In this document: piece after piece, positions 1-64,000 of the stretch
Layout: each line of letters starts with the position of its first letter
Numbering within the stretch: position 1 is the stretch's first letter
NCBI RefSeq assembly: GCF_039555335.1
Contig: NC_092642.1
Location: 17,885,208 to 17,949,207, forward strand
Origin: Amphiura filiformis
Taxonomy: Eukaryota; Echinodermata; Ophiuroidea; Amphilepidida; Amphiuridae
DNA length: 64,000 nucleotides
Reading direction: 5' to 3'
Notes under the pieces: model-generated
What the model saw: the letters and a program-made list of their open reading frames with translations, nothing else
Database searches by the model: none
Told to the model about the DNA's origin: nothing
Made by a program: the position numbers and the translations under genes

Positions 1-407
1 CATATTGCCAGATATCTTTCAAATGTGACGAGTGTTATTAAATACACAGATGCAAAATAACATAGGTATGTGATAAGCCAGACTAAAGCACAACCGAAGT
101 GAAACGACGAAAAAGCAAATTCAATTGGAGTGTTGAAATAACTCCACATGAACCTTATTGTAGTTATAATTAGCAACGTTATATCGCTAACAGCAAGATT
201 CGATAGGTAGAAGTTGGTAACAGTCCGCATTTCTGGCACGCGATATACAACAAATAAAAGTGCAGCATTTCCGAGAATGCCCAATCCTGCCACAATGGGT
301 ATGATTACAAGGATGAAGATCTTCTTATAGATAGTGTAAAAGTACGGAACAGCTTCTTCTTCTGAAAGCAATATGTCGCAATCATCATCTGAATGAGTAG
401 AATTCAT
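1..407 (-). CDS. rhodopsin-class GPCR, array member 1 (5' part, cut by window edge)
   Basis: Reading down from the ATG at 405-407, the frame stays open to base 1, giving about 135 residues: the N-terminus, TM1 (with GILGNAALLF, the class A GN), ICL1 (PEMRTVTNFYLSNLAVSD, with the TM2 Asp) and TM2-TM3 as far as FERYLAI (the DRY-box equivalent). It is closely related to the other four receptors here, most of all to the one at 13776-14834. Just before TM3 it lacks two residues present in its paralogues (an in-frame 6-base deletion), so the Cys that normally pairs with ECL2 sits in a shortened loop. The ligand is unknown. The family resembles peptide receptors of the TRH/neuromedin type by its ICL1-TM2 motif, and the intronless tandem array resembles the echinoderm chemosensory-type expansions. 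Only the N-terminal third is visible. Confidence 0.85.
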   Translation of the reverse strand, partial: MNSTHSDDDCDILLSEEEAVPYFYTIYKKIFILVIIPIVAGLGILGNAALLFVVYRVPEMRTVTNFYLSNLAVSDITLLIITTIRFMWSYFNTPIEFAFSSFHFGCALVWLITYLCYFASVYLITLVTFERYLAI

Positions 408-530
408 TTTCTCGAGTGAACCCTTTAGATTAAGCACTTGTACGCACTATAACACCATATTAAAATATGCCGACTGTTGCAAATTATACTTACTATTCGA
501 TAATTGAATTAATGTACAGCAAGTGGAAAG
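408..530 (-). promoter_or_regulatory. conserved 5' flank of GPCR 1
   Basis: The bases just upstream of the start codon (CTCGAG next to the ATG, then a block ending in TTGAATTAATGTA.AGCAAGT) match the same position upstream of the receptor at 14834 (14835-14945). The array therefore grew by copying the 5' flank together with the gene. It probably holds 5' UTR and promoter. No TATA box could be assigned. Confidence 0.4.
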
Positions 531-718
531 TGTGCATCAATTTTTAGAATCCAGTGGGGTAAAATCAAGGCAAACCAACTTTGCCTAAATTTTGTTAAGT
601 ATTGTATGCAGGTATAACCAAACTTGAACAGAAATGTCCGCAATCAAGCAACAATAATATGAATGCACGCAAAATCTTGATTTAACAGAGCTTAATATTA
701 ACATTCTCTCTCTTTCTA

Positions 719-1018
719 TACCACTCTCAATCTGGTTTTTTCTATCTCTCGTTCATTATTCAAATTAAATTTATTATTTATTTTTGTGTTCATCCGTCTG
801 CCTTGTTTTCATTCTCTTGGCGTAAATGTGTTTCTATAGTATTTTTGAGCATACCTGTATTTAATGCATACCACTCTCAATCCTTTTTTTCTATCTCTCG
901 TTCATTATTCAAATTATATTTATTATTTATTTTTGTGTTCATCCGTCTGCCTTGTTCTCATTCTCTTGACGTAAATGTGTTTCTATAGTATTTTTGAGCA
1001 TACGTGTATGTAATGCAT
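719..1018. repeat. 150-bp tandem duplication
   Basis: Two head-to-tail copies (719-868 and 869-1018), each starting TACCACTCTCAATC and containing GTTCATCCGTCTGCCTTG. They differ by only a few bases, so the duplication is recent. The short plus-strand ORF across it is low-complexity and not a gene. Confidence 0.85.
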
Positions 1019-2138
1019 CTGGTTGTTTAACCTTTTGGTGATTAGCGGTTCTATAACTTACATCAAACACTAACCTCATACGCCTGACTATGCTACATCA
1101 CACCACCTCCGAATTAAACGCACACGCCATACAAGGAATTGCATCACAAAATGCGATATTATCGTCTGAGACTAAGTGTTGATATTATTGAGGAATCATA
1201 ATTGCTGGTTTATTTAGCAACTCATTTGTTTCCGAATTTCATGAAACATACCAATGCATCACATGCATGCAGCACACCGACCTATATGGTTCACTTTAAA
1301 TTGTCATGGAATATGTTATTGTCAACTACTCGATTCTAACATATCTCTGGATCGAAGAAGGCCTCTCCCGTCCCTGGTCCTCTTAAAGTATGTGACCAAA
1401 AATACATCAGTTAGACGAGACTTACTGTAGCAAAATGTCCCAAACAAATAATATTTAGATTAGATTTCAAGTGGTTTTAATGTTGTATTTTGTAAAGACA
1501 GACAGTCCGAGATAATCAAGATTATTATTAATTGCCATTTTGATACAACATTTTATGTATTTGAAAAGATTGTAAAAGCTACACATTTTGTCAGTTGGTA
1601 ATCATCATGACAAAATATCTACTAAAACACGGGGACGGGAAACTTTCAAATCAATCCAGCTCTACATAAGGCCGCTAAACGCAAATTTAAAAAAAAAAGA
1701 GTAATTACATATTGTTACGAGTCGTTGATTTAAAGTCCAAAAACACGTTAACAATAATCTGAATCTTTAACGAAAAGTAAAATATGATTGAAAGTGATCT
1801 GATACATTAATATAAATACGTGCACTTCATAATCAATCAAATACATGGATTAGGAATGTTACTTTCAGGCAGTCTTCGTCTTGATGATTACAAAGTTCTG
1901 TTGCACTCATTGACTGATGTATATCCTGATTCACTTACCCTGCGAGGATCACTGACCAGCGAAGTTCACTGAAGACGTATAATTATATCCTTTGCGAATA
2001 AAATCCTCGCACAGATGATACTTTCCAAATTTAATGCAGCATTCACCAACCACTCACAAGAACTTTATTTATTTAATGTCACAAATTTTATGCTCTTGAA
2101 CCCTTTTTTAATAAAGCTGCATTTTTATTGTTTACGTT
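1019..2138. other. non-coding spacer
   Basis: AT-rich DNA with no credible ORF, RNA gene or recognisable repeat beyond short A-runs. Confidence 0.5.
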
Positions 2139-2278
2139 GAAAATAACTAACATATTATGAGCCAAAGTATGCTTACTCGGGATCGTATGATTTTCGGCTT
2201 GGATTAAGTTTAGATTATCCTTGGTGCCAGTTTTGTAACAAATTTGCTTTTCGTCTCTTTGGTTCATGCAACACATAG
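2139..2278. repeat. segmental duplicate of 15632-15790
   Basis: The stretch from ATGAGCCAAAGTATGC through TTTTCGTCTCTTTGGTTCATGCA matches 15632-15755, with substitutions and small indels. Both copies lie upstream of a minus-strand receptor of the same subfamily, so they mark the edge of the unit that was duplicated. The left copy runs straight into an inverted GPCR fragment. Confidence 0.7.
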
Positions 2279-2640
2279 ATTCCAATCAGGTATTGCTACA
2301 GCTCTGGTAGATCTAATCATGTACATATGTTATTTTACATCTGTATTTTGATAGCACTCGTCAGCTAGAAAGATATCTGGCATCTGTTACCCGTTGACGC
2401 AGCGAATACCCAAAGGCAGAACCTGGACTGTACGAATGACAATAAGCGCTTGGTTGATTTCGGTATTTACGGGTCTCATTATTCATGAAACCGATACGAT
2501 GTGCATAGATTGGTGCACCAACACAGCACATAACATGGTGGCAAAATTTATCACCTGCAAACTAAACACAAATTGATCGTGGTGTTGGTGAACCCTTACT
2601 GCAAATGACTTTGCACATTTTGCTCATTTTAGTGTAATTT
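2279..2640 (+). pseudogene. GPCR fragment (TM3 to TM5), inverted and degenerate
   Basis: The plus-strand translation recovers pieces of the local receptor family in order: the pre-TM3 loop and TM3 (YICYFTSVF), ERYLA, the TM4 entry (GRTWTVRMTISAWLIS), ECL2 (HETDTMCIDW, KFITCK) and the start of TM5 (DFAHF). It is disabled by a stop in TM3, a frame break after ERYLA and a TGA where the paralogues have the Cys of NTNCSWCW. It lies opposite in orientation to every intact copy and has no TM1-2 or TM6-7, so it is a dead internal fragment. Confidence 0.8.
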
Positions 2641-5600
2641 TCTTTATACATGTACGGTAGAATATTTTACTTAGTACAAGGGCGTTGTTAACAGCAGGCT
2701 GAAAAGTATGAACTGCATAAAAGTCCATGAAATAACATAAAAGAAAAAGAAAGAATAGAAAGAAAGAAAGAAGGAAAGAAAGAATAAAGCATGTTTTGTC
2801 ATGCAAGATCCCCAAAGTCCCCCCAAAAAAAAAAAACAGAACGCGATTAGTGGCACACATTTGAAAAAGACCATGGTACGTGTTTTTGAACGGGTGTTGA
2901 CATACTTAGGCTAAATTTAGAATCGATATTAAAGGTTTGTTTTTCGATGAATCGCAATGATATTTTTATTGTTTACGTCAGTCAGTCATTACACTATAAT
3001 TTTTACCCGAAAACGTCTTTGCTTTCTTTCAATATCTTTTTTATTATGATAAAGTGAATACTCTCGGTCCTCTACTCTGTACACAAAAACATTATGTATT
3101 CACAAAGCACTTTTAATACATAAGTAGTGATCTCCCAAGAGGTCCAGATCAAATGGTATAAATTATTACAAATTCAAAACTACAAACAAAATGAACATAA
3201 TACAACAATGAAATAGTCAATAGTGCAATTTACCTAGCAGAGAATTAGATTTCAAATTTCAACGGGCAAAAAAATCCCCAATATAACAAAGACGCTTTTG
3301 CATCATGTGCTGATATTCAAAATTCAGATGTCTCGTGGACAAACATTAAAACTGGACGTTGCTGTAAAATGTATCATAAAAACAGAACGGAAAATGCTAA
3401 TTACTTTATCTTTTTCACATAAAGTCTCTGATGAATATATCAGTTACATAACGTTTAAAAACCTTAAAAGTTCAATCTGGTTCTAAAAACAAGATAGATT
3501 CTTTGCCCTACAACCCTTTTTTTACTCACCCTGTAGAAATACATGCAATAAAGTAATAATAAATAAATAAATCGTATGCTCTTCAATCCTCGCGAAACCT
3601 TGTTTGAAAAATGCATTAAGATTCTCGCTCTTCATCCATCTCATATTTATTATTTATTCAATAAGGGTCATTTTATTTACTCTGATGGCGACACTTTAAG
3701 GGCTAACTAATGAGCAGGGTTAAAGTACATGCGTTTTCCCCAAATTTGATATTTTTGGTGATATTTCAAGAAAGCGACATACCTACGCTACCATTAGATT
3801 CGGCGATAATTATATATTTTGTGACTGCATTTGGGCGTTTCAATGCGTTTTAAGCTTAAGCTTAAAATGTAATTAACGCTGATGTCTGGACATGCTCCTT
3901 TTAGAATTTATATCTGATAGTCAAACAACAAAATGCAGATTGGATCTGCATAAATGTCGTATTCCTCTCGGCTGGTCTTTTATTAGTGAGTGAAACAATA
4001 TCAAATTTTACATCTGAATACAGGGTACGTGGCTACGTGTGAAAAAGGTGTAGTCTTCTGTGTCGCAACAAAATCTCAAAAAGGTCCATACTGCAGTTAC
4101 TGTCCGTTTTCCTATACACAATACACAGTGCTCTTACCATTGACGCGTAACCTCTACAAATAGCGTATGTTAGAAGTATGGGTATTTGCCTAGTTAACGT
4201 CGCTGTGTGAAAAATAACCGGCCAATATTAAAAGTACTCTTCTAAAATTCTAGAAAATATAGTTTTGTAACATGTCCTAAATTTTTAGCTAATTTAGATG
4301 TTTGGAAATATTCGTACTTTGGTGTTTTAGTGTATGTTATAGGTAATACAGGGTTCAAAAGAAATAACTCCCCCCTTAAAATTACGAAACATTTCTTTGC
4401 ATAACTTGACATACATTTTATTGATTTGAAAAATTAAAAAACCTGGGAATAGAATAATCGTTTTGCTACCCTCCCACTCTTCTTCTTTTTTTAAAATCAT
4501 TTTTGTTGGTCAAAACTTATCACATTTTCCAAAAATGATGCTTTCAGAAAAAGTTGCACTTTTCAACATCCTATACATGTAATGTACAAAAACGTTCTCG
4601 ATATCAACGTGATCAATATTTTGATTGATTTGAATTGACATGACATGAATTTTGACATGAATCGCGTTTTCAGTCGGTGTTTCAAAAAGTGTAAAATCAC
4701 TATAGGAGTAGAAATAAGGTTTGTAGTGTCATGCTTATTTCTTTCATTGGCTGGAAGAGATGAAAAAATTACTTGCAAAATGGTGGACGGAAACAGTTGC
4801 AAAGATCTATAGCATGGCTCTCTTGAATAAAGGCGTACATGTTAAAGAACACATAGCCAACAGAGATTGGAAGTCAGCATCCAGCCAATTAACTGCATGC
4901 AGCCAATCTCGTGTGGCCACATCATGAGTGTTACACCTTTATCCAAGAAAGCCACCATTTTCAATCAAAATGTAAGATGCTTCAACCGACCCAATACAGG
5001 TAAATTTTTACCCTTTATGTCAAATGTATGCGTGGAGAGCTCATTTCTCCTTCCTAGTGATTTTATCATTTTGAAACTGATTAAAAACTTCAAAGAAAAT
5101 CTCATTTTACGTCAAAATTAAGTTCAACAAATCTGTGTTTTGCACTGAATGATTGTTGCATGGGTGCCTGAAGGATCAGAGACAGAAAGGTGAATGAAAA
5201 AACCAAGAATTAAATCAACCTCATCATTAATATAGAGAATTATGGTAAAGTGCAAAATGACTCAATATTAAGGATATACAGGGGTCTAAAATTAAAGTGT
5301 TCAAATATCACCTCAAAGAATATAAAGTTATTTGTCTATGCCCAGGATCACAAATATATATTTTATTTCTCAACACCACTTATGGTTCAGAAGTTACATG
5401 CCGCAACAGGCCAGAGGTCAATTTCTAGTTTGTATAAGGGTCAAAAATTAAAAGATTTTCATTGTATTAAATTGTTAGTTATTCTTATAAGTAAAAAATG
5501 AAACTTTAGGAATCCGTGTATTTTTATAACGCATATCCCTATTACTTTCGATGTCTCTCTATAATGTTTCAGCTATTGATTTTGTAATTGATTCATGTGT

Positions 5601-5929
5601 AGGAATATATTGATAAATCCACCGTGTGGTTTGCGAGACCTTTTCAAGGAAAAAGCTGAGAAATGTTGTTTTTATAAGTTCAAATGTAACTTTAGGAATC
5701 CATGCTTTTTACCATAAGATCACTTTTTCTTCATTATGTCTCCATGTAATGTTGCAGCTATTTATGTTACACACACTCAGTGTGATTTACAAAACATTTT
5801 CAAGCATATAGAGATGACGCATCTTTGAAAGACCTTTTCAAGACATATAGATGAACACATTGTGTATTAAACAGTAAGGGACTGTGCAATAATCACGAGC
5901 CCGTGGGTTGGTAAAATTTTCAAATGCCT
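2641..5929. other. long non-coding spacer
   Basis: No gene recognised. It contains a GAAA-rich simple repeat (about 2745-2790), (AAAT)n near 3550-3575, and a degenerate pair of similar segments (about 5500-5580 and 5688-5770, both with ACTTTAGGAATCC and AATGTT.CAGCTAT). The short ORFs between 4560 and 5810 show no domain, low complexity or repeat content, and are not annotated. Confidence 0.5.
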
Positions 5930-6225
5930 CGCCAAAAGTTGCAAGTATCCGCCGCACAAGGATTACACGCAACACAAATGATGCAATAAGGAGCAGGGCT
6001 GAAACCTGTATTCGCCAAGGAGGCATCCAGGTTGAGGACAGAGCAAAACAGTAAACTCACTTCAGAAGACCAAAGGCAAACCGAACAGCACTTGTCAAGA
6101 CTACCTTTTATCCCAAAAGAAAAATGACTTGTTGTAAATAAAAAGAAAGCAAGAAACAACAAAGTAAGAAAGTAAGAAACATAATAAGACAATAAAATAA
6201 CCAAGAAGAAATAAGTAATTACTTC
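5930..6225 (+). mobile_element. Tc1/mariner-type transposon fragment (3' part)
   Basis: The sequence matches 61440-61720 of this window closely (GCAAGTATCCG.CGCACAAGG, GGGCTGAAACCTGTATTCG, then a run encoding the end of a transposase and an A/G-rich tail). At 61.3 kb the same sequence lies inside a complete element with TIRs. Here only the 3' end of the transposase reading frame and following DNA remain, without recognisable ends. Confidence 0.7.
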
Positions 6226-6259
6226 CAGAATAATTGGAAGCAGAATTTAATTCTGCACA

Positions 6260-6520
6260 TTTTGACACCTCATTTACAGCAATTGACTAAATAATTGACG
6301 TCACAGCGTACATTTAAATCAATGTAACCCAAGATTTGAAAGTTGCAGTAGATTGTATTGATTTTGTATTCAGTATAAAGGAAGGAAATCTGAGTAATGA
6401 TATCTGTGTGTTTTTGTTTTGTATGTATTAAAGAGCAACTTTCAAATCTGGACCTCACTACATTAAATTGAACGGTGTTTTATTGTTTTCTGGAATATCG
6501 TATCAAATGAGGTGTCAAAA
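6260..6520. mobile_element. small MITE-like element with 16-bp TIRs
   Basis: A perfect 16-bp inverted repeat (TTTTGACACCTCATTT at 6260-6275 and its complement at 6505-6520) bounds 261 bp. A second internal inverted pair (AGATTTGAAAGTTGC / GCAACTTTCAAATCT) lies near 6333 and 6433. There is no coding potential. The superfamily cannot be named because no TSD is clear. Confidence 0.5.
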
Positions 6521-6529
6521 TCATCATCA

Positions 6530-6929
6530 TCAGTCGGCTGCGGAGCAGGCGACTACAATCCTTCTCCAACTATTGCGAGCTTGGACAAGAGAACCAATTT
6601 TGTTTGGCTGCAGCATCCCTTCCGCATCTCCAAGGAGGTGCTGGACATACTGCAAGTACAGTGTACGCGGCCGTCCTGGTTTCCTCTTCACATGTGGTGG
6701 AATAATTTTACAGGCTCGTCTTTAAGAAGCAGTATATGGCCGAGAAATTTGAGCTGATGAATCTTGACTCTCTCTGGCAATCAGTGGGGTGGTGTTGGTC
6801 AGATTGTAGATGGCTTCATTTGGAATCCACTCCACACGCTTGAGGTTTAACATGACCCTGTATTGATCTTGTTTTCCATGCCCTTGGTGAATAAGTGATT
6901 ACCCATGACTCGCACCCGTACAGAAAGAC
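6530..6929 (-). pseudogene. non-LTR retrotransposon RT C-terminal fragment
   Basis: The minus strand, read in several frames, gives typical post-RT motifs of LINE polyproteins in order: VFLYGCESWVIT, then ..EAIYNLTNTTPL, then QLKFLGHILLLKDEPVKLF, then a PGRP..-like stretch and LVQARNSWRRIV. The frame shifts at least twice and a stop falls after HHM, so this is a dead fragment. The first motif (LYG.E.W) and the LKFLGHI motif are characteristic of RTE/Jockey-type elements. The exact clade needs a search. Confidence 0.65.
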
Positions 6930-7029
6930 ATGTTATACAAGTTGTCTCAAAACAGATACCAAAATGCGCAGAAATAAATGCTGCTTCCAACGTATTTTTC
7001 AGATTTATAATACCTTTTGAATAATGGCC

Positions 7030-7889
7030 ATTATTTATGGGGGGTAGTTACTTTTTTTTTTTAGATGTTTACATAGATACAATGCGAATTATTGACGTTA
7101 AATGACATTTGGTTTTCTACCTGTTTCTCTCACTATCACTATCGATTTATATTTTAATCAGATGTCCTCATGGTAACGGCAGTATGGGAGACATTTATAT
7201 TAAAAACTAAGACATTAAGTATCATAATGACTTATAGAAAGTGAGAGTAAAATCTAATACCTTAAGTGTCTTACCTGCTCGTATCTTTGCTTAATGATAT
7301 AATGCATCAATTCTCTTGACTTGGAGATCAATCCATTAAAACAAGGTGTTATTAGATTTATGCAAGAGTACTCATGTTAGCCATAATTATCCCTTGGGAA
7401 TTCTAAGGTTGAGGTTTTAGGGCTTAGAGTTAGAGTTTAGGATCAGGGTTATGGTTTAGGGTTAGGTTTATTGTTAGAGTAAGGATTAGTATTAAGTATT
7501 ATATTCGTGATGCTTAAACGCAGGTAAGACCAAAACACCATTACTTTTTTTTTGACTGGCAACACCTACTGGTGTAAGGTGTCCTTATGGACACTCTCTC
7601 ACATTTTCCTGCCAAATGATGGAATTACATATTTCTCACAATTTTGGTGATGACTGATGGATTTTGCTTACCACATGGATCATTTTGATACATTTTGTTG
7701 AATGTTCGTCACCCAAAACCCACATTTTGAAAGGATTTTGTTGGATATTTTCATCAACATTAATTAGCTAGTACTATAGTGCTATACTATATGTGCAGAT
7801 CAGATGGATCAAATAACCAAGGTCAGTTACAGCTAAATCCTGTGTTGATCAATATTTTCACTCTTTTGATCAATTGACCAAATCTCACC
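7030..7889. other. spacer with a degenerate telomere-like tract
   Basis: Non-coding. About 7405-7475 holds a run of variants of TTAGGG/TTTAGG (GGTTTAGGGTTAGGTTTA and similar), too degenerate to be a real telomere. From about 7800 the sequence may be the 5' UTR of the following LINE. Confidence 0.45.
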
Positions 7890-8189
7890 ATGACTGTTAT
7901 CAATCAACCTTACCCATCCAAGTGGGTAAAGCTGTTCTGTGTATGGACTATTATATTATATACCAGCATCTATGTATGGAAACTAAATCACCACTCCAGG
8001 TCAGTCACCGTTCTGCCTGATGAACTTATTAGTGGGCCTACATATAGGCCTACCCGCCATTGCATGAATGCCCTGATTACCGATACCATACCAACTCATC
8101 GATACTTCTCACCCTATGGCCGTTTCACTAAATGCCGTTACTCGTACTATGCAAACTCAATGTCTACGTTTCAAGTTCTACTCATTAGT

Positions 8190-8216
8190 GGCGACATCGA
8201 ATTAAATCCCGGGCCC
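8190..8216 (+). other. 2A ribosome-skipping motif (GDIELNPGP)
   Basis: Residues 101-109 of the LINE ORF read GDIELNPGP and fit the consensus D-x-E-x-N-P-G-P, preceded by a hydrophobic run (FQVLLIS) as is usual upstream of 2A. In active 2A sequences the ribosome fails to join Gly108 to Pro109, so the leader and the zinc finger/endonuclease would be made as separate chains. The family precedent is sea urchin non-LTR elements. Activity of this copy is inferred. Confidence 0.85.
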
Positions 8217-8978
8217 TCGAATCAACAAGGGGGACCCAGATGCGCCAATTGCAGTAGACCAATCCGACATGACCATCGTAGATCTTTATGTTCTACTTAC
8301 CTCGAGCCTCTACATCTTAAGTGTTCTTCTCTTCCTAACTCTGTTCTAAAACTAAAGGATCATCCAGTACCGAAGAGTATATGTTCACGGTGTGCTACTC
8401 AACTCCTACCTTTTGCGGATGCTTCATTTTTGACAGGAAGTTCTGAAAACTCTACCATGGACTCCTCCTCTGAAGCAAACTCTTACTTTGACTGTAGTGT
8501 TAATTATAATGATCTATCCATGCTCCTGCTCAATGCAGGCAGCATTGGCAACAAATTGGATGAGCTTGTCAATTTAGTTTATAGTTTCAATATTAGACCT
8601 GCCATTATTGACATATCAGAAACCTGGTTATCGTCCAACATAAACGACTCAGAATTCTCCATAAATGTTCAATACACTGTTTTCCGTTGCGATCGCCAAA
8701 CAAGAGGCGGTGGTGTATGCTTACTAATTATGAACTCTCTTAAACCTCGCTTATGTAATGAACTCTTATCTAAGAACTGTGAAGTGGTTTGGGCTGAATG
8801 CAATCTGCATAAATGCAACCTTAAGATCTGTTGTTATTACCGTCCTCCCTATCGCAGCAGTAACACTCTTCCTGATTTAAGTCATAGCATTGCGCTTGCT
8901 TCGCGCTCAAATTCCCCCGATTCTAAACTTCTGGTCATCGGTGACTTTAATGTTAATCTCCTCAATCAAGGCCACTAC

Positions 8979-10212
8979 CTTTTTGGGTGGGTGCGGCGTG
9001 CCGCACCCACCCTGTATTCTCTGACTATTGACCTACTTTTTCACATGCCGCAGTGTTGAGAAAATATTCGTGCCGGTTATATCCCAAACACCCACAGAGG
9101 TGATAGTTTACGGCGAGTTTTGTAATTATTACTTGATTTTGATATGTAAGTAATACGATAAAGTCGTCATAGGCAGTAATGTGTTTGTATTAAAAGAAAT
9201 AACAAAAATAATTATTTAAGTAATAGAAATACTATTTGGAAATTGCAGCAAGATTTGCAGATGTTTTTATTTGAACAGTACCAGTTCACCAGTTTTGCTA
9301 GTTTTCCTAATCTTTGGGCTAAATTAATAGCATCGTGAAGGTCATATATATCATTTTATACTGCACACAGCTTGTATGTGCATTGTTTTCAGTGTGTACA
9401 TAGGTTATTTACTTTCAAATCTGGTGACAAATAGTGCTTGGTGATGCTTGTATAAGGTATTATAGACAAATTATTAGAATGCATGTGCACCAGTAGAAAT
9501 GGCCCAGGTTGAATAAAATAAATAAACATATGAATGAATATTTTATTCCCTGGATTATTTTTGTTGGGACAAAATAATGATTTAGTTTGACGCTTTGAAA
9601 TACAGTTATGTTAATCATAACAAAGTTACAAAGTTAAAAAATAATATCGAAATATTGTAAAATCAAACATTTCCCCTCATAAGTTGCAATACAACATATT
9701 GAGGAAATTGATATGACAGATTTTTAAACTTTGATATGGAAAGATACCCCAGCCCTGTTGTCTCACCAGAGAAGATGAGCAGATGTCTTTCTATCTGATG
9801 ATAAAAAAAACACCTCTAGGTATGATTACGAAAATGTTTTAAATAACTATTATCTACAAAAGTTTTATAACCATGTTTTATTTAAAATGTTAACATAAAA
9901 CGTCTTGTGTTATGATGTGAAGGGTTAATATAAAAACAGGGAAAATCTGTTCCAACTGACCAGCAGAGAACATTGGATAAGCCATAGATCAGATTAAAAT
10001 CAGGGAAAATATAACACAACCTCCAATGGGGGAATAACAAACGTAGGCCTATAAACGTATAAAGTTAAAAACTCTTTTAACTTTGCTTATACGTTTTGTG
10101 TTATTCCCCTATTGGAAATCGATGTTGTGTCATATTTTCCCTGTTTTTAATTGTGAACTTGCCTTACTCATTCTTTCATTTCTCTTGACAATTTTTCATT
10201 TGCCCACCCTAT
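8979..10212. mobile_element. 1.2 kb insertion splitting the LINE endonuclease
   Basis: The LINE reading frame breaks near 8975 and resumes near 10213; CCTTTT flanks both sides and may be a TSD. The insert begins with a near-perfect 28-bp hairpin (about 8986-9013, arms GGGTGGGTGCGGC around a 2-base centre). Its right part holds a fold-back pair of about 75 bp. The last bases (TGCCCACCCTATT) partly mirror the first (TGGGTGGGTGC). There is no ORF. It is probably a non-autonomous DNA element, but the superfamily is unclear. Confidence 0.55.
9988..10150. repeat. imperfect fold-back, arms about 75 bp
   Basis: The left arm (TCAGGGAAAATATAACACAAC..GGGGGAATAACA..ACGTATAAAGTTAAAA) is mirrored by the right arm (TTTTAACTTTGCTTATACG..TGTTATTCCCC..GTTGTGTCATATTTTCCCTG), with a small indel and mismatches. 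It lies inside the insertion that splits the LINE. Confidence 0.75.
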
Positions 10213-10689
10213 TCCTTTTAAAGGAATTTTTATTGATGATTTGTCAGATTTTTCTGCCAACCACAATCTTCATCAATTTGTCTCGCAGCCCACTTTTCAT
10301 AGCCCAGGTATTTACCCGTCCCTCATTGACCACATTTATAGTAATGACCCTGGTTTAATCACTGGAGTTGCTAACCTCTCTCCAATCGGTGCCTGTCACC
10401 ATTCGGTTATCTATTGTGGTCTTAACATCCGGCCAAACAAACCTAAGACTGTTTCTCGCACCATCTTGCAATACAGCAAGGCCGATTGGGTTGATGCAAA
10501 CAGGCAACTCAGTGATTATCAACCTCAAGACGGTAATGACATCAACTATGCTTGGGATCATTTTCATACATTTTATATGGATGTTATGAACCAATGTATC
10601 CCTCTCAAACTCTTCAAGTGTAAGGCAGAAGATCCTCCCTGGCTCAATGAAGAGTTACGTAAAGGATTCAGAAAAAGTATAGTTTGACC

Positions 10690-11100
10690 TATCTCTGATG
10701 TACTTTTTTTGAGTTATAACGGAAAAAGTCAAATGTCAAAATTTGTACTCTAGTACAGGGGGGGCAAAATGAAAGATGATCTGATTTTGATAAGAAAAAG
10801 TGGTCTCATATTTTTCCGCTTGCAAAAGCATTTAATAAATACAATCGTTTGCCATATCTCAGGTATAACTTATGTTGCGCAAAATTGATCAATTCAGTAT
10901 CGATTTTGCACCCAATCAAGCGATGAAAGTCAAAATATTCGCATTTCACTACAAAATCAATTGCTCCGCGTGCAATTGTTTCAAGAATGTTGGGATTATG
11001 TACCTTTAGCCCTGGGCGCCACAACCCCTAGCTACGCCACTGCCCGGGTCTAATATATTCTCGGGTGGGGACGCCAATTTTGTTTCTTGCCCCGGGCGCT
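10690..11100. other. spacer with a hAT-like end remnant
   Basis: No gene. CTAGCTACGCCACTG near 11028-11042 resembles the end of the CAGTGGCGTAACCAG element found complete at 21314-21816, and could be a stranded terminus. Confidence 0.35.
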
Positions 11101-11107
11101 ACCACAG

Positions 11108-11495
11108 CATGAGCAAGATATGGAAGGCCAACATTCCTAGAAATCTAAACATTGAGCTTTTCACCACCAAAGTTAAATCAGTCCTGGAGAAATCTGGACA
11201 ATTAGTTTAGCAAGGCACTTGATGGTTGCTACACAAGACTACTGAGAAAGGAGTTAAGGGGCTGTACTGCAAGCTCACCCAATTTCCGAAAGACTGAAGA
11301 CAAAAAGGCTGAGATTCGCTGGACACTGCGCCAGAAATGAAACAGAGGCAGCTTCCAGAGTTCTGCTATGGCAGCCTACAGATGGTAAAAGATCAATAAA
11401 GTGGACAGCCACGAAAGGACTACATAAAGCAACTAAACGAGGATACTGGGATAGAGAGACAACCCATATCAAAAAATTAGACCTTTGCGGATAAC
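11108..11495 (+). pseudogene. RTE-type LINE fragment (C-terminal region)
   Basis: The plus strand gives MSKIWKANIPRNLNIELFTTKVKSVL and then, after stops and a frame change, SERLKTKRLRFAGHCARN, RVLLWQPTDGKRS and HIKKLDLCG. W.s.I.r.lK..lF..tV...L and ..RLRFAGHC.R...lvlWqP..G are the familiar end of RTE-like reverse transcriptase ORFs. Several stops show it is dead. It is a different lineage from the 2A LINE next to it. Confidence 0.65.
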
Positions 11496-11499
11496 TTCC

Positions 11500-12770
11500 C
11501 AATAGTCACCGGGTACACACCGATAAATTTCACATGCAAATTAGATAGATAGCGGGTGACTACCGGACAAATATTTGGGAAACCATAATCAATTAAATTA
11601 CTGACCATAAGCTAATGTGTTAATTAACTGATATATGCTGTATATAGGCTGTGTCTGTGATGTGATCACAATTAGGTACTGTAATACATGTATTATGGTG
11701 ATATCATATTAATTTGGTTGTACACCTTTAAAGGTGTGAACCAAATCAGAAGAACATTTTTGTACAATAACTACAATTACATTGTACACTTTTAAGTTTC
11801 TTATAGCAAGATAGCACTAGCTCAACTGCCATGACTGCAGAGTTGTATTTCTCAAAAAAATACAATTCATATAATAAACTAAATTGCCTAATACATTTAT
11901 GCGTACTCGTGAATTTGTATTTCTGCATTCCCCAAAAGGTCAACAGGAAGTCTTAAATAAAATTATCTAGTAAGATAAAAGTACAGATATGGCCTGAAAA
12001 ACAACAATGGATTCACAGAACATAACAATGCATAGACTACTGTACAATAAAGCCGTGGACTATTTTAATTTTGTATGATTGTATCATATTGATTGAATTA
12101 ATCCCGATATTGAATTAGTGTCAACATACTTATTTAATCTCCATTATTATAATCTGCAAATTCAATTTTCTATTGCTCTAGCATGCACTAAAGGTGTGTG
12201 ACTGGATCAACAATGTTGTGCATCCCCAGTTTTCCTCATCAAAACCGATTAAGTCCAGGTACATCGCAGAATTTAATTGTATATTTTTTTCACCCCAATA
12301 CACTGCTTAGCACGTGCAGATATAGGTAATATCAGAAGAAAGCTCATGTTTTTTACATTACACCCAGTAAAATGTAACCCCTGAAACTTGCTTCGTTTAG
12401 ATGGTGCGAACAAAGACGTCGTAAAAAGTAATAACAACCAACTAAATTTTGTATTATATGGGCGGTTTTAATACATACACGTGTTTGTGTCTCAAATCAG
12501 AATATGAAAACAGTTGCCCACCAACATTTAAACCGACTATAAATGATTTTAGTATTTTGGGAAAAGGGAAGAATCTTTATCAACATCTAGAGGATAATCT
12601 GAAAAAAACCAATTATTATAACTCCTGATGCCAATGCCAGTCATAATTGTTCACCCGAAACCTTAACAGATAAAGAAATCCTCAAACCGGCATTGAGTAT
12701 TCCGCGACGTTTCCCTACTTTTATTTTCCCCGATCGGATGGTCCCCCGGTTTTCGCACGCAACTTCAACC
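11500..12770. other. non-coding spacer
   Basis: AT-rich, no convincing ORF, repeat boundary or RNA gene seen. Confidence 0.45.
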
Positions 12771-12774
12771 AACA

Positions 12775-12862
12775 TCTTCATGCCATGATGTTATATATGA
12801 AAGTTTTTGATGCAGGTTAAAGTTGATTTTGTATTTGCTACCTGTGACCTATTTTTGTCGCC
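12775..12862 (-). pseudogene. stranded GPCR C-terminal tail
   Basis: The minus strand reads QVANTKSTL.. and then a stop followed by a copy of the local 3' flank. It corresponds to the last residues of the intact receptors (SQVANTESTSTFNKTINM at 16694-16755). It is most simply the lost tail of the receptor at 13776, displaced by the 0.9 kb between them. Confidence 0.7.
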
Positions 12863-13775
12863 CATAGTTTTAAGTCGTATTCAGACTTGTTTCGTTAGAA
12901 AGAAGTGACTTTTATTAATATATATAATACTTAGGAGTTGCTTTATAAAGTATGTGGGGCTAGAGGTTGTAACATGCCTAGAAAGTATAAAACAATAAAG
13001 CTGATTATGCATATCCATTGTTTTCCTCAATGTCGCCAGCCAAGGTGCGTTCCGTATAATGTGTCCCTGTTCGCTATACATGCGCGCATTATAATGGATT
13101 ATAGGTACTTTTCATTAGCTGGTATCATGCCCTAATTATAAATTATAAAAAATCACAACGCAGGTTATTAAATTTTTCCAACAGGTCTTTGAGACTATGT
13201 CGCCAAAATTGTTCACAGATACGTTACCATATTTCTAATGGATAGCAATCTGTCAAAATAACTAGCTATATGAATGTTCTCATATGTGATGGATCAAGCA
13301 GGCTCCATAGTCATATTATATATGCGGTACATAACACAATGGTTTCAAAGTAAAAAAAATCAGGTCTATTAATGGCAAAAAATCCTGACGTTACGTTCAT
13401 GGCGTCACAGATACGTTACCTAAATTCTACTCCCCTCGGAAAAAACGCTGTGATAAATGAAGCCAAATACCATATCAGACTTTAGTACATTGGGTGATGA
13501 CTGCTCAAGTATGAGTATTAAGTCGGTAAGTTTTTACACTTGTACGATTAAGACAAAAGTGTGAAAGGGCTTCACAGATACGTTACCACTGATACGTTAC
13601 CACCAATGCGTAATATTGCTCAAAAATAAAGTATTGTTGAAAAATCACCCATGCATTGTTTTGTGCTCTGAAACTAATGAAGTTTACGATTCTGAATGAT
13701 TTTCATGAATTCTTCGTGGTTGGAATTTTGCAATTACCAAGCTCAAACTTGAACGCTTTATCGGAGAATGAGCCA
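12863..13775. mobile_element. 0.9 kb inserted DNA with repeated GATACGTTACC motif
   Basis: This stretch lies exactly between the truncated end of one receptor and its displaced tail, so it is an insertion or rearranged segment. It contains CACAGATACGTTACC at 13214, 13406 and 13573 and a fourth ACTGATACGTTACC at 13588. No TIR or TSD could be defined and no ORF is convincing. Confidence 0.5.
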
Positions 13776-14834
13776 TCAAGTCCTCTGTTTTTCTTTACCA
13801 ACACACACAAAAGCTTCAGCAAATGCTCTCCTGTATCGTTCGTTGCTTACGTTATACAAGAGCGGATTTACTGCCGAATTTAACAGCCACATAACGCGAC
13901 TACACCAAAGGATTAACGTCTTCGTTTTAGCTTCAAACATTCTCTCACCAACCAACCAATACTTGAAATAATCAAGATTGCGTACTGCATTTGGCGCCAT
14001 ACATATGAAGAAAACCGTGCCATTCAAAATCAACATTCTTCCAATTTGATTTCTGGCGCGAAGCATTGCCGTCGTTTGCTGTTCAGAGCCGCATTCTCCA
14101 GTGAGACCGGTCCTTGTACTAAGGGCGTAAATAATTCTACCGTACATGTATGAAGACATGATCACTGCGAGATTAAACTGTGCAAAGTCAATTGCAAAAA
14201 GAGTTGGCCAACACCACGAGCAACTTGTGTCAAACTTGCAGACAATGAATTTTGCCGCCATATTCTTAAAGGTGGTGTTGTTAGACCAATCCATGCATAT
14301 CGTTTCTGTTTCATGAACATGAAAACTCACGCAAGCCGAAACCAATGAAATCAACCATGCACTTATTGTCATTCGTACAGTCCAGGTACTGCCTTTGAGC
14401 ATTCGATGCGCTAATGGATGACAAATAGCCAAATATCTTTCAAAGGTGACGAGTGTTATTAAAAACACGGATGTGAAATAACAAAGGTACGTGATAAGCC
14501 AGACTAGAGCACAACCGGCACCAGAGTGAAACGACGATAAAGCAAAATCAATCGGAGTATTGAAATAAGTCCACATAAACCTTATTATAGTTATAATTAG
14601 CAATGTTGCATCGCTAACAGCAAGATTACATAGGTAGAAGTTGGTAACAGTCCGCATTTCTTGCACGCGATATACAACAAATAATAGCGCAGCACTTCCG
14701 AGAATCCCCGATCCTGCCACAATAGGTACGACAACTAAGATGAAGATCTTCTTATATATGGTGTAAAAATACGGAACAGCTTCTTCTTCTGAAAGCACTA
14801 AGTCGCAATCATCATATAAATGAGTAGAATTCAT
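13776..14834 (-). CDS. rhodopsin-class GPCR, array member 2 (tail lost)
   Basis: Single-exon seven-TM receptor of 352 residues. It shows the TM1 motif (GSAALLFVVY, Ser where paralogues have the GN Asn), TM2 LCNLAVSD, FERYLAICHP at the end of TM3, ECL2 with MDWSNN and VCKFDTSCSWCW, a TM6 core FFICMAP and the TM7 motif NSAVNPLLYN. It ends at GKEKQRT, about 30 residues short of the paralogues at 16694 and 22422; sequence matching that missing tail is found about 0.9 kb downstream. The receptor core is complete, but loss of the Ser/Thr-rich tail could change desensitisation. The TM1 Asn-to-Ser change and APNAVRN in place of APFELVN are unusual within the array. Ligand unknown. Confidence 0.9.
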   Translation of the reverse strand: MNSTHLYDDCDLVLSEEEAVPYFYTIYKKIFILVVVPIVAGSGILGSAALLFVVYRVQEMRTVTNFYLCNLAVSDATLLIITIIRFMWTYFNTPIDFALSSFHSGAGCALVWLITYLCYFTSVFLITLVTFERYLAICHPLAHRMLKGSTWTVRMTISAWLISLVSACVSFHVHETETICMDWSNNTTFKNMAAKFIVCKFDTSCSWCWPTLFAIDFAQFNLAVIMSSYMYGRIIYALSTRTGLTGECGSEQQTTAMLRARNQIGRMLILNGTVFFICMAPNAVRNLDYFKYWLVGERMFEAKTKTLILWCSRVMWLLNSAVNPLLYNVSNERYRRAFAEAFVCVGKEKQRT

Positions 14835-14950
14835 TTTCTCGAATGTACTCTTTTAATATAGTACTTATAAGCATTATACAACCATATCAAATTTGCAATT
14901 TGTACTTGCAATGCGATATTTGAATTAATGTAGAGCAAGTAGTGACCGAT
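14835..14950 (-). promoter_or_regulatory. conserved 5' flank of GPCR 2
   Basis: Matches 408-530 upstream of receptor 1 (CTCGA next to the ATG; TTGAATTAATGTAGAGCAAGT further out). Likely 5' UTR/promoter carried along in the duplication. Confidence 0.4.
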
Positions 14951-15631
14951 TATGTATTAATTAGAGCGGTTCTGAGCTTGCGCAGTTTTAGGCTTACGTG
15001 GTATGTGGGTAAGGTTGTTTGGGTGATGGGATGGTAGTACGGTGAATATGGCACGACAGAGTGGAAAAAACCTCAACAACAAAAAACCGTTGAGAAAAAA
15101 ACGCATTGCGAAAGAAAAAACTCCATCGAGAAAAAGAAAAAAAAAACACTCACTGAGAAAAAAACTCCTCCACCAAGAAATAAGAAAGAACAAAATTCCA
15201 CCGAGTTGAGACAAGTTTGGCCTCCTTCGTAGTTTGTATATGGAAGGAGTGACTAAAGACTGTGACCAAGACCAAGGCATTGATCAAGGTTTATTGATGA
15301 TGATTATTATTATTATCCGCGGTTGTAAAATATGTCATTGTCTCATAGAGGGGTGGTAATTACTTCTTGTGGTGTGTTTATTTTATAAGATTGCAAATGC
15401 TATAAATTGGTCAGTCTCTATAAGGACACTAACTTTTTCACTTTAGTTTGAGGGAACAAAATATTCGCAATTGTTATGAAAATTTGGCATTGCATTTGTA
15501 CTCAGTCCAGATTGAATCCTAAATCGCACAACACTTTCAACGAGAAATTCATGTAATGTTAACATAATATGCTCTTGCTGAGGCTGACGTTTTAAATCTG
15601 TATTATTTCTTAATATAAAAAAAAATAAAAA
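14951..15631. other. spacer, A-rich
   Basis: Contains purine-rich runs (15060-15190) that produce a spurious Phe/Leu-rich minus-strand ORF. No gene seen. Confidence 0.5.
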
Positions 15632-15790
15632 ATATGAGCCAAATATGCATACTTGGGTGCATGTAACTTTCGGCTTGGATTCAATTTAGATGATCCCTGG
15701 TGCCATTTTTGGTGACGAATTTGCTTTCCGTCTCTTTGGTTCATGCACACATCAAGTAGAGAAAAGCAATCAGATGACATGGTCAATAGC
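15632..15790. repeat. segmental duplicate of 2139-2278
   Basis: Same block as at 2139-2278 (GAGCCAAATATGC, TTTCGGCTTGGATT, CGTCTCTTTGGTTCATGCA). It lies about 0.8 kb upstream of receptor 2, versus about 1.7 kb upstream of receptor 1, so the left copy has gained DNA. Confidence 0.7.
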
Positions 15791-16690
15791 ACCCGCCGTT
15801 ATGATTTTAAGTGTCATGGACTATATGACTCATGACTTTTCGGTTATACCACCTGCTCTATCACACCACTCTATTAACCATTGAAAAAAAACAATCCATT
15901 AAAATACAAGTCGCTTTACACTCGTCGTTAAATTATTTTTGTTCTGCTTTATTGTTTACATCGGTGTTTTTCTACACAATTTTATTATTGAGTGTCAACG
16001 ATCAACAGGTGCCGATTAATCTTTTTTATTATATTGATATATCTAAAACAACAAGCACTTATCAATCGCCATTTTAAATAGAACAGATTTGGGCAATGAT
16101 AAATGAATTATTTAATACACTGCTATACAGTGTGCATTTGGGTGCTATACAAAAATTTACTGATAGTGTGCAATCAAGCTGTACCAAATTCATTTAAACA
16201 CGTCGGTTTCCAATTATGACTTCTATATGCTAGTACAAGATTATATTAATCATATTTGTTTCATAATGTGACAAATAGTCACAAAACCATCAACTTTGCT
16301 CATTTCAAGTGGATCACAATCTTGTATTTGGAAGAGGCGCACATTTCAAGACTCAAAATTTGATGGGTACCAAATTGTTTTAATCTAGTCTGCACTTCTT
16401 ATCATGTATTATTTATACGTTTGCTAAGATTCCAAAATATTCTTTAGAATTATTCATCAGGACACTAATTCTAAGGGCCTATTCAAATTAATGTTCAAAC
16501 GTAGTGTAATGTAGTTTCCTCTAACACTACTAGACAATACAAAACCACACAGCACTTTTCGAGATTAAAGAGACAGAATTTATGTTCAATCAGTCTTTGT
16601 GAGGACGATATATTTTCAGAATGATACTATAATACATCCACAATTGATATGAAACCGATGAGCTAATAGCTTCATCGACAACTTCATGCC
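15791..16690. other. non-coding spacer
   Basis: No gene. The fragment TCATCAGGACACTAATTCTA near 16456 recurs at 27614, another trace of the duplicated 3' flanks of the receptors. Confidence 0.45.
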
Positions 16691-16693
16691 ATA

Positions 16694-17845
16694 TTACATA
16701 TTTATGGTTTTGTTGAAGGTTGATGTTGATTCTGTATTCGCAACCTGTGATGCAGACTTCATAGCATTGCCACTTCCATCAGTGGAATAAGAACTCCGTT
16801 TGCATTTACCAACACATCCAAATGCTTCAGCAAATGCTCTTCTGTATCGCTCGTTACTTACGTTATACAAGAGCGGATTTACTGCCGAATTCAAGAGCAT
16901 TGCAACGCGACCCAACCAGAGGATAAACTTCTTCGTTTCTGCTGAATATATTCTCTCACCAACCAACCAATTCTTGAAGTGATCGATATTGACTAATTCA
17001 AATGGCGCCAGACATACAAAGAAAACAATGCCATTCAAAATCAGCATTCTGGTAATTTGATTTCTGGCGCGAAGCATTGCTGCAGTCTGCTTTTCTGAGC
17101 CACGTTCACTCGTGAGTCCAGACCTTGTACTAAGCTCGTATATAATTCTGCCGTACATATATGACGACAAGATCACAGCGAGTACAAACTGTGCAAAGTC
17201 AATTGCAGCAAGCGCTTGCCAACACCATGAACAATTTGTGTCCGCTTTGCAAACGCTGAAACTTGTCGCCCCATTTTGAATTGTGGAGTTGTTAGACCAA
17301 TCTATGCATATCGTTTCAGTTTCGTGAATATCAAGACTCACACATGCCGAAACCAATGACATCAACCAAATGCCAAGTGTCATTTTTACAGTCCAGGATC
17401 TGCCTTTGAGCATTCGATGCGATAGCGGATGGCATATAGCCAGATATCTTTCAAAGGTGACGAGTGTTATTAAAAACACAGATGTAAAATAACAAAGGTA
17501 GGTGATAAGCCCAACTAAAGCACAACCGATACCAGAATGAAACGCCGATGGCGCAAAATCAATTGGGGTTGTGAAGTAAGCCCACATATACTTAACTCCG
17601 CCAACTACTAGTAAAATTGCATCGCTAACAGCAAGGTTGGATAGATAAAAATTGGTAACAGTCCGCATTTCTTGCACACGATATACAACAAATAATAGCG
17701 CAGCATTCCCTAGAATGCCCAATCCTGACACAATTGGCACAATGATTAAGATAAAGATCTTCTTATAGATAGTATAAAGGTAGAGCGTAGCTTCTTTTTC
17801 TGATAGCAAGAAGTCACAAACATCGTTTGAAAGACTAGAATTCAT
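16694..17845 (-). CDS. rhodopsin-class GPCR, array member 3 (intact)
   Basis: Single-exon receptor of 383 residues and the best reference copy in the array. The N-terminus has N-glycosylation sites (NSS at 2, NNST at 185-188 in ECL2) and no signal peptide. TM1 is about 28-52 (GN at 46-47), TM2 has LSNLAVSD (Asp75), Cys108 precedes TM3, FERY is at 131-134, ECL2 is Cys-rich (C180, C199, C205, C208), TM6 is FFVCLAPFE with the conserved Pro at 281, and TM7 is LLNSAVNPLLYN (NPxxY at 323-327). A Ser/Thr-rich tail ends TINM. Class A membership is certain. By the ICL1-TM2 signature it is nearest in style to TRH/neuromedin-type peptide receptors; the ligand is unknown. With the copy at 22422 it forms a subfamily starting MNSSLSNDVCD. 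Confidence 0.95.
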   Translation of the reverse strand: MNSSLSNDVCDFLLSEKEATLYLYTIYKKIFILIIVPIVSGLGILGNAALLFVVYRVQEMRTVTNFYLSNLAVSDAILLVVGGVKYMWAYFTTPIDFAPSAFHSGIGCALVGLITYLCYFTSVFLITLVTFERYLAICHPLSHRMLKGRSWTVKMTLGIWLMSLVSACVSLDIHETETICIDWSNNSTIQNGATSFSVCKADTNCSWCWQALAAIDFAQFVLAVILSSYMYGRIIYELSTRSGLTSERGSEKQTAAMLRARNQITRMLILNGIVFFVCLAPFELVNIDHFKNWLVGERIYSAETKKFILWLGRVAMLLNSAVNPLLYNVSNERYRRAFAEAFGCVGKCKRSSYSTDGSGNAMKSASQVANTESTSTFNKTINM

Positions 17846-18635
17846 TGTCTCCGGTTTTGCTTTTTGTAACTGTGAGCATGAAGTCTAAGCGGGATTGTGA
17901 TCGGCTACAACATATGACAATCACTAGACATAGCTGTTTATTTACAGTTAAGGATGTAAATTACCAATATTAGAATTTATATACGAGGCAATCGGTTGTT
18001 GTATAATAGTCCAAACCAATATCAATTTAGGTGTTGTTCAGCCAGACGCGCAATAAAAACAACTGTCTTCCGACGGTTGGAATGAAAATGTTTTATAAAG
18101 CAGTATGGTTTCTGATTGGCAATTTAAAACGTGTTACATACCACAAATCAATATTAGATAAAGACGTTATTTGGTGTCTTGATATACCCAAAGTGCCCAT
18201 TTCAGTGTATCGCAATAAAGTATCAGTGTTGAGTTAATGACCAATCAACAAACACCCCTTTGCATCGCGTACAACCATCGCTACTTCAATAGATGGCGTA
18301 TATTGAAGGAAAGAAATCAATACTATTGCTGGCATCAATGTAATAAGTGTTGCCTTAGCATTAGATATACAAAGAAGCGACTTGATCTCAGTGCATTATC
18401 ACTTAAGTCAACTAACTATTAGCTGTGAGAAGTTTGATAGTAATCCTTGACATTGCCGAATAAAATAAATCAATACTGATATTTATATTATCTTATGTAC
18501 GAGGCTATTCAAATGAACGTTCCAAAGAAACTAGGAATATGTGAAATGGCTATCAATCAATCAAGTTTTCAAGTTATCAACAATCAATAATAAACCGATG
18601 AATCATGGAATATCATTTTCTCACCAATCTACCAA
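17846..18635. other. 5' flank of GPCR 3, duplicated with that of GPCR 4
   Basis: Starts with GTCTCCGGTTT next to the ATG as in receptor 4, and shares further patches (CGCAATAAA.., AGATATACAAAGAAGCGACTT) with 23574-24110. No other gene seen. Confidence 0.4.
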
Positions 18636-18760
18636 ATAAATAAATAAGTCAGTAAATAAATAAATCAATAAATCAATAAATCAATAAATCAATCAATAAA
18701 TAAATAAATAAATAGGCAAAATAAATAGGCAAAATAAATAGGCATAAATAAATAAATACA
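18636..18760. repeat. (AAAT/CAAT)n simple repeat
   Basis: Run of AATAAATAAATC, AATCAATAAATC and GGCAAAATAAATA units. Confidence 0.9.
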
Positions 18761-20454
18761 TAGTGCAGAATGCAGTTAGTATTTTAGTTAATTAATTTCA
18801 AACATTCTATTATTTATAGTTTCTCCTCTACACGCAAAGGAGCTGTGCTTTTAATATTCTCGCATACTCAATAATGGGTCTTTCACTCCATTGTCAAACT
18901 ACTATGTTCCCTGTAGGATTATGTATTGACCAGGTCCTAAACAACTCAGTAATAAATTGGGTGCTTCATAACAGATGACTCTACCCAATCAAGCCTATAA
19001 CAAGGTCAGTCATTGGCCAGCTTGCTGAATAGATGGGCATTAAAGAGATACCTCATCTAGGTACTAATCACAGCATAGGTTTGATAACAATTTGGTATAA
19101 ATAAAAATAATGCTCAACCAAAGTACCCAAAGCAGTATAGTATTACACGTAGACGCAAGCTTTCATGCGGGAAATATAAATATACGGCGCCGAAGACTAC
19201 AGCTGTTCCGATCTCAGCCAGGAACCCTGTTTCCAGACGATAATTTGGATGTTGTTACAATGAATTCAAAGTAATCATGTCGTCAAGAGACCTACGTAGA
19301 GAAATACGACATATATCCTGAGTTAATCTGTATTCTGTTGCCTGCAACAGCCGACGATCAGACATAAATATTCTAAAAGGAGTATGTACAGCCAGATATC
19401 AGGGTTAATTTCATGGTAAGCGTAAAACGCAGTCACAAAATGTATAATATTAGTAAATCACCAAAGCAAGATAGCATAGGTATGTGGAAAAGAACCGTAT
19501 TAACAATAACAAAGTATGTGTCCAAAGAGTTGTCTTTGGCATGTCGGTTCTTTGAAATATCACCAAAAATATCAAATTTTGAAAAAACATTCTAAAATTT
19601 AAAACAAACATGAACCTTCCAAAATAAATACATAATTATCGGCGTCCAGTCACTACCTGCCGCTGTGATTTGGGATAACTCGTCGCTCCCCCTCTCCAGT
19701 TACCTGTACTTTAGGTTTGCCAATACCAGAGCCCTTAAGATTTTTTTATAACTGCCATTTTTGTCCAAGACAAATTGACCTCGTTTGTGCACATTGCATA
19801 CTCTATCATTATTTCTTGTGTGTGGTGTGCAGGGGGGGGGGTGGCGATATGTGTGTGGGGATGGGGTGAACCTGGATCGCCCAATTAAGTTCATGATTAT
19901 AACTGTCTGATAAATTTAAACATATAAATATTTATTTTATTCCGTTTAATATTTACACTGTAATTTCCGGATTTTTCAAGACCTTTTTAACCCTGATTAG
20001 CTGGCTTATCAGTATATGGGTGCTTCTCTTTTACAGCACATTGGTAAAATCGCCAGTAAATAATGCTCCATGAACTCCCAAACGCGCATTTCCCTCACTT
20101 GTGAAATGCGGTTTTATACCATTTTTGCACCTAAGACGAGCATTTCTGAAAGTAAATTTTTGTACACAAAATCTTTCATCCTTCGTCTTCTTGCATAAAT
20201 ATAAAACAACAAATATTTATATCGGGATGTTCCATTTATTTACTGGGGAGGGGGCATATTTCACATTTTACAACTTTTGAAAAAAGAAGTGAAATATCCC
20301 TCTACTTTGTGACATCATTGTAAGAATTCCCCAATTTTTTTATACTGTTCATTACAGGAGAGAAGCTCTGTACATAGGTTATTTATATCATGCAATACAA
20401 ATTATGGAGACTTCTTTATTTTTCAGAAAACACAAACATATATTTTCCCCATAA
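18761..20454. other. non-coding spacer
   Basis: No gene recognised. A G-run with GT-rich flanks lies near 19820-19865. Confidence 0.45.
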
Positions 20455-20671
20455 ACCGTAAACGTTCGCCTAATTGCGCTATGGGCTCCCTTGACAAAAC
20501 TGTAATTTTAGACAGAATAAAGCTCCCTCCCATAAAAATCCAAACCAGCAAATAAGGGCACATACCCTTAATTCTTGTTGGGATTTTTAGAGGAGGGAGC
20601 TGTCTATTTGTACATGAAATTTACTCCAAGGCAAAGGATCCCTGGTGCGCCATTAGGCGAACGTTTACGGT
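20455..20671. mobile_element. MITE with 25-bp TIRs (ACCGTAAACGTTCGCCTAAT)
   Basis: ACCGTAAACGTTCGCCTAAT at the left end is mirrored by ATTAGGCGAACGTTTACGGT at the right. A second inner pair (AGCTCCCTCC / GGAGGGAGCT) makes the whole 217 bp foldable. There is no coding capacity. Bases flanking the element are AT-rich (ATAA / TATG), so a TA TSD is possible but not certain. Confidence 0.8.
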
Positions 20672-20865
20672 ATGGCATTGGTATAATGATGCTGTATATT
20701 AGTACACCAACATCAAACATATGATCTTTTCACTTAATTATCTCGAGTCAGTTATCTTGAGTCAGTTATTATTTTGATAACAAACCAAGCCAAAATGCTG
20801 TAGCGAGTGCCAAATTCAGAAGACGTGCAAGAATCAACGAAAGTCTCGTGATTCAGAGACCCACG

Positions 20866-20902
20866 GTCTCGTAATTCACAGACGGTCTGTGAATTACGAG
20901 AC
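20866..20902. repeat. 18-bp perfect hairpin
   Basis: GTCTCGTAATTCACAGAC, one base, then its exact complement. Related half-copies (AGTCTCGTGATTCAGAGAC and ACGTCTTGTAATTAC) sit on either side. Confidence 0.85.
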
Positions 20903-20937
20903 GTCTTGTAATTACCAGTTCCTACGAACCTGATATT

Positions 20938-21300
20938 GCATTGGATTCAAGAACATCAAAATCCGATGAGTACAAAATTAGTTTGATACAACCTGCACTA
21001 CTTGTGTACAATTAATGAGTTTGTAACGATTGCAAAATGTTGTCAGGCTTAAGGTCCGTTCATACTACCACCGCATTTGCGATGCGGTGCTTTGCGATGC
21101 GATGCCTTGCCGCACTGCATCGTACTGCAAACTACTGCGTTGCGATATCGCAATAAGGTTAAATACATTTTAACTTCGAAATGCGACGACTTGCGTTGAG
21201 TTGCGGCAACAAGTAATCGATATATCGGCATCGCAAAGCAACGCATCCCAAATGCGGTGGTAGTATGAACGGACCTTTACTCATCAGGACACGACGACAA
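20938..21300. repeat. duplicated receptor 3' flank, copy A
   Basis: 20938-21051 plus 21277-21300 match 26168-26244 plus 27574-27625. Copy A carries the MITE at 21052 and an uninterrupted TTAA near 21012; copy B is the reverse. Both lie downstream (3') of a minus-strand receptor (22422 and 27822). Confidence 0.85.
21052..21276. mobile_element. PIF/Harbinger-type MITE, TTA TSD
   Basis: The ends are AGGTCCGTTCATACTACCAC and its exact complement, with TIRs of about 27 bp and an interior rich in GCGATGCG / CGCATCG pairs. TTA is present at 21049-21051 and 21277-21279. The paralogous site near 27605 reads TCAGGCTTACTCATCAGG with one TTA and no element, confirming both the boundaries and the 3-bp TSD. 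TTA targets are typical of PIF/Harbinger. Non-coding. Confidence 0.9.
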
Positions 21301-21313
21301 AAAGACGGCTGGC

Positions 21314-21816
21314 CAGGGGCGTAACCAGACCTGACCTTCCGGGGGGGGGGGGGGCGAGATTGAAAAATTTCCCAATTCTTGACCAAAAGTCGCGAGCGGC
21401 TTGCCGCGGAGCGTTAAACGGGTGGCGTCCAGGGGCCCGCCTAAGGGGCCCTGGTGGAGTCCAGGGGCAAAGCCCCGGCGGGGGTCAAGGGGGTGGAGCC
21501 CCCTTGAAGCTCCTGGTTTTTGGCATATTAGAAGCTAAAAAATCATTGTTTCAGAGTACAAATTTCAAATTCCCTCTTTCTTTCCCTTTTCTATTCTCCC
21601 TTCCCTTTTTCTCTCCTCCCTTCCCCTTTTTATCTTTTCTTCTTTCCCTTTCTCTTCTTCCCTCTTTTTTCCCTTTTTTTTTCTTCTCCTTCCCCTTTTT
21701 CTTCCTCTTTTCTCTCCTTCCCCTTTTCCCTTCCCAATTTTTTTTGCTCTTCTTCCCAGTTTTTTAGTGTCGGGGGGCAGCTTGCCCCCAGGCCAATTCC
21801 ACTGGTTACGCCACTG
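21314..21816. mobile_element. hAT-type non-autonomous element, 8-bp TSD
   Basis: The ends CAGGGGCGTAACCAG and CTGGTTACGCCACTG form short TIRs. The flanks are CGGCTGGC at 21306-21313 and 21817-21824, a perfect 8-bp duplication as expected for hAT. Inside are GC-rich inverted blocks (CAGGGGC.AAGCCCC) and a long polypyrimidine tract (21560-21760), which creates spurious charged ORFs on the minus strand. Confidence 0.9.
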
Positions 21817-21824
21817 CGGCTGGC

Positions 21825-22421
21825 CCAAGCTGACCTTGCACGGAGGATAGCTTTTTCAGTATAAGCATATACTACCGCAATTAGTGTTATGCAAATTTGG
21901 TATTGCATTTGCAGTGGATCGGGATTTAAAGCCATATTATAACATTTCTGTAAAAATAGATTAGTAATTATATTCCATAAAATGTTAGCTTTTACTGTCA
22001 GATATGTCCCCTTTTAATTTTGAGCCGAACAAGTGCTGTAACGTATAGAAAATTGAATTTACTATTAGCGCCCATGCATGTTACTCCCGCGGTTGTAATA
22101 CGGTACGATCCTCTGGGTGTGTGTGTGTATGTGTATCCCGCACGCCGTGTACGTACTGTGCATACGTGTTCGACTAATATTTCCATCGTAACAATAAAAC
22201 GCCGGTTCCATCGTTTATTCAAAATCTCAGATTTTGACCAAACTATAGCACCTAAAGTCTTGATTTTTGAAGTGTATCTTTATTGACTAAAGTACATTAC
22301 AATCGTGTAAAAACCAGAATTAAAACAAAATTTGAGTGCGTTCTCCTCAGCAAATGTTATAATATGGCTTTAATCTAAAAACCCATGTTCTAAGTAGCTT
22401 CAAAGTCAACTCGATGTCACG
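21825..22421. other. 3' flank of GPCR 4
   Basis: Non-coding. A (TG)n patch lies at 22118-22134. From 22367 onward it matches 27700-27780 beside receptor 5. Sequence 21836-22365 is absent from copy B. Confidence 0.45.
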
Positions 22422-23573
22422 TTAGATAATTATGGTGTTGTTGAACTTTGATGTTGATTCTGTATTCGCTACCTGCGACACAGACATCATTACATTGTCA
22501 TTTTTATCTGCGGTAGAAGATCTTCTTTTGTTTTTACCAAAACATCCAAAGGCTTTGGCAAATGCTCTCCTGTATCGCTGGTTGCTTAAATTATACAGGA
22601 GCGGGTTTACTGCCGAATTCAAGAGCATTGCAACGCGACCAATCCAGAGTATAAACTTCTTCGTTTCAGCTTCAAATATTCCCTCACCAACCAACCAATA
22701 CTTGAAATAATCGAGATTGTATAATTCATATGGCGCCAGACATGTGAAGAAAACAGTTCCATTCAAAATCAGCATTCTTCCAATTTGATTTCTGGCGCGA
22801 AGCATTGCCGTTGTTTGTTTTTCAGAGCCGCGTTCGCCAGTGAGACCTGTCCTTGTACTAAGCACGTAAATAATTCTACTGTACATGTATGAGGACAAGG
22901 TCACTGCGAGTGCAAACTGTGCAAAGTCAATTGAAGCAAGAGCCCGCCAACACCATGAACAATTTGTGTCTCCCTTACAGACGATGAACTTTGCCACCAT
23001 ATTTGGAAGTGTTTTGTTGTTAGACCAATCAATGCATATTGTTTCTGTTTCGTGGAAATCGAGACCCATACATGCCGAAAACAATGAAATCAGCCAAACG
23101 CTTATTGTCATTCGTACAGTCCAGGTTCTGCCTTTGAGCATTCGATGCGATAACGGGTGACATATAGCCAGATATCTTTCAAAGGTGACGAGTGTTATTA
23201 AAAACACGGATGTAAAATAACAAAGGTACGTGATAAGATCGACTACAGCACAACCGGTACCAGAGTGAAAAGCCGATGAGGCAAAATCAATTGGGGCTGT
23301 AACGTAAGTCCACACGTACTTAACTCCCCCAATAATTAGCAACATTGCATCGCTAACAGCAAGATTAGATAGGTAAAAGTTTGTAACAGTCCGCATTTCT
23401 CGCACCCGATATACAACAAATAATAGCGCAACATTCCCGAGAATGCCCAATCCTGACACAATTGGCACTATGATTAAGATGAAGATCTTCTTGTAGATAG
23501 TGTAAAGGTAGAGCGTAGCTTCGTTTTCTGAAAGCAACACGTCACAAACATCGTTTGAAAGACTAGAATTCAT
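22422..23573 (-). CDS. rhodopsin-class GPCR, array member 4 (intact)
   Basis: Single-exon receptor of 383 residues, aligned end to end with the copy at 16694 without gaps. It has GN in TM1, LSNLAVSD, FERYLAICHP, GRTWTVRMTI entering TM4, ECL2 Cys residues (ICIDWSNN, VCKGDTNCSWCW), TM6 FFTCLAPYE and TM7 NSAVNPLLYNLSN. The tail is KRRSSTADKNDN...STSKFNNTIII. All class A landmarks are present, so it should be functional. The differences cluster in TM2, ECL1 and the extracellular ends, as expected if the copies have diverged in ligand preference. Confidence 0.95.
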   Translation of the reverse strand: MNSSLSNDVCDVLLSENEATLYLYTIYKKIFILIIVPIVSGLGILGNVALLFVVYRVREMRTVTNFYLSNLAVSDAMLLIIGGVKYVWTYVTAPIDFASSAFHSGTGCAVVDLITYLCYFTSVFLITLVTFERYLAICHPLSHRMLKGRTWTVRMTISVWLISLFSACMGLDFHETETICIDWSNNKTLPNMVAKFIVCKGDTNCSWCWRALASIDFAQFALAVTLSSYMYSRIIYVLSTRTGLTGERGSEKQTTAMLRARNQIGRMLILNGTVFFTCLAPYELYNLDYFKYWLVGEGIFEAETKKFILWIGRVAMLLNSAVNPLLYNLSNQRYRRAFAKAFGCFGKNKRRSSTADKNDNVMMSVSQVANTESTSKFNNTIII

Positions 23574-24774
23574 CGTCTCCGGTTTACTTGGATGAACTTG
23601 TGAGCGTAAATGTAAGCGTAATTATGATCATCTACAGTAAATGGCAAACGCTAGGCCTAGCTTAGTTAAAGGTAAGTTAATACATTTACAAACTGCAGTA
23701 CCGAATCAATATTTATTCATTTATACACGAGTTAACACAAATCAATATCGAGATGAAGACTTCATTGGGCATCTTTTTAAAGTCTTACTAGGATAAACAA
23801 AATGTCTATGTCCATGTAACGCAATAAAATGATAAAGCATCAGTGTTGTTTCAACAAGCACATCTACTAACAACTACATATGCATCACCGCTTTGATTAT
23901 TGACATGACTTATGCCGTTTCAATTACTGAAGACCTTTGGTGCCATATATTGTGGGAAATGAAAACAAATCGGTCAGTCGACCTCACATTAATAACGTTA
24001 GCCTTTATAGCGTTAAACATACAAAGAAACGACCTTATGAAATTCCTTATGTAATTTTGAATTTTTATATCTATCAGTATGCTTCCATTATATTTATAAA
24101 GTACGAATCTATACGCACGTGACCACCTCCTTGCAAAGTCGGTAAACAACACCAGACTGTGCAGCAAAGTTGTCTGTTTTAACTTTGTGATATTATTGCA
24201 AACGTTTCTGTCGATAAATAATTTTTCCGTCGGCAAATACTTTAAAAATGTTGGTTTTGACATCATATTACAAAACTGGAATTCCCCGTGTGTAATAATT
24301 TTGGAATTCAATTAATACTTAATTAATATTTAACTAAAGAGTTCCTGTCCATGTCGATGGCATGAGGATTTGCTCACGTTTACTTGTCCTGGTATGTCGT
24401 GCCCATGGGTCACGTGTGTATTTATAAATATGTATTAAAGGTAGCTGATTTATGGGTGAAAACATGGCCTCTATAGTGATAAATTGCAGTTTTTAGTAGT
24501 TATAAATGGCTTAAAATGGAAAACAAATATTCTTCATTTTTATCTGTTCTAGCTTTGATGACACCTCTGTCGGTTTTGAAGAGGTTTTAGAGTGGTTTGG
24601 TGAGACAAGTGTTTTGTTCAATTCCTAGCAAATCAAGGCTGTATTGATTGCAGCTTCTCCACTGCGAGTGAATGGAATTTGTCCAACGAGCTGTCACCGC
24701 CGGTGTTACCGTAGCTGAAAGGTGCAATATTCTTGGAACAAAAATATACCGTGGAAGTATAGTTTACAGAATTC
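23574..24774. other. 5' flank of GPCR 4 and spacer
   Basis: The first bases (GTCTCCGGTTT) match the flank of receptor 3. The remainder shows no gene. The minus ORF at 23910-24311 has no recognisable domain and overlaps the duplicated flank. Confidence 0.45.
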
Positions 24775-24905
24775 TTAAGGGCTCTGGTATGAGCGTTTGG
24801 ACAGTATCTTTTGAGGAACATGAAAGCACATCAGACATATCGAATTGCATTCTGAATACGAAGAATGTCCTTCTGATATCAAATAATTTTCTTTCTTTTT
24901 TAATT
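24775..24905. mobile_element. TTAA MITE, 5' end only
   Basis: TTAAGGGCTCTGGTATGAGCG followed by the family body (CATCAGACATATCGAATTGC, GAAGAATGTCCTTCTGATATC) stops abruptly near 24905. Complete relatives are at 26245, 26912 and 55879. Confidence 0.85.
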
Positions 24906-25008
24906 CGCGTTTTTTTTATTGAATAGCCTCGTTGTCTTATAACAGACGTGATCCACATTTCGCCATAATTACCTAGTCTGCACATTTTTTCCTAATTTTC
25001 TTTTTCAG

Positions 25009-25464
25009 ACTGCAATTCAACCACAGGCTGGCAGTAACGGCAATTACCATTCCGCTCTCACGCTGATATATCTTCTTGGTAGTGCTGCCATCGCGTTAGC
25101 TTTCGTTCCTGTTCTTTTTTTAATCAAACAAACCTGAAAAGATCTCGACGAACGCCATAATCGTCACACAGCCAGTTCACACCCTTTGTACTATTACAGT
25201 GTCCGCCTTTTGTTTGTATTTCATTAGTAGAAAGAAAACGTGGAAAATAATGGTAAAGTAGACTTTATGGAAAGACAGTCACGAAATTCCATCCAGCTCT
25301 CTCAACCACATGTTTACCATTCCACTGATCATGACAAAATGTCAGACCACAATTTGACCCCAGCGCGAACTGAAAATCGTCATGAAAAACCTTTCTTGCA
25401 CAATACAATGGTAGTTGTGTTTGGCGTTGGAGCTGGTCTCTGGTTAGTGTGTAACATAATCTAC
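25009..25464 (+). pseudogene. otopetrin-like pseudogene (truncated exon 2)
   Basis: The sequence after the acceptor TTTTTCAG at 25008 is almost identical to exon 2 of the intact gene at 54029 (TAIQP.AGSNGNYHSAL, then AIALAFVPVL). A changed stretch near 25110-25137 introduces a TGA, so the frame is broken in TM1. Similarity continues through MVVVFGVGAGLWLVCNIIY and stops at 25464, where unrelated DNA begins. Nothing of the remaining ten or so membrane segments is present. It is a dead partial copy produced by local duplication. Confidence 0.9.
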
Positions 25465-26167
25465 ACCCTGTCTAAAAAAGTTGTGCAATTGAAAAGCGCC
25501 CTCTTTGGCAATTAGAAAATACCGTTGTGACATCATGCTTACATCAACGTCAAGGGCGTAGTTTTAGGTCAATTTGCTTGTTTTAATCTCGAGATATGCT
25601 TACTTAACAACGAAAGGGTAAAATCACAATTGTGCCAAGAGTTCCTTCATGAAATCAAAAGAATGCATCAATTACACAACAATACAAAATTGTTTTTACT
25701 GTTTTATCATGATACAGGTATAATGATTCTCTTTTTCCACTTACGACAATTTAAAAGATAAATAAATATTTCACATTCTGCTGTAAAATTAAATATATGT
25801 GCATGTTAATGATTTTATTATGGTAAATACTGTTTTTTGTGACTCAAGACATGTTAAAAGACAAACAAATATTGCACACTTATAGGTTAATGAACTTAGA
25901 CAAGTTTAGAAATTTGACAAATTAATGAAATTAGGTAAAATAATATAATAATGTGTCTAATGGCATAAAATTTGTCGTGAATTTCAAACACTTAAAATTG
26001 TTTGATATCAGAAGGACATCCTTTGTATTCCGAATGAAATTTGGTGTGTCTGATGTGCTCTCAGGGCCCATAACAATGCTGTTAAAAAGATTATATTCAC
26101 CCTATTTCCACGCTTAATTTAATACAAGATCACGCAACTATAAATTCTACTCATTATCATAATAATT
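25465..26167. other. spacer with a degraded TTAA-MITE piece
   Basis: 25985-26095 resembles one end of the TTAA MITE (TTGATATCAGAAGGACATCC, TGTCTGATGTGCTCTC). The rest is AT-rich with no gene. Confidence 0.5.
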
Positions 26168-26244
26168 ATTGCATTGGATTCAAGAACATCAAAATTCGAT
26201 GAGTACAAAATTAGTTTGATACAGCCTCCACTACTTGTGTACCA

Positions 26245-26915
26245 TTAAGGGATCTAAAATGAGCGTTTATTGCGTTTCGACAGTATTTTTTGTGCGACAT
26301 GAGAGCACCTCAGACCTATCGAATTGCATTCTGAATACGAAGCATGTCTTTCTGATATCAAATAATTTTCATTTTTGAAAATCACAATATAATACAAATT
26401 TTATGACAAATTATAAAAATTTGATATTTTTCAAATTTTTGATATATAACAGTCCTCGAAGTGAATTATATAAATCTAATGATATATTCTTAAAGTATGT
26501 GTAGCAGGGAGGAAAAGCCGACGGTCAATTGAAAATGTTGACCTTTCATATTGAAGATATGGATTTTTTTCCCAAAAAGACATAATTTTTTTTTTGGTGT
26601 TTTGGGAAAAAAATCCATATCTTCAATACGAAAGGTCAAAATTTTCAATTGATCGTCGGCTTTTCATCCCACCTACATACACTTTAAGTATAAATCATCA
26701 GATTTATAAAGTTCACTTCAAGTACTGTTAAATATCAAAAATATCAATTTTTAATGATTTGCCATAAAATGTGTATTAAATTGCGAATTTCAAAAAATCA
26801 AAATTATTTGATATCAGAATGACATTCTTCGTATTCAGAATGCAATTCGATATGTTTGATGTGCTCTAATGTCCCAAAATAAATACCGTCCAAACGTTCA
26901 TACCCCAGCCCTTAA
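26245..26915. mobile_element. TTAA MITE (piggyBac-like), copy 1 of adjacent pair
   Basis: 671 bp bounded by TTAA at both ends. The two halves are inverted copies of each other: TTAAGGGATCTAAAATGAGCG...ACAGTATTTTTTGTG at the left is mirrored at the right as ...CATACCCCAGCCCTTAA, and the centre (AAATCCATATCTTCAAT) is the turn of a near full-length palindrome with arms of about 320 bp. No ORF. TTAA targeting is the piggyBac signature. Confidence 0.9.
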
Positions 26916-27577
26916 GGGATCTGGAATGAGCGTTTTGAGCGTTTGGACAGTATTTTCTGTGGGACATGAGAGCACATCAGACATATCGAATTGCATTCTG
27001 AATGCGAAGAATGTCTTTCTGATATCAAATAATTTTCATTTTTTGAAATTCACGATATAATACAAATTTTATGACAAATTATTAAAATTGATATTTTTCA
27101 CATTTTTGGTATATAACAGTCCTCGAAGTAAATTTTATAAATCTAATGATATATTCTTAAAGTGTATGTAGCAGGGAGGAAAAGCCGATGATCAATTGAA
27201 AATTTTGACCTTTCGTATTGAAGATATGGATTTTTTTTTCTCAAAAGACCTAATTGTTTTTGGTGTTTTGGGGAAAAAATCCATAACTTCAATACGAAAG
27301 GTCAAAATATTCAATTGATCGTCGGCTTTTCATCCCACCTACATAAACTTTAAGTATAAATCATCACATTTATAAAGTTTACTTCGTGTACTGTTAAATA
27401 TCAAAAATATCAATTTTAATCATTTGACATAAAATGTATTACATTGCGAATATCAAAAATCAAAATTATTTGATATCAGAAGGACATTCTTCGTATTCAG
27501 AATGCAATTCAATATGTCTGATGTGCTCAAATGTCCCACAATAAATACTGTCCAATCGTTCATACCTCATCCCTTAA
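26912..27577. mobile_element. TTAA MITE, copy 2 sharing its TTAA with copy 1
   Basis: Same family and structure as the preceding element. The TTAA at 26912-26915 is the right end of copy 1 and the left end of copy 2, so the second landed in the TSD of the first. It ends at TTAA 27574-27577. The paralogous site at about 21012 has a single TTAA and no element. Confidence 0.9.
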
Positions 27578-27821
27578 TGAGTTTGTAAAGATTGCACAAT
27601 GTTGTCAGGCTTACTCATCAGGACACTAATTCTACTTAAGTAGAGTATTTACACGCCGACAAAAAGACCTTCGGTTCAATATGATGGAGGATAGAGATTT
27701 AATCTAAAAACCGATAATGTAAGTAGCTTGAGCTTCACGGTCAACTCGATATCATGTTAGATAACTATGTTTTTGCTGATCTTTGGTGTTGATTCTGTAT
27801 TCGCTACCTGCGACACAGACA

Positions 27822-29060
27822 TCATAACATAGGGGCGGATTTAGAGGGGGCGCACCCGGCGCGCGCCCCCTCTATTTTTTGCAGATCGGCGCCTGACTCT
27901 GTGTATTTTTGCAGAGCAGCACCTGCATTTGTGTGGGCGCCGAGCCTCGGTGGCGGCGGTGGTGGCTCGGCGCCCCCTCTATTGAAAATTCCTGGATCCG
28001 ACCCTGCAACGCATCCAAATGCTTCAGCAAATGCTCTCCTGTATCGCTCGTTACTTACGTTATACAAGATCGGATTTACTGCCGAATTCAAGAGCATTGC
28101 AACGCGTCCCAACCAGTGGATAAACTTCTTCATTTCTGCTTCAAATATTCCCTCACCAACCAACCAATACTTGAAATCATCGAGATTGACTAGTTCAAAT
28201 GGCGCTAGACATATAAAGAAAACAGTTCCATTCAAAATCAGCATTTTAGTAATTTGATTTCTTGTGCGTAGCATTGCCGTCGTTTGCTTTTCAGAGCTGC
28301 GTTCTCCAGTGATACCTGTCCTTGTACTAAGCGTATAAATAATTCTGCCGTACATGCATGAAGACAAGATCACAGAAAGAGCAAACTGTGTAAAATCAAT
28401 TGCAGTAATAATTCTCCAACACCATGAACAATTTGTGTCCAGCTTACAAACGGTGAATTTTGCCGCCATATTATGAAATGTGGAGTCGTTAGACCAATCT
28501 ATGCATATCGTTTCAGTTTCGTGAACATCAAGAGTCACACATGCCGATACCAATGACATCAACCAAGCGCCTATTGTAATTAGTGCTGTCCATGTTCTAC
28601 CTTTAAGCATTCGATGCACAAACGGGTGGCATATAGCTAGATATCTTTCAAAGGTGACTAGTGTTATTAAAAACACGGATGCAAAATAACAAAGGTACGT
28701 GATAAGCCCAAGTAGAGCACAACCGGCACCAGATTGAAACGCCGGTGAAGGGAAATCAATTGGGGTGGTGAAGTAAGTCCACATGTACTGACCTCCGCCA
28801 ACGATTAGTAACGTTGTATCACTTACAGCAAGATTTGATAGGTAAAAGTTGGTAACAGTCCGCATTTCTTGCACGCTATATACAACAAATAGCAGCGCAA
28901 CATTTCCGAGAATGCCCAGTCCTGCCACAATGGGTACGATTCCTAGGATGAAAATCTTCTTATAGATGGTGTAAAAGTATGGAACAGCTTCATCTTCTGA
29001 AAGCAAGAAGTCGCAACCCAGTAAGTCATAATCACCGGCTGAGAGAGTCGAATTCATCAT
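27822..29060 (-). CDS. rhodopsin-class GPCR, array member 5, with transposon-derived tail
   Basis: Single-exon receptor. The conserved start is MNSTL at 29057 (a second ATG lies directly before it at 29060; an earlier in-frame start would add residues absent from the paralogues). Landmarks: GILGNVALLF, LSNLAVSD, FERYLAICHP, ICIDWSND, KLDTNCSWCW, FFICLAPFE, NSAVNPILYN, RYRRAFAEAFGCV. Directly after this the frame enters a MITE (27830-28006), so the last roughly 60 residues are Gly/Pro/Ala-rich transposon translation ending KSAPML, not the Ser/Thr tail of the paralogues. The seven-TM core is intact. About 40 bases of the original tail region are missing at the insertion site. Confidence 0.9.
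   Translation of the reverse strand: MMNSTLSAGDYDLLGCDFLLSEDEAVPYFYTIYKKIFILGIVPIVAGLGILGNVALLFVVYSVQEMRTVTNFYLSNLAVSDTTLLIVGGGQYMWTYFTTPIDFPSPAFQSGAGCALLGLITYLCYFASVFLITLVTFERYLAICHPFVHRMLKGRTWTALITIGAWLMSLVSACVTLDVHETETICIDWSNDSTFHNMAAKFTVCKLDTNCSWCWRIITAIDFTQFALSVILSSCMYGRIIYTLSTRTGITGERSSEKQTTAMLRTRNQITKMLILNGTVFFICLAPFELVNLDDFKYWLVGEGIFEAEMKKFIHWLGRVAMLLNSAVNPILYNVSNERYRRAFAEAFGCVAGSDPGIFNRGGAEPPPPPPRLGAHTNAGAALQKYTESGADLQKIEGARAGCAPSKSAPML
27830..28006. mobile_element. MITE with GGGGCGGAT TIRs, exonised into GPCR 5
   Basis: The left end TAGGGGCGGATTTAG and right end CTGGATCCGACCCTG are imperfect inverted repeats, and the interior has the inverted pair GGCGCGCGCCCC / GGCGCCCCCTCT. No TSD is visible, fitting a small deletion at the site. 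It replaces the receptor's native C-terminal codons. Confidence 0.8.
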
Positions 29061-29945
29061 CTCGAGTGCACCTTTTTGATATAGCACTTAAAGCGTCAAT
29101 AGTGATTACAATACTGATATTTTGAGCTGGAATTTAAGAACGAACGTTAGAAGGTATGTTTGAAATCAAATTATATAGGCACAAAAAGATACATTCATGT
29201 TTCAACTGTGAGAGACAAGCTGTAGCTAAATTTTCCTTACGTAATTAGTTTTGGAACTGTTTTTTTTTTTAATTCTTTTCTCTATTAAATTGTTTTCTTG
29301 TATCATCCCGCAGATCGCGCTCCTCTCACAATAGATTTGTTTTTAAATCAAATACATTTTCCTGTCCTGATTAGTTTTGGAACTGGAATTTAATAAATTG
29401 TTTTCTCTATTAATTGTTTTCTTGTCTCATCACGTAGATCGCGCTCTTCTCACAATAGAGGTGTTTTTAAATACATTGAATAAAAGATACATTTGTAATT
29501 TCTAATACCACTACTCGTATTATTAATAATGATCACATCTCAATTTCATTTTAATTTCAATTGTGGCGTATGTCAGGGTTGTCCGATACCGTCTCTGATC
29601 TTAAACGCTTGTGGAAATTAGTATCTCTGCTTTCGCAGATGATACCACCATTTTTAAAGGGCCCTGAATGTGTTGATACGGTTATGGATGTGTTTTCAAG
29701 ATCGTCTGGTCATTCCGTAAATTATGTAAACGTGGATTGGGTCCTTGGATATAATGATTTCGGGTATAGGAAAGGTTAACTCTCCAAGTATCTCAATAGA
29801 ACATCTGTCTTGTAATTAGGAAGATAAAATGAATATGATCGAGTTTTCAATCCGTGTATGGAAGATGCGAGGTCTATCAATGGTCGATAGATATTTGATC
29901 GTTATTTGAAATAGAGTGGAAGTCGTGAAGCGATGTTTTTCATGG
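29061..29945. other. 5' flank of GPCR 5 and spacer
   Basis: Starts with CTCGAGTGCA as in receptor 1. 29230-29330 and 29360-29460 are a degenerate direct repeat (ATTAGTTTTGGAACTG, TGTTTTCTTGT.TCATC.CG.AGATCGCGCTC). No gene. Confidence 0.5.
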
Positions 29946-30153
29946 ATTTAAATGTAGCTGGGAGGAAAAGCCAATGATCATTTGAAAATATTTTTGATAA
30001 TTTGTCAATTTGTCAAAGTTTGTATTATATCACGAATTTCAAAAAATTAAAATTATTTGATATCAGAAGGACATTCTTTGTATTCGGAATGTTATTTGAT
30101 ATGTCTAATGTGCTTTCAAGTCCCACAGAAAACGTTCATACCCCAGCCCTTAA
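29946..30153. mobile_element. TTAA MITE, 3' part only
   Basis: Begins inside the element at ATGTAGCTGGGAGGAAAAGCC and runs to ...CATACCCCAGCCCTTAA at 30153; the left half is missing. Confidence 0.85.
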
Positions 30154-30697
30154 ATTGGAATCATAAAACTAATCAACTTGACTTGTGTTATTGAGTGGGT
30201 ATGGTATCGCACTTTATCCTAGGTGCATGATCTGGCGGCAAGATGGTGCTGCCAGAGAACGTTGATTATGAGTCCAAATTCTTTAAACGTGAGTCCAGTT
30301 GAATACTGTTATGAGTCTAATTTAACAGTTTTACCTGGATGAGTGACAACCTTTACAAACGTAACAATAACAGTTTTGATTTTATTCTCTTAATTAAAAG
30401 AATCTGGTTTCCATGTGCCTTTTTTAATGTAATGTAATACGGTATTAAAACTAGATATAAAAACAACCGAGATATCTGACTTCTCGAACAAGAGAAACCA
30501 AAACTACCCTTCGGGTACCAAATGGCTTTATACGTAAGATCTAACAATAAAATATATTCACATTATTTATATGGTCATCAACGATGCTATATATTGTTCA
30601 GGGATTATTCTATTGTAAAGTATTTTTAGACTGCTGTGGTTTCTTCAAATATTCTACTGAAGTCTTTAATGTTTGGAAGCAGCACTACAAATTCATA

Positions 30698-30748
30698 ATG
30701 TGTGATATGGGCCAAATCGATCTAGTTGTTGAGACAACGGAAAACACG
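30698..30748 (+). CDS. possible first coding exon of the interrupted otopetrin-like gene
   Basis: The ATG at 30698 opens 17 codons (MCDMGQIDLVVETTENT) ending at a good donor, ACG|GTGAGT, in phase 0. The next family exon begins in phase 0 at 36851. The layout mirrors the intact paralogue, whose first exon is 19 codons and also ends in phase 0. The intron would be 6.1 kb and contain a 2.1 kb TTAA element and a LINE. The call rests on splice-site and phase agreement only; an upstream in-frame start at 30584 is also possible. Confidence 0.4.
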
Positions 30749-31965
30749 GTGAGTGCAACAATACCTTCATTTATTCAATAAATGTGTCAGAATAAAAACG
30801 CAAAGTGTATGCCCGCAAATATTAAAGTGAGTGTTCCTATTGGTAGCAGGGAGGCAGGTAATGTAAGTTGGCAGAGGATATTAAGATAGGCTGTCTGAAT
30901 CATAGAATAAAGTAAAGGAGAAAATCTATGTTTGTTTTGTTCTCATAACTATAATAATGGTATGATTTTAAATTCAATTTCTGTGTCAATATTGGTCATC
31001 TTTTTCAAGCAAAAAAATCATTAAGGGGGTACTACACCCATCACATTTTTTTGCGGGTTTTTTTGCATTTTGTGAAGAAATGAGAAAAACAAATTGGTCA
31101 AAGTGGTATGCAAAATGAAGGGGCAAATCTTCTCGTTCTATTGGTGGTATTGATAATAATGTAGCTTACATGCTTTTAATTGTACAAGCCAAAGAGAGGT
31201 ACATGATGACCCCATCACAATTTTGATCATATTTGCAATTTCAGAACTGCTGACGTGAATCCACTTTACACACTTATTTATCAGCAATGGCAGACCCTAA
31301 TAGTACCAAAATATTTTTTATTTTGGAAATGCATTAATTATGCACAGCTTTGAAAACACAAATATGCATCAATTTCATGTTATCAATGAAATTAAACTTA
31401 TTTTCCCCTTCCAGTTGACAATGATATGCAAAATTTGTGTTCACAAGGCAGCACATTTGTTTCAGGTTTGATACGGTTGAAATTAAAGAACAGTCAAAAC
31501 AGTCAATTTTCAGTATTAGGTGAATTTTTGCTCAGTTTTCTGAGAAAATAGCAAAGCTTACAAAACACGATAATAATGTGAATCGGTATGTTCACAATGG
31601 TAAAACCTCAATATTAAACTGTTGGACACACCCTAAAACTTCATGTGTAGTAACGGTTTCGTCACTTACCTGTAGCGGGTGTGTATTCCTTCCACTTTGA
31701 GAAAAAGATGAAAAATCCGTGTGAAACTTGGAACTGATAACATCACTGCTCGCTTCGAAGATAAGCCGACGAAATCGACGCCATATTTTTATAATTGGTT
31801 TTGACCTTTGACTAAGGTTGCGCGATACTCGATACCGCGGATTCTCTGATACCGGTACGCGTACGATACCGTACTTTACAGACATGACAGAATAGGCCTA
31901 AAGAATTATTTAATGGAACGTATTGAAAAAAAATATTAGAAAATTGAAAACAAATATTCTAATTT

Positions 31966-32077
31966 AGGGGTTCATTCATATATTTTCATGACTAAACGGT
32001 TGTTTATGCCCGAGGGCCGCTTGCGGCCCGAGGGCATAAACAACCGTTTAGTCATGAAAAGATAGGAGTGAACCCCG
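31966..32077. repeat. palindrome, arms about 50 bp
   Basis: TTTCATGACTAAACGGTTGT..GGGCCGC meets GCGGCCC..ACAACCGTTTAGTCATGAA with almost no loop. The outer parts (GGGGTTCA / TGAACCCC) also pair. Confidence 0.9.
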
Positions 32078-32112
32078 TTCATACATGCCAGAACATTTTG
32101 TGCTTCTTATTT

Positions 32113-32352
32113 GTGACCGTACACCACGAATGAGCCGTAAATGTCCTCAATTGTATTCTGAGTTACAGTGTAAAATGGGCATGAAGGTCATATTCATAGG
32201 TATTTCAATTTGGTGCTACGTGTATCTCATTAAATGAGGTACACGTAGCACCAAATTGAGGTACCTATGAATACGACCTTCATGCCCATTTTACACTGTA
32301 ACTCAGAATACAATTGAGGACATTTACGGCTCATTCGTGGTGTACGGTCACA
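32113..32352. repeat. palindrome, arms about 118 bp, no loop
   Basis: GTGACCGTACACCACGAATG at the left is mirrored by CATTCGTGGTGTACGGTCAC at the right. The turn is at TCTCATT/AAATGAGG near 32232, and only a few mismatches are visible across the arms. Confidence 0.95.
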
Positions 32353-33164
32353 TTTCATCAAAATAATAACAAAAAATGCCAAGTAACATCATTAAAAACC
32401 GTAAATTTCCTTCGTTTTCCCTACCCCGTGATCGCACATCCGGGCCACCGGGCATAAACGCTGTTTATGCCCGGCTCTCGACCAATCACGCGCGCCGTTA
32501 CATAGCATGTATGTATGAACTCTCATTCTCTATTAGCGACTTCAGGTAGCGAATAAATTGTGTGGTAGGTCTAGACTATCTCCAACTCTAGTGTGAGCTA
32601 GTGTGATGCAGAATCCCGGGTGCAGAATTCACTGCTTTTATTGGAGTATACATGATCCAGATGGGCCAGATCTCGCAGCCCAGGCCCACCGCTAGGCCTA
32701 GGCCTACATTTAACAGTGTTTTGAATAATCCAATGGATTGTCTATGGGATATGCACTCAGCAGCACATCATGGCGGGTATTGGCGGGGCACCGAATTTTC
32801 TATTTGTAATTGCTAACCGTGTAGTTTGAATGGGGCTGTCAGTGTATCTTCGCCAGCCTCGTACGTCACGTGTTGCGCTTCCTACGCCGCCTGTCACAGA
32901 CGTAAAAAGTGGATCGCGAAAAAAATAAGCGTCCTTACCAACCAGTCAACTTTAAGACAAATGGGTGAAAAGACACACTTTTACAAAGTTTTTTCATAAT
33001 TATTTTATTTCACATGATCCGTGCATATATCGCCTAGCTATAAATGAACAAATATTTTTTTAGACCAATCAAACCAATATATGGGTGTAGTACGGCCTTA
33101 ACAGAAACTAAGATTCCATATGTCAATATTAGATTAGAAAATCGCCAGTGGTGGCAATCACTTA

Positions 33165-36100
33165 TTTATTTATTTATTTATTTATTTTAATCATATTTAT
33201 CCAGGGTAGCCCAATTCAGCCAAATAGCTGGTCTAACATGGGGCCCTGCTACACATATATACAATAATTTAAAAGCAACAATTTTCAACATACAATTTAT
33301 ATAGTATATACAACTCTTAGACAAATTTAAAATACAAAAATACATACAATTTTTAAAGTAAATAAAAACACATCATTTACAAGTATGCACAAAATTTTAG
33401 GACTTGAATCTTTGTTTGAAAGTCTGCATATTTGTTGAGCTTCTTAATTCATTACTCAGCTTGTTCCAAACTTCAACCCCACTGTATGAAAAAGATGATT
33501 TAAAATATTCAGTATCATAACCATTCATGCAAGGCGGAAGAGCCAATACATTTGTCGCAGCTTGTCTGGTGTTAACATTATGCTTTTCGTGTATATAAGA
33601 AAACCTGTTGATTAGGTACTGTGGAGCCATATCGTTTAGACATTTAAACATTAACAAAGATTTGAAATACATTGCACGATTTGGAAGTGATTCCCATCCT
33701 AATATAGGAAACATTATATCAGAAGACGTAAGGTAATTGGCACGTAATATGATTCTTGCACATCGCTTCTGTAACACACTTAATTTACGCATATCTTCAT
33801 TGAAGCGACCAAACCACACTACACTACAATAGTCGAACTGCGGTTGAATAAGAGCTTTGTATAAAACATTAAGAGTGCGTACGTCAAGATATGTTTTAAG
33901 ACGTCTTAAGAGTCCTATTTTACAAAAAAGCTTCTGTATAACAGAGTTAACATGATTGTGCCAGAGTAATTTAGAATCTATCTTTACACCAAGACATTTG
34001 GCACTATGAACTCTTTCAAGTTGACGATCATCAATGGTAACTGAAAAAGCAGAACATTTATCATTACGTAACTTAGGCTCACTACCAATGAGCATAACGT
34101 TTGTCTTTTCAGCATTAAGAAACAACTTGTTAACATTTAACCATGCCTTAATTGCAGAAAGATCTTCAGTGAGCTTTTTAGAAATAATATCAGTATCAGT
34201 ACCATTTACAGACAGCGTGGTATCATCTGCGTACATGGATATTTTCCCATGTGATACTACATTTGGCATATCATTGATAAAAATGAGAAATAATAATGGG
34301 CCCAATATACTGCCTTGGGGAACACCAACTTTCATTTCAAGTGAATCCGAAACAATACCCTTAAAAGTAACTCTTTGCTTTCTACATGACAAATATGAAG
34401 CAAACCATTTAACTGTATCTTCAGATGCTCCAATATCGTGGAGCTTTCTTAGCAAAATATCATGATTTACGGTGTCGAACGCTTTTCTAAGGTCGATAAA
34501 GGCAACACCGGTCATTTTACCATTGTTGATGCCCGCAAGCCAATCGTCAACCATATCAACAAGAGCAGTTTCGGTAGAATGACCAGGACGAAAGCCTGAT
34601 TGATGAACATTCAAAATACCATTTCGATTTAAAAAGAGTAAACATGGTTATGCATAGCCCTTTCAATGATCTTACTTATTACAGGCAGGATGGAAATAGG
34701 CCTGTAATTATTGGTGTTATCAAGATCACCTCCTTTATGCAAAGGGATTACTTTGGCTTCTTTCCACAAAGTAGGAAAAATACCCTTTGACAAAGAGAGA
34801 TTCATAATATAAACTAAACTTTTTACAATGACTGGGCGAGCCAGTTTTAGTATCTTACAATTGACATCATCCAGACCTGTAGCCTTTTTATTGCTCATGG
34901 AGCGAATTTCTCTGTCAACAAAATCATATGAAATACATGGCATATTAAGAACAGGTTTAACTTGAAGATATTCGCATGTAGGTAACACATTAACATCAGC
35001 AATATTATTAACATTGTTTACATCATTAATTCTTTCATCACTTTCATTAAGTAAATTAGTTGCAACACTAGCAAAATGGCTGTTGAACACATTTGATATA
35101 TCAATGTCAGATGTAACTACATTATCTCCAAACCCAACAGATGATGGAGTTGGGGAAACTTTGGATGGAATGACCTTTTTAAGTGTTTGCCATAGCTTAC
35201 CAGAATCATTACAACTCTCATCTATTAGGCCCTTATAATAATTACATTTTGCAGATCTTATCATACTAGTAACTTGATTACGAACAAGTTTATAGGCTTT
35301 CCAATTACTTACACTATTAGAACGAGTTGCAATACGATGGAGGCTATCCCTATGATGCATACACTGCTTAATTTCCCTACCTAACCAAGGCGATGGAGTT
35401 GATTTAACACGCTTGGTCTTTTAGGTAAATGAAAGTTAACAACATCAAATAACATTGAATTCCACATGCTTACCGCATCATCAACATTGTCAATTTGTTC
35501 AATGTCACTCCATGGTTGTTCAGAGAGATCATTAATGAAACTTTGATCATTAAAACGTTTAAAACAGCGATAATCAATGGTTTTATGTTGACCCTTAATT
35601 GGCTTGGTTTTTCTTATAGCATAAATTAGATAGTGATCACTGATTGAAGTTTGAATCACACCACTTTCACTAAAAAGCTCATCCTTTGATGTAAAAAACA
35701 AATCAATAATCGTCTTGCTGTGAGATGTCACACGAGTTGGAAGGTTTATTAATTGCTGCAACTGATACAAATCACACACAAATTTTAAATCTCTAACTTG
35801 CTTACAGTTGACGTGAGGAGAAAAATCACAGTTAAAGTCGCCAAGTAAAATTAACTCTTTATCTTCATTTGCAGCTTTTGACAACATTGTACACAATATA
35901 TTTGAAAAATCATTATCATTTCCATCAGGATTATATGCAGCACATACAAGAAGTGTGTTAGTATGAGGTGGTGAAATTTCGACCCAAATACATTCAAGAG
36001 AATCATCACATAGATCATCCCTTCTCTTAAAATCGAACATACTATTAACTAAAATTGCCACACCACCGCCACCCCTATTACGATCTTTCCTGAGTATATT

Positions 36101-36640
36101 AAAACCATCAAAATTAACCTCGTTGTCACACACTGTGTGATCACAAAGTGTTTCATTCACACAAATGATGTCAAACGCATCACCACACATATATTTAAAC
36201 TCATCAATTTTACCAACAAGGCTTCTTATGTTAATATGGGCAAATTTAATACCTTTGGTCTTAAAATTAGGTACTTTGCCATTTTGAAGTTGCACATAAT
36301 CAGAACTCTCATCTGCAGCGGTAATGTCATTTATATTACAACTATCATGCATATTGTCATTAACATAAGTATCATTATTTGATGAAACAACATTTGATAA
36401 AACAACATAATTATTACTTTCATCTTCATTTACATGAGTACACAATGGTACGTCATTGGGTAAAACAACATTATTATCATCAACATTATTATCATCAACA
36501 AGATTATCATCAACATGATTATCAACAACAATATTATCCACGACATTATTATCATCAACATGACTATCAGCAACATATTTATCAACATATTTATCAATAA
36601 CATTAATATCAAGAACACTTAAAGTGTAATCAGAATGAAC
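33165..36640 (-). mobile_element. Jockey-group LINE, nearly intact (endonuclease + reverse transcriptase)
   Basis: One minus-strand polyprotein in three frame-shifted blocks. 36541-35381: an Asn/Asp/Val-rich leader then APE endonuclease (AHINIRSL, VNETLC, GGGGVAIL, GDFNCD, SDHYLI). 35360-34629: linker and RT start (NYRPISILPVISKI). 34614-33397: RT core (HQSGFRPGHST, AFIDLRKAFDTVNHDIL, GVPQGSILGPLLF, MYADDT) and C-terminal region (LGVKID, QFDYCSVVW, LQKRCARIIL). The breaks near 35410 and 34631 are single-base changes, the latter in a T-run. The 3' end is an (AAAT)n tail at about 33168-33190. The 5' end is uncertain. It sits antisense in the presumed first intron of the interrupted otopetrin-like gene. 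The clade (CR1/Rex1/Daphne-like) is not settled. Confidence 0.9.
36440..36610. repeat. ATTATCATCAACA microsatellite-like tract
   Basis: Imperfect trinucleotide/12-mer repeats encode the DNNVDD-rich start of the LINE ORF on the minus strand. The plus-strand ORF rich in His/Gln/Tyr is a shadow. Confidence 0.85.
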
Positions 36641-36850
36641 AATAGGACAACTGCATTTGTCCTGAAATTATTTAGTCAAGTGGATTTTCTAGCTATGTAC
36701 ATGACACAAATTATTAGTCTTTTTTCTAATTCATTTATCATGTCTGTGTATCACTACCTTTTTTAGCGCTTAGAAAGACAAAGTTTTCTATTTTTCGAAA
36801 TATAATATGGATAACAAGTGTTACCTTTCATAATTTGCGTAATTTTACAG

Positions 36851-37665
36851 AACGACACCGAATCTACGGCTCTATTGAAATCGACCAATGACCATGTACA
36901 CACCGGAAATGTTAGTCGATTACGCAATCGCCATGATGTAACCTTTGGAAATCATTTTGAATCTTGTACTCCTGGTTCCCCAAATATCAGCAGGGATATA
37001 GAAACGTCAGCTGAATCCGTAAGAAACCAAAGACCGCATTTTGATTGTGGACAGCCATCGAACAATAACAACGGTGATCCAAATTCAAAATTTAATCACA
37101 GTAGCTTAAACTCGTCAATGAGACTCTTATTTTTAATACTTGGATGTGGAATCACATTGTCTGTATTACCAATAATGGTCTCATGTAAGCACCATTCCCG
37201 TACATTTGTAAATCAGGTAAACGACATTGTGAATATCTCAAAGAACCTGTACGTCGTTTTTCTTAGTGTAATTTGGACTTATTTTGTACTGAAAATGAAA
37301 ACGTGGATCAAAAATGAACGGATCCTTATACTCGATGATGAGGAGCAAATCTGTGAAAGCAACAATCCTGACAAACATTCTGGAAGAAGCTCCTGTTCCT
37401 ATACAGTCATCATATTTGGTATTGGAGGTATTCTATACCTGACAGGCGAAAACATCGGCTACACGTATAAAGCTGTCTATACGGTTCGTATGTCTCAAAC
37501 ATACAATTACAACTTTCACGGTATATTTTCAATCGCTGTAGGCATAATTTACACAATATCGGTGATAGTACAATTGGTATTCTTTTCTAAGTACAGGGGC
37601 GCTGTATTGAGAAGTTGTGGCACATTTCACTACCTTATTGCATTTATGATCGGAGGTGAGCTCTG
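36851..37665 (+). pseudogene. otopetrin-like gene, 5' half of the interrupted exon
   Basis: The exon opens after the acceptor TTTTACAG at 36850 and reads NDTESTALLKST..., then membrane segments MRLLFLILGCGITLSVL, NLYVVFLSVIWTYFVL (followed by KMKTW, like GRTKTW in the intact paralogue), YTVIIFGIGGILYLTG and FSIAVGIIYTISVIVQLVFF, ending FHYLIAFMIGGEL (paralogue FHYSIALMIADKV). At 37666 an 8.9 kb Polinton-like element starts. The second half continues in the same frame at 46560 beyond the element and one 6-bp TSD copy. Apart from the insertion the exon has no stop, so disruption is recent and might be absent in other alleles. Otopetrins are proton-selective channels of the plasma membrane. Confidence 0.8.
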
Positions 37666-38107
37666 AGTAGTATAGGTATGGAGGTTTCCAGGAGGGTGAA
37701 TGAGCAAGTTTCAGGGGCAGATTTGGATATGCTTGGATATGGGACAAATCCTGCCCTCTGATTGGACAATCCCAATGGGGCAAGGGGTGAGTCATCAAAA
37801 TCCTGCCCTCTGATTGGACTGTTCAAGGTTATGGGGGCGTGGTTAGGGACACGAGCAGAAAATACAGGGGCAAGAGCAGGAACAGCAGGGGCAAGGGTTG
37901 GAAATCAGGGGCAGTAGCAGGTTGTTTATAGGATGGTAGTTAAGGACAACAGTATAAATATTTGTTTTTGTTAAGAATCCAAAACAACTGCAGTAGGTTA
38001 AAGTGAAATAAAATTTTCCGATATTTCAAGAGGTGTTACTAGTGTGTAAAGTACTGTAGGGTATTGTAACCTATGTTGTACTAACTTACGGGTATCTTGT
38101 TTGGTCG
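37666..38107. repeat. Polinton-like left TIR
   Basis: About 442 bp mirrored at 46112-46559. It differs from the right copy by a 6-base indel near 38078 and very few substitutions. It contains two CCTCTGATTGGAC boxes 52 bp apart, GGGGGCGTGG, and several GGGGCA units. Confidence 0.95.
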
Positions 38108-38444
38108 TTAAAACCTTATGAGGGCTATTTAATAAATTGTTACTAGCAGGTATAATGTTATATACCTATATTTTGTAGCGATACCTATTCTAAGCATAAA
38201 GAACTCAAACAAAACCACAAGAAATAAAGTAACATTACAAGTAGAAATATGTTCTGTATTTTAAAAATCTTTTATTATACTAATAGACTTTCAAAGGCTG
38301 TTTGTAAACATTACATGATATGTCTTGTACAGTATACATTTAATTAATAAGTATATTAATCATACTATTATACAGGTTGCGAATTATTTTATATGAATGT
38401 CACTTTACATTTTGAAATCATAATTTTAAGCACATTTCTCATGT

Positions 38445-38666
38445 TTACACATCATAACTTGCATCCAATCGGAAGCGACCTGAAATGTTAAGTCCCTTTT
38501 GGAAACGGAACATTACTCTAAATGGTTTAAAATCATATAGTTGTGTTAACTCTCCCCATTGTTTTTTGCTTGAAATGGTTATATCTCGACTGAAAGTGAT
38601 ATTAACATCATTTACAGTTGTTTTATGTGTTTTAACACTTAAAAAGTTTTGGTGTTGGTAAAGCAA
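38445..38666 (-). CDS. small unrecognised ORF in the Polinton-like element
   Basis: 73-residue ORF directly downstream of the acidic zinc-finger gene. Its last residues (SGRFRLDASYDV, stop) match the ORF at 62434-62682 (FGRFHLGASWDMCKHYKYAK), and the DNA lines up past the stop, which seems to have been created by a small deletion. It is probably a truncated copy of a gene found in related elements. Function unknown; it could be dead. Confidence 0.35.
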   Translation of the reverse strand: MLYQHQNFLSVKTHKTTVNDVNITFSRDITISSKKQWGELTQLYDFKPFRVMFRFQKGLNISGRFRLDASYDV

Positions 38667-38681
38667 AGTTTAGTTCCTCAT

Positions 38682-39398
38682 TTAAATGCTGTCTTCATCA
38701 TCAGCTTCCATTCCTTCATCAGCATCTTCATCGTACAGGAATAGACCATCGAATTTGGCTTGATATTTAGCCACCACTCTTTTGATAGCTTTGTTAATAT
38801 CCACGCCTTTGTCCATTTTGTCTTCAAGCTCTTCTGTGAGTTCTTGATACAGGTCATCATCTTTCAAATGGGCATAACTCCATAAAAATGTGGTAAAATG
38901 TTTTAGAAAGATACGTTTAACAGCCCACAAGGTCTTCGTGTAGGCTTTCTCACTGGCCTGCTCTTGGTCCAATCCCTCGGCAATGTACTTTTCATATTTT
39001 TTAGCTCTCATTTCTTCAGTGTCTTCCATGGCTTGTGCATACCATTCTCGATAGGTAGCGTTGTCTTCCAGCTCATCGCTTGTCTCTTCATCCGATGACT
39101 CCTCCTCAGATTCAGAATTATCTACTTCAGAATCTTTGGATTCGTTGTTGTCATTTACTTTTGAATCATCCAAGTCCATATCATCATCTTCTGAATCACC
39201 TTCCTCTTGGTCAGACTCTTCTTCATGATGTACATTTTTCTCATGTCGCCTAAGATCATATTGGCGAGTGAACCCTCTATCACACAGGGAACACTGGTGA
39301 GGTTTAGCAGCAAGAACATTCATGTTGACCCTTTGATGGTTTGTGCACAAATGACGAGAAGATGGACTGACATTAGCATAAATTAACTCATGATTCAA
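38682..39398 (-). CDS. acidic C2H2 zinc-finger protein of the Polinton-like element
   Basis: Up to 238 residues. One C2H2 finger (HQCSLCDRGFTRQYDLRRHEKNVH, about residues 33-56 from the far start) is followed by a long Asp/Glu/Ser stretch (about 60-115) and a helical C-terminal half (NATYREWYAQAMEDTEEM.., LDQEQASEKAYTKTLWAVKRIFLKHF) ending with a second acidic patch. The finger resembles the third finger of the PolB gene's first exon (TFTRAYNFKRHQRTVH), so the two are likely related by duplication. The ATG at 39323 (MNVLAAK) is a more likely start than 39398, because a TATA box lies only about 30 bp upstream of the latter. Such a protein could act as a DNA-binding or histone-like/transcription factor of the element. 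That role is inference. Confidence 0.75.
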   Translation of the reverse strand: MNHELIYANVSPSSRHLCTNHQRVNMNVLAAKPHQCSLCDRGFTRQYDLRRHEKNVHHEEESDQEEGDSEDDDMDLDDSKVNDNNESKDSEVDNSESEEESSDEETSDELEDNATYREWYAQAMEDTEEMRAKKYEKYIAEGLDQEQASEKAYTKTLWAVKRIFLKHFTTFLWSYAHLKDDDLYQELTEELEDKMDKGVDINKAIKRVVAKYQAKFDGLFLYDEDADEGMEADDEDSI

Positions 39399-39424
39399 GC
39401 GATGATAAAACCCATTTTGATGGA

Positions 39425-39433
39425 CTATTTATA
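39425..39433 (-). promoter_or_regulatory. TATA box (TATAAATAG)
   Basis: On the minus strand TATAAATAG lies upstream of the acidic zinc-finger gene and immediately downstream of the 31-bp repeat array. A transcription start about 30 bp on would fall near 39400, favouring the ATG at 39323. Confidence 0.55.
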
Positions 39434-39443
39434 ATATGGTGCA

Positions 39444-39718
39444 ATGTTTTTGAACGCACTATCGACGCTGCGTAACGCTTTTGAACGCACTATCGACGCT
39501 GCGTAACGCTTTTGAACGCATTATCAACGCTGCGTAACGCTTTTGAACGCACTACAAACGCTGCGTAACGCTTTTGAACGCACTATCGACGCTGCGTAAC
39601 GCTTTTGAACTCACTACAAACGCCGCACAACGCTTTTCGACAACTACTGATACTACACAACACATTTTGACGGCGTAACGCTTTTTAAGCACTAAGTACG
39701 CGGCTTAACGCATTTTAG
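39444..39718. repeat. 31-bp tandem repeat array
   Basis: TTTTGAACG(C/T)A recurs at 39448, 39479, 39510, 39541, 39572 and 39603, with a variant at 39634, exactly 31 bp apart; each unit ends in CGCTGCGTAACGC. Beyond 39660 the copies degenerate and spacing is lost. The array lies between the PolB gene's 3' end and the TATA box of the zinc-finger gene. Confidence 0.95.
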
Positions 39719-39893
39719 GTTGCAGACGGCGCATTTGCTCATTCTACCCAGCTACTTGAGATTTTCATTGATTTTATTAACAGATTATTTTTCTCTTTTA
39801 AAATGTACAACATTTGATATAGTATACATTTACATTTAATTAGAAGTATTAGGCCTACAGATTTAAAAATTATAAAAGTTAGTTTTCATTTCA

Positions 39894-42800
39894 TCATATG
39901 TCTAAATATGTTGTAGACACCCCATCTTCTAGGACTTTTCGCTTTGGGTAGAAGAAGGTGAAAGCATCTCTTGTTTGGGTGTATGTGAAGATACTGTTAT
40001 CTTTCACTCTGAAACCACGATTAACACCACTTTGCGCCTTCTTCTCTGTCAATACCTGAAGATAGAGATCTTTGTTAATGATGTTATTATTTTTGTTTAC
40101 ACCTTTGCAGCTGAATTTATCTTTAGGCCCAAAACAATAATATGTTTTGCTACAGAGGGCGATCATACCGTCTCCTTCCCACTCCACTTTAAAAAGACCA
40201 GGGGTTCGCTTATCGTAATGTCTATGTTCTTCAGTATCAGTCCTGGGAATCCAGTTTGGCTTGTCGTGTTGAAACTGGTCTTTAAGGTCATCTTTCACAA
40301 GATCATCAAGGTGTTCTGCAGAAATAGCTATATATGCGGAGTCTGTGTCCATTTCTATGTATTGGTAGTCTGATCGATCAATGTATTTATCTAAGAAGTC
40401 AAAATAAAATTGTAGCATGCGTAGCTTTGCATATTGATACACAAAGAATCCTATTTGAATTGGTAAGTCTTCCTTGATGTATTTTTTTGCCATGATCACC
40501 TCATGACAATCACCAGTAATTTCATTGATATCACGGAAGAGATGTTCATTGATTCTTTTCCTGGCCTCTATAGTGTCTGCAATTTTGACATTTGTGTGTC
40601 TCTCCTTATTGGTGATAGTCTTTCCATAAGAAGAGTTGCCGATAAGTTTCATGGTGTCAGCAATTATTGTTTTGGAAGAATCCATGTCCCCAGCTCTGCG
40701 GGCTTCTGATACAACATTGCCAAACTCTTTGAAACAGGCCTTTGGCAAATATTCAATCACCTGATATATTTGTGTAACCTCTAAACCATGCTGAAGATAC
40801 CACTTCAAGAGAGGAGTTGAAAGCAGGATCTTTTCTCCAAACATGCTTCCAATTAAACTTCTTCTTGGAGTAGACATGATGTTGTTGTCTTTGGCAAACT
40901 TCGCCATGAAGGGACCTATGTCACTCATGGAGATGTCAACATTTTTGAAGATAGGTGGCATTTCTTCAAAATACGGTTTGAGACGTTCTGGCACACGAAT
41001 ATCGCATTCAATACATCCAAATAACTTGTCTTGAAGAACCCCCTGTATGATTTCATCTTGAGTCAGAGTGGTTTTCTTGTAGAGAGGTGGTCTAACAGAG
41101 TGGACAAAAGCTTGTAGCTCTTTGTTGGATCTTTTTAGTCTGGTAAATTCACATTCCCACATCTCCACAAAAGCATATCCCTCATTTTCTATATACTGTT
41201 TCTTCTCCAAGGTCCTCTTGTAACGTTCCTTCATTTCTGGTGTTTCATGTTGAGGATTCATTGCACACTTGTGCCCATGAAATCTACATCCTTGCATTTC
41301 GAAGACTTGGTTGGTCTCAGTACAAAAGCCATCAACTGGAAGCATACGTGGCCCGATTCGCTTTTCAGTGTTGTTGCCATTGTGTCTAATGTTGATTCCT
41401 CGAGTGTATGCCTCCCATCTCAACCATTCTTGAGCTACCATTGAAATTCTTGTGTGTTGTTCTCGCTTGAACCCAGTTTCCTGACGTCTTCTGATATACA
41501 TTCCTGTCGGCATGTCTTGTGTAATGGCCCAAAGATATAATGCGTTAGCATCATAGCCCACTATCTTCTTACACAACTTGCCACCACGAATCTGTGTTTT
41601 TTCAATTTCATGATACCTGTGAAAGATGATCGACGGGCCGCCTACTAGGTTTTCTTTAAAGAGCTGGTGAAGGTCTTTGTTAGTCTCATCAAACAAGGTG
41701 AATGTGGCTTCAGGACTCGTCTTAAATAGGTACTTCATTGTTAGGCCTGGAACTGACATCCCATCCTTAAAGGTATCTATACCTCTCTCCCTGTAGAAAG
41801 AATCCATTTTGTCAAGTGCTTCAATGAAAGGTTCTACGTCTAGATTGTTGTACCACACCAGAAAATCGTGCATGGTAACCATACCATTCTCTTTCCAAAC
41901 TTGCTGACAGTATTGGTAGTCATCATCTGATATATTCGTACCTTTGAGTCGACTAAAGAATGCATCTTTCGGTGGTAGCTGTGTTGTATCTAACTTTTCT
42001 ATCGAATCCAACCATTCATAAGGAAATATCCCCTTCTGGAGTTGACAGTTATAAGCCTTCAGGAACTTATCGTAGCTGGAGCCTGGAGCTAGATAGTTCG
42101 TAACATCCAGAAACTTGAAACAGTTGGTCTTGATACACATATGATTATGGTTTCGTTTCACAATGAATTGAATCTTGTCATTGTTCTGAAGGAAGCTATA
42201 GATGTATGGTTTGATGACATTGGTGTCATACTTTCCGCTGTTGAACCCTATCACCGGGAGTTCAGTTATGTAACTTTCCAAGCGAGTTTTTAGTTTGACA
42301 AAATGTTTGCGTTGCTTTATACCATTGTCAGGTTTTGAAGTATCTTCCTCAGGAGTCAGTGCTTCTATTCTTCTATCTAATTCTTTGAAAATGGGTTGGT
42401 ACAATTCATCCAACAAAGCTGTGCTATGCTGGCTTATATCTAGCAAATAATTCATCATTTGGTTGACCAACTCCTGAGAATTACCATCGGATACAAAGCA
42501 TTTTGGCACCTCAAAGTTAGGAATGTTGCTGCATACAGATACGCTGACTGGAACATGTTGGGCTTCCCATGTCAGTTTCTCTGATGTCTGTGAAGCAGTA
42601 GACTTGTCTAAGAAACACTCGAAGTCATATACAGCTCTGTAGGGAAAGAACTTCATGTGCTCTGGAATACTGAAACCTTCATCCTCAAGCAGTGCAAAGA
42701 TTGTAGGTGGGCTAATGTAATATCCTCCTGGGTAGATATGTCTTGTTCCATTTGCGTCACACGTAGCCTCGTGGCGAGTCAATTGCCATCCTGACTTCCA

Positions 42801-43373
42801 CAATTTGTGACATTTCTTACATTTGAAGGATTTGCTGTACTGGGCAAGATTTGTTATGTAACTGAAGTGGTTTTCATATTTGTTGATATACATAGTACTA
42901 TCATACTTGTTAACACTACGCTGCACCAGTCGGGCTACTACATTCAGAGATCCACATCTATCATTTTTCATATCATGATAGTATGACTTGGTTGCTTTAC
43001 CATTACCTTTCTCTACATCTTCCTCTTGTATCTCTCCTTCACGATCCTTCTCTATCATAACGACACTATCTGCTGCTTCGTTTACATCATCTCCATAGTC
43101 TCCCATCATAAACTCGTCCTCAAAAGCGTCAGCATCACCATCAGAGCGTGATTCAATAAGCTCATAAACAATAATATTGACTTTGAAAAGCTCTTCCAAT
43201 GTGCTCAGCTCTGAGAGTTTCACCCCTTTGAACTTCTTGACTGGTTCTTGTGTGTACTCATGATATAACTTCTTCGTTAATGTCTCCAATCCCTTCCGAT
43301 GACAATTCCGATGAAGAGCCAAGCATCTGAAGAAGCATAAATTGTCACTATATCCCTCTTGTTTTTGTTTGGG
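39894..43373 (-). CDS. type-B DNA polymerase with OTU-like and Vsr-like modules (main exon)
   Basis: This is the replicative polymerase of the element. The frame is open from 43373 to the stop at 39894; the conserved start of the region lies before position 43322, which is not an ATG. Numbering from 43322: an OTU-like signature (DNLCFFRC just upstream of residue 1, and NHFSYI at 151-156 in the place of the OTU His), a Cys/His finger (CKKC 168-171, H184, C188), Exo I DFE (233-235), Exo II NSGKYD (361-366), Pol A YDANALYL (590-597), a Vsr-like nuclease module (VDGF 663-666, E675, GCRFHGH 678-684, MWECEF 721-726), Pol B GNSSYGK (895-901) and Pol C MDTDSAYI (991-998), then SKTYY..KGV. The upstream coding exon is in a different frame (see 43277-43995). 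Confidence 0.92.
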   Translation of the reverse strand, partial: PKQKQEGYSDNLCFFRCLALHRNCHRKGLETLTKKLYHEYTQEPVKKFKGVKLSELSTLEELFKVNIIVYELIESRSDGDADAFEDEFMMGDYGDDVNEAADSVVMIEKDREGEIQEEDVEKGNGKATKSYYHDMKNDRCGSLNVVARLVQRSVNKYDSTMYINKYENHFSYITNLAQYSKSFKCKKCHKLWKSGWQLTRHEATCDANGTRHIYPGGYYISPPTIFALLEDEGFSIPEHMKFFPYRAVYDFECFLDKSTASQTSEKLTWEAQHVPVSVSVCSNIPNFEVPKCFVSDGNSQELVNQMMNYLLDISQHSTALLDELYQPIFKELDRRIEALTPEEDTSKPDNGIKQRKHFVKLKTRLESYITELPVIGFNSGKYDTNVIKPYIYSFLQNNDKIQFIVKRNHNHMCIKTNCFKFLDVTNYLAPGSSYDKFLKAYNCQLQKGIFPYEWLDSIEKLDTTQLPPKDAFFSRLKGTNISDDDYQYCQQVWKENGMVTMHDFLVWYNNLDVEPFIEALDKMDSFYRERGIDTFKDGMSVPGLTMKYLFKTSPEATFTLFDETNKDLHQLFKENLVGGPSIIFHRYHEIEKTQIRGGKLCKKIVGYDANALYLWAITQDMPTGMYIRRRQETGFKREQHTRISMVAQEWLRWEAYTRGINIRHNGNNTEKRIGPRMLPVDGFCTETNQVFEMQGCRFHGHKCAMNPQHETPEMKERYKRTLEKKQYIENEGYAFVEMWECEFTRLKRSNKELQAFVHSVRPPLYKKTTLTQDEIIQGVLQDKLFGCIECDIRVPERLKPYFEEMPPIFKNVDISMSDIGPFMAKFAKDNNIMSTPRRSLIGSMFGEKILLSTPLLKWYLQHGLEVTQIYQVIEYLPKACFKEFGNVVSEARRAGDMDSSKTIIADTMKLIGNSSYGKTITNKERHTNVKIADTIEARKRINEHLFRDINEITGDCHEVIMAKKYIKEDLPIQIGFFVYQYAKLRMLQFYFDFLDKYIDRSDYQYIEMDTDSAYIAISAEHLDDLVKDDLKDQFQHDKPNWIPRTDTEEHRHYDKRTPGLFKVEWEGDGMIALCSKTYYCFGPKDKFSCKGVNKNNNIINKDLYLQVLTEKKAQSGVNRGFRVKDNSIFTYTQTRDAFTFFYPKRKVLEDGVSTTYLDI

Positions 43374-43995
43374 TCATTGATCAAAGCCAGGACTGCTTGA
43401 TTCTCTTGAATGTAGTTGGGCAATTGTACATCCCTTGCACCTATGGGATGATCTGGGATTCTATATACATACAGTGTCATGTTTGTTATGAGATCTACTA
43501 CCCACTTAGAATTAGGTCTCTCTGCTTTTGCATATTCCAAGGGGTCTCTTTTCAGAAGTTCTGCCAAAAATTTCATGAAATCTGATCTGTTTTGAACAAG
43601 CATGGGCGTGTTTAACAATCTGTTATTTGAGGAAGCATAATGATATCTAAGCTTTCCATCTTCGTTATTCTTCAGTACAAAACCATATGCAACATTGATT
43701 TTAAATGCTGTTTTTTGCTTATCAAACACACCTAGTGCTATCTCACTCAAATAATCCAAATCTAGAGATAATAGTCTAAAGTTATACATGTCTCTAATTC
43801 TTCCTTTTGTTTTAAAGTCTTTGATTTTCTGCCACTGTTTGCGGTAAATATCTTGTAACACTTCATCATCCCTCAGATGTTGAAACAAATCCTCAGTCGG
43901 TAGTTCTTCATCAGCATCAGTTGTTTCAAGTCGTTGTCGCTTTGCTGGTTGACTTTCCTCTTGGCTTGCATCTTTGCCGCTTTGAGCCAATGTTT
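43277..43995 (-). CDS. second coding exon of the zinc-finger/PolB gene
   Basis: It begins after a clean acceptor (polypyrimidine..TCTCACAG) at 43996 and joins in phase to the zinc-finger exon. It carries a basic NLS-like PAKRQRLE, then a region of about 190 residues conserved in character but not recognised (DMYNFRLLSLDLDYL, YHYASSNNRLL, YRIPDHPIGARDVQLPNYI). The frame runs out at 43277, but the polymerase reading frame begins to make sense in another frame from about 43373. The two blocks differ by a single-base offset at an A-rich run around 43361-43373, so one mutation, an assembly error or ribosomal frameshifting separates them. I see no canonical slippery heptamer. Confidence 0.75.
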
Positions 43996-45067
43996 CTGTG
44001 AGACAGAAATGAAAAAATGTGTACAGACTATAATTATGTATGATCAATATCAACATGCATGGGTCAGTGGAAGTGATTATAAACATATATAATATAGCAA
44101 ATATTTATACTAGCACAGTTGCTATGTATCTTTGCACACTCAAACTAAATATATTTGTAAAATAAAGAATTCAAACTTTAATAAAAACTCAAAAGAAGAT
44201 ATATTGCCAAAATTCTAAACTTCTTCCTTTTTTCATTTCTTTTTTCTTTATCGTTTAAAATATTGCAGGATATCATGAGTATGCTATTACTATATACCTT
44301 ATTGATCAGTTATGATAAATTGTGTGTGTGTGTATTAAATAAATTGTATAGCTTCTCAGGTCAGCGATTGATCAATATTGTGTAAAAATAACTTCCAGCT
44401 ACAGATCTGGGAAAGCCCTGTGCTATATTGACCATAGAGCCATGATAGATCTATTATGTCAATTGACCAACCTTACTAAATAAAAGGTCTTACTATTGAT
44501 CATTTCATCAAATAACTTTAACAACTACTATATCTAAGTGGGTGCAGGTAGATGGATCACCACATTTCACTCTTGAAAAGGTGCTTCATAAACATGGGGA
44601 ATTATTTGTGTGGAATTACTGGTCAAATTTGTCTCTGGATTTATCTTTGATAAAAAAATTGTAATTCATTTCTTTGTCAGGAACAATAATTTAACTGTAC
44701 AAAACATTATCTCAGTTGAATTGTGTGTTCTTTTATAGAATGAGTTATTATTATCTTCATTATGTGTATTCTACCACGTCTAGCTTCTTGAATCTTCTAG
44801 CATTATGGCGAGTTTTAAAAGCTATGCATTGCATAGACACACTTGTGTGGGGGTGTATGGGGGTGTGGATATGCATAGTTTGATGTTTGAGTGCGTATTT
44901 GTTTATAATGGTGTTTGTCACAGGGTTTGTTGTTGAAGTTGTTGTGTTGCTGTTTCTGTGTAGGGTGTGTATTTGACTGTCAAACAGACCATTGAACTGA
45001 GTTCAAACTCTTAATATAAACTAAATCAATCGAGTTATAATTAAACATACGAGAGTTCGAAACTTAC
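43996..45067 (-). other. intron of the zinc-finger/PolB gene
   Basis: GTAAGT...CTCACAG on the minus strand; AT-rich, with a GT-rich patch near 44845-44870. No ORF of interest. Confidence 0.7.
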
Positions 45068-45416
45068 CTTCTGTATGTTCTGTAGGGAAATTCTGCTTGG
45101 GAAGTCTTGCACCACAATCTTCCGTATGGGTATGAACAGTCCGTTGGTGACGCTTAAAATTATAGGCACGTGTAAAGGTCTTGTCACAAACATAACATTG
45201 TAGAGGCTCCTTGTGCCTCACATTAATAATTTCACCTCTGTCATCAAAATGAGATTTCCGATGTGCTTTTAAATTATCAACTCGTGAAAATGATTTCGTG
45301 CAAATGTCACAAACGAAGGATACTCTCACTTGGCTATGCTGGGTACGTAAATGACGTTTCAAATGATAGTTGCGATTAAATGTAGCATTACAGAAGGTAC
45401 ATTGGTGCTTTGCCAT
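45068..45416 (-). CDS. first exon of the zinc-finger/PolB gene: three C2H2 fingers
   Basis: Starts at the ATG at 45416 and encodes three consecutive C2H2 fingers (HQCTFCNATFNRNYHLKRH, FVCDICTKSFSRVDNLKAH, LQCYVCDKTFTRAYNFKRH) within about 100 residues. It ends at a textbook donor GAAG|GTAAGT in phase 1, and the exon at 43995 starts with the two bases needed to complete the codon. The intron is 1,072 bp. The fingers would give the polymerase a sequence-specific or TIR-binding DNA contact; that role is inferred. Confidence 0.8.
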
Positions 45417-46111
45417 GATTTTTAACTTTAGTCTCTTAAGATTGGCATGAACTTGCTGGATACGAAGTATCTTAATCAGGTAGTTTATGTTGTAACTTGA
45501 ATTAAAGCAAGCTCTAAGGCTGATTGGATCTTGGTAAGATCAGGAGAGTAAATGACCACCAGTCTTAATCAGACGCTCTTATATAGATAGGATCTGTATT
45601 GATCTAGACAAGTCCAGACATGTCTCCATTACATCATTGCTATTTTGGGCAATATCCATAACATCATTGCTATTTTTGGAATCAATTCTTTTGTCTTAAA
45701 ACAAGTCTAAACAAGTTCAAACTAGAAATTTACATGACGTCCTTGAGCTTAAGTAAATAAGAACGAGTCGTTGTCAAAATTCAATAAATATTATTGGAGA
45801 AGATGGTAAACAGAGTAATTTATTGATGATTGATCTTAATATTGATTGGAAGTCCTTGGTAGCATAATGTTCTGTTTTGTAAACAAAATATTGATACCTG
45901 TTGTTGTCAAGGACAGCAAGTATTGACTTTTTGCCTGAAGCTTTTCAGTAATGAGCTAGAATGAACTATTTATATTAAGATTTATGACAAGTTGAGAGTA
46001 CTATTACTTTCTAATGTTTTTGTTGTTTGGGTCTATTTTATAATATGTTTCAGTAGCATTTAGCCCATTATAATAGGCACGATGTACTCACTATAGGTGT
46101 AATTTATTAAA
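45417..46111. other. promoter-side spacer of the Polinton-like element
   Basis: Lies between the zinc-finger/PolB ATG and the right TIR. It contains a short direct repeat (TACATCATTGCTATTTT.GG / AACATCATTGCTATTTTTGG, 45630-45680). No gene. Confidence 0.5.
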
Positions 46112-46559
46112 TGACCAAACAAGATACCCGTAAGTTAGTATAAGTATAACATAGGTTACAATACCCTACAGTACTTTACACACTAGTAACACCTCTTGAA
46201 ATATCGGAAAATTTTATTTCACTTTAACCTACTGCAGTTGTTTTGGATTCTTAACAAAAACAAATATTTATACTGTTGTCCTTAACTACCATCCTATAAA
46301 CAACCTGCTACTGCCCCTGATTTCCAACCCTTGCCCCTGCTGTTCCTGCTCTTGCCCCTGTATTTTCTGCTCGTGTCCCTAACCACGCCCCCATAACCTT
46401 GAACAGTCCAATCAGAGGGCAGGATTTTGATGACTCACCCCTTGCCCCATTGGGATTGTCCAATCAGAGGGCAGGATTTGTCCCATATCCAAGCATATCC
46501 AAATCTGCCCCTGAAACTTGCTCATTCACCCTCCTGGAAACCTCCATACCTATACTACT
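46112..46559. repeat. Polinton-like right TIR
   Basis: Mirror of the left TIR. Read on the minus strand it carries the two CCTCTGATTGGAC boxes and a GGGCGTGG box pointing towards the zinc-finger/PolB gene. A plus-strand ORF crosses it into the otopetrin half, creating an artificial N-terminus (MNSPIRGQDFDDSPL..). Confidence 0.95.
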
Positions 46560-47613
46560 GCTCTGGACCTGGTTATCCCTTACATTTAGACCAATTTATG
46601 TTCTATCGGAAGACTGTGATCAGGAACCAGTCAATTCCTCCTACAAAAACGAAACTCTCTTGCAGAGAATCATTGAAAACACTAATAGCTTTCTCGAGCC
46701 ATTCCTGATTGAATTTTTAACCATTTGCATCGGAATTTTACTAAATCTTTGGAATTCTATGGACACCCACAAAACTATCACGAAAGAGGCCAACAGCATC
46801 AATGACCGCAGAAATACCACTTTCAACGACGAAGCCTCAAATGACAAGGATTACTGCGCCGTAAACGTAGATTTGGAGCAAGTTGAGGAAAGGAGTAATG
46901 TCGTTCGTCGAAGTAAAATCGTCACTACTTTGCTTATCGTTTTATCAGTGGTTCTATCATCCGGGTATGTTATGATGTACGTCATTTTCAGCGGTCATTT
47001 TGGGAAAGTCTTTGACATATCATACGAACATGTCATCTACGTCTACTTTGCCTACAGATTGGCACTTTTTCTTCCTTTGGCAATAGTCATCTTTCCCACT
47101 TTTAAAGCAACTTCACAATACCGGATGAGCTTAACGTCTCTGTCAACTCAGGCACTTGTACTGGTATTAGCCAATGTCGTAAACTATATCTTCTCCTTCT
47201 TGCACCTTTTTGTATCTTTGGTGGTTTTAAGTTTTCCTGATCCATCTAGTAGTATAAGTGACGGAGAATCAACATATCTATTCATTTCTGCTTGTGCTTA
47301 CATTTTTGAAAATTGGAGTCACACGTTTTTCATACTAGCGATGAGCAGACTTCACAAATCTGGTGTACCAATTTCTAACTTTCAAAAGTATGGTTTGCTT
47401 TATTCGGCTAATATCAATTTGTCGCAGTGGGCAGTTCAGAGTTTAAGCCACACATGGGCGACACACTATATGCCTAATCTTGTTCCAGGATTTTCGTATG
47501 TTTTTAGCAATATTACAACACGATTGATAATATTGATAGCGTTCCCTATAATGGATTTTTATCGATTTCATGCAGCTGTCATAGCTTATGAAATTCTCCA
47601 GAACTCGAAATAA
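46560..47613 (+). pseudogene. otopetrin-like gene, 3' half of the interrupted exon
   Basis: Resumes after the element with WTWLSLTF (intact paralogue WVWITVTL), then FLEPFLIEFLTICIGILLNLWN (the otopetrin-type P-F-x-x-E segment), a hydrophilic loop, and membrane segments at about 46930-47000, 47030-47100, 47150-47250, 47270-47350 and 47390-47560. It ends DFYRFHAAVIAYEILQNSK, matching the family's FyRfHsa..l.Ei ending. No internal stop. Translation can only reach it from within the TIR at this locus, so a normal channel is not made from this allele. Confidence 0.85.
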
Positions 47614-47799
47614 CAATAATATTTATATTTATATTGTGTGCATTCGTAGCTTGACCATCGTCTTACCAAGCTTATTATTCTTTAATATCGCACAACTTTA
47701 AACATAGAAAATTATCAACATGTCATTAACATGAACAAATTTTAATATTTCCCCGACTAGCCAGTACACATCAACGTTGAAACAATACTAGTGCATCTG

Positions 47800-48345
47800 G
47801 CCGTTTTAAAACGTTTTGTATGAAAAAATGTTATTGTAAACTATTCTTACAAACATTTTTGCCAAATATTGTGTCAATACTAAAATAACATTATGTTAAA
47901 ATGTTTGAACCCAGAAAACACAGAAATGTTCTTAAAATGTTTTTTCAAAACCTTTTAATAACATTTAAATGTCGGTTATACAAAGGTCATGAAAACGTTT
48001 TTAAAACGTTATTGAAAATATTTTGGGCAAACATTTTTCGCAAAATATTTTTTCAACCCCAAAATAACATTCTGTTTAGAATGTTTTGTATCAAGTTTTC
48101 AAGAATGTTTTTGGAATGTTATTAAAACGTTTTATACCCTTTATATAACCCGACATTGTAACGTTTTCTGTAAAACATTTTTGTTTGCTGAGCAGTAGAT
48201 TATCAAAAATGTTTTTTAAGGTTACGAAAACGTTTTATACTCTTAATATACCCTTTATTTAATCCGACATTTAAACGTTTTCTGACAACCTTTCCTAATC
48301 TTTTGCGAATGATGTCGAAAACGTTTTGTGTTTGCTGGGATACTA
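47800..48345. repeat. AACGTTTT-rich element with GTTTGCTGG end
   Basis: Dense degenerate copies of AAAACGTTTT and AACATTTTT units, with CCCGACATT..AACGTTTTCTG blocks and a GTGTTTGCTGGGA end near 48328. It is the inverse-oriented relative of 52851-53525. Confidence 0.8.
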
Positions 48346-48409
48346 CTGAATAAGACTTGTAAACGGCATCCACTTCTCCAATTATTGGCCAGCCCATCCA
48401 TTATGATAA

Positions 48410-48566
48410 GGATAATGAACTGAGTGCAATGCATTAGTCAAGATAATCGCACGCGCCGTGGAGTTATTGCATTTAGCTCGAGAGCCGATAGGCTCGAGAG
48501 CTAAATGCAATAACTCCATGGCAAGTGCGATTATCTTGACGAATCATTTGCACGAGTACATTATCC
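48410..48566. repeat. palindrome, arms about 75 bp
   Basis: GTCAAGATAATCGCAC..GAGTTATTGCATTTAGCTCG is mirrored by CGAGAGCTAAATGCAATAAC..GTGCGATTATCTTGAC. Arms meet at GAGAGCCGATAGGCTCGAG. Outer parts (GATAATGAACT / AGTACATTATC) pair imperfectly. Confidence 0.9.
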
Positions 48567-51079
48567 GTCATATACTGAGTGTATTAAAACAATAGGCAAT
48601 ATTAATTGCTGCATTCATTATATTGGTTTGAATATTAGGTAAAATATCTTAAATTTTAAAAACACCGTCAGGTCATTGACCAGGTAGTATTTACTAGTAA
48701 CTGGTCAAGAAAATCAATCACACTGTATAAGTTAGCTATCAATGGTATCGATTGCGCCATACGTCATACTTTAGTAACTTATTCACGCATGGTTTGTAAC
48801 CAATTGACTTTATGTTGTGATCATTTAATATCGTGGTTCCGAACACAGAGAGCACTGAAGCAGTTGACCTGGGAACAATCGATTTTGACGTCCCACTACA
48901 TGTAGTACTACGGTGAATGGAGATGAGAGAATAAACTTATATATCAATATCAACTGGACTTTCTAGTTGTACAATTTGAACTTTAAAATCTACTAATATT
49001 GTTAAAACACACGACAGTGAAATTTTTCAATTTGTTCAGCATTACAAAGCATGATCATGATATTATACGCTAGTGTGTGTTTCCCGGGCGTGTTTATGTT
49101 ATCTTAGATATAGGCCTACATGTAATTCATTTGTAAAATGCTGAATATTTTGTAATGGTGTCATCTTGTATAATTATGGTCCACCTGTTTTTAGCCCTTT
49201 TAATTAATAGAAGCTCGATTATTCTCATTTGATGTTTGATTTATTTGAGTTCATTAATCATAATTTATGGCAATGATAGTTGCAAAATAGAACAGTGTGT
49301 AACCTATGATTTACAAAGTGCGCATGAAAAAATACCATACCCTATAACTATTTTAACACCACAGAATGTATATTCGTACTTTTTTGGTGGTATATATATC
49401 GAACATAGTTATATAAGTTATATAGTAATGCGAAAGTAGTATTTCTAGTATTTGAGCGTGCACGTATTATCTAAAATCTATTGTTTAGCGTGCGGGTTTT
49501 AGATAATGTATTGTTTAGCGTGCAGGTTTATATAAACCTGCACGCGAAGTAGTTCGCGAAAATAATGCACGGGAGAAGAATACATAACGATGAATAGAAA
49601 CGGGCACTAGAAGTATATGACACGATATTGGATAGGCAAAAGACAAAATCCTATCTTTTATTCTCTGAATATTAACCAACATCGTCCTCAACGTAATTTC
49701 AAAAGGACTGGAAGAAAGTGATAGAAAAGTTGGACTTATGTCTTTTTCCATTTAAAAACCACATTCCATTTAATGTTTGAAATTGAGCAGTTTTGGACAT
49801 TCAAAATTCAAATTTTTCATAAAATGTTGAAGATGTTTTAATTTTAAGCAACATTTCTCAAAAGGGGTAATTTTGTGCTAAATTCAACTGGATTTCAACA
49901 TCTTGCAGGTTAATTTTTGATCAACGTTTTTAATAAATTAAAAAATACCAGAATAAATACAGCTGGATGGTCAATGTAGTCCACTGGGGTGTGGTTTTCA
50001 AATGGAATAACCCGATACAGATTTCTTCATAACCACACTCTGATACCGAAACTTACTGTATAGGTAGAATAAACAGTTATTGCTACGCATACCTTTGTTA
50101 TCTTCAATGTAAGTATAGTTTCATATCCTATATCAGGTTTTTAGGTTTGGATGTAAAAGGGAAAGTATAACAAGACATACACACTGACATACTCCCTATT
50201 CCAGAAAAATACAGCACTATTTTTTTTATTATTATTTTGATTCAAAAAATATTTTCCTGCTTAGACAAATGAAACATTGGCCAAATCTTAAAATGTGACT
50301 TTCATTGCCAGTTATAGAACTAACTAAATGATTAGGATTCAGTTATGTCTCATATGGCAAAATATTTCTTTTAATCCTAAAAATTTAGTGTTGTATTTTT
50401 CTGGAAAATGGAGTAGTGCTAGGAGTCAAAAACTAATGGTCTCCTGTCCAGTGGCACAGTTCATTCCTCCTCAAAATATAACCTCAAATTTTTGAACACA
50501 ATGCATTCCAACGTCATTCAACGAATGTATAAATACATATTGGTTTAAGAACTGTGTACATATAATAATTACATTGTGAGACCTTAGAACATGTTTCAAT
50601 CGAGGTTTCAGTTTACGTAGCTCTAGTGGCTAGGAGTGTGTGAACTTATAATGGTATGTTTGCCGTCAACGAAGACGTTTGTGTCTTTTTAAATTGACTA
50701 TTCTAAATTAAGAAGTTAAATACTTTCAACAAATTTGAAAAATTATGTGTCTCTAGAACATTAACACCATTTTTTGACGACAATTATCATTTCAACCTTG
50801 AACATAGCTTTTGTGTTCAACTTCGGAATATCACTCTTTCATAAATTTATAGATATCAAACTGAATTAGAGTACGAGGTAATTTTCTTGATTTTTTTGTC
50901 AAAAAAGGCATTTTTATTATGGTAGATATCAACGATCACTGAAAATGAGACAACACCGCTCAAAACTAATTCATGACGATTGTTCTGTCATTATGTCAGC
51001 TTTTTGTTCATATTTCATCAAGACAAAAGAGAAAAAGTTATATTTATGAAAAGAAAATCCCAAACACTCTTCTGAAAGA
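48567..51079. other. non-coding spacer
   Basis: No gene recognised. A perfect 26-bp palindrome (CGTGCAGGTTTAT/ATAAACCTGCACG) lies at 49519-49544, preceded by two further GTTTAGCGTGC.GGTTT half-copies (49480-49525). Confidence 0.45.
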
Positions 51080-51395
51080 TTCGTCTACCATATGTGTACA
51101 TTCATATCAAAACGATGCACTTGTCGGCTGCTACATGTGTCTCATTTCAAATGCTAGCTAGGAATAAATACTAGACTCATCTCAAGTGGAGGTCACTTCA
51201 AATCATCCCCAAGTCACATGGTTTAGGAATACTGAGAGCATTCCTTAACCATGTGATGTGGTAATTATTTGAAGAGAACTCCCCTTGAGATGAGTCTGGT
51301 TTATATTTTTAGCTATTATGTGAAATGAGACACATGTAGCAGCTGACAAGTGCATCATTTTGATGTGGATGTACACATATTTTACTGATCTTGAT
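51080..51395. repeat. inverted repeat, arms about 145 bp
   Basis: ATGCACTTGTCGGCTGCTACATG..TGAGACTCATCTCAAG-like blocks at the left are mirrored on the right (CTTGAGATGAGTCT.., GAGACACATGTAGCAGC). The turn is at GGAATACTGAGAGCATTCC near 51230. There are several mismatches and small indels. Confidence 0.85.
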
Positions 51396-52660
51396 CAGAT
51401 TCCAGCCGAACAATCACGTAAAGAGCCAGCTGGAAATGAAATGTACATGTCTTGCAAATGGCTGTGTTTAGCGTTGGAGCTATTTTGTGCTTTGATGACA
51501 ATGTTCAGTGTCGCCGACAATGGGGTGTAACGCGCTTTACCCCAAAGTCCGAAACAGGGTGACAAACAGAAAATTACTAGTAATAATAGGCATGTTCTTC
51601 AGAACTGGTGAAATATTACTTGGTTTGAGGTTAAAACCCATTGGGTGTCGACACCTTAAACCAACCTAACATCAAACTAGTGGAGTACCGGGTGGTGTCA
51701 TAAAAAATTCAAGTAACTTTAATACGGACTGTTAATGCCCTCTATAGTTTGCCCTAGCCATGCAGCCTATATATGTATATGAATGCTGGACAAAATCGAA
51801 CTGTTAATGCATTTAACTTTGTTTCTGTAAATCTGTGTTGTGGTCCTTATCCCCGACTGTCGTTTCTCCTTTTAGACTTATTTACCTCCGTAATTCACCC
51901 CTGGCAATTCTGGCTATATAAAGCAAGAATATAAGCAAAATTGACGGTATTACCAAGTTTGAAGTCCATATCCCTTGGTGGGTTAACATTTTTAACAACT
52001 CAAATGGTGGATCCACGATTAGCTTAAGTCATTTGTGTGTACCGGTTGAACAACACTTTACAGGACGAGTGTACATTACCATCCTACCTACTCATTCTAC
52101 CTACTATTTGTAAAAATATTTACTTTCAGACATATATGTGAATAAACTTGAACTTGAACTTGAACGTACTTTTTAGTCCTTTTATATTGTGTTTCTATTC
52201 CATTGTATTCCTCTTGTTCAATATGAATTAGCTATATAATGGCTACAACAATTAACTGTCCAATTAACGTAAGGGGAAGTAATTAATGGATTTTTATGAA
52301 GGATTGCGTCTGATTGTCGTCTGATTTGTTCATATAACAGCTAATATATTTGCTTTAAGATTATTTAACGTTATTTTTTGCCGTCAGTTCCTCCAAATTA
52401 TTAGTCATTTTATGTTGCTTTATAGTTTTGGCCAGGTTACAAATATAATGGTTAATGGTTTTCTTCGATAATAAAATTTTGCTTTCAATTCCTAGTTTAG
52501 AATCTAGTCTCATTACGTAGCTGAAAAGACCACTAATAACACAATATTGAGCTTTCAAACTTACAAATTTAGAATCTTGTCAGTTCTCCGTTCAAGGAAA
52601 CACGCTATTATTATTTTCCGATATTCCGATATCGTACATAGGCTAACTCCATCAGTTGAA
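51396..52660. other. non-coding spacer, 5' of the intact otopetrin-like gene
   Basis: No gene or repeat boundary recognised. Promoter elements of the following gene may lie near its end but none could be named. Confidence 0.4.
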
Positions 52661-55600
52661 ATGGGTTCGATAATTCAAGAGCTTGATAGGATGGACTCAG
52701 TACATGGGCGACACCAGGTAAGTTTTTATTTCTAAATTGATTTGAAGTTCACAGATCGGGGTAACTATTTTATTTTGTTTGTTAATATTAAAATAAGGAA
52801 CGATTCACGCGATTTGTCGAAATATGAATTTTGATAGTATGATACGTCCCCAGCAAACACAAAACGTTTTCGACATCATTCGCAAAAGGTTATAAAAGTT
52901 GTCAGAAAACGCTTAAATATCGGGTTATATAAAGGTTATATTAAGGGTATAAAACGTTTTCATAAGATTAAAAAACATTTTTTGATAATCTACTGCCCAG
53001 CAAACACAAAATGTATTACAGAAAACGTTTAAATGTCGGGTTATATAAAGGGTATAAAAGGTTTTAATAACATTCCAAAAACATTTTTGAAAACTTGATA
53101 CAAAACATTCTAAACAGAATATTATTTTGGGGTTGAAAAAATATTTTGCGAAAAATGTTTGCCCAAAATATTTGCAATAACGTTTTAAAAACGTTTTAAT
53201 GACCTTTATATAACCCGACATTTCAACGATATTAAAACGTTTTGAAAAAAAACATTTTAAGAACATTTCTGTGTTTGCTGGGTGCAAATATTTTAACATA
53301 ATGTTATTTAAGTGTTGACAAAATGTTTGTCAAAAAGTGTTTGCAATAATAGTTTACAATAGCATTTTGAAAACATTGTTAAAATATTGTTGTAGTGTGT
53401 TTTAAAACGTTTTCATGACCTTTATATAACCCGACATTTTAATGTTATAATAACGTTTTTACCTAAGCCAAAAGCCAAAGTATAACTTATTTAAAACCTT
53501 TTTAAAACGTTCTTGTATTTGCTGGTTCTGTGATGCAAAGATGAAGGCACATTGGTGCAGTAATTTCAATTTTAAATAACCGTTGATTAATATTTTACCT
53601 TATGTCGTTGACTGCAATGGCCAACAGTACATTATTTTAATAATCGTGCCTTTCTCATTGGAGAATCAATTCAATTGATAGAGCGTCAATATCATACGTA
53701 ATGTGTTTTCTGAAATGAAATTTGGTCGTAAACGATTTTATGTTATAAACTGAACTAGCCCAATTTGACGGCTTTACCGTGGCGTTGGCAAATTTATTGT
53801 AGCTTATTGTATAGCTAATTTTTTTCGATCGATCAAGATCCCAGTTGTAAAATTAACTTTTAATTTTTAAATTCTGGTTACGAGAAATTATTGCTTTGGC
53901 CTCAAATTGATACATTGACCGACCGGTGTATTTCATAGAATCTTACACGCACGAAGGTATAGTGTACGCCGAAGCCCGGGTGACGATGTCAAAGGTTTAT
54001 ATATATATTCCTACTTTTTCTTTTTCAGACTGCAATTCAACCACAGGGTGGCAGTAACGGCAATTACCATTCCGCTCTCATGCTGATATTTCTTCTTGGT
54101 AGTGCTGCCATCGCGTTAGCTTTCGTTCCTGTCCTGATTTCTTCATCAAACGAACCTGAAAAGATCTCGACCAACGCCAGAAACGTCACACAGCCAATTC
54201 ACACGCTTTGTACTATCACGGTGTCCGCCTTTTGTTTGTATTTCATTGGTAGAACGAAAACGTGGAAAAATAATGGTAAAGTAGACTTCATGGAAAGACA
54301 GTCACGAAAGTCAATCAACCTCTCTCAACACGTTTACCATTCCACTGATCATGACAAAATTTCAGACCACAATTTGACACCAGCGCGAACTGAAAATCGT
54401 CATGAAATACCTTTCTTGCAAATGGTAGTTGTGTTTGGCGTTGGAGCTGGTCTCTGGTTAGTGTGTAACATAATTTATATCATATGCTTCGAGGACAATG
54501 AACTATATTGGGTAACCCTTCTTGATGTGTTTACCTACTTATTTTACATAGTTATTCAGATTATTTTTCTTGCAAAATATGGCGGCGCCATACTTCCTAA
54601 CAACTGCTTATTTCATTATTCAATTGCGTTGATGATTGCTGACAAAGTCTGGGTGTGGATAACGGTAACTTTGGGAAGCTTTGCCAATATCATATCACAA
54701 AACGACATCGTAGGAAACAGCACCGCGGAAAACACTACTGAATCAACGTTTTACGAAGCCATCGAAATAACAATGGTATTTTTAGACCCATTCTTCCTGG
54801 AATTTTTGACCATTTCTATGGGTCTTCTATTCCACCTGTGGAATCTCATTGGGAAAGACCGTGTAGTGTCCAGAATGAGAGATAGCAGGATTACAACAGA
54901 TGTGAGACGGTATGCAGATGAAGTGTTAGATGACTACAGCTGCGTGATCGAATCCGATGAAGACCGTAAGCAGGTGTTGTGGTACTATAGTCCTGATGTT
55001 ACTGAGTCGGAGCAGTATGGACTTTTAAGGTCAAAGGTAAACCACCGCAACAAACGGTTGCACTCGAATGACAAAATCAAAACAGGTTTATTTACCCTAT
55101 TCGTCATTGTCACTCATGCAGGCTTATTCATATTTGATCTTGTCATTTACCAATTGCACCCATTTCTATCTTGGACCATTTTTGACCTAGGTAACACGCA
55201 GTATATGATAAACTATGGAATTCAAATTGCAGTCTTTTTGCCTAATATACTGGCATGTATTGTGACAACATATAAGATCTACCGAACGAATTCGTGCAGA
55301 TCACTCAGGTTTACGAGTAGTGACTATCTTTTGTTCATCACAGCTGCTGCAAGTTTCATTTGGTTCATTTTGAGGCTCATTGCCGCGACCACTATTTTGA
55401 GTATCAATGCAGATTACCTTTATGACCAAGCGATAATTGTTTTATGTTATGCGATATTGTGTATCGTACAAGTTTGGGTTCAAACTCAGATGCTTCTTGC
55501 TGCGAAAAGTGTCCACCAGATGGGTCGACCTATATCAAAATGTACGCGTTTCTGTTTGATATATCTCGTAGTAATAAACATATCGCGCTGGTTGCAAGTC

Positions 55601-55762
55601 GCGATATCTCGTGCATTCCTTGTATACAAGACCAGCTTTCACGTTGTTTTGCAACACTGTTTCGGTGAGGTAACTACAGCAGCGCTGATGTTTCTTTTTT
55701 ATCCAGCAATGGAACTGTATCATTTTCATTCCGCTGTCGTTGCATATGACATTTTGAAATAA
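52661..55762 (+). CDS. otopetrin-like multi-pass membrane protein (two exons)
   Basis: Proposed exons are 52661-52717 (19 codons, MGSIIQELDRMDSVHGRHQ, donor CAG|GTAAGT) and 54029-55762 (acceptor CTTTTTCAG, phase 0), giving about 596 residues. Numbering from the internal Met at 54080, roughly twelve hydrophobic segments: 1-20, 42-57, 113-133, 145-165, 178-200, 228-255, 334-357, 376-396, 415-440, 449-472, 491-512, 525-542. Otopetrin-type marks are FLDPFFLEFLTISMGLLFHLWN (235-254), CIVQVWVQTQMLLAA (461-475) and the terminal ELYHFHSAVVAYDIL. Two NxT glycosylation sites (213, 218) are in a loop. Family members are proton channels; function here is by homology. Exon 1 is supported only by splice signals and phase. 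Confidence 0.75.
52851..53525. mobile_element. AACGTTTT-rich MITE cluster with CCAGCAAACA ends (intronic)
   Basis: Starts CCCAGCAAACACAAAACG, has a second CCAGCAAACACAAAATG near 52996, and ends TGTGTTTGCTGGG near 53281 and TATTTGCTGG near 53525. So it is at least two nested or overlapping copies of a TIR element (CCAGCAAACA). The interior repeats CGGGTTATATAAAG.. / ..CTTTATATAACCCG and many AACGTTTT units. It lies in the intron of the otopetrin-like gene, and the same family flanks the disrupted paralogue at 47.8 kb. Confidence 0.75.
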
Positions 55763-55878
55763 TTGCATTACAAAAATGGGTTGGAAGGTGTGAAGCTTCA
55801 TGATATGCCGGGTTCTAAGGAAAAAAATTGGGTTATTGAAGTCGAAGGTCACACACGGGGATTAAATTTTTAAATGCT

Positions 55879-56533
55879 TTAAGGGGTGGGGTATGAACTT
55901 TTGGACAGTATTTATTATGAGCCCATCAGACATATCGAATTGCATTCTGAATATGAAGAATGTCCTTCTGATATCAAATAATTCTGATTTTTTGAAATTC
56001 GCAATGTAATACACATTTATGGCAAATGATTAAAATTGATATTTTTGATATTTAACAGTACTCAAGTAAACTTTATAAATCTGATGATTTATACTTAAAG
56101 TGTATGTAAGTGGAATGAAAAGCCGACGATCAATTGAAAATTTTGACCTTCCGTATTGAAGATATGGATTTTCTTCCCAAAACACCGAAACAAATTGGGT
56201 CTTTTGGGGAAAAAAATCCATATCTTCAATATGAAAGGTCAAAATTTTCAACTGATCGTCGGCTTTTCCTCCCAGCTACATACACTTTAAGAATATGTCT
56301 TTAGATTTATAAAATTTTCTCCGAGGACTGTTTTATCAAAAATGTGAAAAATATTGAATTTTAATAATTTGTCATAAAATTTGTATTATATCGTGAATTT
56401 CAAAAAATTAAAATTATTTGATATCAGAAAGACATTCATCGTATTCAGAATGCAATTCGATATGTCTGATGTGCTCTCATGTCCCACGAAAATACTGTCG
56501 AAACGCTCAAAACGCTCATTCCAGATCCCTTAA
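55879..56533. mobile_element. TTAA MITE, complete copy
   Basis: 655 bp from TTAAGGGGTGGGGTATG to CCAGATCCCTTAA, with the same near full-length palindrome as the pair at 26.2-27.6 kb and TTAA on both sides. It sits 116 bp after the otopetrin-like stop codon. Confidence 0.9.
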
Positions 56534-58143
56534 TCAAGTTATAAATGATCACAAAAAAGTACAGCTCTTGTCCCAAGAAATAAAGTCAATGGTCATGTAT
56601 CTCCAGGACATTGATATATATCAAGGGTTGCGAGCTAGAAAGCCTCAACTCACAATCACCTGCTCCCACAAAATGAACATAAAGTGGCCAGGCCACTATA
56701 GAATTAATCATGGCAGAATTCAATAGAAAACAAAAGATATTGTGGAGGAAATATTGATTTTTGAAGACCAAAGCAAAGAGCCAACTTAAAGCTCATTTTT
56801 TGAGAGCTGATCATAGTGCGTTACGGCTTTCTGGTTCTGAACCCTCGATATATGCACCCCAACACTTATTGGACCCACTCTTGCCGCGTCACACATCGTC
56901 CACGCCAGGTAAATCATTATTTTGTATAGGCATCAAAGCACGTGTCTTATAAACGGCCTGTCGGCTGCTGAAAGTAGCTCCTATTACAAATAGAGCTTAT
57001 ATTTGTACTCCGCGCTCGGTGAGCGATTGGTTAAAAGCCAGTCATTGGCTAAAAACCAATCGCTAATAGCTCAGCGATGTAATTAATTCACCTATGAGTT
57101 TTCTTTCAAAATAAACAGGCTAAACCTATTGTCCCTGTATTGTTGAAGGTCGAGTTTTTCAATGGTCTGTATATAATAGTACACTCAGGGAACATAAGAT
57201 CACATTCCTCCGTTGCACATTGATATGAATTAATTTTATTCCTATAATGAAAATAGCCTACATGTAGTGATATGATGGTGTAGATTCTTTTGATAAAATT
57301 ATGATTATATTCTCAAACCCTTTAATATATACAGTTATATTTGCTACTTGTACAGAACTTTTGTAAGACTTGCAGTTGAATATATGTGTTGATAGAATAT
57401 GATAGGCGTTACTGTGCGTATTGGAAACAAAAACTGACGAAAACAAAATCAAATTTTCTTGAGTTGGCAACGTTAAAGAGGATAATGAGCATGCGCAGAT
57501 TGTAAAAATTAGTCATTTCAGCTAATAAATGGCAACGCTGCATTCGTAATGGGGAGAACTCTTTTTGATGGTATCCGGTGGTTTGCTTATTCTGAGTCGA
57601 TCGGTCTATCTCGAACAAATTCGCCATGCGTGGCTGATGAAGAACTGGTGGATTCGACCTACTATCATGGCAATTCTCAGGTTAGCCTCACGCTGGGCGG
57701 TACTAGTATATTGAATTTTCGCGGACCAGTAGGGTAGGAATCAATTCCATTTGAGTAAAATGCCATATAATTGGTGTGGTGTCCACCATTTGTTCTGTAA
57801 ATGTTTCTACCAGATTTGAGTGGGGCAAAATTGGGCGGCCTCATTAGAGTCGGGTATGAGAGCCCGCAATGAAGTTAACAGAACGCATTTCAAGATATAA
57901 GCATGTGCCTTATTGCTGTTGCGCTTGCAATATTTGTAGCAATTTGTTACCCCAGTAAGTCGTTTGTGGAAATTTTCAGGCGTTGCCCCATACGCCCAAT
58001 TGTCAGATGTAATGACTCTCGGCGACTCTGATAAAAGATGGACCCCCGGATGGACCAGAGTATTCAGAAAAATTTTGGACGTTGTCATTACATTATGCAT
58101 TTTCATGTTTACTCTCGCTGCTGCTTTTTGTAAACAAGCGTGA
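56534..58143. other. spacer between convergent genes
   Basis: A hairpin (GAGCGATTGGTT..AACCAATCGC) lies near 57020-57065. An exon-like plus-strand ORF (57549-57703, ending CTCAG|GTTAGC) has no recognisable domain. The 57807-58214 minus ORF overlaps the last sulfotransferase exon in another frame. Nothing else seen. Confidence 0.4.
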
Positions 58144-61100
58144 TTAGATTTCAAATTCGAAGTGTAATTTGGAGCCAGCCATCTTCTCTTTGTAGACCTC
58201 GTCGAACAATGCATTCAGATCTCCTGTCATCCTGTCTTTCCAATTTCCTACTTTTCCTGTAAAAGTAAATGAATGTATAGATAAATAAAATGTTTTACTT
58301 TATTTTACCATATAAAACAGTTTGCCTTACGTAACTAACTTTTATAGTGACCTTACATAAACATTTTAAAATTTTAGTCAACGGGGGCGTCGGGATAATA
58401 GCCATTTGGTTACCATAATTGATTTCAAACACTTAAGGTCAAAAGTCATGCACATGTGTCCAGAGGCCACTGCCTGTTATACGTAGCTCTTGAGGTAATC
58501 TACTTATAATATCACTTAATAGGTAACCATGTAATTATAAACAAATCTGTCTTACAGTCAGAATTTGAAGAGTCGCACTACATGCTACTATTAATAATTA
58601 TTAATAATCATCAATAACTATTACATATTTGTTAACATGTGGTTAGGCACCTGTATTAGTGATAATATGAACTAGTTTATTGGATAATTGCCCATCTTTC
58701 ATCAGTTGTAACTTAATTGTAAATACGGATGCTTACCTTTGTTGAGATTTTTCAGTTTGCCAAACCCCCGAGTGTGCTTATTGCCCTCTGGATTTTCTTG
58801 CTCAATTTTGTCATATGTTTTCCTCATCTCAGTCATAGTTGAAAAATGAGCCACTTTTTCGGCAATTTCATCGGATAATGGCCTACCGAGGAATGTAGCA
58901 ATTTTCTTCACTTCTCCAAGGAGGTCCTGTAATAAAGCAGCATACCGCAGACATTTAGATCACACTTTGTATATATTCATTGTGTTCATCACCATTATTA
59001 GCAAAAGAAGCATGCAAAATAGTGCTGCAGAATGGTGAAACCATTGTTAAAGTTTTGTGAAAAGTGTGAAATTTGGCTCAGATGTAGTATTTAGTCTGGG
59101 GAACAATATGGCCGCCATAGAGGTCATCGAACTTTATACAGGGAAAAAATTATAAACCATGCCAACGTGTTTCCCGCTTTATGGTCTTGACCTATTTACC
59201 AAACTTTGCGAATGTTTGGGACCCGACTGGTCGAACACTAAGCTAAAGTGAAAAAGACAAATAACAAAAAATACACGCGCTCAGAATGCAAACCTGCAGA
59301 AAAAGAACAGACAAAATCAGCTTTTTCTAATCACGTCACCAGAGAAAATCATGTGATAAACTGGGACGAATCCAAGATCCTTGGGTGGGAGCATAACAAA
59401 AAGTCTAAAGAAGTATGGGATCCGGGAAGCTATGGAAAAAGGAGAAGAGGAAGCAAGACCATGAACAGAGAGGAGGGGACAAAAGTCACGTCTACGAACC
59501 TCTTTTGAAGACTGGAAAAGAGACTAAGAAGTACCAGTTTCCCGGGAAAGTGGATCAGATGACCATATCAGTTATACCTGACGAATATAGTGATGAGTAG
59601 AAATTCAGTTTGTTTTGTCAATGGAATCTTGTTTGAAAATGAAATCTGTTATGTGTACGTATCATGCAAAACATCATGGAGGTTATTTCAAGATCACCAG
59701 ATGATTATTGGATGGATTGCTATGAAACTTCGTGTACGCATTCTTTAAATAAAAGACGTGTGTATCGGAGGTCATTTAAAGTCATCAGAATGGTGCCATT
59801 CAAGGTTACCTTTGTATATATTGACAGATTATGCTGAAACTTATTGTTTATATTGCTCATTATTTCAAAGTCATTAGATGCAATTTTGAGCTTAGGAAAT
59901 CTATTGACGCATGATGTTCATGAAACGAAAACTCTATATTTTGTATGTGATTACACTTTCGGGCGCCGCAGCGTTGATTCACAGCCAGAACCGTATGGCT
60001 AAGCTCTGTTGTGTTTGTGGTATATATAAAAAATTGCAGAGATTTCGAATTATAATAGCTATAATATTGGCAAATAAATCTAGAAAGTTTTAAATTAAAT
60101 TATGTGTAGAGACTAGCTTACCTTTTGAAGATCCTCATATTTTACGAACAGAAAGTTGTCATCATTGAGTCGCTTCTCGTAGCCTAAGACGTGGTCAAAC
60201 CACGTTCCCATCATAACTAAATAAAAGGATGACATAAGTGTACATATATTATACCATTCGATATTATTTCATTTTCAGTTTCAATTCGCGCGTTGCGTCA
60301 TAATACTTGAATGGGCAATCGAGTATATTAATTTGATTGGTATACAGTAATTAACGTATGCATTGATACATGCACTCGTAAGGTTTATGCCGGATAATTA
60401 CTTCGCAATAGTGTATTCATAGTGATTTATCCGTCTCATATGGGTCTGCATACTGACCATTTTCTGCATGATAACGCCACACATTTCCCGCGGACCGATA
60501 CCTTGATGTAATCTTTACTGCTTTATGGTAAGCAGTCTTTAAAACCCACCAGCGCCCGGGCCAGCGCCTTGGCAAATAGCACAAGTGCTTCAACCGCGTT
60601 CTATTGCTTGAAACAATGGAAAGCAACATGATTAGATCACAGACTGTGAGATACGGTAGAAACTTAACCCTCATCCTAAGCTCTGCGATCATTATTGGAT
60701 CTTAGTGCAGGATAGTGATATAGAATAATAGCCAGTGGTATGTTGCTGGAAGCCCGAATGACAAGTCCTAAATAAATCAAAGAGAGAACGTCCTCACCCT
60801 ACCTTCATCACTTAGAAGAGATACTTTGATGTGGTTAGGAAAGTCTTGAAATTCCGGACGCATTATTGGAAGCGTATATTCGAAGAAGGAGCAGAAGACA
60901 TCTTTTGGATTTCTTCCCAAATATATTATCTAAAATGCAAAGACTAAGAGTAAAAATGCGTGTTCGTGGGAATCACACATCGCCAGAATTAGAAGAAGAG
61001 AAAAAATGTCCAGATTGTCTATTTTTTGAATAAATTGAGTTATGTGAAAAAAAAACGATTATACATTATGACGATTAGTACATTCCAACTCTAAACTTGC

Positions 61101-64000
61101 AGGAAATACCAAATTGATCGAGGCAATAAAAGTCATGTACAGGGTGTCCCCCAAAAAAAGAGGCCCCTCATTGCGCTCTCTTTTTCGCCTATTTCTGAAA
61201 AGTTGATCAAATATGTTAGCTTTAATAAACCAAAACAATTATTTCAATCGGCTCACAACTTTTGAAGGTATGACCTTTTAAAGACAAGTACCCGTTTTTC
61301 ACTCTGTCCACGGATAGCAAACAGAGTGGTTGGGATAGGTCATGCTGTGGAGTGGCCTGCAAGATCACCCGACCTCACACCACTTGATTTCTTCATTTGT
61401 GGCAAAATCCAAGATCTTTGCAAACGTATTACTGCTATATTCGCAAGTATCCGGCGCACAAGGTTGGTACGCAACGCAATTGATGCAATGAGGACTAGGG
61501 CTGAAACCTGTATTCGTCAAGGAGGCAACCAGATAGAGGGCAGAGCATCACAGTAAGCTCACTTCAAAAGAACTAAAGACAAACTAAACAGCCCTTTTCA
61601 GGGCTACCCTTTATTCCAAAAAGAGAAATGACTTATGTTGTCAATAAAAAGAAAGCAAGAAACATAATAAAACAAAAAGGCATAAAACAACCGAGAAAAA
61701 CATAAGTAATTGCAAGTATAGCAAAAGAAGTCGTATCCCACATCAATTTCGCCCAAATTAATGACACTTAACAAAATCCATAACCCATAAGCATGATAAG
61801 CCCACCGGTAAAGCCCATTCCCTAAAATAAAGTATATTTAATAAAGTTATTTTATAAAGTTATCATCGAGGAATGTTTTATATTAATGCATGGTATATGC
61901 ACTTTTCAATCTTTGAAGCAGCCAAACCTCCGCCGTGGACAGAGTGAAAAACGGATACATTTCTTTAAAAGGGCATATCTTCAAAAGTTATGAGCCGATT
62001 GAAATAATTGTTTCGGTTTATTAAAGCTAACGGGTAAAGGAAGGCTTCTTTACATACCAACATATACTTGTTCAACTTTTTTGAAATAGGAGAAAAAGAT
62101 GGCGCAAAGAGGGGCCTCTTTTTTTTGGGACACCCTGTACAACGTTTCTGCTATGACTTTGAAAAAATGACACACTCATGAAATTTAAACTTTTGATTTT
62201 TGATCAGAGTATCCAAACAAGGGTATATTTGTGAAAATCAAAACGTTAAAGTTAACAAATGGCATATCAAATACGTTAGGTACTTCGCCCGCATTCCATG
62301 CAATCTCCAGCACAATGTTTGTGTGTCATAATTAAACACGATGCTCGTTAATATCGGGAATTGGTGCATTTAAGATAACCCAACCATAGCATAGTAGATA
62401 CAGTAGTTTTATTAATTCAATTTCAGATGTGCACTATATCAATGTGAAAACAAAGATGTTTTGTTCCACGTTCAACTTTTCTTCAATATTTTGATGATTA
62501 GTCATTCCCTTGGTCTCATAAGTTAAGGCCATCATGTACGATCTTATAATGTGAAATTGGTTAATTTTTTTCAAACCTGATTTTTTTGCATATTTGTAAT
62601 GTTTACACATGTCCCAACTTGCACCTAAATGGAATCGGCCAAATTTGTTGTCTTTGTAGGTCAATAGAGCAAAGTTCGACATATTATCATAATTTAAAAA
62701 TTATGATAATATGTCCTCCCAAAAAACTGCATGTTAGATGGCTAAAATAACCAGTGTGATTTCTTTGACTTTACCTTGTTATTTCAACTTTAAATGGACA
62801 GCAACCCTCCCGGCAGTTATTACTAATACTATTTCAACATTTTGAATAAAGAATAATAAAATTAAAATTTGACGGAAATCGTACATTAAGGATTTAAGTT
62901 GATTTTACGATACGGTGTTGAACCTTAGAAGACACTACTGTACATGAAGGAATCAAATACTATCTGACAGAATTAGATCGCATTGGGGTACCATCGCAAA
63001 ATGCGGTTCATTTTCTACAAGTCATGTTACCTCTTTTTGGACACCCTGTACTTGGTAATCTTCTACATGTTGTGCTCATAGAAAATACCTTGTTTGGCAA
63101 ACTATAAGTGGTGTATACATATTGGAATCTCAATTTACATCATACCTTGGCCTTCTTTGTCCACGCATCTGGAGGCATATGTCGTTCATGCATATGTGTG
63201 CTAATAATTCTAGGTGATTCCCAGCTATCCATTATTTCGTAACCTGCGGGTGATGCTGCGACTGCATCTGTGTTATCTTGTATAGTTCTCAGGTCACCAT
63301 TTATAATAGTTTTTTCTGGTCTTGTTGCCATATGGCTACGATCAAAGTTAGCTTGTTCCCCTTTGTTCACGATCAGATTAACAATCTCGTAGATCCAGTG
63401 TGTGCCTATTAAACGTGATTAAATACATTAACATCAGCACACATCAAGTAATGACCACGATGACACAGGTTAACATCAATAACATGGTTGGGGATATAGC
63501 CTTAGCCCCGGGTCTTAGCCACACGACTAGATGTGAGATACTATAAGATAAAACCGCCGACTTGATCCAATGATTTCACAACTACATGAAAGTCATGACA
63601 GGATGGAGAGCATCATTGAAATGTTTACTTCCCTTATAATAGTGTTCATTTTACACTCTTCTTGTATGGGAATATGGACGTCAAGTGGGTAAATATGGAA
63701 TATAATAATAGGATATTGCAGTTCAAATTCATATACACATGAAAGACATGACCTTAATCTCACACACAGGGGGTGTAGATTTTAGCCACCTCTCCAGGTA
63801 ACCCCATTTGAAATTCATACTCCCTCACACACATGATCAAATAGAGGGTGTATGGATTTCAACCGGAACAACCTAATTGGGACCATAATTGTCTGCGGTA
63901 TTAGACTCCCTTGAATCCCTTGCTAGGATAGGAGCTATGATGCTATAGTAAACAGAACAAAAGTTGACGATGTTAGTTACCTTTGTGGTGGTATGATGGA
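58144..64000 (-). CDS. cytosolic-type sulfotransferase (six exons, 5' end beyond window)
   Basis: Transfers sulfate from PAPS to a small acceptor. Exons by splice signals and phase: 63981-64000 (partial), 63146-63405, 60803-60929, 60122-60216, 58737-58926, 58144-58256 (stop TAA). Phases match at every junction. Motifs in order: GTHWIYEIV (start of the PAPS-binding region), SPRIISTHMHERHMPPD (catalytic His in the family's K/STH), IIYLGRNPKDVFCSFFEY (3'-phosphate motif with Arg and Ser), MMGTWFDHVLGYEKR, FLFVKYEDLQK, EVKKIATFLGRPLSDEIAEKV, MRKTY and the C-terminal GKVGNWKDRMT. About 262 residues are present, against 290-300 usual, so only the extreme N-terminus is outside. The first, 20-base exon is the least certain, and its residues before GTHW differ from the usual YPKS. 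Acceptor substrate unknown. Confidence 0.85.
59248..59508 (+). pseudogene. Penelope-like/GIY-YIG element C-terminal fragment
   Basis: The plus-strand translation SAFSNHVTRENHVINWDES.KIL...KTMNREEGT follows the pattern SavaeHa....H.I.W...kvl......R..EA..I........NrdeGt, typical of the region after the GIY-YIG domain in Penelope-like and related RT proteins. It lies antisense in a sulfotransferase intron, has no RT domain and looks degraded. Confidence 0.5.
61140..62137. mobile_element. Tc1/mariner deletion derivative, 998 bp with TIRs of about 190 bp
   Basis: The ends CAGGGTGTCCCCCAAAAAAA and TTTTTTTTGGGACACCCTG are followed inward by a long inverted match (TTCAATCGGCTCACAACTTTTGAAG / CTTCAAAAGTTATGAGCCGATTG, CACTCTGTCCACGG / CCGTGGACAGAGTG). 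The flanks are TA on both sides (61138-61139, 62138-62139). The interior 61326-61556 encodes only the transposase C-terminus (WPARSPDLTPLDFFICGKI). Most of the catalytic domain is deleted, so it cannot move unaided. A related piece is at 5930. It is intronic to the sulfotransferase gene. Confidence 0.9.
62434..62682 (-). CDS. unrecognised 82-residue ORF or pseudo-exon
   Basis: MSNFALLTYKDNKFGRFHLG..WDMCKHYKYAKKSGLKKINQF..SYMMALTYETKGMTNH has the amino-acid composition of real protein. It shares its GRF.L.AS.D motif, and the DNA around it, with the small ORF in the Polinton-like element (38445-38666). It lies within a sulfotransferase intron on the same strand, without matching splice sites noted. 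It is probably a fragment left by a mobile element. No function can be given. Confidence 0.4.
   Translation of the reverse strand: MSNFALLTYKDNKFGRFHLGASWDMCKHYKYAKKSGLKKINQFHIIRSYMMALTYETKGMTNHQNIEEKLNVEQNIFVFTLI
63036..63050. mobile_element. solo mariner TIR end
   Basis: TTTGGACACCCTGTA matches the right end of the element at 61140-62137 (GGGACACCCTGTA). No partner is seen nearby. Confidence 0.5.

Follow-up and report, generated by a model that had tools for sequence, protein, structure and literature searches.

The window (the whole 64-kb stretch of DNA analysed) contains, at positions 37666-46559, an element of 8.9 kb which interrupts an otopetrin-like exon of the host; its features are collected in Table 1. 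The termini read AGTAGTATAGG...CCTATACTACT and are of the (AGT)2...(ACT)2 type, that is AG...CT. The terminal inverted repeats (TIRs) are 100% complementary over 417 nt (37666-38082 and 46143-46559) and, when extended, measure 447 and 453 nt, with 98% identity. This bears out a preliminary description of the locus, which reported AG...CT termini, nearly identical TIRs of about 445 bp and a perfect 6-bp target site duplication (TSD), GCTCTG: all three are features by which Polintons/Mavericks are recognized. When up to 3 mismatches are allowed, the terminal 19-mer is found at just two sites in 64 kb, both of them ends of the element (0.00 expected), and neither this search nor TIR similarity revealed a second copy within the window. 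An inverted-repeat stretch at 47825-53368 was rejected as a second copy, as it features different ends, a longest ORF of 134 aa and no TIR similarity.

Table 1. Features of the element and of the interrupted host exon (positions in the window; a dot indicates no strand)
Feature	Position	Strand	Remarks
Host otopetrin-like exon, 5' part	36818-37665	+	split by the element
Left TSD copy	37660-37665	.	GCTCTG
Left TIR	37666-38112	+	tip AGTAGT; first 417 nt equal the right arm
Accessory gene, 213-aa protein	38682-39323	-	single C2H2 finger, acidic linker and a helical domain at the C-terminus
31-bp tandem repeats, about 6 copies	39448-39670	.	between polymerase and acidic gene
Polymerase main piece	39894-43373	-	vOTU-like domain, 3'-5' exonuclease motifs, palm motifs A, B, C
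VSR-endonuclease-like insertion	41139-41348	-	core motif stretch VDG...GCxxHGHxC...MWECE
Overlap of the two polymerase frames	43277-43373	-	polymerase ORF starts at heptamer CCCAAAC, 43373-43367
Polymerase N-terminal piece	43277-43995	-	TP/D1 region by position; TP naming from the cited passages of PMC11071308
Predicted intron	43996-45067	-	GTAAGT...TTTCTGTCTCACAG, GT-AG; phases match
Polymerase exon 1	45068-45416	-	three C2H2 zinc fingers; ends at GTAAGT donor
Right TIR	46107-46559	-	terminus ACTACT
Right TSD copy	46560-46565	.	GCTCTG
Host otopetrin-like exon, 3' part	46566-47613	+	Pfam Otopetrin, E 1.2e-06

The left TIR contains CCAAT-box-like words at 37761, 37772 and 37813, and a TATAAA at 37953: these suggest that it is possibly an inward promoter, while the right TIR, as a putative promoter, would drive the zinc-finger polymerase gene. 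The identity of the TIRs may date the last replication alone. When the element is removed in silico, the empty site reads as a single 632-aa otopetrin-like frame. Since the TIRs are identical and this frame is intact, a recent insertion is supported, and the copy appears to be young, as anticipated.

Three coding units had been counted, one of them encoding a type-B DNA polymerase. The latter assignment is confirmed by exonuclease and polymerase motifs, and supported by structure: the AlphaFold2 model has a mean pLDDT of 86.9, and the top matches in the fold search are an adintovirus polymerase among viral records (E 3.7e-39) and phi29 polymerase in the PDB (E 1.9e-12). The count, in contrast, most likely reduces to two. 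Through the predicted intron (45067-43996), the ORF with the zinc fingers can be joined to that of the polymerase N-terminus in a two-exon gene, and a frame break near 43.37 kb divides the polymerase between two ORFs; one gene would encode the zinc-finger polymerase, in two predicted exons, and the other an acidic protein of the C2H2 type. In several relatives zinc fingers and polymerase are fused in one protein.

Along the polymerase follow zinc fingers, a terminal-protein (TP) region, a vOTU-like domain (motifs DNLCFFRC and HFSYI), exonuclease, a VSR-like insertion and palm. Judged by these motifs, the protein has the layout of the group I Polinton protein-primed polymerase. The TP region is assigned by position and by similarity to a tubeworm Polinton (37.5% identity over 208 columns for the N-terminal piece); a family B polymerase of the protein-primed type, with the TP and vOTU regions characteristic of Polintons/Mavericks, is present, its frame being broken here. 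The insertion, of about 140 aa in group I Mavericks and described as a standard part and mark of their polymerases in the cited passages of PMC10328495, is recognized here by its motif. Pfam Vsr matches 3 of 30 aligned polymerase members (best E 0.0043), the window protein itself being unmatched. For the latter, no convincing match came from Pfam, PHROGs or NCBIfam, and in Pfam no family matched at all; in PDB sequence searches, the single protein found two weak matches, while with the polymerase profile the best 60 of 207 matches are zinc-finger proteins.

A scan of genome contigs matched 56 stretches, and two loci (L001 and L002), both filed under a tubeworm-symbiont MAG and presumably representing host DNA, encode relatives of the polymerase. 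The L001 contig (QGON01000029.1; left end missing), assigned to an endosymbiont MAG of the tubeworm Escarpia laminata, encodes a polymerase with the same succession of zinc fingers, TP, vOTU, exonuclease, VSR and palm, 44% identical to the window polymerase across residues 8-1159 and placed outside its echinoderm clade in the polymerase tree. Unlike the window element, L001 continues into genes for an ATPase (adenovirus-IVa2-type, E 8.5e-05 in Pfam), an integrase (rve and chromodomain, 3.5e-13 and 3.2e-08 in Pfam), capsid-like proteins and an adenovirus-type protease, whose match (7.4e-04; 19.7 vs 21.3 bits) lies under the Pfam cut-off. The MCP-like and penton-like ORFs, without Pfam match, are presumably capsid genes, as judged by position. 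Since the L001 polymerase adjoins these genes, complete Polintons include ones with a polymerase of this family. From polymerase stop to protease stop L001 measures 6.7 kb: added to 8.9 kb this gives 15.6 kb, inside the size range published for intact vertebrate Mavericks (12.7-24.6 kb, mean 16.9 +/- 1.7 kb; PMC8097293).

The absence of the usual rve integrase, packaging ATPase, protease and capsid genes, also reported before, holds for the probes used. In tblastn against the whole window, the best E was 0.33 for non-polymerase proteins from two tubeworm Polinton contigs (nine from one, four from the other). Ten L001 proteins were also compared by phmmer with 115 ORFs (at least 25 aa) from stretches outside the polymerase: of the probes for integrase, ATPase, MCP, protease and penton none did better than E 0.75, a small unknown ORF reached 0.015, and the polymerase probe scored at best 4.5e-05 and 0.0098, by position on the two zinc-finger ORFs. 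Used as positive control, L002 gave 4e-105 (MCP), 2e-69 (protease), 1e-37 and 2e-31, so that the MCP, protease and penton probes worked; it yielded no integrase or ATPase match, and these two probes are without positive control. Thus neither the rve integrase, one of the four Polinton core genes (PMC3671162, cited passages), nor packaging ATPase, adenovirus-type protease, major and minor capsid genes were detected in the element by tblastn and phmmer; ten ORFs examined in a further test likewise gave no integrase and, as in Pfam, no other recombinase.

The acidic protein belongs to a family of 30 clear relatives, 30-87% identical to it, of which only two, both from echinoderms (Patiria, Amphiura), are named; for 21 of the 30 the longest contig is at most 2.3 kb, as expected of single-gene transcripts or short metagenome pieces. 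Pfam recognizes a zinc finger and weak matches, no enzyme domain, and the structure model is of low confidence (pLDDT 58). In L001 and L002, both incomplete contigs, nothing beyond zinc-finger-level or weak matches was found, a difference between L001 and the window element: hhalign of the family against L001 proteins gave a single match, in a zinc-finger region, with the polymerase (probability 51%), and the best tblastn matches, neither of which was counted, lay at the zinc fingers of L001 (E 8e-05) and in L002 (35 residues, E 0.008). The 31-bp repeats occupy the place where, in L001, the core module follows the polymerase.

The findings support a young, Maverick/Polinton-type, polymerase-based element without detectable integrase or virion genes. 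It shares with group I Mavericks/Polintons, as described in the cited passages of PMC8097293 and PMC10328495, its ends, 6-bp TSD, TIR length (within the range of vertebrate Mavericks and near their mean of 402 +/- 276 bp) and protein-primed polymerase type with a VSR-like insertion. It differs from intact vertebrate Mavericks in its smaller size, in lacking detectable integrase, ATPase, capsid and protease genes, and in the predicted intron, their ORFs being intronless. It is probably a recent, non-autonomous group I (VSR-bearing) element, most likely derived by internal deletion and inserted in trans by a Maverick integrase. The deletion would have removed the ATPase-integrase-capsid-protease module, sparing the replication gene, from zinc fingers to polymerase, and one terminal accessory gene. 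Copying would start from the element ends by protein priming, where the AGTAGT tips would let the primer step back by one repeat; the rve integrase of a complete Maverick would act on the ends, generating the 6-bp duplication. Integration in trans fits, since ends and TSD match those of integrase-bearing vertebrate Mavericks, where 5'-(AGT)2//(ACT)2-3' with a 6-bp TSD is the commonest published end type; the acidic gene fits an accessory gene left by deletion, since accessory regions flank the core in most intact vertebrate Mavericks (PMC8097293, cited passages). The window shows neither a complete partner element nor a sister copy, no deletion scar is recognizable in the element, and the acidic gene is so far tied to no complete Polinton, L001 and L002 being incomplete.

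The same gene content could also characterize a stable, distinct echinoderm Polinton family, two-gene, capsid- and integrase-free, replicating by its own protein-primed polymerase with an acidic zinc-finger partner and borrowing an integrase. Conservation of the acidic gene, the absence of detected core-gene remnants in the element, and the position of its polymerase in a 12-row clade with support 100, in which all five named rows are echinoderm, point in this direction. No relative with both genes and no integrase was seen, however, the acidic gene may belong to complete echinoderm Polintons as an accessory, and this copy has an interrupted polymerase frame: such a family is a possible, clearly less probable reading, and a lasting, self-copying but not self-inserting lineage forming a non-viral branch is slightly more doubtful still. 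An internal deletion, as the simple alternative, is no less likely than a distinct lineage. Of the two ways of joining originally considered, integrase in trans agrees with the canonical ends and TSD, while a different enzyme, with the VSR-like domain or the acidic protein nicking or joining the ends, is very improbable. The VSR-like stretch conserves Asp, His and Cys residues of the kind used by Vsr, and is, besides the exonuclease, the only nuclease-like domain noticed. Yet the same motif lies in the L001 polymerase, beside an rve integrase; as no other recombinase was found in the tested ORFs and a VSR insertion is standard in group I, a different enzyme is unsupported, all the more with ends and TSD of the integrase-bearing type and an acidic protein devoid of recognized enzyme domains.

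The frame break itself might represent a programmed -1 frameshift, whereby this copy would still yield a full polymerase: C CCA AAC is the sole canonical heptamer in 274 codon positions of the N-terminal frame and lies exactly where the second frame opens (elsewhere, one in 1,158 positions of the main polymerase frame and none in 247 of the acidic frame). This is unlikely, as the break is absent from judgeable relatives: the vOTU motif is found in 70 of 120 listed relatives, and 68 of these 70 carry at least 45 upstream residues in the same frame, the other 50 being not judgeable. The downstream RNA has no unusual degree of structure (z -1.12; an equally good fold in 26 of 200 shuffles), and the tract is A-rich; indels or assembly errors are common in such tracts.

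Linear plasmids are not known to occur as insertions with TIRs and TSDs. Like transpovirons, they have no capsid and belong to the wider network around polintons (PMC11071308, PMC3671162); the transpoviron polymerase, helicase-fused and exonuclease-free in the cited passages of PMC11071308, is unlike that of the window. The eight best structural matches of the latter are viral records, just 14-16% identical to it: six are labelled adintovirus or densovirus/bidensovirus, the others MELD virus and parvo-like virus. In IMG/VR the polymerase matched 1 stretch alone and 42 as profile, L001 MCP 3, L001 integrase 2 and the acidic family 51, but tblastn confirmed none of these; for the terminal 19-mer there was no match. 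Non-autonomous Polintons are contained in Repbase. No description of integrase-less two-gene Polintons was found among the literature matches listed, a search which did not include Kapitonov and Jurka 2006 and Pritham 2007.

The locus thus presents a Polinton, recently inserted in a coding exon of the host, that has kept its replication gene and has no detectable integration or virion genes. If short copies form a lineage, copying is separated from joining in a non-viral branch of the Polintons, and the requirement in trans, namely whose integrase acts on AGTAGT ends, is directly testable; if this is a one-off deletion, it exemplifies how complete Polintons may mobilize defective copies.

The element is bordered on both sides by the hexamer GCTCTG and its termini are AGTAGTATAGG...CCTATACTACT. 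The arms of its terminal inverted repeat (TIR) are perfectly complementary over 417 nt, and at 98% when extended to 447 and 453 nt: termini, nearly identical TIRs and 6-bp target-site duplication (TSD) are thus as first described. The 19-nt tip, with up to three mismatches allowed, has 2 matches in the window (0.00 expected), none beyond the two ends of the element. When the element and one TSD copy are excised in silico, a 632-aa open frame is restored, whose alignment with a second gene of the window (24% identity, E 4e-45) spans the junction. Pfam Otopetrin matches the downstream portion of the interrupted host gene (E 1.2e-06); the second gene has no Pfam match at 1e-4. The precisely restored frame and the identical TIRs therefore indicate a precise and recent insertion into a coding exon, where TIR identity may date the last replication alone.

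Coordinates are collected in the table, neighboring features included. A non-LTR retrotransposon adjoins the target exon; its ORFs, for an endonuclease and a reverse transcriptase, are broken across frames. An AT-rich stretch of about 5.5 kb, located between the two otopetrin-like genes, has a longest ORF of 134 aa and two inverted arms some 520 nt in length that share 92% identity (477/521); its ends differ from those of the Polinton, and it is likely an unrelated non-autonomous inverted-repeat element. Elsewhere, a row of four rhodopsin-type GPCR genes (Pfam 7tm_1) and many clustered, imperfect inverted copies are found.

Features of the element and of its surroundings (window positions)
Feature	Position	Strand	Remarks
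Element	37666-46559		8,894 bp
TIR arms	37666-38082; 46143-46559		perfect part
Zinc-finger ORF	start 45416	-	three C2H2 fingers
GTAAGT donor	45067	-	inside zinc-finger ORF
Polypyrimidine-AG acceptor	ending at 43996	-
Polymerase N-terminal ORF	44104-43277	-	frame differs from main ORF
CCCAAAC	43367-43373	-	second frame opens here
Polymerase main ORF	43373-39894	-	frame differs from N-terminal ORF
31-bp tandem array			between polymerase and acidic genes
Acidic gene	ATG 39323, end 38682	-	start nearly invariant across alignment
Second otopetrin-like gene	54080-55762
Non-LTR retrotransposon	33397-36541	-
AT-rich inverted-repeat stretch	47825-53368
GPCR genes	13776-29087	-	four
Clustered inverted copies	24763-27589; 30015-30132		unit roughly 70-150 nt

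In alignments of 30 and 73 sequences, the polymerase conserves motifs which we take to be those of the exonuclease (FDFE-type, GFNSGKYD, YNNxD) and of the palm (GYDANALY, KLIGNSSYGK, MDTDSAY), along with a VSR-like stretch and the Cys and His presumed to be of vOTU type. The structure model is confident (mean pLDDT 86.9, pTM 0.84) and the top solved structure matching it is the phi29 polymerase; motifs and match together bear out the type-B DNA polymerase of the preliminary description. Adintovirus and densovirus-labelled polymerases are the top viral matches. The window protein has no Pfam family match; among the aligned members, DNA_pol_B_2 is found in 13 out of 30 and Vsr in 3 out of 30 (best Vsr E 0.0043). 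Excerpts of the literature give TP-vOTU-polymerase as the polinton polymerase layout (PMC11071308) and the VSR insertion as the feature that sets group I Mavericks apart from group II (PMC10328495). A tree was built by a quick method, with midpoint root, from 117 rows: 115 of the 120 listed relatives (at least 1,000 aa), the window and L001, a reference Polinton contig (QGON01000029.1). Of the 12 rows in the clade of the window polymerase, five are named, and these come from Amphiura, Lytechinus, Apostichopus and Holothuria (two); this points to an echinoderm as the probable host.

All genes lie on the minus strand, as anticipated. The three coding units proposed most likely make up two genes, the acidic gene and the polymerase gene: because fingers and polymerase lie within one protein in several relatives, the zinc-finger ORF and the polymerase are read as two predicted exons of one gene. 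The predicted splice phases agree by arithmetic (349 nt, or 116 codons + 1).

The window polymerase copy is split across frames. Frames were compared in the 120 listed of 1,857 relatives found: 70 contain the vOTU motif, the remaining 50 being not judgeable, and in 68 of the 70 at least 45 residues upstream are in the same frame (4 and 26 in the other two). A programmed -1 shift is possible, as a canonical heptamer, CCCAAAC, is located exactly at the frame change; yet the downstream RNA is not unusually structured (z -1.12). CCCAAAC is the single canonical -1 heptamer in the first frame (274 codon positions); the main frame has one in 1,158 positions and the acidic frame none in 247. More likely, the break arose through a lesion or an error in the assembly, and the heptamer probably reflects chance or an indel-prone tract.

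The 213-aa acidic protein has a single C2H2 finger and an acidic linker, and its helical C-terminus is conserved; the structure model is weak (pLDDT 58). A single-sequence search yields 9 relatives and a profile search 34, of which 30 are counted as members, the last four being set aside as generic zinc-finger proteins. For 21 of the 30, the longest contig is at most 2.3 kb. Two members are named: one, from Patiria miniata, is 30% identical to the window protein, and the other, from Amphiura filiformis, is 48% identical across 52% of the query; the gene model of the latter additionally contains PF00240, presumably the ubiquitin family. In the incomplete contigs L001 and L002 (QGON01000009.1), matches to this gene are zinc-finger-level or weak at most. 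The gene might serve as a dedicated partner or else be accessory to complete echinoderm Polintons; in most intact vertebrate Mavericks, according to excerpts of PMC8097293, accessory regions flank the core.

The reported absence of integrase, ATPase, protease and capsid genes agrees with the searches. Non-polymerase proteins of L001 and L002 score at best E 0.33 by tblastn against the whole window; integrase, ATPase, MCP, protease and penton probes score at best E 0.75 by phmmer against 115 ORFs outside the polymerase, and one small L001 ORF of unknown function 0.015. The polymerase probe gives 4.5e-05 and 0.0098 on the same ORFs, at zinc-finger ORFs by position. As a control, phmmer on L002 gives 4e-105 (MCP), 2e-69 (protease), 1e-37 and 2e-31; integrase and ATPase probes have no L002 match, and hence lack this control. 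Ten further ORFs give no convincing Pfam match.

L001 (11.8 kb), found by a genome scan in a tubeworm-symbiont MAG, encodes a polymerase of the window type (44% identity over residues 8-1159). Next come an ATPase (Adeno_IVa2), an integrase with rve and chromodomain, and a protease of adenovirus type whose match lies under the Pfam cut-off. Further ORFs, without Pfam match and assigned by position and by L001/L002 matches, are presumably capsid genes. This arrangement indicates that window-type polymerases do occur in complete Polintons. L002 (3.6 kb) is another such Polinton end, with a different gene order: its core genes run opposite to the polymerase, whereas those of L001 share the polymerase strand. 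Both contigs are filed as bacterial; the Polinton genes on them are of animal type, and host DNA may therefore contaminate the MAG.

An internal deletion of a longer Polinton is favoured for the window element, because the 6.7 kb separating polymerase and protease stops in L001, added to 8.9 kb, make 15.6 kb, within the Maverick size range published in PMC8097293 (excerpts). However, a deletion scar is not recognised in the element, nor is a sister copy found within the 64-kb window. Membership in a distinct lineage is the less likely reading.

Three-base terminal repeats suit slip-back during protein-primed copying, as in adenovirus and phi29, and the element would be copied likewise. Each TIR contains CCAAT-like words and a TATAAA, which could serve the polymerase gene as an inward-facing promoter. 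The ends match exactly the commonest motif reported for vertebrate Mavericks, 5'-(AGT)2//(ACT)2-3', with 6-bp TSDs (PMC8097293, excerpts). Polymerase and ends make the element a Polinton, though incomplete. Since integrase, ATPase, protease and capsid were probed and not found, it is classed as a non-autonomous derivative, not an autonomous member; it probably moves like a Polinton, and its joining would be performed by a Maverick integrase supplied in trans.
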